DNA from: a bacterium
Lineage (GTDB): Bacteria; Patescibacteriota; Doudnabacteria; UBA920
Direction of reading: 5' to 3'
DNA length: 39,191 nucleotides
NCBI GenBank assembly: GCA_021791515.1
Contig: JAJYWK010000020.1
Coordinates: forward strand, 1-39,191
Shown: positions 1 to 39,191 of the stretch, piece by piece
How positions within the stretch are numbered: position 1 is the first letter of the stretch
Layout of the letters: every line of letters begins with the position of its first letter
Notes under the pieces: model-generated
Told to the model about the DNA's origin: nothing
Database searches by the model: none
Seen by the model: the letters and a program-made list of their open reading frames with translations, nothing else
Program-made: the position numbers and the translations under genes

Positions 1-20
1 ATGGAAAAGTGAATATGCAT

Positions 21-95
21 TCGGGAGTAGCTCAGCGGTAGAGCAATCGGCTGTTAACCGATGGGTCCTGGGTTCGAATCCCAGCTCCCGAGCCA
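21..95 (+). tRNA. tRNA-Asn (anticodon GTT), CCA encoded
   Basis: Acceptor stem tcgggag/ctcccga, anticodon arm atcgg-ctGTTaa-ccgat, T-arm ctggg-ttcgaat-cccag, 3' gCCA. Confidence 0.96.
81..95. repeat. Left attachment-site core (direct repeat copy 1)
   Basis: ccagctcccgagcca, identical to 20784-20798; flanking bases differ. Confidence 0.85.
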
Positions 96-168
96 GATTT
101 TTCCGTGCAAAGTGACCCAGGTGCTATGTGAGATTTGCACTGAAAAACTTGTTCAACCGAACAAACAT

Positions 169-198
169 AAAATCACAAGGTTTACGCCTTGTGATTTT
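169..198. terminator. Bidirectional intrinsic terminator
   Basis: aaaatcacaagg-tttacg-ccttgtgatttt perfect 12-bp stem, between tRNA and 3' end of the recombinase gene. Confidence 0.75.
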
Positions 199-313
199 AT
201 TTTGCCTAAAACTCTAATTTTTCAGTAATTCATCAATGATTTTCGTTTCGATTCCCATCTCTTCCCTTAAAGCCGGATTGCCAATGTTTTATGGTTCGTA
301 TCCCGGGTAGGTT

Positions 314-1669
314 TTACCGCTTCCTGCCGGATTCTTTTCCTAAAAATATTTTCTGGTTTTGTAAATATATTCTCGATCTCAGGCATTTCAGCAGGTTGCG
401 CTTGTCCTCCCGGCTGCCGAATTGAAGGACATACTTGGCATAACTCTTTGCATCCACTACCGGTATAGGGATATTGGTCTCCATGATCTTACCTAAAATT
501 CCCTGACTAAAGTTTTTGTACTTTTCCATTTCTTCCTGTAGCTGGCTGTTAATGCCGATCTCGTCTATGTCTACTTTGTCTATCATATCCAGCAGCTGGG
601 CGATTAGTTCTTCTTCCCTGATGAACTTCTCCGGGCAGTACCTGTCCTGGAATTTAGTGCAGTGGTAATAGACGTACCTGACGATTTTTCCGTCGCTGAG
701 TTTCTTGATCTTGTCTTCCGCCGATACGCCCGATCCGCAGTGGCCGCAGTGGATCAGCTTGGTATAGTCGAATTCCTTGCTGCCGTTTTTCGCCCTTATG
801 GGAGCGCTGATCAGGTTGCCCCGGGCATGGTCATAGAGTTCCTTGGTTATCAATGGCTCATAATTTCCTTTATACCAGTTGCCGGATTTTACTGGCCATT
901 CAAATTCCCCGTAATAGAATGGGGACGATAGTATCCTGAATATTCCACTCTTGGTAAGCGGCTTGCCTTTTCTGGTAGTAAAGCCTGTCTCATCAAGCCA
1001 ATCCTTTATCTTTTGGCCGGTATAAAACTGGAAGGCTACTTTGTTGAACATTTCTTTGACTATCGGTGCCCGTTCCGGGTCTATGATAATCCGGCTTTGC
1101 CCCCGGTAACCGATTTTTTCGTTAAGGTATCCCAAGGGTGCCATGCATGGCCGGTGGCCGGTTTCCAGCCTGGCTCTTTGTCCGCGCTTAACGTTAATCC
1201 CTCTATTGTCGTTCTCCAATTTGGCTTGGCTGCACAATATCATTAGCAGGAATTTTTCGTTTGGCGAGTTAGTAAACTTTTGACCGTGAGTTCTTATCTC
1301 TTTGAGAATTCCCTGATCCATCAAATCCACTAACGCCCCAAGGTCACCTGCGTTTCTACTTAATCTGTCCGGTGCCCAAGTTAGTATTCCATTAAAAATC
1401 CCGGACTTAATGTCCAGGATTAATTGGTTGTACACCGGCCGCATTCCCGAGGCTTTGGCTGAATGGCTTTCCCGCCTGATCTCTGTAATTAACATTCCTT
1501 CTCGCTCGGCCATAGCCAGCATCTCTTTAATCTGGCTGTCTATGCTTAAGGCTTGGCGCTCATCGTCTTCCGAACTCTTGCGGGCATAAAGGCAATATTT
1601 GACCGAGGATGCCAGCTGCGGAAGGGTTGCGGTTTGAACGGATGCCGTTAAATTTATCGATTGGTTCAT
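314..1669 (-). CDS. Large serine recombinase / site-specific integrase
   Basis: N-term CLYARKSSEDDERQALSIDSQ resolvase motif, recombinase domain, zinc ribbon HCGHCGSGVS...YYHC; next to att site. Confidence 0.93.
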   Translation of the reverse strand: MNQSINLTASVQTATLPQLASSVKYCLYARKSSEDDERQALSIDSQIKEMLAMAEREGMLITEIRRESHSAKASGMRPVYNQLILDIKSGIFNGILTWAPDRLSRNAGDLGALVDLMDQGILKEIRTHGQKFTNSPNEKFLLMILCSQAKLENDNRGINVKRGQRARLETGHRPCMAPLGYLNEKIGYRGQSRIIIDPERAPIVKEMFNKVAFQFYTGQKIKDWLDETGFTTRKGKPLTKSGIFRILSSPFYYGEFEWPVKSGNWYKGNYEPLITKELYDHARGNLISAPIRAKNGSKEFDYTKLIHCGHCGSGVSAEDKIKKLSDGKIVRYVYYHCTKFQDRYCPEKFIREEELIAQLLDMIDKVDIDEIGINSQLQEEMEKYKNFSQGILGKIMETNIPIPVVDAKSYAKYVLQFGSREDKRNLLKCLRSRIYLQNQKIFLGKESGRKR

Positions 1670-1882
1670 TATGTTGTTCCTTTCCTATATTAAGGCTTAC
1701 AACACAAGGAATGACGCAACCCTTTTGCTTTGTCCAGACCCCGGAAAGCTAGGGAAAATCCCTAATTTGCGCTTACCAAAAGCTAAAAAAGATGGTAAAA
1801 TATAAGCATAATTTACATATCCAACCAAGAAACTTAATGCTCATCAAACGAAGGCGTGATAATTTATAGTACGAAGAAATGT

Positions 1883-3091
1883 ATGGCAAACCACAATCTT
1901 ACAAGTGCCAAACGGGCAAAAAATGACGAGTTTTATACCCAATACGGCGATATCCAAAAAGAGATTCAATCGTACCTGGATTACGATGCAAAAACATTCT
2001 ATGGTAAAGTGGTGTATTGTAATTGTGATGATCCATTTGAAAGCAATTTTTTTCGTTATTTCGTTCTCAATTTCAACAAGCTGGGATTAAAACAGCTTAT
2101 TACCACCAGCTACAAACCGTCTCCAGTTGCTAACACACAGCTGGCATTGTTTGGTAACGATAAAACCCTCACAAAATCAAAAGGCCGTCCCAAAGTCACC
2201 GCCAACAAATTTATTATCAACGAAGTTGGTGATATAGATAATGATGGCGAATTTAACTTAAAAGATATTGCCCAACAATTAAAGGTGAACAAACATAATG
2301 AGTGGGCACCACTTGTGGGTGACGGCGACTTCCGTAGTAATGAATGCATAGAATTGCTTAAAAAATCGGACGTTGTGGTAACAAATCCGCCGTTCAGTCT
2401 TTTTCGTGAATATGTAAAACAACTTTTTGATTATAAAAAGAAGTTTGTGATTATTGGTAATAAAAATGCAGTAACATACAAAGAAATTTTCCCATTAATC
2501 AAAGACAACAAAATGTGGTCTGGAAAAACTGAGTGGTCCGGCGGATTATGGTTTGTAACGATGGATGACGGAGATGTCGATAAAGTGATTGATGGCGTCA
2601 ATATGAAAAATGTGTCTTCTGTTTGGTTTACAAATCTTGATCACGGACGACGCCACCAACCGCTGCCGCTTATGACAATGGAAGAAAATTTAAAATACAG
2701 CAAACACAAAGAAATCCAAGGCAAAAAAGATTATGAAAAATATGACAATTATAATGCTATAGAGGTTCCTTTTACCGATGCAATTCCAAGTGATTATGGT
2801 GGAGTAATGGGTGTACCAATTAGTTTCCTTGATAAATATAACCCGGAACAATTTGAGATTGTTGGATTAACCTCAGGCAGAGATGAATTTGAATGTAGGC
2901 CTTCAAAAAGATACCTAAACCCTCTACAACACAATCCGAATGGCACCATAACGAATGGTAGCAAGGCCAATACTCGTGCGACAATTTTGCTAAAAAATAC
3001 TCCTGACGATATTTATTACACTGCGGATAATGCGAGCGGACCATTCATGATAGCTTACGCAAGAATTTTGATTAAATATAAGAAAAAATAA
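1883..3091 (+). CDS. Adenine-specific DNA methyltransferase, EcoRI-methylase family
   Basis: NPPF motif ([11 protein letters not shown]) and EcoRI-methylase-like N-terminus [27 protein letters not shown] opens at 1856, ATG at 1883 preferred. Confidence 0.85.
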
Positions 3092-3092
3092 T

Positions 3093-4262
3093 ATGAAAAC
3101 AACTTTAAAAATCAACACCACCGTCAAAGATATTTGCGAAGGGTTTGTTTATAACGAACTGGAAGGTAAGGGGTTGTTCGGTTTGTCAGGCAAATTGACC
3201 ATTCAGCCTGAGTACCAGCGCAATTACATTTACGCGTCCGACGGCGGAAAAAGAGAGGTTGCCGTTATTGAATCTTTGCTAAAAGGTTATCCAATAGGAT
3301 TGCTTTATTTTAATAAGGTTTCCGAAAACAATTTGGAAGTCCTGGATGGACAACAACGCATAACCAGCATCGGGCGTTTTGTTACTGATAAATTTGTCAT
3401 AATAGATGAAAATGGGATGGAACAGTATTTTGGTGGTATGGCAAAAGACAAAAAGGCAAAAATTTTAGAAACAAAATTATTGATATATGAATGCGAAGGA
3501 ACGGAAAGCGAGATAAAAGAATGGTTTAAGACCATTAACATTGCGGGTGTTCCGTTAAATAATCAGGAACTTTTGAACGCAGTATATTCCGGGCCGTTTG
3601 TTACACTTGCTAAAGAAGAGTTCAGCAACAGCCAAAATTCTAACATTCAGAAATGGAGCGCTTATATTAGAGGCAGCGCTAACAGGCAGGATTTTTTGGA
3701 AAGTGCGCTTGGCTGGGTAAGTAAAGGTAATATCGGGGAGTATATGAGTGGCCATCGCAAAGAGAAAAATATTACCGAATTAAAAAAATATTTTAACAGC
3801 GTGATTGACTGGGTTTCCAGTGTTTTTTCCGACGTAGAAAGCGAGATGTGCGGGCTGGAATGGGGACGATTGTATGAGCAGTACCATAAAAAATCATACA
3901 ACCCGGCTAAAGTATCAGTTGAGGTGCAGAAGTTATATGGGGATCCTTATCTAAAAAACCGCAAAGGTGTTTTTGAGTACATACTTGGCGGCTCTGTTGA
4001 TACAAAGTTGTTGGATGTTCGCGTTTTTGACGAGGCAACCAAAAATAATGTGTATAAGATCCAAACCGTCGAGGCTGAAAAGAAAAGTAAGTCAAACTGT
4101 CCGCTCTGTGCCATTGGACACGATGTCAACAAAAGTAAGATTTGGAAGTTAAGCGAAATGGACGCTGATCATGTTGCAGCCTGGAGTAAGGGTGGAGCCA
4201 CTTCGGGTAAAAACTGTCAGATGCTCTGCAAAACTCATAACCGAGCTAAAGGAAATCGATAA
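3093..4262 (+). CDS. DUF262 (ParB-like) protein with C-terminal HNH endonuclease domain
   Basis: [24 protein letters not shown] (DUF262); CPLC...[32 protein letters not shown] (HNH). Confidence 0.88.
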
Positions 4263-4308
4263 TTTTGTAAAATACCATAAAAAATACGCCAAACAAAGAC
4301 TAAAAAAT

Positions 4309-7014
4309 ATGATAAAAGTGGATGAACAAATAGATACATCCGATAAAGCAATATGCAAACTTATTGAAAAATTTGGAACGGATGAGCGGGGGTTTTTGTC
4401 GCAAAATATTCTAGACAAACTTAGAACTTTTGTTGAGGCGGTTTCTGTTAAAGCAATTGGAGAAACTGAATATAGCTACGATATTTTTTCCAAGAAGGCA
4501 AAAAATCTTATTGCAGCAAGAGCTGATTTGAGATTTTTAAGTAAATTTCATAAAAGTCTCCAAAGTTCAAAATCACATTACGCTACCGACGAGGAGGTTT
4601 CTGAAAGACTAATGTTGAGATACTATGAATATTTACTTAGAATTAAATTTTTTTTAAAGTCAAAATACAATTTGGATGTCCTAAATAACATAGACAAATT
4701 TCCCATTGATACAGATCGGACTCTTAGCGAATATTACGAGAAAATAGCTAAAAAAATTAAAGAGCCAAGGCCAAGAAGCAGACTTATAAAAAGTTTCTAT
4801 ATACAAAAGATAAAACCATTTTTTGTCAATCAGGAAATATTTTATGAAGTTACTTTTAGAATAGCTGACGACAAACTTCGTAAATTTGATAGGCTCATTG
4901 CTTTTACAAGATTAGAAATAACCGAAAATTACGCCGTAGACCTTGCTATCGATAAAGATTATATCGAAATATCAAGCAAGAAAATGCCAATCCAAATCAT
5001 TAATGATTGGAAAGTTTCGATTCGCCCGTGTGAATTTAAGAATTATGAAAATATCTTTATTTCAGACGCTAAAGAATATAGCAGAACTAAAGAATATGAT
5101 GAAATAATGTCCTTTTTAACAGAAACGGGTTTGAATTTGATAGAAATAATTGATTTTCCTGATAATTACTATAATAGATTTAAAAGCAGAGTCACTCAAA
5201 AGTCTACAACGACTCGAATACTTGGTTTGTTAGATAAAAGTCGCGAATTTGTACAAAAGGGCTCTCCCGGAACCAATATACTTAGATATTTACTTTATCA
5301 CCTTAATAATAGAATTATAAAAGAACAATATAATAGAGGCGGCAATTTCAAATTATCGAACTTAAATCTTTTATATGAATGCATTCCTTTTGACGAAATG
5401 CCTTTTGCCAGCTGTCCTGTAAAACACACTCCAGTAATTTCTGATTTATTAGACTGTATAGATGCCACTGCCAGGGAACATGAATTATTTGCTCGACGTA
5501 TAACAGGTAATGCGGAAATTAAGGGGTGGTTGTACACGCCGCTTGAAGATGTTAATCATTTTGAAAATGTTAATGGGCTCCTTGATAAATTCAATAACTC
5601 TCTTTACCAAGGCACTGAAACCCAAAGGGATCGTAAACTTGAGACATACAAGGATCATATCTACATTACCGGGTACGAAAACGCCGTTATTGAAATTGTT
5701 AAAAAATTAAGAGATTTATCGACATCCGGCATAAAAAATTATTCTAATTCAATCAATGCTTGGTTATCCTCCTCGGATTCAGATGTTGATTGTTCTCAAA
5801 AAGAGACGGCGCTTAAAGAGATGTTTGCGGCATCAAAAGTATCGTTAATCTATGGTGCTGCTGGAACTGGAAAAACAAAACTAATAGAACATATTTCAAA
5901 ATACCATAATGAAAGAACAAAGCTTTATTTGGCAAATACACACTCTGCAGTGAGTAATTTAAGAAGCAGAATTATTGCTCAAAATACTGAATTTAAAACG
6001 ATAAAAAGTTTTTTGCATGAAAATAGTGACGAAGTAGAATTTGACCTTTTAATTATCGACGAGTGTAGCGTCGTAAGCAATTCAGACATGCGTGCCATAC
6101 TCAGAAAGGCATCATATGGCGCTTTAATTCTGGTTGGTGACATATTTCAGATAGAATCAATCCGATTTGGAAATTGGTTTTATATTGCAAAAAGCTTTGT
6201 TCCAGAATCATCTGTTATAGAATTAACTACACCATGGCGTGCAAAAAATAATAATGATTTGTTAAAGTTATGGGAGAAGGTCCGAAATTTAGAAGAAGAT
6301 ATGGATGAACATATTGCCAAACATCACTATTCTGCCAGACTAGATGATTCAATTTTTGAACATTCAGAAGAAGATGAAATAATTTTATGTTTAAATTATG
6401 ATGGATTTTATGGAATCAATAATATTAACAGGTTTTTACAGGAAAGCAACGATAAAACCCCGATAGTTTGGGGTGTTCACACATATAAGGTTAACGACCC
6501 TATCTTATTCAATGAATCCAATAGATTTGGGTCAGTAATTCACAATAACCTAAAAGGAAAAATATTAGATATAAAAATTTTTAAAGGAAGAATCCAATTT
6601 GATATCCAAATTGACAAATCAATCTCTGAATTAGATGTTCGTGGGTGTGATGATTTGGAGCTGTTAGACAGTTCCGAAGAAGGCGCATCCGCTATTCGCT
6701 TTAGCGTTAATGAGCATAGAAACATAGACGAGGACGATGACGATTCTGCATCTGATATTGTACCTTTCCAAGTTGCATACGCTGTTTCTATTCATAAAGC
6801 GCAAGGCTTAGAGTATGATTCAGTAAAAATTGTAATTACAAATGAGGCAGAGGAAAGAATCTCGCATAATGTCTTTTATACAGCCATCACAAGAGCAAAA
6901 AAGAAATTGAAAATTTATTGGACACCCGAGACTCAAAATAAAATAATAGGATCACTAGAGCAAAAATTCAATAAAAAAGACGCATATTTATTAAAATCAA
7001 AATTTAACCTATAG
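4309..7014 (+). CDS. SF1 (UvrD/RecD-like) helicase with long uncharacterised N-terminal region
   Basis: Walker A YGAAGTGKTKL, Walker B LLIIDECS, C-terminal VSIHKAQGLEYDSVKIVI and FYTAITRAKKKL; ORF opens at 4171 but overlaps the HNH gene, ATG 4309 likely. Confidence 0.85.
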   Translation: MIKVDEQIDTSDKAICKLIEKFGTDERGFLSQNILDKLRTFVEAVSVKAIGETEYSYDIFSKKAKNLIAARADLRFLSKFHKSLQSSKSHYATDEEVSERLMLRYYEYLLRIKFFLKSKYNLDVLNNIDKFPIDTDRTLSEYYEKIAKKIKEPRPRSRLIKSFYIQKIKPFFVNQEIFYEVTFRIADDKLRKFDRLIAFTRLEITENYAVDLAIDKDYIEISSKKMPIQIINDWKVSIRPCEFKNYENIFISDAKEYSRTKEYDEIMSFLTETGLNLIEIIDFPDNYYNRFKSRVTQKSTTTRILGLLDKSREFVQKGSPGTNILRYLLYHLNNRIIKEQYNRGGNFKLSNLNLLYECIPFDEMPFASCPVKHTPVISDLLDCIDATAREHELFARRITGNAEIKGWLYTPLEDVNHFENVNGLLDKFNNSLYQGTETQRDRKLETYKDHIYITGYENAVIEIVKKLRDLSTSGIKNYSNSINAWLSSSDSDVDCSQKETALKEMFAASKVSLIYGAAGTGKTKLIEHISKYHNERTKLYLANTHSAVSNLRSRIIAQNTEFKTIKSFLHENSDEVEFDLLIIDECSVVSNSDMRAILRKASYGALILVGDIFQIESIRFGNWFYIAKSFVPESSVIELTTPWRAKNNNDLLKLWEKVRNLEEDMDEHIAKHHYSARLDDSIFEHSEEDEIILCLNYDGFYGINNINRFLQESNDKTPIVWGVHTYKVNDPILFNESNRFGSVIHNNLKGKILDIKIFKGRIQFDIQIDKSISELDVRGCDDLELLDSSEEGASAIRFSVNEHRNIDEDDDDSASDIVPFQVAYAVSIHKAQGLEYDSVKIVITNEAEERISHNVFYTAITRAKKKLKIYWTPETQNKIIGSLEQKFNKKDAYLLKSKFNL

Positions 7015-7076
7015 GATAATCATATATTCTTTGGAATAAGGTATGGCGGTACGCAAATTTTTTAACTTGATTCCGA

Positions 7077-7124
7077 AACATAATAATAAAATGATAGGTC
7101 GACCTATCATTTTATTATTATGTT
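7077..7124. repeat. 48-bp perfect palindrome, probable bidirectional terminator/cruciform
   Basis: aacataataataaaatgataggtc|gacctatcattttattattatgtt between convergent genes. Confidence 0.9.
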
Positions 7125-7139
7125 GACTATAAATTGTAG

Positions 7140-8216
7140 TTACCTGGTTAAATTTTTGATAATTGATACAAAAGTCTCCGCCTTATCCTGCCATTCTTCT
7201 ATTGTGTATGGTATAAAATGGTCACGGTAGTTATCAGGCACTTGTAGTCCCAGTTTGGTTTCTACTTCATGCTTTAAAGCATCACGGAATTTTACGGCCA
7301 TTTCATCGTCAATCAGCCAACCGAAGTTTAAAGTCAGCTTGCCGTCGGTCCAGAGCGTGTAAACCGATTTTGTTGGGCTCACACTTTCAAATACCGCATT
7401 ACAGGAACCCTTGGCCGTACCCGAACCCCATTTAATTTCTCCGTGCGACTTGGTAAAGTCGTAGAGTTTTTTGATTATGGGAATATATTTAGCATCGGTC
7501 TGTGATTTTACTGTCTCTAGGAAACTTGCTTCGTCCCAGCGCCTTCTCGGGCTGCCCGAGCCGCTGCTGACGCTGACATCCTTTTTTACTTCCGCCCCGT
7601 ATAACTTAGGGATCATTATTTCGTATTCCTTGAACCTGTAATACTCCATTTGCACGGCATAGATATCAAACTGGCTGTTCTGGTTAACGTAGACTATTAA
7701 GTCTTTGAGCCGGTCATCCAGAGAATCCATTAAGATGACGAATTTAAGGTTGCCATCTTTGAGGTTTCTTGTCATGGAATCCAGTAGCGAGTCGATCTGA
7801 TCATCGTTCAGGCCAAAGAATTCTTTGGTCTTTTCCGAAAAACTTACCTTAAAACTACTTCTGACCTTTTCGTCCAGCACGGATTGAAATTCGCTAAAAT
7901 CACCCGTATGTTTCCAGAGGGCTGCCCCGTAATCTAGCGCTTGGGCCACCACCGTCCGTTTGTCGGGATTGCGGTATAATTTGGTTTCTACGATATAGAT
8001 ATCGCCGTCTTTGTCTACAGCTAAAGCATCAATCGGCCCGGATTCAGTGGAAAATTCACGTGCAGCCACAAACAGACGTTTGTCTTCCTCTATTTCGTAT
8101 ACTGGAATGGATTCCGGATTCTGGTGAATGTAATTTTGCAGGTAGTCTTCCTTATCAAAGTTTGCTTTTTCCACCTTCTGAGCCTGCATGCCTTTTTTTG
8201 ATACGATAATAGGCAT
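7140..8216 (-). CDS. DUF91/NucS-like PD-(D/E)XK nuclease-domain protein
   Basis: GPIDALAVDKDGDIYIVETKL...VVAQALDYGAAL: PD-x-ExK-Q type core. Confidence 0.8.
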   Translation of the reverse strand: MPIIVSKKGMQAQKVEKANFDKEDYLQNYIHQNPESIPVYEIEEDKRLFVAAREFSTESGPIDALAVDKDGDIYIVETKLYRNPDKRTVVAQALDYGAALWKHTGDFSEFQSVLDEKVRSSFKVSFSEKTKEFFGLNDDQIDSLLDSMTRNLKDGNLKFVILMDSLDDRLKDLIVYVNQNSQFDIYAVQMEYYRFKEYEIMIPKLYGAEVKKDVSVSSGSGSPRRRWDEASFLETVKSQTDAKYIPIIKKLYDFTKSHGEIKWGSGTAKGSCNAVFESVSPTKSVYTLWTDGKLTLNFGWLIDDEMAVKFRDALKHEVETKLGLQVPDNYRDHFIPYTIEEWQDKAETFVSIIKNLTR

Positions 8217-8220
8217 AGGT

Positions 8221-8472
8221 TTAATTGCCGCCTTCCGGCTTGGCGCTAACCAGCTTTGCTCCCATAGGGCTATCTGTCGGGATCATTGTTGGGTTCTTAC
8301 ATTTTGGACAAATCATTTGTTTCGTTGTTAAACGCCAAATGGAATATATTAATCCGGGAAGTATAAGAAAAAGCCAAAGGAGGATTTCTATTAAAATACT
8401 GCCTTTAGTATGTTTTTTGGGATAACCTACATACCCGCACATGGTGCAAACTTGCGTTTTTGATGTTGCCAT
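8221..8472 (-). CDS. Small membrane zinc-ribbon protein (LITAF-like layout)
   Basis: CTMCGYVGYPKKH - hydrophobic segment - CPKC. Confidence 0.55.
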   Translation of the reverse strand: MATSKTQVCTMCGYVGYPKKHTKGSILIEILLWLFLILPGLIYSIWRLTTKQMICPKCKNPTMIPTDSPMGAKLVSAKPEGGN

Positions 8473-8493
8473 TTTAAAAAGTTCCTTTCTTGT

Positions 8494-8617
8494 AGCTGGT
8501 AACGGGCTTATGTAAACACAAGGCCGCCCGCCAGCTGGAACCTTTCGGTTCCCATATCAGTTTCCCGATATGGCCCGACAAAGAGCGCTGGACGGACGGT
8601 CCAGTATCTTTGTCGGG
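8494..8617 (-). ncRNA. Candidate structured RNA / 5' leader of the zinc-ribbon gene: four consecutive hairpins
   Basis: 8494-8536 agctggtaacgggc/gcccgccagct; 8537-8552 ggaacc-tttc-ggttcc; 8552-8573 ccatatc/gatatgg; 8574-8617 cccgacaaag...ctggac/gtccag...ctttgtcggg. Confidence 0.55.
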
Positions 8618-8740
8618 TCTTTCTTTCACCATGCCAAAGTATTATCTTTGGTTTAGGCTACTTTTATAAATTGTTAATGTAATTATACCTAAAATTCCTT
8701 TATCCTTCAACCAATTGTAGCTGGGCAGGCTCAAAATACC

Positions 8741-8767
8741 CTTGTAAATCCTTAATATTTTTACAAG
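8741..8767 (-). terminator. Hairpin downstream of the terminase gene
   Basis: cttgtaaa...tttacaag. Confidence 0.45.
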
Positions 8768-8808
8768 CCAAGGATGCCGCAAAGGGCAAACAAAGTCCAG
8801 GAAGTTCG

Positions 8809-10290
8809 CTATATGCCGAAAACCTCAGGAGTTGCCGGTTTCTTATTCTTGCCTGCCATAATTTGGTTTACCAAAATGGCAAAGGCATCGGCTAAGTCGT
8901 CATGTTTTTCCACGCCAAAACCTATCAATTGCTGTACCAAAAATTCCGCTCCTTTTTTTGGGAATAGCACCGTACCTTGCTTTACATGCGGGCTGGTGAT
9001 CCTCAATCTCTCTTCCTTGTCCTGGCCGCAGACTTTGAATTCTTCGGCCGGGTAGCCTTCTTTCTGAAGCTGCTGTGCCAGCGCCGGTTGGTAGCCGACG
9101 GATTCTATAACAAGCCTGCTTCTTTTGCCTTTCATAAAAGACAAAGAGATTTCCTTGGCTTTGGTCAGCGTTTGGGGAAAATCCAGCCTTTCGTTGATCG
9201 GGTTCGGCAGGATGTAAATTTTCATCTGGTCGCCCCAACCGAACACGTAAGCCGAAACCATTGCCGTGTAATCTGCCGAGGTTTTGACCGAGATTGCCAA
9301 ATCTATTCCCGTAATGGCAAACCGAAAAGCATTTTTCGGATTCCTTCTATCCGGCAAATTTTCGTAATAACGAATCCATTCCGGCCTGATGACTGCGTTT
9401 TCCCGCTGAACCGGTATTAGCAAAAATTCCTGGTTCCAGGCAGCCTCGTTGCCGATTTCTTTTTTCAGCTTATCGATAGCTTCTGCATCGGGATATTTTC
9501 CGGGCCAAAGGGAATTCCCGTTTTTGTCCAGCAAAGGAAAGGCTCTGTATACGCCTTGCAGCATTCTTTCCTCAATTTCCTTTTTAAGGCGCATTATCAG
9601 GCTGTCCATATGCAATATTGACCCGGCCACTACCAAACGAGCTCCCGTCTCCCGGACCGGCATTAGGTCGTTTTTAATCCATCCGTAAAGCTTGTCGCGG
9701 CCTTCCAAAGTCTTTACCGAATTAGAATCCTCCAAGTCGTCGCAGATTATCAGCTGGGGCCTCATGCTCCCGTACCTGATACCGCGAATGCTCTGTTCGC
9801 TGGAGACGGCCATAATCATTGCATTATGCTTGGTTAGGACTATGGCGTTGCTGCGCCACACGTCGTCTTCCCGAAACGGCCCCATGTCGGATTTCAGCAA
9901 ATCGTTTTTGACCAGTTCGTCCGTAAGGTTTTTCATGTAAAGCCTGGCTTGTTCCTGGGTCTTGCCGACAATCAGGATGAACTTGTATTTCGGCTTGCCC
10001 AGCACGGCCCACAGCGGATACGAAAGGCAGAATATGGTGCTTTTGCCGGAATGGCGGAAGGCAGGTACGACCAAATGCCCTAAGCTGAAATCTTCGGTCA
10101 AGGCGTAAATCTCCCGGTGGAAATCCGGAGTGGAACATTTGACGTAATGGGCAAAGTAGAAATGGAAAAACCAAAAATGGCTTTGGGAAGTAATTTTTGT
10201 CCTAAGCCTGCGGTCTTTCACCATCAGGCTTATCAGGTCCTGCTGGGGATTGTTTGCTGGTGTCTGCATCGCTGCCTCCCAAGGCGGCAA
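8809..10290 (-). CDS. Phage terminase large subunit
   Basis: Walker A FRHSGKST, Walker B LIICDDLED, RNase H-like nuclease ITGIDLAIS ... KHDDLADAFAI. Confidence 0.88.
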   Translation of the reverse strand: MPPWEAAMQTPANNPQQDLISLMVKDRRLRTKITSQSHFWFFHFYFAHYVKCSTPDFHREIYALTEDFSLGHLVVPAFRHSGKSTIFCLSYPLWAVLGKPKYKFILIVGKTQEQARLYMKNLTDELVKNDLLKSDMGPFREDDVWRSNAIVLTKHNAMIMAVSSEQSIRGIRYGSMRPQLIICDDLEDSNSVKTLEGRDKLYGWIKNDLMPVRETGARLVVAGSILHMDSLIMRLKKEIEERMLQGVYRAFPLLDKNGNSLWPGKYPDAEAIDKLKKEIGNEAAWNQEFLLIPVQRENAVIRPEWIRYYENLPDRRNPKNAFRFAITGIDLAISVKTSADYTAMVSAYVFGWGDQMKIYILPNPINERLDFPQTLTKAKEISLSFMKGKRSRLVIESVGYQPALAQQLQKEGYPAEEFKVCGQDKEERLRITSPHVKQGTVLFPKKGAEFLVQQLIGFGVEKHDDLADAFAILVNQIMAGKNKKPATPEVFGI

Positions 10291-10717
10291 GCTCTAAAGC
10301 CTTGCGCACTAATTGTTCTTGTTCTGGCGTCAAAGCTTCGTCATTGTTCTCCAGTTTGGCCTTTACTTCCAGCTTGGTGGCATAAGCCGGATGTCTGGAC
10401 TTCAGCCAGAAGGCAATGGCGGAAAATTCCCTGTCCTTGATGCAGGACAAAAGCTGGGACTCTGCCAAATCATTCATCAGGGCAGTGCCGTCATTAACAG
10501 CCTGTTCCACCGCTTCGGCAAAATTCCTGTCGTCTTTTTTCCACCTGTAGAAAGTCGCCCGGGCAATTCCGACTCTTTCGCAGGCAGCCTGAACGATTGG
10601 CAATTTCTTTAATTGCTCAACCAAAGCTTCTTTCTGCCTGTCTTGCCGCCCTTCCACTGCGCCCTTGCCTTCTTCCGGTTCGGGCAAGGCTTGAATCTCC
10701 GAATTAAGATGCTCCAT
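10202..10717 (-). CDS. Helix-turn-helix protein, probable terminase small subunit
   Basis: IVQAACERVGIARATFYRWKKDDRNF HTH; overlaps the terL start. Confidence 0.7.
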   Translation of the reverse strand: MEHLNSEIQALPEPEEGKGAVEGRQDRQKEALVEQLKKLPIVQAACERVGIARATFYRWKKDDRNFAEAVEQAVNDGTALMNDLAESQLLSCIKDREFSAIAFWLKSRHPAYATKLEVKAKLENNDEALTPEQEQLVRKALELAALGGSDADTSKQSPAGPDKPDGERPQA

Positions 10718-10721
10718 AAGA

Positions 10722-11510
10722 TTATTCCTTTCCTCCCGTGATTTTTACTGCCTTAAACCCGCTAAGATTTTCCCATCTGTTAATGATTGTGGCGCAATAT
10801 TCGGCATCCGCTTCCACGGCAAAGCATCGGCGCTTAGTCTGCTCGCAGGCAATAATCGCGGTACCCGATCCGCAGAAACCGTCAAAAACTATGTCACCGA
10901 CCTTTGTATTGTTTAGAATTAGGCGGCGTATCAAACTGACTGGCTTCATGGTCGGATGCAAAGCGCTTTTGTTCGGCTTTGGGCAAACCAAGACAGATTT
11001 GTCTTTGGCTTTAACGAAAGCGTGGCTGCCATGCCAGCCGTAAATTATCAGTTCGTGCTGGAGCAGATAGTCCTTGCGCCCTATGACCGAATGGTTTTTG
11101 ACCCAAATAAGTAGCTGGGAGAATTTAAAACCCGCCAGCTCCAGGCCGTCCTTTAGCGCAAACAGCATCCGGTCGCAGTTAAATATGTAGGCGCTATTTT
11201 TGGCGGCAAGGTAAGGCGCAATTGCATTGAGCCACTCTTTGGTGAATCTGGCGTAAGACTCTTCTGACACTTCTTCGTCATTGGCAATATCTTTTGCTTT
11301 CTTTACTTTGCTGAATCCCGCCTTGCTTTGGGCATACGCCACGCCATAAGGGGGATCGCAATTGATAGAGATAATCCGCTCGCTGCCGACAAGGCGCTTG
11401 AGCAGTTCCTTGTCGCGGCAATCACCGCAGGCAAGCCTGTGCTCGCCAAGCTTAAAAATATCTCCGGCTTTAATTGAGCTTAACCGGTTTTTGTCCCGTG
11501 AGTTTTGCAT
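10722..11510 (-). CDS. Site-specific DNA methyltransferase (N4/N6 amino-MTase)
   Basis: NCDPPYGVAY and VFDGFCGSGTAIIACEQTKRR. Confidence 0.88.
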   Translation of the reverse strand: MQNSRDKNRLSSIKAGDIFKLGEHRLACGDCRDKELLKRLVGSERIISINCDPPYGVAYAQSKAGFSKVKKAKDIANDEEVSEESYARFTKEWLNAIAPYLAAKNSAYIFNCDRMLFALKDGLELAGFKFSQLLIWVKNHSVIGRKDYLLQHELIIYGWHGSHAFVKAKDKSVLVCPKPNKSALHPTMKPVSLIRRLILNNTKVGDIVFDGFCGSGTAIIACEQTKRRCFAVEADAEYCATIINRWENLSGFKAVKITGGKE

Positions 11511-12765
11511 ATCTATCGAGAGTTAATTGTACGAAGGCTGGCGTGATGTCAGCCATGAATGCCCTGCGCTTTAGTTGGTCGCAGGCGACCATAATTGAGC
11601 CGCTGCCTGAAAAGATATCAAGCACGATGTCGCCGGGCTTGGTGCAGCGGCGCAAGGCTTTTTCGTGCAGGGTCGGCGGCTTTTCCGTGGCATGCGTGTA
11701 TTTGCTGGCAGAAAGCCGCTTGACCAGCCAGATGTTGAGCAAATCTAAAATATCGTCATGCAAGCGGTTGCCCGAGCTGACTTCTTTATTTAAAACTTCG
11801 TTAAGGTTTTTCACGTTTTCGTTAAGGTAGGGCTTGCCGATTACGCCGTAACTGCAAAATTCCGTTACCTTGTTGAACGCGATTTTGGGCGTCGGATTTT
11901 GGTTGTCCTTGATCCAAATACAGGTACGCTTGTTTTGGATATTAAGATAGCCGAAAATCTGCTGGATCAGTCCGGTGTAAATTTCGTCTGACCAGACGAA
12001 GAAATGGCAATCCGGATAACACACGTCCAGAACGTTCTCTATGCAGCCGGACAGGAAGCGCTCATATTCCGCCCGCGAACGGCTGTCCTCCACGGCCTCG
12101 CCGCCGTAGTTGCGTTTACCACCTATGCCTTTGCCGTAATCCAAGGAAATATTATAGACAGGATCCGTATACAGCATGGAAGCATGCTCCTTGCCCATGA
12201 GCTTAAGTACGGTGTTTGGGTCTTGCGAATCTCCGCAAATAATTTTATGCGGACCAAGCTGGAAAACATCCCCGAGCTTGATGTCCGTATCCTTGGCTTT
12301 CTCCAAAGCTTTCTTTACGTCAAAATCATCATCTTCAACCTCAAGCGATTCGTCCCAGATTGAGGACAAATCCGCATTGTCAAAACCGACATCCATTAGC
12401 AAGTTGATGTCGAATTCCTTAAGTTTTTCCCAGTCCCACCGGCCCGTGTTCCGGTTTAAGCGTAAATTAAGTTCACGCTCGCGCTCTTCTTCGGGAATAT
12501 CCACAAACACGCAGGGTACCTCCTTGTGCCCGAGCTGCTTTAGGGCTTCCAGTCGCATATGCCCGCCGATCACGTTATTTTTCCGGCTAGGCGCTCCGTT
12601 AATGATTAAAGGGTCCAGCATACCGTATTTGGAAATGCCGGTTTTGAGCTGATCCATATCGGCCTGTTCCCAGCCTCTTGGATTGTACAAGGCTGGTTTA
12701 AGCAGTTCTATTGGAACCTGAACTATTTGCAAGCCCGCAGGCTTGGTAATTTTAGTAGTTTTCAT
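11470..12765 (-). CDS. ParB N-terminal domain fused to DNA methyltransferase
   Basis: ParB-like YNPRGWEQADMDQLKTGISKYG...VIGGHMRLEALKQLG; MTase YTDPVYNISLDY and VLDIFSGSGSIMVACDQLKRRAF. Confidence 0.85.
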   Translation of the reverse strand: MKTTKITKPAGLQIVQVPIELLKPALYNPRGWEQADMDQLKTGISKYGMLDPLIINGAPSRKNNVIGGHMRLEALKQLGHKEVPCVFVDIPEEERERELNLRLNRNTGRWDWEKLKEFDINLLMDVGFDNADLSSIWDESLEVEDDDFDVKKALEKAKDTDIKLGDVFQLGPHKIICGDSQDPNTVLKLMGKEHASMLYTDPVYNISLDYGKGIGGKRNYGGEAVEDSRSRAEYERFLSGCIENVLDVCYPDCHFFVWSDEIYTGLIQQIFGYLNIQNKRTCIWIKDNQNPTPKIAFNKVTEFCSYGVIGKPYLNENVKNLNEVLNKEVSSGNRLHDDILDLLNIWLVKRLSASKYTHATEKPPTLHEKALRRCTKPGDIVLDIFSGSGSIMVACDQLKRRAFMADITPAFVQLTLDRYAKLTGQKPVKLN

Positions 12766-12815
12766 AGCTAAAGGACTTAATGTTGGGCCACAGCAACATT
12801 ACCTTTTCGCCATTT

Positions 12816-12875
12816 GGGTAAAAAAATACCCGTAACGTCAATTGGTCGATATAAAATCACCAATAATCGTTACGG
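12816..12875 (-). promoter_or_regulatory. Nested inverted repeats in the leader of the ParB-MTase/terminase operon; possible attenuator or operator
   Basis: ccgtaacg(12830-12837)...cgttacgg(12868-12875), inner attggt(12841-12846)/accaat(12859-12864); on minus strand followed by gggtatttttttaccc. Confidence 0.5.
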
Positions 12876-12987
12876 TTTCGCTAAATAAGGGAGGATGTAT
12901 TAATTATAGGTTGTTGTATATGTTGTGTCAATTTGAGAAAGTTATCCACTTTACAGCTTAGATAAAACCATATAAAATAATATAGTT

Positions 12988-13659
12988 ATGACTATCCCAA
13001 GCCGACAGCCATTAACCCCCAAACAGCACAAATTTTACCTTATTCTAAAGGATTATTGGGCTAAATGGGGCAAATCGCCCAGTCTGCCCGAATTACGGGC
13101 ATCGCTTGAAGCTTCATCTTTAAGGTCGGTTTCTCAATATCTTAAGATCCTAGAGCGAAAAGGATATATCCACAGGGCAAAATACCAAAAAAGGTCTATT
13201 CAGCTTGTAGGCGAAGGCCAGTCACCGACCATCCAGTTACCAGTTTTGAGCGCCGCCGGTTGTGATAATGCCAGCATAATTGCTGACCGGCTTTATGACG
13301 AATATATTGACGTAAGCTCGCAGATGTTAAACAGGAAAAATCCCGATAAAGTGGTGGCAATTAAGGCAGTGGGGAATTCCATGGTGGATGCAGGAATAGA
13401 TAACGGCGATTACGTCATCACTGAAATGACGCCGGAAGCCGAAGAAAATGATTTAGTCGTTGCCGTCGTGGACGGGATGGCTGTCATAAAAAAAATCTCC
13501 TTCGCCAATAACGCCGCGATTTTAAATCCGGTTAGTTCCGATAAGTCTTACCGGCCAATTATCGTTCAAAGGAATTTCCAGATTTTCGGCAAGGTTATAA
13601 ATTCCATAAAAATACCAAAACAAATTGAATTTAAATATGTAGATATAATTGATTCTTAA
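12988..13659 (+). CDS. LexA-like repressor (HTH + S24 self-cleaving domain)
   Basis: LexA-like N-term PLTPKQHKFYLILKDYWAKWGKSPSLPELRA; cleavage-like LSAAGCD; GNSMVDAGI (Ser) and DGMAVIKKI (Lys). Confidence 0.88.
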   Translation: MTIPSRQPLTPKQHKFYLILKDYWAKWGKSPSLPELRASLEASSLRSVSQYLKILERKGYIHRAKYQKRSIQLVGEGQSPTIQLPVLSAAGCDNASIIADRLYDEYIDVSSQMLNRKNPDKVVAIKAVGNSMVDAGIDNGDYVITEMTPEAEENDLVVAVVDGMAVIKKISFANNAAILNPVSSDKSYRPIIVQRNFQIFGKVINSIKIPKQIEFKYVDIIDS

Positions 13660-13688
13660 CTGATAGCCATAAAACCTTGACTTCTTTT

Positions 13689-13714
13689 AAAATCAATAAA
13701 TGATTATTGATTTT
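13689..13714 (+). terminator. Intrinsic terminator after lexA-like gene
   Basis: aaaatcaata-aatgat-tattgatttttt. Confidence 0.7.
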
Positions 13715-13799
13715 TTATTTTTAAAATTTAAAATAGCTTTGGGACACCGGCTGTTTCCAATCCTATTCATTAAAACTAGCCGGAGAGACACACAAACCA

Positions 13800-14003
13800 A
13801 TGGCAAAGTATAATCGGAATTCTGGAAAATCTTGGACCAGCCAAGATATTTCCAAATTGCGGGAGTTGGCGAAAGACAACACACCCACCCGGGTTATCGG
13901 CTTGAAGTTGGGCAGGACCGAAGATGCTATTTATAGCAAAGCTTCTCAGGAAGACATTTCTTTGGATCCGACCAATCAGTCGCCTTATAACCGGAGTAAA
14001 TAA
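13800..14003 (+). CDS. Small HTH/SANT-like DNA-binding protein
   Basis: KSWTSQDISKLRELAKDNTPTRVIGLKLGRTEDAIYSKAS. Confidence 0.65.
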   Translation: MAKYNRNSGKSWTSQDISKLRELAKDNTPTRVIGLKLGRTEDAIYSKASQEDISLDPTNQSPYNRSK

Positions 14004-14008
14004 AAAGC

Positions 14009-14038
14009 GGCCTGAGCTAGATTTTTCTAGTTCAGGCC
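14009..14038 (+). terminator. Intrinsic terminator
   Basis: ggcctgagctaga-tttt-tctagttcaggcc. Confidence 0.75.
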
Positions 14039-14069
14039 CTTTGTCCATTGAAAGTATAACATAACCTTT

Positions 14070-14483
14070 ATGGAAAACAAAATTAAGCATCTGGAGTTTA
14101 TCCAGCAGACAATTAATAGGGTGGCTGGCAACTCTTTTTTGCTCAAAGGTTGGAGCGTAACCCTGATTGTTGGCATATTTGCGCTTTCAGCTAAAGATTC
14201 CAATACGCACTACATTTTGCTGGCATATTTTCCCACATTCCTTTTTTGGTTTTTGGACGGCTATTTCCTTCAGCAGGAAAGGCTGTATAGATCGCTCTAT
14301 GACGAAGTCAGAAAAAAAGAGGAAAACCAAATTGATTTTTCCATGAATGCTCAGATTTTCGTGGAAAAAGATAAAAGGAACACATGGCTCGAGTCAACGT
14401 TCTGCTCCAAGACAGTAGCGGCTTCTTACGCCGTGTTGATAACGATCTTATTTGTCGTTATGGTATTCACCATTAATAAATAA
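14070..14483 (+). CDS. Membrane protein with about three TM segments, first gene of the TIR operon
   Basis: Hydrophobic stretches GWSVTLIVGIFAL, YILLAYFPTFLFWFL, SYAVLITILFVVMVF. Confidence 0.75.
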   Translation: MENKIKHLEFIQQTINRVAGNSFLLKGWSVTLIVGIFALSAKDSNTHYILLAYFPTFLFWFLDGYFLQQERLYRSLYDEVRKKEENQIDFSMNAQIFVEKDKRNTWLESTFCSKTVAASYAVLITILFVVMVFTINK

Positions 14484-14487
14484 ATTT

Positions 14488-15126
14488 ATGGCTCATAAAG
14501 TATTTTTTAGTTTTCATTTCAAACGCGACGCTTGGCGTGCCGGACAGGTGCGGAATAGCGACCTACTGGCTGATGAGGATGAATACGGCGTTATTGACGG
14601 TGTTGAATGGGAGAAACTTGAACGCGAAGGTTCAGAAGCAATCAAGCGCTGGATCAACGACCAGCTTAAATATACTTCCGTAACGGTAGTGCTCATTGGG
14701 GCGGAAACCGCGGGCCGCCCGTGGGTCAATTATGAAATTCGCAAGAGCTGGGAGCGCGGAAATGCTATTATCGGTCTCCGTATTCATAACATAAAAAACC
14801 AAGATAGCGAAACTGACATGCCTGGCCCGGATCCTTTAGATTCAATCCAGCTGATTGACGGCACCAAGCTTTCCTCAATCTGCAAAACTTACGACTGGAA
14901 CACAGACGACGGCAGGAAAAATCTTGGGAAATGGGTAGACGAAGCGTTTCAAGCCAGGGAAGAATATACCGGAGAAACAAAATTGAAGGAAGAGGAAGCT
15001 CGAAAGACCCCAAACGCTTCCCCTTCGCAGGCTTTTGCCCCCAGAGCAACTTCTCAAAATTTTCAGACGCAAGGCGCATTCCAGCCTCGCGCTCCGTGGG
15101 GTGATAATGCTAACGGAAGAAGATAA
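14488..15126 (+). CDS. TIR-like (DUF1863/ThsB-like) protein with low-complexity C-terminal tail
   Basis: KVFFSFHFKRDAWRAGQVRNS...VTVVLIGAETAGRPWVNYEIRKSWERGNAIIGLRIHNIK; ORF opens at 14452, ATG 14488. Confidence 0.85.
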   Translation: MAHKVFFSFHFKRDAWRAGQVRNSDLLADEDEYGVIDGVEWEKLEREGSEAIKRWINDQLKYTSVTVVLIGAETAGRPWVNYEIRKSWERGNAIIGLRIHNIKNQDSETDMPGPDPLDSIQLIDGTKLSSICKTYDWNTDDGRKNLGKWVDEAFQAREEYTGETKLKEEEARKTPNASPSQAFAPRATSQNFQTQGAFQPRAPWGDNANGRR

Positions 15127-15808
15127 TAAATGGCTGAGCCGATATTATCCTAATCTTACCGTGGGCCGCGATATAATTTCCGGCACGGTTGAATTTGTCG
15201 CGACCTACAATAAGGAAACAAACCAGTTCCTCATTTTACGGGATGGGATAGCTGATTCGGTCGGTGGCCTTAGGCTGACCGGGAAATTTGGCATTAGAAT
15301 CAAGGAACGGGAGGACAAAACCTTGTCCAAGCTTCCGGCACTGTTTGTGGATGATGTGCAGCCCATTCCGGATCGCCATTTCGGACAAAAAGATTTTAGT
15401 GCCTGCCTTTGCAGCCCCCTCGAAGAAAGTGAATTTTTAATCCCAGAATTTCAATTCAGGAATTATTTTGAACAATTGGTCATTCCCTTTTTATATGGCC
15501 AACTTTTTTATTCGTCTGAAAAGCATTGGCCATGGGATGAATACCAGCATGGCGGCATCGGCTTATTGCAGTCCTATTTTCAAATTGCCGAATTGGTCAC
15601 TGAAAAAATAATTAAAGAATTTTTGTCTTATCTAAAGCAGGACAAAAATTGGAATTTGTATAAAATGGTTTTGTTTTTGCGCAGGCCGTCGAGACAGGGT
15701 TGCCCATGCGGTTCTAATCGCGAATTTAGGGATTGCCACCCAGAAGCCTTGAAAGGACTGGCTAGATTGAAGGCTGATATAAGCAATCTTTCAGTCAATA
15801 TAGATTAA
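15107..15808 (+). CDS. E2/UBC-like candidate domain with C-terminal SEC-C metal-binding motif
   Basis: SGTVEFVATYN...PALFVDDVQPIPDRHFGQKDFSACLCSP...WPWDEYQHGGIGLLQSY (E2-like layout); CPCGSNREFRDCH (SEC-C); ATG 15107 overlaps the TIR stop. Confidence 0.6.
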   Translation: MLTEEDNKWLSRYYPNLTVGRDIISGTVEFVATYNKETNQFLILRDGIADSVGGLRLTGKFGIRIKEREDKTLSKLPALFVDDVQPIPDRHFGQKDFSACLCSPLEESEFLIPEFQFRNYFEQLVIPFLYGQLFYSSEKHWPWDEYQHGGIGLLQSYFQIAELVTEKIIKEFLSYLKQDKNWNLYKMVLFLRRPSRQGCPCGSNREFRDCHPEALKGLARLKADISNLSVNID

Positions 15809-15812
15809 AGAT

Positions 15813-16571
15813 ATGGAAAAAGATGTAATTGCGATTCATATTATGAACCCACAATGGACAATAAAAGCCCAACCGCCCTTAAGAATTTTCAAAGGAGGGC
15901 ACCAAGCGAAAGCTGGCGAATGGTTTTTGGAGGTTCAGCGAGTCTTGTTTGACATTTACCAATCCTTTAAAGCGATAGAAAATTTTATCAATCGCGGTAA
16001 TCAGGATTTGTTTGTAGGAAAAAACAAGACCAAAATTGAGATTTCCGATACGGACAGAACATGGGTTCTTGGTTATGTAATAGATAATGCTTATTTAAGG
16101 ATTGATTCATGCTTAGACAAAATTGCCCAAATGGTACTCGTGCATTATAACCATCCAAATCATGGAGGTGATTTATTGTTGCAACAAAGATGCGGCAAAT
16201 GTCCGCCGTCAACAATGACTGAAAAAAACTGTACTTTTGGATCGCTCGTCAGAACTCTACATGAAAACGGAAGGGACTCAGAAATCGATAATGCTCTTTT
16301 TTCACTGGAAGAAAGCAAAATCTTAGCACAGGCAAAAAAAGCGAGGAACAATATATCACATAGGATTAATAAAAATATTTTTTATCCCGGTCTTGATCCT
16401 TCTATAAAACTAGAAATTTCGGGGGACATCCAGAGGACCACATTTATTTTCGGAGAGAAGTTGCCGTCTATAAACGAGTACCGCCATCTAATTGCCGACG
16501 CTCATAATGAAATAACTCAGCAATTAAATATAATCGGACCAATAATTTTTCCTGCAGCCAAAAATTATTAA
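15813..16571 (+). CDS. HEPN-domain protein (Cthe_2314-like candidate), putative RNase
   Basis: R-x4-H motif in AKKARNNISHRIN, predominantly helical sequence. Confidence 0.6.
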   Translation: MEKDVIAIHIMNPQWTIKAQPPLRIFKGGHQAKAGEWFLEVQRVLFDIYQSFKAIENFINRGNQDLFVGKNKTKIEISDTDRTWVLGYVIDNAYLRIDSCLDKIAQMVLVHYNHPNHGGDLLLQQRCGKCPPSTMTEKNCTFGSLVRTLHENGRDSEIDNALFSLEESKILAQAKKARNNISHRINKNIFYPGLDPSIKLEISGDIQRTTFIFGEKLPSINEYRHLIADAHNEITQQLNIIGPIIFPAAKNY

Positions 16572-16614
16572 AAATGGCAAAAAAATGCTAAAATAAGGCT
16601 AGAAATATACTTTT

Positions 16615-17151
16615 ATGAACAATGAGCATGAATTGGTGGTAAAGCCGCTTATCAAATGGTTTAATAGCCAAAAAGCTAATTGGCAACTTGATTGTCCAAA
16701 ATATCCAACTGCTGCCACTGGATGGGATTTGCAAGCGAGGCGTAAAAATCAGGATCTTTTAATAGAGGCTAAGTACATTACCGGAAGGTTTATTTCTTAT
16801 TTTTCCGGAATGGTATGCGCCCCGATGTCCAATAAAAAGCAGTCGTTCATGAAAAGAAAAAGCCACGGCTGGAACGAGGGGGTTTGCTGGGCTATTGGCA
16901 CGTCGTTTAAAACAAGGGATGTATTTCAAATATTGCTTGATTATCTTTCGAGAAATATAGAATTTTGGATTTTCTACGGTAACCATTTCCGTATGAAGTA
17001 TATATTTTTTATAAGCGACTCAAAAGTTAAAAAAATAAATTGGACAAAACTGATCCAAATAGCTGCTAAATATTTAGATGTTCAAAATCAAAAGAAACTC
17101 AATTTATTAGAGCGAAGGGTCTTGGCAGCTAAACTTATGAAACTAACTTAA
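16615..17151 (+). CDS. PD-(D/E)XK nuclease-like protein
   Basis: TGWDLQARRKNQDLLIEAKYI: D-x(n)-E-x-K core. Confidence 0.6.
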   Translation: MNNEHELVVKPLIKWFNSQKANWQLDCPKYPTAATGWDLQARRKNQDLLIEAKYITGRFISYFSGMVCAPMSNKKQSFMKRKSHGWNEGVCWAIGTSFKTRDVFQILLDYLSRNIEFWIFYGNHFRMKYIFFISDSKVKKINWTKLIQIAAKYLDVQNQKKLNLLERRVLAAKLMKLT

Positions 17152-17157
17152 AATAGT

Positions 17158-18117
17158 ATGCAAAATATTTTTGGTTTTCTATTTCTAGCCTCTTTTGGAG
17201 GATTATGCATAGCGATTTTTAAACCCACTTTGCTTAATCAGTGGCTAAGGCAAAACTGGCCAAAAAAGAAATGGATCTGGACAATGGCAAGCACTGCTTT
17301 TGTCTTTTTTCTTTTAATCGGCTTTACCGCTCCCAACAGATCCGCTGATAAAGTGCCTGACAGCCAACAACGAACTCAGCAGCGCCGACAGGAAGCGCCT
17401 GATAATGTTCCTGCCGAAAGCGACTCTCAACCATCGGTTCAGGAACAGAACAGAACCACCCAACAAAATAATTCCGTCAAAGGCGAATTTTATTCGGTCA
17501 TTAAAGTCGTTGACGGCGACACCATAGCCGTCGACTTGAACGGCAAAAGCGAAACCTTAAGGCTTATCGGCATCAATACCCCGGAAACCGTAGATCCCAG
17601 GAAGTCCGTGGAATGTTTTGGCCGGGAAGCGTCAAACAAAGCCAAGGAGGTATTAACCGGCAAAAAGGTCAGGCTGGAAGCTGATACGGCCTCCGGCGAA
17701 CGGGACAAATACGATCGCTTGCTAAGGTATGTTTTTTTGGAAGACGGCGCCAGCTTTAACAAGCGGATGATTTCCGAGGGTTACGCTTACGAATACACCT
17801 ATAACGGCATTCCTTATAAATACCAGGCAGAGTACAAACAGGCACAGAAGGAAGCTGAAAGCGCCAAGCGTGGTCTTTGGGCAGATAACGCCTGCGTAGT
17901 CCAAACCAACCCCGCTCCCGCACCTTCTCCAATTCCTCCCGCTGACACAGCAACTCCTAAGCCCGCAGTAGTTCCCGGGGTGGACAAGGATTGCAAGGAT
18001 TTTAAAACCCATGCCGAAGCCCAGGCCTACTTTGAAGCCGGCGGCGGCAGTTCGACCAACAATTTTGACAGGCTGGATTCCGACGGTGACGGCATTGCCT
18101 GCGAAAGCTTGCCATAA
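17158..18117 (+). CDS. Membrane-anchored thermonuclease (SNase) with Excalibur calcium-binding domain
   Basis: VVDGDTIAVDLNGKSETLRLIGINTPET...YDRLLRYVF (SNase); DKDCKDFKTHAEAQAYFEAGG...DRLDSDGDGIACE (Excalibur). Confidence 0.93.
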   Translation: MQNIFGFLFLASFGGLCIAIFKPTLLNQWLRQNWPKKKWIWTMASTAFVFFLLIGFTAPNRSADKVPDSQQRTQQRRQEAPDNVPAESDSQPSVQEQNRTTQQNNSVKGEFYSVIKVVDGDTIAVDLNGKSETLRLIGINTPETVDPRKSVECFGREASNKAKEVLTGKKVRLEADTASGERDKYDRLLRYVFLEDGASFNKRMISEGYAYEYTYNGIPYKYQAEYKQAQKEAESAKRGLWADNACVVQTNPAPAPSPIPPADTATPKPAVVPGVDKDCKDFKTHAEAQAYFEAGGGSSTNNFDRLDSDGDGIACESLP

Positions 18118-18133
18118 AAATTAACTAAATTTT

Positions 18134-19252
18134 ATGTTTAACCAAACTTCACCGCGCAGATTGTTAATTATTGCCGGTGCGACCCTGGGAGGAATCGCCC
18201 TTATTTGCGTTTTGGCGGTACTCGCTTTCCAATACTCTTTTGGAGCGCCGCAAAAAGACGCCGAAGAAGAAGCGTTTATCGTTCCCTTAAACGCAAACTC
18301 CAAACAGGAGGTCGTCCAAAAGCTTTACGACAAAGGGTTTGTTAAGCATAAGTGGGCCATTAATTACACCTTAAAATTTGAGGGAGGAAGCGACTCTATC
18401 CAGCCCGGCGGGTACATGATAGAAAAGGACTGGACAGCGTTTGCAGTAGCCGGAGCATTGACTGACAATCCTGCCATGAAATGGGTCACCGTTCCCGAAG
18501 GCTGGAGAAAAGAACAGATTGCGGAACTTTTAGCCTCCACTTTCAATTGGGAGCCAAAAGTTAAAAACACCTGGGTCAACAATCTGACAGCCATGAAATA
18601 CGATTACGTGGAAGGCGTTTATTTTCCGGACACTTACCTTATTCCCGCAGATGAAACTCCTTCACAAATAGCTGACCGTATGCGCCGCAGGTTTGACGAG
18701 CAGTTCGCTCCCTATGCCAAGGAGGCTATTAACCAAAACATCAAATGGACTACGGCACTTAAACTTGCTTCCATTGTCCAGCGCGAAGCCGGAGGTAAAA
18801 GCGATATGCCTATTATCGCCGGTATTCTGTGGAATCGGCTGCTTAAAGATATGAAGCTGGAAGTGGATGCCACGATTCAGTATGCCCGTGACAGCAAGCT
18901 GGCTTACGAAAAAGATCCTTGCGAAGACCCGAACAGCGCTTTCCGCCAAAACGGCACCTGTTATAACCCGGAACTAATGCAGATGACCGTAGCTTACACC
19001 GGCATGAAGGACTGGTGGAGACCGATAACACCGGCCGATAAGGAGATTGGGTCGCTATATAACACGTATATGTACAAGGGACTGCCGCCTCACCCAATTG
19101 GCAATCCAGGTATTAATGCCATTGACGCCGTGCTTCATTCAACCGAGACCGAGTGTTTGTATTATCTCCACGACAATAACCGCCAAATCCACTGCTCCAA
19201 GACTTACGAGGAACACCAGCAGAATATTGATAAGTATTTAAAAAACCAGTAA
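18134..19252 (+). CDS. mltG: Endolytic transglycosylase MltG-like (YceG)
   Basis: VPEGWRKEQIAELL, EGVYFPDTYLIP, ASIVQREAGG, LEVDATIQYA, GLPPHPIGNPG. Confidence 0.92.
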   Translation: MFNQTSPRRLLIIAGATLGGIALICVLAVLAFQYSFGAPQKDAEEEAFIVPLNANSKQEVVQKLYDKGFVKHKWAINYTLKFEGGSDSIQPGGYMIEKDWTAFAVAGALTDNPAMKWVTVPEGWRKEQIAELLASTFNWEPKVKNTWVNNLTAMKYDYVEGVYFPDTYLIPADETPSQIADRMRRRFDEQFAPYAKEAINQNIKWTTALKLASIVQREAGGKSDMPIIAGILWNRLLKDMKLEVDATIQYARDSKLAYEKDPCEDPNSAFRQNGTCYNPELMQMTVAYTGMKDWWRPITPADKEIGSLYNTYMYKGLPPHPIGNPGINAIDAVLHSTETECLYYLHDNNRQIHCSKTYEEHQQNIDKYLKNQ

Positions 19253-19524
19253 TGAAAAAGCCTGTTATCATCCTGACAATTCTTATCCTGATTTTTGCAA
19301 TCGGCCTAATCGTACCGAAAGTCCTTTTTCGCAATACCGGACTTGGTTCCGGTCCGTGCGTAAAGCTGGCTCAGCAGGAAGCGTCTACATTCCCGAACTC
19401 TCTTTTTCGGACAGCCAGAATTACCGAACGGGACGTCAGCAGCGTCGAGATTAGCTATTATACCTTGTTCGGTATCAGGTATGGCGGGACTCATATGCTG
19501 TTTTGCAATATGATCCCAAACTAA
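19252..19524 (+). CDS. Small membrane-anchored hypothetical protein
   Basis: N-terminal hydrophobic segment; ATG overlaps mltG stop. Confidence 0.6.
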   Translation: MKKPVIILTILILIFAIGLIVPKVLFRNTGLGSGPCVKLAQQEASTFPNSLFRTARITERDVSSVEISYYTLFGIRYGGTHMLFCNMIPN

Positions 19525-19527
19525 AAT

Positions 19528-20529
19528 ATGTTTTGCACCAGTTGCGGCAATAAATTGGAGGCGGAAGATAAATTTTGCGGCCAGTGCGGAAAAGCCGTGC
19601 GTATTCAGCCTGCCCGAAAGCCGGATATTGAGCCTGAAAGAATTCCGGAGAAAATACCCAAGGAGCCTATTTTAAAAGAACCGACGCCTTACATTCCTCC
19701 CATCGTTTCAAAACACATACCTTCAGGAACCAAGTGGCAGAAAGCCGAAGAAAAAAGGAAAGCGGAGCTCAAAGTATTATTGGAAAAAAGCGCAGGCAGA
19801 GAAGTAACCGATTCTGAACTGAACGAATCGGAATTTTGGCTCAAGCAATATGCCGATTTAATATATAGGATTTACCAGACAGACCAAAGACGACAGGAAA
19901 AACTTAAAGAGAATCCTAAAGGTTTTCACTTGGAAGGTCAAGGATATTCATGCGCTATTTGCGGCAGAAATGTATCTGACCTGGAAACTTGGTACGACCA
20001 GCATGGTGTTAAGTGCTTAATCTGCCAAAAAGCAATCGATGACAAAATAATCCCCGCCACTGCGGCAAGCGACAAAGACAGCTGGTATTCGGTTTTGGAT
20101 TTTGAACGCAGCTTTTTTATTAACCGCTACGGAGTTAAAAGGCTCGTGAAGGAAGGCTTGCTGAAACCCCGGATTATTCCAAACGCTTCCGGGCGGCCGC
20201 ACTGCCAGATATTTTTAATAGAAGACCAAAAAGACGTCCTGCCTCCCAAAGAATTAACCAAGTGGCCGCTGGTCAGATTCCAGAAAGACGGGCAGGATTG
20301 GTACCATTCGGAGCCATGGATTCAACATGCCAATCCCATGGAAGTGCTGAAAGGCTACAAGGTTTTGGATTATATGCAAACGCTAAAAGAGACCGAAATC
20401 CAAAAGACAGTGCATGACCTGAGTTTCCAGGTACCAGAGGGAGCGAAACACATCATGAAGGTAAACTGTATCGATAAAACTAAGCCGGAAGGCTCAAATA
20501 AACCCAAAACCGAAACCTCTGCAAAATAA
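19528..20529 (+). CDS. Zinc-ribbon protein
   Basis: MFCTSCGNKLEAEDKFCGQCGKAV and CAICGRNV...CLICQKA. Confidence 0.75.
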   Translation: MFCTSCGNKLEAEDKFCGQCGKAVRIQPARKPDIEPERIPEKIPKEPILKEPTPYIPPIVSKHIPSGTKWQKAEEKRKAELKVLLEKSAGREVTDSELNESEFWLKQYADLIYRIYQTDQRRQEKLKENPKGFHLEGQGYSCAICGRNVSDLETWYDQHGVKCLICQKAIDDKIIPATAASDKDSWYSVLDFERSFFINRYGVKRLVKEGLLKPRIIPNASGRPHCQIFLIEDQKDVLPPKELTKWPLVRFQKDGQDWYHSEPWIQHANPMEVLKGYKVLDYMQTLKETEIQKTVHDLSFQVPEGAKHIMKVNCIDKTKPEGSNKPKTETSAK

Positions 20530-20542
20530 CGGTTTTTCCTAA

Positions 20543-20583
20543 AAATGAGACATTAAGACAAACCCTTAAGGGGTGTCTCATTT
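20543..20583 (+). terminator. Intrinsic terminator at the right end of the element
   Basis: aaatgagaca...tgtctcattt with inner ccttaagg. Confidence 0.6.
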
Positions 20584-20690
20584 GTCTTATTTTCTCCGTC
20601 CTCAGCCTCAAACCCGAGTGCCTTGCTTGGGTCTTCCGAAACCTCCTTGGGGTTGCCCGAAGGGTGGTTCTGATCTCCTACGCTGAGCCA

Positions 20691-20728
20691 TTGAAAAAAG
20701 TATCACCTTTTGGTGGTGCTTTTTTCAA
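20691..20728 (+). terminator. Intrinsic terminator preceded by CGCTGAGC motif (copy A)
   Basis: ttgaaaaaagtatcacc-ttttg-gtggtgcttttttcaa. Confidence 0.65.
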
Positions 20729-20783
20729 TTGTCTTGTGTTTGGTGAGATGTTGACCGAATCTTTACCCTGTCGTATGACAGGG

Positions 20784-20798
20784 CCAGCTCCCGAGCCA
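20784..20798. repeat. Right attachment-site core (direct repeat copy 2)
   Basis: ccagctcccgagcca; duplicates the tRNA-Asn 3' end including CCA. Confidence 0.85.
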
Positions 20799-20832
20799 CA
20801 AAAACACCAAGATTAATCCTTGGTGTTTTTGT
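20798..20832 (+). terminator. Intrinsic terminator just outside attR, probably the original tRNA-Asn terminator
   Basis: acaaaaacaccaag-attaatc-cttggtgtttttgt, 14-bp perfect stem starting at the repeat end. Confidence 0.75.
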
Positions 20833-20953
20833 ATTCGTCAAAATGAATCTGGACAGAACATATTTATACTATTATAATTTATACGAAACATTTGGCTTAT
20901 TTACACGTTATACTTGGTATAAGCAATAATATAATTAAAAAAGCAATAAAAAT

Positions 20954-21877
20954 ATGAAAAAGCTTTTGTTTTTGTTAGCCATTCCGTTGATTGCGGCTAG
21001 CTGCAATAATAAGCAGGCTTCCAATCAGGGGGCAATCAACCAAAATCAAGTTAAAACAAGCGGTCAAGGCAGGGTGGTATTTTCTATTAAGGACGCGCCG
21101 CCAACTTTACAAAATATCACAGCAGTGAATGTGGCTATAGATAAAGTGGAATTGCATAGTTTAACAGACGCTTGGATAGTCGCAACTAGCACAGTACAGA
21201 CTTATGACTTGCTTAAACTTAAAGAAAGCGGAGTTTCGAAGTTGCTAGCGGACGCGCAAGTTGCAGCCGGGACGTATGACCAAATTCGCTTGCATATAAC
21301 CAAAGTAGCAGTGGAGGAGGGTGGGACGCAAATTCAAGCCAAATTGCCATCCAATACTTTAAAGATTAAGGCGAAAGTGGTAGTGGGGGCAAATTCAACT
21401 GCCAGCGTGCTTTTAGATTTTGACTTAGATAAATCTTTACATATTTTGGGCAACGAAAAAATTATACTTACCCCGGTAATAAAGCTGGAAAGCAAAAGCG
21501 ATGCCAGTGTAAATATTAACAAGGACAATGAGGTAGAGGTCAGTGATGGCGACATACAAGAGGATGCAATTGTGGGGACAGATGAAAACGGTGAGACCGA
21601 ACGAAATTTTACACTTGACCAAAACGCTAAGCTGGATATTACTACCAGCGGCGCAATTCATATCGAGTCCGCGGACCAAAGCGAGTCTTCCGTTAAAATA
21701 AACGCCCAACAGGCGACCGAAATTGCATTAGAAAGCGGGCAAATAACAGTAGTCGTTTCGGTAAAAATGGATACCGAGAATGGCCAGAAAGTTTGGAAAG
21801 TTACCGGCACGAGCAATCTTCAGTTAAAATCTGTGTATGTAAACGCTGCCACTGGCGCCATTGTGAGAGGAGAGTAA
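20954..21877 (+). CDS. DUF4382-like lipoprotein
   Basis: Lipobox-like IPLIAASC; SGQGRVVFSIKDAPPTLQNITAVNVAIDKVELHS. Confidence 0.8.
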   Translation: MKKLLFLLAIPLIAASCNNKQASNQGAINQNQVKTSGQGRVVFSIKDAPPTLQNITAVNVAIDKVELHSLTDAWIVATSTVQTYDLLKLKESGVSKLLADAQVAAGTYDQIRLHITKVAVEEGGTQIQAKLPSNTLKIKAKVVVGANSTASVLLDFDLDKSLHILGNEKIILTPVIKLESKSDASVNINKDNEVEVSDGDIQEDAIVGTDENGETERNFTLDQNAKLDITTSGAIHIESADQSESSVKINAQQATEIALESGQITVVVSVKMDTENGQKVWKVTGTSNLQLKSVYVNAATGAIVRGE

Positions 21878-22002
21878 AATCTTTAATTATTATCCTACGG
21901 TAATAGTTGTTGTAATAAAAACACAAGCCAGGTATCCGATTGGCTAGTAAGCATCCTTAAAAAGCCCTTCCAAACTTGCCCAAAGGATTACCGCGGCCCG
22001 AG

Positions 22003-22042
22003 CGCTGAGCAATTGAAAAAGCGCCACTTCTGTGGTGCTTTT
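22003..22042. terminator. Intrinsic terminator preceded by CGCTGAGC motif (copy B)
   Basis: cgctgagcaattgaaaaagcgccac-ttc-tgtggtgctttttt. Confidence 0.65.
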
Positions 22043-22047
22043 TTATG

Positions 22048-23433
22048 TTACAAGGATGCGAGTTTTGTTGCCAGGCCGGTGTAATTTTCCGGAGTAAAAA
22101 TTTTTAGCTCTTTTTTTACTTTATCATTTACATCAAGAGAATCAATAAACTGATGCAAATCTTTCAGCGTAATTTTTTTGCCGCGGGTGAGTTCTTTAAG
22201 TTTTTCGTACGGCATTTTTACCCCCTCGCGCCGAAGCACGGTTTGAATGGCTTCGGCCACCACCTCGGGATGATTATTTAAAACCTCGCGTACTTTTTTT
22301 TCATCAACAGTAACTCGACTGAGGCCCTTAAGCAGATATTCATAGGCAATAAGGCAATGGGCGAGAGCGGTGCCAAAATTCCTTTCCACGGTGGAATCGG
22401 ATAAATCCCTTTGCAGGCGGGAGATTGGCAGTTTGCGGGCAAAAAATTCAAACAAAGCGTTGGCCAGCCCTAAGTTGCCTTCGCTGTTTTCAAATTTAAT
22501 CGGGTTGATTTTGTGCGGCATAGTGCTGCTGCCTACCGCCCCTTCCCGCGGTCTTTGCGCAATCCATTCATCGCTAATGTAGCGCCACATATCCTGGTTA
22601 AAATCTATTAAAATGCTGTTAATGCGGCGCAAAGCGTCAAAAATTTCTATGTAGGAGTCGTGCGGCTCGATTTGAGTGGTGTGGAGGTTAGCTTCAAGCA
22701 TGAAACTTGAAGTATGAAGCTTATTGAGTTGAGCGATGAAGTTTTTTGAAAATTTAATCCAATCAACTTTTGGGAAAGCGGCCACTGCCGCGTTGTAGTT
22801 GCCGGTGGCGCCGTTTAATTTGACCGATATTCCAACATTCTCAAGAATGTGAGATTGTCGTTTTAGCCTTTCCGCAAAAACTTTAAACTCTTTGCCAAAG
22901 GTGGTGGGGGAGGCGCTTTGTCCGTGCGTGCGGGCAAGCATGGGCAAGGAATGATATTTTTTAGTTAGATAATTCAATGATTTTATAATTTCTTGAAGTT
23001 TGGGCAGAATTATTTTATCTAAGCCCAGTTTTAACATCAATCCGTAAGCCAAGTTATTGGTGTCTTCCGAAGTTAGAGCAAAATGGGTAAATTCCAAAAC
23101 GTCTTTCAGTGATGTTCGGCTTAATTTATCTTTAATAAAATATTCCACCGCTTTAACGTCGTGGTCAGTGGCTTTAATATTTTTGTAGCCTTTGGTTTCA
23201 ATATTGGAAATAATTTGCGCGTCAGCGGCTGATAAATTGTACAAAGCGCGGATAATCTTTTTTTCTTTGTCGGAGAATTTGCGGACTAATTTAGCATCAG
23301 CAAGCGCGATTAAATATTCGCCTTCTACGATAATTCTATATCGCATAAGCGCGGATTCGCTAAAAAACGGAGCTAAAGGTTCTGCGGTTTTGCGGTAGCG
23401 TCCGTCTATGGGGGAGATGGAAGATAAAGACAT
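22048..23433 (-). CDS. purB: Adenylosuccinate lyase
   Basis: GSSTMPHKINPIKFENSEGN signature, SPIDGRYRKTAEPL. Confidence 0.96.
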   Translation of the reverse strand: MSLSSISPIDGRYRKTAEPLAPFFSESALMRYRIIVEGEYLIALADAKLVRKFSDKEKKIIRALYNLSAADAQIISNIETKGYKNIKATDHDVKAVEYFIKDKLSRTSLKDVLEFTHFALTSEDTNNLAYGLMLKLGLDKIILPKLQEIIKSLNYLTKKYHSLPMLARTHGQSASPTTFGKEFKVFAERLKRQSHILENVGISVKLNGATGNYNAAVAAFPKVDWIKFSKNFIAQLNKLHTSSFMLEANLHTTQIEPHDSYIEIFDALRRINSILIDFNQDMWRYISDEWIAQRPREGAVGSSTMPHKINPIKFENSEGNLGLANALFEFFARKLPISRLQRDLSDSTVERNFGTALAHCLIAYEYLLKGLSRVTVDEKKVREVLNNHPEVVAEAIQTVLRREGVKMPYEKLKELTRGKKITLKDLHQFIDSLDVNDKVKKELKIFTPENYTGLATKLASL

Positions 23434-23445
23434 AGGTGTTAGGGT

Positions 23446-24423
23446 TTAGGTGTTAGGGTTAAGTAAGAATGAATAAAGATTTTTTTCCATTCTTTCCAAA
23501 ATCGGGGTGTTTAAATCGGCTTCAAATTTATCTCCTGTAAGTTGCTCATAAATTTGAATGTAGCGGGAAGCAAGCTCGGCTATCATTTCCGCCGGCGCTT
23601 GGGGCAGAACTTCGTCTTTGTAGGGGTCGCAGTTTTCCTTAAACCACAGCCTTAGAAATTCCTTGTCAAAATATTCCGGCTCTTTTCCTTCGTTAAACCT
23701 TTGTTGATATGTATTAAGCTTCCAGTACCGCGAGGAATCCGGGGTGTGGATTTCGTCTATCAGCATTAGTTCTCCCTTATTATTTAGCCCGAATTCGTAC
23801 TTGGTGTCAACCAGTATAAGGCCGTTTTTTTCCGCGATTTCCCGCCCTCTTTTAAACAGGGCCTTGGCGGTTTTGGATAAATTTTCCCAAAGCTCCGGTT
23901 CAACAATTTTTTCGCTGATAATTTCTTTTGGAGTAACCGGCTTGTCATGCACGTCGGATTTTGTGGTTGGGGTTAAAACCGGTTCGTCTAATTTTTGATT
24001 TTTTTTCATGCCTTCGGGCAAAACAAAGCCGCCAAAATCGCGCTGGCCCTTTTGATAGTTAGTCCAGAGCGCGGTGTCCGTAACTCCGGTAATATAGCCG
24101 CGCACCACCATTTCCAGCGGGATAACCTGGCATTTTCGCGCCACCACCGCATTGGGGTCCGGCACGTCCAAAATATGGTTTTTTACAATGTCTTTGGTTT
24201 GCTCAAACCACCAACGGCTGATTTGCGTTAAAATTTGCCCCTTAAAAGGAATATGGGCAATAATGCGGTCGAATGACGAATGCCTGTCTGTGGAGATGAG
24301 AATTAATTTATCGTCTTGAATATAAACGTCGCGCACCTTGCCGACTTTTTTTTGCCCAAGATTTTGAAAATTGGTTTCTTTAAGCACGCGGTTGATATTT
24401 TTTTCGATTGTGGTTTTTTCCAT
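23446..24423 (-). CDS. purC: SAICAR synthase
   Basis: GKVRDVY, ISTDRHSSFDRIIAHIPFKG, PLEMVVRGYITG, LVDTKYEFG. Confidence 0.96.
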   Translation of the reverse strand: MEKTTIEKNINRVLKETNFQNLGQKKVGKVRDVYIQDDKLILISTDRHSSFDRIIAHIPFKGQILTQISRWWFEQTKDIVKNHILDVPDPNAVVARKCQVIPLEMVVRGYITGVTDTALWTNYQKGQRDFGGFVLPEGMKKNQKLDEPVLTPTTKSDVHDKPVTPKEIISEKIVEPELWENLSKTAKALFKRGREIAEKNGLILVDTKYEFGLNNKGELMLIDEIHTPDSSRYWKLNTYQQRFNEGKEPEYFDKEFLRLWFKENCDPYKDEVLPQAPAEMIAELASRYIQIYEQLTGDKFEADLNTPILERMEKNLYSFLLNPNT

Positions 24424-24437
24424 AGGTTTATTATTAT

Positions 24438-24502
24438 GTCATCCTGAACTTGTTTCAGGATCCATTTTTTATTTATGGATTCCGAAATAAATTCGGAATG
24501 AC
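24438..24502. repeat. Compound palindromic intergenic repeat
   Basis: gtcat(cctgaacttgtttcagg)atccat...atggat(tccgaaataaattcgga)atgac. Confidence 0.85.
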
Positions 24503-24509
24503 CAAACAG

Positions 24510-25649
24510 CTATTCCCCCGGGGGAGTTAATGTTATTTTATTCGGTTCAAAAATAGTTTGGCGTATGCCGTCTTCCACAACTCCAACATCCGCCAATTCA
24601 TACCCGGCCTTTTGTCCAAGCGACAGAATCGCATCAACCTCGCCGGCCGGGGCATAAATATAGTAGCCCGCGCCCCAGTTAAAGGTTTTTAGGCAGTCTT
24701 GGAGCTCAACCCCAATTTGCTGATGAAAGAATTCCATCAGCGGCGGAACTTTAAGCCAGGAGTGGATGCGGTAAGTAAAGGCGCGTTTGTCAAAAGCGAT
24801 TTTTCCCACGCCGTCGCCGGTGCCGGGCAGTAGCGCGTGGATTTTAATTTTATTTTCCAGTAGGATTTCTATTAGTCTTACGTAAGAACGGGTAGGGATT
24901 AAAGCTTCCTCTCCCAAGGTGTGTCCGTTTGGCAGTTTGGTTAAAAATTGTTCTTTTAGTTCAAGCCCCTTTTTAATTACTAACGAAATACCGTTGGCGT
25001 GAAGGCCGGAGGAAGCGACGGCGATAATATGGTCGCCGGCTTGTAAGTCCCGCCCCGTAATTAAGTTTTCTTTAGGAGCAATTATGCCGGTAACCGAACC
25101 GGAAAGCGTGGCGATTTGTTTAACCGGAGGCTTTGGATTAATTAAATAGGCGCAACTGGCGCTTTCGCCGGCCGGCAGGGCCATGCCGACTTCTTCGCAA
25201 ATTTTTACCAAGCCGCCCGCAAAATCCTGCGCGCGTTTTTTATCCGCATACCAGCCGCTACTGCTTGCTTCCAATTGGTCGTTAAAAACCACAGGCATGG
25301 CGCCCTGGGCAATCACATCATTCACTACAATTAACGCGGTATCTATCGCAATGGCATCGTAATAAGTTTTGTCGGTATTTTGGTACATCCATTCGGCAAT
25401 CCAGTTTTTGTTGCCCAAGTCTTCCTGGGTTTTGCACCAAATGTGCGGCTGATTGCCTCTATATTCAAACACCGCGCCGTGAGCATGAATGGCGTCTTTA
25501 ACTATGTAGACATCCCGTTTTTCCGGGAAATGCAAAGTTTTTTTGCCAGCCTCAATCATGGCCATTTTAAACGGCTCCATAATGCTGTAATCTACCCCGG
25601 ATTGTGCGTATGCGCTTTTCATCGCGTTATTGATATTTCTTATACCCAA
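24510..25649 (-). CDS. purM: AIR synthase (phosphoribosylformylglycinamidine cyclo-ligase)
   Basis: [42 protein letters not shown]. Confidence 0.93.
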
Positions 25650-26133
25650 CCTTTTTTAACTTGTCCGCTTTGGCATTAACGGCTTTGGCCATGGTTTTTT
25701 TGTAGTCAGCAAATTTTTTCATCAGCTTATTATCAGATGTCGCTAAAATTTGCACAGCTAACAGAGCGGCGTTTTTGGCCCCGTCCACACCTACGGTTGC
25801 CACCGGAATTCCGGGCGGCATTTGCATTGTGGAAAGCAGAGAGTCGATTCCATCGAGGTTTGATTTTATAGGCACGCCAATAACTGGTAGGGTGGTAAAC
25901 GCCGCCAATACACCGGCCAAGTGCGCGGCACCGCCGGCTCCGGCAATAATAACTTTTAGTCCGCGTTTTACAGCATCAACCGCGTATTTATGCGCCCGGT
26001 CTGGCGTTCTGTGCGCGGAGCAGACTGTAATTTCAAAAGCCACGCCGAATTCTTCCAAAACCTTGGCCGCTTCCCGCATGACTTTTAAATCGCTGTCACT
26101 GCCCATTAAAATTCCTACTAGGGGTTTGTTCAT
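25627..26133 (-). CDS. purE: N5-CAIR mutase / AIR carboxylase
   Basis: [40 protein letters not shown]. Confidence 0.96.
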
Positions 26134-26174
26134 ATATCTACAAAACTACAAATTTCCACGAATCCTACGAATGA

Positions 26175-26579
26175 CTACAAATGCTCCGCAGGATTCCGCA
26201 GATTATTAATATTTAAAATTCTTTTAGGATTAATTCTTTTGTCCCTAAAATTTACCAATAATCCCAGTTGATAGCCGGTTTGGTATAGATATCTTTTTAT
26301 CTGATCGTAGTGCTCGGAAGTGATAAACGGGGCTGTTTTAAATTCTATTATGATTTTACCATCTATATCAAAATCCGCAATGTTGCCGGAGTCGCCAATT
26401 CTTAATTCTCTTATATATGAAATTTTGTTTTCTTTAAGTTTTTGTTCAAACCAGTCGCAATATTGCTTTTCCCGAGCAAAAGAGCCCAGTTCTTTTTGCG
26501 CCCGCATCATTAAACCTACCAGCTGATAACTTAAATCTTTATATAATATTTTTTCTTCCGGGTTTGAATTTGTAGTCAT
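26175..26579 (-). CDS. GxxExxY protein (PDDEXK-like)
   Basis: LIVEFKTAPFIT-type core (IIEFKTAPF), LGLLVNFRDKRI; GxxExxY-family organisation. Confidence 0.85.
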   Translation of the reverse strand: MTTNSNPEEKILYKDLSYQLVGLMMRAQKELGSFAREKQYCDWFEQKLKENKISYIRELRIGDSGNIADFDIDGKIIIEFKTAPFITSEHYDQIKRYLYQTGYQLGLLVNFRDKRINPKRILNINNLRNPAEHL

Positions 26580-26603
26580 TTGTAGTTTCGTATCATTCGG
26601 AGA

Positions 26604-27272
26604 TTAGTAGCAATTAAGTTTTTTAATAATCGGAATCAAATCTTTCATATTATGGATTAAAAAGTCTGGTTTGTGTTTTTTGAGACGGGCGGTGGAATTA
26701 TATCCGCCGGTAATGGCCACGGTATGGTAGCCGTATTTTTTACCGATTTCAATTTCTTCCTCCGTGTCGCCGACTGTTAGTATTTCCTTTGGCTTTAAAT
26801 TATTTCTTTTTATATAGTCTAATAGTTTCTGTTCTTTGTTTCTAAAATGCACCTGGGTATGGCCATCTTCTACCGAGCGGGCGAGGACTTCGTCAAAGTA
26901 TTCAAAAATATTAAGGCGCATTAATTGTTTAATGATATCAGGAGCAATATGGTTGGAATAAATCATTCGTTTTATCCCGTACTTTTTTAACCAACTTAAA
27001 AGCGGTTTACTGCCTGCGCGAGTACGTGTTTTATTTGCGTGAGTCTCATAGAGCCGGTGAAAATTTTTCGATTGTGCATCTAAATCTTCGGTTTTCCCTT
27101 TATGTTCCAGCCAAAAACGTGAAACTGGAATATGAAAAGTTTTTTGAAACTGCGTAAGAGATATTTGTTTAAGCCCAAATTTTTTAAAATTAAAATTAGA
27201 AGCCCTAAGATTAACTTGGGTGTCGGCTAAAAGTGTTCCGTTCCAGTCAAAAGCAATTAATTTTATAGCCAT
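26604..27272 (-). CDS. HAD-family hydrolase (phosphoglycolate phosphatase-like)
   Basis: IAFDWNGTLLADTQ, MIYSNH, TVGDTEEEIEIGKKYG. Confidence 0.88.
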   Translation of the reverse strand: MAIKLIAFDWNGTLLADTQVNLRASNFNFKKFGLKQISLTQFQKTFHIPVSRFWLEHKGKTEDLDAQSKNFHRLYETHANKTRTRAGSKPLLSWLKKYGIKRMIYSNHIAPDIIKQLMRLNIFEYFDEVLARSVEDGHTQVHFRNKEQKLLDYIKRNNLKPKEILTVGDTEEEIEIGKKYGYHTVAITGGYNSTARLKKHKPDFLIHNMKDLIPIIKKLNCY

Positions 27273-27307
27273 AAAATTTTCTACTAAATACGAAAGTAGC
27301 TAAATTA

Positions 27308-28618
27308 CTAAACCAGCTGATTTCGTAGTTTAGTGTTTTTAGTATTTAGTAGAGACTTAAGTCCGATGTCGGTGCGATAGTGCATCCCTTCAAACTTAAT
27401 TAGTTTTACCGCCTCGTAGGCTTTGTTTAGGGCAGATTGTAAATCATCAGCAACTGCCGTAACGCCCAAGATTCTTCCGCCGTTAGTCAGTAATTTTCCA
27501 TCATCTGATGTTTTTGTCCCGGCATGGAAGACAACCACATCATCCATCTTTTCTGCTTCATCTATGCCTGTAATCGGCAAGCCTTTTTCGTAATTTCCGG
27601 GATATCCGCCGCTTGCCAGCACAATGCAGCAAGCGTATTTTTTTGCCCATTCAATTTTAATGTCAGCCAAGTTTCCATTGACACAGGCTTCTAGAATATC
27701 AAACAGATCGCTATCTAACAGCCGCATATAGCTTTGGGTTTCCGGGTCGCCAAAACGGGAATTGAATTCAATTACTTTGGGGCCATCCTTAGTTAGCATA
27801 AGTCCCGGATATAATAGCCCCACAAACGGGCTGTCTAGGTTTTTTAGGCCATCCAGTGCCGGTTTTACTATCGTTGATGACACTTCGTCCATTAATTTTT
27901 GATCAACCCAAGGCAGGGGAGCAATGGTGCCCATGCCGCCGGTGTTGGGGCCTTTGCCTTCGTTAAATACCGGTTTGTGGTCTTGCGATGGCGGAAGCAG
28001 TTGAAAGGTTTTGCCGTCGGAAAACGCGTGGATGGAAAATTCCGGCCCTTGCAAAAATTCTTCAATAACCACTTCGTTTCCCGCATCGCCAAAAATTTTG
28101 TTAACCATTACATCCTGCAGGAATTTTTTGGCCTCGTCCAAAGTCTGGCAAACGCTTACGCCTTTGCCTAAGGCAAGGCCGCTGGCTTTTATGACAATCG
28201 GCGCGCCTTTATTTTCCAAATATTTTAAGGCCTGATGATAATCGCTAAACGTTTGATATTCCGCGGTTGGGATATTATTGTCTTTCATCAGCTTTTTGGC
28301 GAAAGCTTTGCTGGCCTCTATTTGCGCGGCTTGTTTGCTTGGTCCCCAAATTTTTAAATCCCGCTTTTGGAATTCATCCACAATTCCTAAAGCCAAAGAG
28401 TCGTCCGGACCCACCACGGTAAAATCTATTTTGTTTTTTTGCGCCCAATCGGCCAATGCCAAAATATCGGTAGGCTTAATATTTACATTCTCTCCAAGTT
28501 CTGCGGTGCCGGCATTGCCCGGCGCCACAAAAATTTTACCCACACGCGGGGATTGTTTAAGTTTCCAAGCCAGGGCATGTTCTCTGCCGCCGGAGCCAAT
28601 AATTAGAATTTTATTCAT
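27308..28618 (-). CDS. purD: Phosphoribosylamine-glycine ligase
   Basis: IIGSGGREHALAWKL, MGTIAPLPW, NSRFGDPETQ. Confidence 0.96.
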   Translation of the reverse strand: MNKILIIGSGGREHALAWKLKQSPRVGKIFVAPGNAGTAELGENVNIKPTDILALADWAQKNKIDFTVVGPDDSLALGIVDEFQKRDLKIWGPSKQAAQIEASKAFAKKLMKDNNIPTAEYQTFSDYHQALKYLENKGAPIVIKASGLALGKGVSVCQTLDEAKKFLQDVMVNKIFGDAGNEVVIEEFLQGPEFSIHAFSDGKTFQLLPPSQDHKPVFNEGKGPNTGGMGTIAPLPWVDQKLMDEVSSTIVKPALDGLKNLDSPFVGLLYPGLMLTKDGPKVIEFNSRFGDPETQSYMRLLDSDLFDILEACVNGNLADIKIEWAKKYACCIVLASGGYPGNYEKGLPITGIDEAEKMDDVVVFHAGTKTSDDGKLLTNGGRILGVTAVADDLQSALNKAYEAVKLIKFEGMHYRTDIGLKSLLNTKNTKLRNQLV

Positions 28619-28690
28619 ATATTTTCTACGAAATACGAAATGATCGAAATACGAAAACTATTATACTCACGAAAACGACAGCTAGAAAAA

Positions 28691-29725
28691 TTAATAAAGG
28701 TTGACAATTCTTTTAAATTTTACACCAGAATGAGTAAAGTTAGCTAAAATTCCCAGTTTTAAATTCATGGCTTTAAGATAACTGCGGACTTGGTCTATAT
28801 TTTTAGTTCCAAAATTTTCATGTTTCTTTATTTCCAAAATAATCGTTGCTTCTCCGATTTTTATCACAAAATCAACATAAAAGATACCCATAGATTTACC
28901 ATTAAATTGAAGTTTAACCGGAACTTGTTCTTGAAATTCAATACCCTCTTCTTTTAAAAGTTCCGCAATAAATTTCTGGTAGTATTTTTCTAGGAATGAT
29001 CCGCCTTGTGTCTTGTAGACTTTGAATAAAATTCCCATTATTTTAAAACATTCATCACGATAAAGTAGGTCCTCGTTTTTGATTGGGTACATAATATTTC
29101 GTATTTCGTCCTTTTCGTGTTTCGTAGAAGCCCCGGTGAGCCTTTGTAGAACTTCAACGTATAGTTCGTTCTCTTTTTTCTTTAATCTGCCGTATAGGGA
29201 TTCAACCGTATCATCAGATTTTATTTGTTCAAAACACCTTGCTAAAACCGGGCCAAAGTCAAATTGCAAAGTTAAAAAGTGAATGCTGGAGCCGGCATGG
29301 GTTGCTTTTTGGTCTAAAAAGTTTTGAATGGCTTTATCTGTGAGCATTCCTTTGTTCCAAAGTCCTGGGGTGCCATCGGGATTTAAGGCCACTCCATTAA
29401 ATGAGTCCGGAATTACCCCGGGGTGCAAATTTAAAATTTTATTCGGAAAAGCTAAAATCACCTCGTCGAGGATTATTTGTTTCCAGCCGGCCAGGCAAAT
29501 AAAATCCGGATTTAATTTTTGGAGTAGCGGCAAAAGATTCTCTTTTTTTGGACATATCTCAATCGGCAAATTATTCTCGCGGGCATGCTTTAGGCCCAAG
29601 GCATCTTCTTTGTCCGAAATCACGGCAACAATCTTAGCATCGATTTTTTTATTTTTGATGCCATCAATGATAGCTTTTAGGTTAGTACCGGTTCCGGCGT
29701 TGGAGATTAAAACCACTAATTGCAT
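28691..29725 (-). CDS. purN: Phosphoribosylglycinamide formyltransferase fused to C-terminal GxxExxY domain
   Basis: PurN: LISNAGTGTNLKAI, NLHPGVIPDSF, HAGSSIHFL; GxxExxY-like: GGSFLEKYYQKFIAELL...VDFVIKIGEATIILEIKKHENF. Confidence 0.88.
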   Translation of the reverse strand: MQLVVLISNAGTGTNLKAIIDGIKNKKIDAKIVAVISDKEDALGLKHARENNLPIEICPKKENLLPLLQKLNPDFICLAGWKQIILDEVILAFPNKILNLHPGVIPDSFNGVALNPDGTPGLWNKGMLTDKAIQNFLDQKATHAGSSIHFLTLQFDFGPVLARCFEQIKSDDTVESLYGRLKKKENELYVEVLQRLTGASTKHEKDEIRNIMYPIKNEDLLYRDECFKIMGILFKVYKTQGGSFLEKYYQKFIAELLKEEGIEFQEQVPVKLQFNGKSMGIFYVDFVIKIGEATIILEIKKHENFGTKNIDQVRSYLKAMNLKLGILANFTHSGVKFKRIVNLY

Positions 29726-29809
29726 AATGAAAAATGAAATATCAAAATGTAAAATTTAGGTGTCGCTTTACGACTCTATAATTTTGATTTTTGACTTTTA
29801 AATTTTAAT

Positions 29810-31288
29810 TTAGAACAGGGCTCCCTGCGGCTTCACTTCTCCTGCGTACACCGGCTGTTTTACTTCTTTTGTCCGTTCCAGTAAATCAATTGGATATTCA
29901 CCGGTAAAGCAGGAGGTGCAAAATAAATTAGAATCTATGCCGGTAGAATCCATTAATCCTTTTAAAGACAAGAAGTAAAGCGAGGTGGCGCCTAAAAATT
30001 GGCGGATTTCTTCCACGGTCTTGTGCGAAGCGATTAGTTTTTCCTGCTTGGGGGTATCGATTCCGTAAAAGTCCGGGAATTTAACCGGCGGGGAAGAAAT
30101 TAGCATATGAACTTCAAGACAGCCGGCATCAAATAACATCTTAACCAGTTGGCGGGAAGTGGTGCCGCGGACAATGGAGTCGTCCATTACGATAATTTTT
30201 TTGCCCTGTAAAACTTCCCGCAAGGGGGTAAGTTTTAATTTAACGCCCAAATCGCGGCTGTGCTGTTCGGGTTGAATAAAGGTGCGGTGGATGTAGCGGT
30301 TTTTTACCAAAGCCATTTCCATGGGGATGCCGCTTTTTTTGCTGTAGCCGGAAGCTACGGGATAGGCGGTTTCCGGCACCGGAACCACAATGTCGGCATC
30401 TATTTTACATTCCTCGGCCAGCTTCATGCCACAGTTGCGGCGAGTTTCGTAAACCGATTTGCCTAAAATTTGGCTGTCTGGCCGGGCAAAGTACACAAAT
30501 TCAAAAATGTCCACCTTGGTTTTAGATTCTTGTATTTGCACTGACTCAATGCCTTTATCTGTTACTATTACCATTTCGCCGGGGTTGACTTCGCGGATGA
30601 GTTCAGCGCCCACGGTGTGAAAGGCACAGGACTCGGAAGCAAATACAGTGGCGGAGTTATTTACCCCGTTAAATTTCGCCTCTGGCGAACCGGCTTCGCC
30701 GGATTTAACGGGGTAAATACGGCCCATACAAAGCGGCCTGATGCCGTAAGTGTCCCGCACGGCTACCAGGGAGTCTTTGGTTAAAATGGTTAAAGAAAAA
30801 GCGCCGGTAAAAAGCGGGTAAGCTTTAATTACGGCGTCTTTAATTGTGTGTCCGTGTTCCAAATAGTAGGCCAAGGCCTTGGTCATAAGTTCGGAATCGG
30901 AACAATCCAAGGTGGAAATATCCTTTGCTTCTAAAAATTCTTTAAGTTTAGTGGTGGATGGCAAATTGCCGTTATGCGCCAAGGCGAGCTGGTTGTTAAC
31001 AATAACCGGCTGGGCGTGCTTAATATGCGAGCCTTCGGAAGTGGAATAGCGGTTGTGGCCGATGCCAATATGCCCCTTTAAGCTGGTAATAGTTTCTTCA
31101 TTATAGACCTGGGTTACAAGTCCCATATTTTTATAACAGTCAATATGGTTGCCGTCGGCTGTGGCAATCCCTGAACTTTCCTGGCCGCGGTGCTGTAGGG
31201 CAAACAGGCCGTAAAAAGTCAGCCTGGATACGTCCAGGTCTTTGCCGTAAATTCCAAACACGCCGCATTTTTCGTTTAAATTATTCAT
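29810..31288 (-). CDS. purF: Amidophosphoribosyltransferase
   Basis: CGVFGIYG, LQHRGQESSGIA, VMDDSIVRGTTSRQLV; ORF opens at 31309, ATG 31288 (MNNLNEKCGVF). Confidence 0.95.
   Translation of the reverse strand: MNNLNEKCGVFGIYGKDLDVSRLTFYGLFALQHRGQESSGIATADGNHIDCYKNMGLVTQVYNEETITSLKGHIGIGHNRYSTSEGSHIKHAQPVIVNNQLALAHNGNLPSTTKLKEFLEAKDISTLDCSDSELMTKALAYYLEHGHTIKDAVIKAYPLFTGAFSLTILTKDSLVAVRDTYGIRPLCMGRIYPVKSGEAGSPEAKFNGVNNSATVFASESCAFHTVGAELIREVNPGEMVIVTDKGIESVQIQESKTKVDIFEFVYFARPDSQILGKSVYETRRNCGMKLAEECKIDADIVVPVPETAYPVASGYSKKSGIPMEMALVKNRYIHRTFIQPEQHSRDLGVKLKLTPLREVLQGKKIIVMDDSIVRGTTSRQLVKMLFDAGCLEVHMLISSPPVKFPDFYGIDTPKQEKLIASHKTVEEIRQFLGATSLYFLSLKGLMDSTGIDSNLFCTSCFTGEYPIDLLERTKEVKQPVYAGEVKPQGALF
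30659..30718. repeat. Compound palindromic element inside purF
   Basis: atttaccccgttaaat/atttaacggggtaaat 16-bp perfect inverted repeat with inner hairpins ttcgcctctggcgaa and ccggcttcgccgg. Confidence 0.9.
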
Positions 31289-31336
31289 AATTAAACTCCT
31301 ACGAAACACGAAAGAAACGAAATACGAAATTAAGAT

Positions 31337-31540
31337 TTATCTGCCGTGGCGCAATTCATCAGTCGGATAAAAGTGCGGGTCTCTTGTTAAGTGTCCTTCC
31401 ATCCAGAGCGTATAAGGCTCTGTTCCTTCTATATAAGGGCATTTATCGCCTTGTTCCGCATGCGAGCCTTCTAGTCTAATAGCGTTTTTTTCAGCGTCGG
31501 TTAATTGCCTGTCTAACTTGATTTCTCCGTTTAAATCCAT
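31337..31540 (-). CDS. Small hypothetical protein
   Basis: Between purQ and purF with coherent ORF and spacing. Confidence 0.5.
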   Translation of the reverse strand: MDLNGEIKLDRQLTDAEKNAIRLEGSHAEQGDKCPYIEGTEPYTLWMEGHLTRDPHFYPTDELRHGR

Positions 31541-31555
31541 ATCTTTTATTGTTAA

Positions 31556-32329
31556 TTATTTAAAATATTCCACCGCGTTTTTAAATATTTTTAAGCCTTG
31601 GGCCTCGCGCGGCAGCGGTTTACCCGCGCGTAAATATTTTTCTTTTAATAAAGGCCAGTGGGGCAATTGGGTAAAGAACATCGCCCGCTCGGGGTGGGGC
31701 ATAGTACCGAGGATTTTACCATCAGCCGATGTTATCATCGCAACATCTAAGGTGGAACCGTTGGGGTTGGGTGTAAGATTTTGGTAGCGGCAGATATCGC
31801 CTTTATAGTATACACCAGCGATTTGTTTTTGCCGTTTGAGGGTTTCTATTACATCAGCGGAGGCCATAAATTTGCCTTCCCCGTGGGCAATGGGGAGGGA
31901 AAGGGATTTTATTCCCCTAAGCCATGGGGAAGGGGATTTGTTGATTTTTAAATCCACCCACCTTACGGTATAGCGGGCGTTGGTGTTGTTAGTAAGCGCG
32001 CCAGGCAAAAGGCCGGTTTGCGTTAAAATTTGAAAGCCGTTGCAAATGCCAATTATTAATTTATCTTTTCGCGCGAATTCCAAAAGTTTATGTTTTAGAT
32101 GATTGTTTAATTTATTGGCGTAAGCGCGGCCCGAGCCAATATCATCGCCGTAGGAAAAGCCGCCCGGGATAGCCAGGATTTGATAGCGTTGCGGTTTGTT
32201 TTTATTTTCTATGAGGTCATTAATATGAACTATTTCAGATTCGCCTCCGGCCAGTTCAAAAGCCAGCGCAGTTTCTTCTTCGCAATTAATACCATAGCCG
32301 GATAAAATTAGGACTTTAGGTGATTTCAT
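31556..32329 (-). CDS. purQ: FGAM synthase glutaminase subunit
   Basis: LSGYGINCEEETALAFELAGG, GGFSYGDDIGSGRAYAN, GICNGFQILTQTGLLPGA, HPERAMF. Confidence 0.95.
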   Translation of the reverse strand: MKSPKVLILSGYGINCEEETALAFELAGGESEIVHINDLIENKNKPQRYQILAIPGGFSYGDDIGSGRAYANKLNNHLKHKLLEFARKDKLIIGICNGFQILTQTGLLPGALTNNTNARYTVRWVDLKINKSPSPWLRGIKSLSLPIAHGEGKFMASADVIETLKRQKQIAGVYYKGDICRYQNLTPNPNGSTLDVAMITSADGKILGTMPHPERAMFFTQLPHWPLLKEKYLRAGKPLPREAQGLKIFKNAVEYFK

Positions 32330-32422
32330 ATAGCTGTCTTTACTAACTACTAATTTGTACTAATATACTAATTTTTTGTTTTCAATATTCGTATATTAGT
32401 AACGATTCGTAGTTCGTAAAGC

Positions 32423-35401
32423 TTAGTAATCTTTAAATTTCTGTTTATAAGTTTTTAAAGCGATTGATGTTTTAATATCGATTATTGCTTTGTCAGCCTT
32501 GTCTTTAACTATAATTTTATCCTTTTTAGTAACTGTTCCCAAAGCAGCGATACTTTGGCCAAAGAACAGGCTTTCAAACTTTTCGCGATTTTTTTTCGCG
32601 ATTGTAACAATCAATCTTCCCTGACTTTCGCTAAATAACGCATCCGCATTTACTTTCCAGTTGCCCGGCAAATCGTTCAAACTGATTTCTCCGCCCAAAC
32701 CGCCACCCATAAGCGTTTTTATTAGCGCGGGCACAAGCCCGCCGCGGGTTACGCTAATGGAAGAAGCAATTAAGTCCTGCTGAACGGCATTAAATAATGT
32801 TTTATATAATTTATAATTTTTCGCGGCATCTACGGTTGGAATAATTTCGCTGTTGGTGTCGCCCAATATATAAATAAGATCGCCTGGAATTTTTGCATCC
32901 AAAGAAACGGTTTTATTAGCGTTTGGCACCACGCCCATGGCGGAAATTAAAAGCGTGGGCGGAATGGAAATTTTTAAAGGTTTTCCGTCAGCTCTATAGC
33001 CCTTAAAGTCATTGAACATGCTGTCTTTGCCGGAAATAAACGGCGTGCCAAAAGAAGTGGCGTAATCAAAGCAGGCGCGCGCGGCTTGTTTTAGTTGCCA
33101 AAGGCGATGAGGGTCATCAGACGAGCTCCAGCAGAAGTTATCCAAAAGCGCCAAGTAATCTACATCGGCGCCGGCGGCAACCGCGTTTCTAATGGCGGTA
33201 TCAATCGCGCAGGCGGCCATATTATAAGCATCAGTTTCGCTAAATTCCGGCCAGAGGCCGCAGGCCAGCACTACGCCTTTTTTGGAAGTTAAGACCGGCC
33301 TGGTGACAGTTGCGTCCGCGGTAATGCGCCCACTGCCCTGAATTGGTTTTAGCACGGAAGTGCTTTGGACTTCGTGGTCGTATTGGGTCGCTAAAAAATC
33401 CCGGCCGGAGATATTCAAAGATGACAGCAGTTTAAGGGCGTGGTCATTGTAGTTTTTCTTATTCGGAATTTTGGGAACATTTTTTTTATCTTGTATCTTG
33501 TATTTCGTATTTTGTATTTTGCGAGGGCGGCCGTTGTGCAAAAAGTCCAAATCCAAGTCCAAAACCGTTTGGCTGTTAAATTTGACGGCGCATTTTTTGT
33601 CATTGGTGAACTTTCCAATCACCGTGGTTTCCACGCCCCGCTTTTTCATCAGCTTTTGCAATTTCGCCAGTTTTTGCCGGGGCACGGCCAAAACCATGCG
33701 CTCTTGGGATTCAGAAATCCAAATTTGCCAAGGGGAGAGCCCTGGGTATTTAAGCGGCACTTTTTCCAAATTCACCAAACAGCCGTTGGTAGCTAATGCC
33801 ATTTCGCCGACCGCGGAAGAAAGTCCGCCGGCGCCGCAATCGGTAATACTGCTGTACAGCCTTTGGCCGCGCGCTTCTTTTACCAAAGCATCGCTAAACT
33901 TTTTTTGGGTTATCGGGTCGCCAATCTGCACGGCCGTTGCCGGGCTGTGGCTGTCCAAAGTTTCAGATGAAAAAGTCGCGCCGTGAATTCCGTCCAATCC
34001 CACGCGGCCGCCGACCATAACAATTAAATCGCCCGGCTTGGCTTGTTTTATGTGCGAGGGTTTGTCTTTAATCTTTTTAGGAATCAGTCCCACAGTCCCG
34101 GCAAACACCAAAGGCTTGCCGCGGTAGCCATCATTAAAATACATAAAGCCCATATTGGTAGGGATGCCGCTCTGGTTGCCGCCGGAATTAATGCCCGAAA
34201 CGACTCCATCCAAAATTCTCCGAGCCGATAACATTGGTTGTTTAAGTTCTTTATCTCTGTAGAGTTTAGACTTATCTTCCGGATCAGCCAAACAAAAACC
34301 GTAAACGTTAATGATCGGCTTGGCGCCAAGGCCAAAGCCCAAACAATCTCGGTTGACCCCCACAATGCCGGTCACGCTTCCGCCAAAGGGGTCAAGCGCC
34401 GAAGGTGTGTTGTGGGTTTCCACTTTATGGGTGATTAAATATTCTTTGTTAAACTCAATGGCTCCGGAGTTGTCGGTAAAGACGGAAACGCAGAAATCCC
34501 CCGGCGGTTTGGGGGAAGAGTCCCCTCTAAAAGAGGGGACTCTTCTTTTTTGCTTTCTGATAGCTTCCGTGGCGGCCTTAATGTAGGTTTTGTAAATGCC
34601 GTTTTTTAGCTCATCCATTGGGTCGGCAAAAATAGTGTGCTTGCAGTGCTCAGACCAGGTTTGCGCTAGAGTTTCCAGTTCCACGTCGGTTGGCTTTCGG
34701 CCTAATTTATTAAAGTAGTCGCGGATAACTTTTAAGTCATCAAGCGATAAAGCCAGCGGCCCGCGTTTGCTGCCATCCTTATTGGGGATGCCTAATTTGC
34801 CCAATTTTGTCAGTTCATCATCGCTAACATTTAAATCCACTTTGCTGACTTTGGCAGAAGTCGTGAGTTTAACTTTAGGGATGGCCGGTACCAAAGCGTG
34901 TTTTTGAAACTCATCAAAACTTGTTATGGTCGCTTTTTGAATGAGCGGATTATACAAAGAGTTGGCGATTTTTTGGATTTGGCCGCGATTAAGACCCCCT
35001 AAAATAAATAACACCTGGCTAGAATATACATTCTGGCCAGGTTTAAACTTTATGCGCGCGCCATCTGTTAGAGTTTCTTTGGCCGTGTTGCCGACGTTGT
35101 CGGTGACTCCGGGGAGAAAGCCGATCTCGATTGCGTAGCTAAACATTATTTTTCTCCCCAAGACTTGGGGAGATGTCCCGGCTTGCTGGGACAGAGAGGT
35201 TGATGCCTGTTGCGTCAACGGATTGGCTAATAGCTGTTTTGCTTTTTCTAGTTGTTGTTTGTTCAGTTTGCTATCTATTGTATAGCAATCAGCTACGTAC
35301 ACTGCTCCTAATTTGGCTTTGGGCAAGAGGCTTTGGAATTGCTTTTTCTTGATTTGGCCTCTGGCGTCAGGGATGGTGTATGTAACGTATAGGCGGTGCA
35401 T
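32423..35401 (-). CDS. purL: FGAM synthase large subunit, with N-terminal PurS-like region
   Basis: AQTWSEHCKHTIF, KVETHNTPSALDPFGGSVTGIVG, DCGAGGLSSAVGEMA, FISGKDSMFN; N-terminal PurS-like sequence. Confidence 0.95.
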   Translation of the reverse strand: MHRLYVTYTIPDARGQIKKKQFQSLLPKAKLGAVYVADCYTIDSKLNKQQLEKAKQLLANPLTQQASTSLSQQAGTSPQVLGRKIMFSYAIEIGFLPGVTDNVGNTAKETLTDGARIKFKPGQNVYSSQVLFILGGLNRGQIQKIANSLYNPLIQKATITSFDEFQKHALVPAIPKVKLTTSAKVSKVDLNVSDDELTKLGKLGIPNKDGSKRGPLALSLDDLKVIRDYFNKLGRKPTDVELETLAQTWSEHCKHTIFADPMDELKNGIYKTYIKAATEAIRKQKRRVPSFRGDSSPKPPGDFCVSVFTDNSGAIEFNKEYLITHKVETHNTPSALDPFGGSVTGIVGVNRDCLGFGLGAKPIINVYGFCLADPEDKSKLYRDKELKQPMLSARRILDGVVSGINSGGNQSGIPTNMGFMYFNDGYRGKPLVFAGTVGLIPKKIKDKPSHIKQAKPGDLIVMVGGRVGLDGIHGATFSSETLDSHSPATAVQIGDPITQKKFSDALVKEARGQRLYSSITDCGAGGLSSAVGEMALATNGCLVNLEKVPLKYPGLSPWQIWISESQERMVLAVPRQKLAKLQKLMKKRGVETTVIGKFTNDKKCAVKFNSQTVLDLDLDFLHNGRPRKIQNTKYKIQDKKNVPKIPNKKNYNDHALKLLSSLNISGRDFLATQYDHEVQSTSVLKPIQGSGRITADATVTRPVLTSKKGVVLACGLWPEFSETDAYNMAACAIDTAIRNAVAAGADVDYLALLDNFCWSSSDDPHRLWQLKQAARACFDYATSFGTPFISGKDSMFNDFKGYRADGKPLKISIPPTLLISAMGVVPNANKTVSLDAKIPGDLIYILGDTNSEIIPTVDAAKNYKLYKTLFNAVQQDLIASSISVTRGGLVPALIKTLMGGGLGGEISLNDLPGNWKVNADALFSESQGRLIVTIAKKNREKFESLFFGQSIAALGTVTKKDKIIVKDKADKAIIDIKTSIALKTYKQKFKDY
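34515..34545. repeat. Palindrome inside purL
   Basis: gaagagtcccctct-aaa-agaggggactcttc perfect 14-bp arms. Confidence 0.9.
35153..35219. repeat. Three tandem palindromes inside purL 5' region
   Basis: tctccccaagacttggggaga; tgtcccggcttgctgggaca; gttgatgcctgttgcgtcaac. Confidence 0.85.
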
Positions 35402-35527
35402 TGACTTTAGGGTTTAGGGCAAAGGGTTAAGGGTTTAGTGAGAGACAAGAATGAGGCGGTGTCTAATTCTTGTAAAAAAATAAAAAGAACTTCCAAAGTT
35501 CAAGCGAGAAATTTTTGTCAGTCGCGG

Positions 35528-35869
35528 CTACTTTTTAGGCAAAAAAGCTTCCAGTTTTTGCTTTACCAATGGCACATCTTGAGAAGCGGTATCCCAAATT
35601 TGCCTTAAATCCAGTTCAAAATATTCATGAACCGCGAAATCGCGGAAACCGGCCATAAGCTTCCAGGGTAGGTCTATTTTATTTTTTACCTCTTCCGGCA
35701 GTTTTTTGGCCAGCTCGCCAATTACAATCAACTGCATAATTGTCGCGCTTTGGGTTTTGGGGTCTAATAAAAATTTATCCAAATCAAAGCCAAATAAAAA
35801 ATCGGCAAGCTTTTGGCTCGCTCCCAGCATCAGCTCTAAAGTAATATCGTGTTCTTTTTCAGTTGGCAT
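35528..35869 (-). CDS. HepT-like HEPN toxin (DUF86)
   Basis: QLIVIGELAKKLPEEVKNKIDLPWKLMAGFRDFAVHEYFELDLRQIWD with R-x4-H. Confidence 0.85.
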   Translation of the reverse strand: MPTEKEHDITLELMLGASQKLADFLFGFDLDKFLLDPKTQSATIMQLIVIGELAKKLPEEVKNKIDLPWKLMAGFRDFAVHEYFELDLRQIWDTASQDVPLVKQKLEAFLPKK

Positions 35870-36149
35870 AGATTTGAGTTAAATCTTTTTGGATTTTTTT
35901 CGCGAGCATTGGGTTAAGGGCATCTTCGGAAACTAAATCTACTTTTTTGCCCAAAACTTCCTCTAAATCCTGCTTGAGTCCCACAAATCCCCAAATGCCA
36001 AAAGGCAGTTTGCCGGTTTTTACAAGCAGGTCAACGTCGCTATTTTTATGGTCTTGCCCCCTGGCTACACTGCCAAAAACTGATACGCGCGTAACGCCGT
36101 ATTTTAACAGCACTGGATTGATTTTTTGCTGGATTTCCGAAATGCTCAT
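35859..36149 (-). CDS. MntA-like minimal nucleotidyltransferase antitoxin
   Basis: VSVFGSVARGQDHKNSDVDLLV; ATG at 36149; overlaps hepT start. Confidence 0.87.
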   Translation of the reverse strand: MSISEIQQKINPVLLKYGVTRVSVFGSVARGQDHKNSDVDLLVKTGKLPFGIWGFVGLKQDLEEVLGKKVDLVSEDALNPMLAKKIQKDLTQIYAN

Positions 36150-36243
36150 AAAAAAATTTGCTCCGTGCCCGCCTATTTCTACGGGCTTCTCTACCTGCAG
36201 TTTAGCGGGAATTTGGCAATTCGTCAATTTTTTAAAGCGCCCT

Positions 36244-37307
36244 GAATTCAAGGTACACTGCACCACTTTGGAGTAAAATGACAACTACCAAGGAGTTTAA
36301 AAGGAAAATGCAGGTATTAACATCGGTGCAGAGGGAATGGATAGAATTCTTTAATAACAAAGGTCAGGGGCCAAGGGAAATCGGCAGGCAGATTAAGCGC
36401 GACCACACCGTCATTTCCAGAGAGTTAAAAAGGAACACTAAGCCCGGTAAAAAGTATTCTGCGATTACGGCTCAAAAGTTAGCTGACTTAAAAGCCAAGA
36501 AAACCAACAAGCGGAAACTGGACAAGGACAGGGAGCTTCATGATTATGTGGTAAAGAAAATTAAGGAAGGTTTTTCACCGGATGAAGTCTCGGGAGAGCT
36601 TAAAAATTTTCCTACTGAAAACTTAAAAGGAAAAACCATTAGTTATGAAGCCATTTATGACTACATCTACAACGGCGAGGGTAAATGGGAAAGCTTGTAT
36701 CAACACTTAAGGAAAAAACACCGTAAGCGTAAAGTGCAACGTAGCCGCAAGAGTCGGAAAATAGCCATTCCAGAGCGTATTTCCATACATTTAAGGCCTA
36801 AGGTAATCAACGAGCGGAAAAGAGCCGGAGACTGGGAAACTGACAGCGTTAAGTTCAAAAAACAGAAAACCTCCCTGTCGGTGCAGTATGAACGCAAACT
36901 GATGCTGGCTCGGATCCATAAAGTCAAAGACGGAACATCGGAAGAAACCCAAACAGCTATTTCTAAAAGCATTGAATCCCTGCCAAATGAACTATTTAAA
37001 AGCTTAACATGGGATAACGGCAAGGAAGGGGTCTGCCACACTAAGATTCGGGATGCCTACAACATCGAGACTTACTTTTGCGACCCTTACAGCTCCTGGC
37101 AGAAAGGCGGAGTGGAAAATCTTAATGGCTTAATCCGCGAATACTTGCCAAGGGAAACAAACATGGATACCATAACCGATGAAGACATCTATCGCATACA
37201 AGAACTTCTTAACAACCGGCCGCGGAAGAAGCTCGGCTATTTAACTCCTAACAAAGCCCTGGCGGCGATTACTAATCAACTAACTGGTGCACTAAATTCC
37301 TGAATTC
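36244..37307 (+). mobile_element. IS30-family insertion sequence
   Basis: Imperfect terminal inverted repeats gaattcaaggtacactgcacca / tggtgcactaaattcctgaattc flanking the transposase. Confidence 0.75.
36278..37303 (+). CDS. IS30-family transposase
   Basis: HTH REIGRQIKRDHTVISRELKRN; DDE: DWETDSV, TWDNGKE, SSWQKGGVENLNGLIREYLP. Confidence 0.95.
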   Translation: MTTTKEFKRKMQVLTSVQREWIEFFNNKGQGPREIGRQIKRDHTVISRELKRNTKPGKKYSAITAQKLADLKAKKTNKRKLDKDRELHDYVVKKIKEGFSPDEVSGELKNFPTENLKGKTISYEAIYDYIYNGEGKWESLYQHLRKKHRKRKVQRSRKSRKIAIPERISIHLRPKVINERKRAGDWETDSVKFKKQKTSLSVQYERKLMLARIHKVKDGTSEETQTAISKSIESLPNELFKSLTWDNGKEGVCHTKIRDAYNIETYFCDPYSSWQKGGVENLNGLIREYLPRETNMDTITDEDIYRIQELLNNRPRKKLGYLTPNKALAAITNQLTGALNS

Positions 37308-37379
37308 GCAGGTAAAAGATTGATTCTTTGCTACAATACATACAGCAAATCAATAATAATATTAAAGTATACATACGCT

Positions 37380-37835
37380 ATGTACAAAATCGTGTATCGA
37401 TTTTTTGACAAATTAGAAGACAGTGTGCGCGGCTGGTTCAGCCACTATCCGATTTTTTACGCCGTTGTCGGCGGTGTTGGTGTTGTGCTCTTTTGGCGCG
37501 GCGTCTGGCATACTACAGATTATATTATCTTCAAAATCGGCACTCGGGGCATGGCCCTAACCAGCATAGACCTTAACTATGGCATGTGGTGGGATGGACC
37601 GGTATCTTTGATTTTTGGCGCATTTATTTTGCTAATAATCGGCGTGTTTGTTTCCAACTTTATTGGGAACGAAATCTTAATTTCCGGCCTAAAAGGCGGA
37701 AAGAAAATCGCGGAAAAAACGGAAAAGGAAGTGGAAACCGAGGCCACAGAATTAACGCATTTAAAATCCGAGGTTAATGAAACCTTGGATCGGTTAAAAA
37801 AACTGCAGAATAAATTGGAAAATTTAAAAAATTAA
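37380..37835 (+). CDS. Two-TM membrane protein with C-terminal coiled coil
   Basis: Hydrophobic segments and KSEVNETLDRLKKLQNKLENLKN; ATG 37380. Confidence 0.65.
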   Translation: MYKIVYRFFDKLEDSVRGWFSHYPIFYAVVGGVGVVLFWRGVWHTTDYIIFKIGTRGMALTSIDLNYGMWWDGPVSLIFGAFILLIIGVFVSNFIGNEILISGLKGGKKIAEKTEKEVETEATELTHLKSEVNETLDRLKKLQNKLENLKN

Positions 37836-37870
37836 TTAAACGCCATTGAGCGTAGAAAAAAATTTATTTT

Positions 37871-38590
37871 ATGGACGTCGAAAACACGCCAAACACACCG
37901 CCGGCAGGGGAGCCAAAGAAAAACTCAACCGAAAAAGCCATGTGGCTTGTTGCGGGAATTTTAATTATTTTGGCTGCGGGTTGGTATATTATGGGTAAAA
38001 GCAATAAAAACGCCGGGCAAATTAAATCCAACAACGAAGCCGAGAACGCTTTGCAGCAACAAAATGGACAACCCATGTCATTAAGGGAACTAATGGCTTT
38101 AGGCAAAAGTCAAAAATGCGAGTTTAACTTTTCTGCGGATAAAACCCAAACCCAAAGCACTGTATATTTTGGAAAAGGAAAAATGCGCGGTGACTTTGCC
38201 GCCACAGTTGATGGCAAGCAAATGGTCAGCCATATGATAAATGACGGCTCTACCATATATACTTGGATTGACGGCTCATCAATGGCATTTAAGATTTCAG
38301 CGCAATCTGCTGAGGATAAGCCGGGGCAGACTTCAGACCAATCAAACTCGCAGTCTGTGGACGTCAATGCGAAGTATAACTACAACTGCTCCTCCTGGCC
38401 AGTTAATGATTCTCTTTTAACCCCGCCGGCAAACATTACTTTTACAGATCAAAACGAACTGTTAAAACAGGCTCAAGAGCAGACTGTGCCGACAAGCGGG
38501 GCATCTGGTTCTTCCGCTCAATGCGCGGCATGCAATTCGCTTTCCGAAAATCAAAGAGCTTCTTGCTTAGCCGCCTTAAAGTGTAACTAA
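37871..38590 (+). CDS. Membrane-anchored hypothetical protein
   Basis: Single TM near N-terminus, Cys-rich C-terminus CAACNSLSENQRASCLAALKC. Confidence 0.65.
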   Translation: MDVENTPNTPPAGEPKKNSTEKAMWLVAGILIILAAGWYIMGKSNKNAGQIKSNNEAENALQQQNGQPMSLRELMALGKSQKCEFNFSADKTQTQSTVYFGKGKMRGDFAATVDGKQMVSHMINDGSTIYTWIDGSSMAFKISAQSAEDKPGQTSDQSNSQSVDVNAKYNYNCSSWPVNDSLLTPPANITFTDQNELLKQAQEQTVPTSGASGSSAQCAACNSLSENQRASCLAALKCN

Positions 38591-38607
38591 CTTCATTTCA
38601 TTTGCAT

Positions 38608-38642
38608 AAAACCCGCTGACTGCTTTAGATTCAGCGGGTTTT
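38608..38642 (+). terminator. Intrinsic terminator
   Basis: aaaacccgctga-ctgctttaga-tcagcgggtttt. Confidence 0.8.
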
Positions 38643-38712
38643 ATGTGCAAATAGCTTTTAGACGAATAATGGCCTAAGTTGGCATATTTATGTTATAATT
38701 ATTTTAATCCCA

Positions 38713-38826
38713 ATGTTTAAAAACAGAAAATTACTCAACAAAATAATGGCCGTGGTGATGATTTTGGTGGTTGCAAGCATGGTGTTGGCTTTGTTTGCGG
38801 GTTCATTTATTAACACCGGAGCTTAA
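38713..38826 (+). CDS. Small single-TM protein (37 aa)
   Basis: MFKNRKLLNKIMAVVMILVVASMVLALFAGSFINTGA; below ORF-track cutoff but well placed. Confidence 0.55.
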   Translation: MFKNRKLLNKIMAVVMILVVASMVLALFAGSFINTGA

Positions 38827-38832
38827 ATACCA

Positions 38833-39191
38833 ATGTTTAAGTTTGATTTGCAGCCAAACGAAAAAGCCCTTAATATTGGCCGACAAAGCGAGTCAGTGCT
38901 TTTTAAGCCTACTTTTTTGGTGCTGATTTTAATTTATCTTCCCTGGTTTTTTTTATTTAAGTATGAATTTTTAACCGGCCGCGTCCTTAAATTATTGATA
39001 TTTTGGACTTTAGCTGTATTGCTGTTTGCCGCAAATAAATTTATATTGTGGATGATTAACGTTCATATCCTCACTAACAAGCGCCTGATTTTAATCAGCT
39101 ATCAAAGCCTATTTAACAAGCGGGTTTTAGAAACGCCGCTGAACTTGATTTTAAACGCAAGTTTTTCGCAAAAAGGCGTGCTTGAGTCCCT
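38833..39191 (+). CDS. PH-domain-like membrane protein, truncated by window end
   Basis: MFKFDLQPNEKALNIGRQSESVLFKPTFLVLILIYLPWFFLFKYEFL...NVHILTNKRLILISYQSLFNK. Confidence 0.6.
   Translation, partial: MFKFDLQPNEKALNIGRQSESVLFKPTFLVLILIYLPWFFLFKYEFLTGRVLKLLIFWTLAVLLFAANKFILWMINVHILTNKRLILISYQSLFNKRVLETPLNLILNASFSQKGVLES

Follow-up and report, generated by a model that had tools for sequence, protein, structure and literature searches.

Four tightly packed genes in a Patescibacteria genome raise the question of whether they form a defence system of their own, as an earlier note had proposed, or whether they bring together parts that are also found in other combinations. That note described a candidate undescribed system made of a three-transmembrane (3-TM) protein, a TIR-like protein, an E2-like protein with a SEC-C domain and a HEPN protein. 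Our analysis of the window (the whole stretch of 39,191 nucleotides, to which all positions refer) upholds the defence setting of this operon and indicates that it is probably an E2-equipped Thoeris-like variant, in which a PDC-M50 pair is joined by an E2 of the kind found in E2-only CBASS, the E2 acts on a Pro-Trp (PW) tail of the TIR, and the TIR signals to an effector. The host genome, of a Patescibacteria lineage, spans 1.17 Mb and is 97.7% complete in 70 contigs; the assemblies are metagenomic.

The TIR and E2 genes and their relatives

All four ORFs are co-directional on the + strand, and reading their coordinates verified the order and the spacing exactly as first noted: a 4-bp gap between genes 1 and 2, a 20-bp overlap between genes 2 and 3, and a 4-bp gap between genes 3 and 4. 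Gene 1 (14070..14483, +; 137 aa) matches the PADLOC PDC-M50A model (5e-51) and contains three hydrophobic segments by hydropathy (residues about 21–42, 49–67 and 110–137). These are fitted by the long helices of its AlphaFold model (pLDDT 80.7), in agreement with its description as a multi-TM protein, and we infer that it is a membrane effector. A Foldseek comparison of the model with the PDB found no structural relative.

Gene 2 (14488..15126, +; 212 aa from ATG) was identified as a ThsB-like, Thoeris-type TIR by matches to Pfam ThsB_TIR (E 1.2e-22), to the PADLOC ThsB (1.2e-60) and PDC-M50B (6.5e-60) models, and to the ThsB entries 6lhy/9b7d of the PDB (1.2e-25), which corroborates the original assignment. 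The TIR core covers residues 1–158 approximately, with a Glu83 (W-V-N-Y-E) that is invariant in the TIR alignment, and is followed by a C-terminal extension (residues 159–212; 14962..15123, +) that ends in AFQPRAPWGDNANGRR and constitutes a putative E2-recognition tail. The M50A/TIR pair recurs in bacteria, archaea and viral contigs (seven loci on viral contigs, one on a haloarchaeal plasmid and five in other Patescibacteria), and no homologues of the E2 or the HEPN were detected in the loci of these recurring pairs. At a further locus (L054) a close relative of the TIR adjoins ThsA, not M50A, and TIRs of this family are therefore common to Thoeris and PDC-M50. A search for close relatives of the TIR in phages found none.

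Gene 3 (15107..15808, +; 233 aa from ATG) matches the PADLOC CBASS E2 models (1.5e-24) and carries a C-terminal SEC-C domain that scores slightly below the Pfam cut-off. A profile of 17 E2 sequences matches the eukaryotic E2 structures 2h2y (9.6e-6) and 2fo3 (5.9e-5), and its alignment to the PDB falls on the H...C catalytic segment (H...CL). Invariant across the 17 sequences are His91, Cys100, His148, Gly152 and the SEC-C cysteines C199, C201 and C210. Since both His91 and Cys100 are invariant, Cys100 of the "CLC" motif is the candidate catalytic cysteine. The AlphaFold model of gene 3, which was built from a shallow alignment of four sequences, has a pLDDT of 71.7 with low values at the active site, and Foldseek returned no E2-fold match, so the assignment to the UBC/E2 fold rests on sequence profiles. 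The profiles and the invariant residues agree with the initial reading of gene 3 as E2/UBC-like with a putative catalytic Cys plus SEC-C; judged by its sequence, gene 3 is a SEC-C E2 of the accessory family in E2-only CBASS. Scans of viral contigs with the E2 gave no match.

When the E2 query was scanned against 85,462 species genomes, the nearest relative (46%) was found in Candidatus Acidiferrum (Acidobacteriota; locus L035), in the gene order ThsB-E2-ThsB2-ThsA. There, the gene of a 206-aa ThsB-type TIR shares 20 bp with the E2 gene, as in the window, and a full ThsA (SIR2 + STALD; ThsA 626 bits, STALD 209 bits) lies 3' of the second ThsB-like TIR. This operon content places the same E2 subfamily within a genuine Thoeris operon of a different phylum. 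The Acidobacteriota locus has no 3-TM gene and the window has no ThsA: neither the SIR2–STALD form nor the type II TM-macro form was seen among the ORFs adjoining the window TIR. These two are the TIR–E2 loci found here (n=2). Other relatives of the E2 lie directly after CD-NTases (eleven loci, among them L036 in a Candidatus Doudnabacteria genome, of the same order as the window genome), directly after a Pycsar cyclase with a PycTM effector (L005), and directly after MBL-fold proteins (L032, with a TM protein, and L037, with a patatin).

The Pro-Trp tail and its possible role

The link between the TIR and the E2 can be read at the C-terminus of the TIR, where the codons CCG TGG (15094..15099, +) encode a Pro-Trp. 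The tail of the window TIR (~54 residues) ends in QPRAPW-GDNANGRR and that of the L035 TIR (about 50 residues) in APRSPW-CPSYVERKR; PR(S/A)PW is common to these two E2-linked TIRs, and neither a tail nor a PW was found in 25 related TIRs without an E2. The same dipeptide marks other E2 partners. In the first set of loci, all intact CD-NTase partners (11/11) end in PW plus 2–4 residues (e.g. KPWCSL, QPWSY, KPWRT), the PycC of L005 ends in RPWLKRS, and the MBL proteins of L032 and L037 end in KPWQRG and KPWLNG, respectively, giving 1/3 for PycC, 2/2 for MBL proteins and 2/2 for TIRs.

Scoring PW within the last 12 residues of complete proteins of >=100 aa in the retrieved loci, we found that all 16 proteins with PW near the C-terminus are encoded by the gene immediately upstream of the E2. 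The motif thus occurred in 16 of 19 E2 partners vs none of 376 other proteins (Fisher p about 8e-26, a value that overstates independence and is too optimistic because the loci are related by descent); the 19 partners include one IS-broken locus and two acidobacterial PycC without PW, which were counted against the motif. Among held-out loci, PW was present in two of three partners (RPWGN and QPWSSNGRCWL; the third ends in GSWCASK). With these included, 18 of 21 intact E2 partners carry PW, followed by 2–9 residues, and because its distance from the C-terminus varies, an end-anchored alignment would miss the motif. The partners without PW are two PycC (L050/L051) and one CD-NTase (L092), and the motif was absent from all Patescibacteria CD-NTase loci without an E2 (0/21).

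The two PycC exceptions occur in Acidobacteriota loci (L050:1408-3466 and L051:1408-3469), in which PycC-like tandem cyclases precede a SEC-C E2 and end in SFVPSSSFAE and SFVPSKSFAE. We also considered that the TIR tail might be a frameshift product arising after PWG, with a TGA stop in another frame. This explanation is not needed, because in L035 the 20-bp overlap is preserved and the tail ends in much the same way, and because a CD-NTase at L091 has PW plus nine residues and again a 20-bp overlap.

We propose that the E2 would bind the PW tail of the TIR, whereupon Cys100 would attack the chain near PW and free the last few residues (or a thioester would be formed otherwise, without an E1). 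The TIR would then be joined to a lysine, most likely on another TIR, and the resulting TIR chains would promote the oligomerisation on which TIR NADases depend. Since TIR NADases act as oligomers, the logic of E2-built chains carries over naturally to a TIR. Upon phage infection, the TIR would make an ADP-ribose-type signal from NAD, which would open or activate the 3-TM effector and thereby lead to membrane damage; ThsA would take the place of this effector in the Acidobacteriota relative, and the HEPN would be an optional extra at most. No ThiF/E1 or JAB match was found in the window genome, making an E1-free route likely, and the E2 chemistry presumably proceeds in this way, though a missing E1 is no proof in an assembly of this completeness and number of contigs.

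Part of this evidence would also suit an E2 that is a non-catalytic or thioester-only regulator, which would dock on the PW tail, keep the TIR inactive (or sense phage) and form no covalent conjugate. PW could serve as a plain docking peptide, the residues after it vary in length and sequence and offer no terminal Gly/Ala of the kind that E1-dependent Cap2 needs, and the lack of an E1 match is in keeping with docking. We nevertheless consider such a regulator unlikely: the invariance of His91 and Cys100 across the 17 E2s argues for catalysis, and conjugation by the related E1–E2 protein Cap2 has been demonstrated (PMC10097602).

The HEPN gene and the surroundings of the operon

Gene 4 (15813..16571, +; 252 aa) matches Pfam HEPN_Cthe2314 (E 6.1e-11) and contains R-x4-H at residues 178–183 (R178, H183), family match and motif together confirming that it encodes a HEPN protein (Cthe_2314-like). 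A homologue was found in 0/289 other Patescibacteria genomes, plasmids gave no match, and no HEPN lies beside the TIR–E2 pair of L035 or any PDC-M50 pair seen. Because it occurs in no other tested locus, the HEPN appears to be a passenger or an optional toxin and no conserved part of the system. These absences make it very improbable that the four genes constitute a complete system with the HEPN as an essential RNase effector triggered together with the TIR and the E2, even though gene 4 shares the strand, follows after only 4 bp and has its R-x4-H intact.

The earlier note's undescribed four-gene system is accordingly unsupported. Our neighbourhood survey showed no conserved co-occurrence of the four genes, the pair of genes 1 and 2 being present elsewhere without genes 3 and 4. 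Genes 1 and 2 correspond to the PDC-M50 candidate, an independent pair in other loci, the E2 belongs to the E2-only CBASS family, and the HEPN is unshared; we therefore rejected the four-gene unit. It is scarcely credible, on the other hand, that genes 1 and 2 are an autonomous PDC-M50 with genes 3 and 4 as chance-placed remnants of another system on a mobile element, for although PDC-M50 forms a stand-alone pair elsewhere by gene content and the window lies within a recombinase- and terminase-bearing element, a second phylum shows both the PW tail of the TIR and the 20-bp overlap of its gene with that of the E2, and TIRs without an E2 carry no tail.

Inspection of the surroundings revealed several further features. 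Positions 21-12765 hold a tRNA-Asn and, after it, a gene resembling a serine recombinase, an EcoRI-like adenine methylase and an HNH/DUF262-like gene, as well as a helicase, terminase-like genes and two ParB/methylase-type genes; this region, which adjoins the operon, is likely to be a mobile or prophage-like element that has integrated there. Directly 5' of gene 1, a GC-rich inverted repeat (14005-14045; GGCCTGAGCTAG...CTAGTTCAGGCCC), absent from the consensus-scan list, is possibly a terminator that divides the operon from a LexA-like gene. On the other side of the operon, positions 16615-17151 encode a 178-aa protein without a family match that has a PD-(D/E)xK-like segment (GWDLQ...LLIEAKY) and is a possible nuclease. 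Farther away (22048-35401) lies a near-complete run of purine biosynthesis genes (purB, C, M, E, D, N, F, Q, L-like), which is notable for a Patescibacteria genome of 1.17 Mb.

Relation to known defence systems

Bacterial immunity is tied to ubiquitin-like conjugation through Bil. Another such tie involves CBASS cyclases (PMC10097602, PMC11153139). The presence of the tag and E2 pair beside unrelated signalling enzymes suggests a shared plug-in switch. More broadly, and with somewhat less than even confidence, we suggest that the PW tag and its cognate, E1-independent SEC-C E2 could form a transferable regulatory cassette of at least four unrelated classes of signal enzyme (CD-NTase, Pycsar cyclase, TIR/ThsB and an MBL-fold enzyme, as yet uncharacterised, that is accompanied by patatin or TM effectors), in which the E2 would behave as a sortase-style transpeptidase, cutting near PW and concatenating the enzyme to switch on signalling. 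If true, conjugation would be a general switch for signalling-based defence, working through one short C-terminal motif. PW would then be a two-residue, mutable handle on the action of an E1-less E2 and on the activation of TIR NADases, and also a sequence rule for spotting further systems.

The link between an E2 and a TIR appears to be new. The strongest findings, which the earlier note could not see, are the PW tail on the TIR and the recurrence of this E2/PW pairing across CBASS, Pycsar, MBL and Thoeris loci. Our literature search, which extended to papers outside subscription, found none that links an E2 with Thoeris or Pycsar. The PW motif in CBASS may already have been described by Yan et al. 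in 2024. In that study, the E2 of an E2-only CBASS reportedly processes the C-terminus of the cyclase, makes a Cys conjugate and links cyclases into chains.

Among characterised systems, type II CBASS with Cap2/Cap3 resembles the proposed mechanism in that an E2-like protein acts on the C-terminus of the signal enzyme: in CBASS cyclases, Cap2 (E1–E2) attaches the C-terminal Gly/Ala to lysines (PMC10097602, PMC11153139). The window differs from it in that neither an E1 nor a JAB is detectable in its genome, the C-terminus of its TIR is not Gly/Ala, and its motif lies upstream of the end; for other CBASS architectures, PMC10097602 reported that no C-terminal residue is conserved. Cyclase–cyclase conjugation has been proposed for an E2-only system, according to a mention in PMC11153139. 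E2-only ("type II short") CBASS shares with the window the E2/SEC-C family, the position of the E2 directly after the signal enzyme and the PW on that enzyme, but the window has a TIR in place of the CD-NTase; no CD-NTase occurs in the operon, and the cyclase model PDLC00823 has no match in the genome.

Pycsar with an E2 offers a similar likeness. On a Chryseobacterium plasmid (L005:2389-4510), an operon of PycTM and a PW-bearing PycC has an added SEC-C E2; it differs in having a nucleotide cyclase where the window has a TIR, and the E2-linked PycC of L050/L051 are without PW. The MBL loci (L037:2848-5774 and L032:1399-3850), each with an MBL-fold protein ending in KPW-x3 followed by a SEC-C E2, represent a candidate uncharacterised system, with the patatin phospholipase or the TM protein as a possible effector.

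Two further comparisons are with PDC-M50 and Thoeris. As in the PDC-M50 of PADLOC, genes 1 and 2 are adjacent M50A and M50B matches; PDC-M50 is, however, an unvalidated two-gene candidate without an E2, whose TIRs are untailed and about 145–170 aa long, whereas the window TIR has a 54-aa tail and an overlapping E2 gene and is thus part of neither a two-gene nor a tail-less arrangement. With type I Thoeris the window shares a TIR of the ThsB family that has the conserved Glu83, and its nearest TIR–E2 relative sits inside a ThsB-ThsB2-ThsA operon; it departs from Thoeris in having the 3-TM protein in the place of the effector, together with the added E2 and the tail on the TIR.
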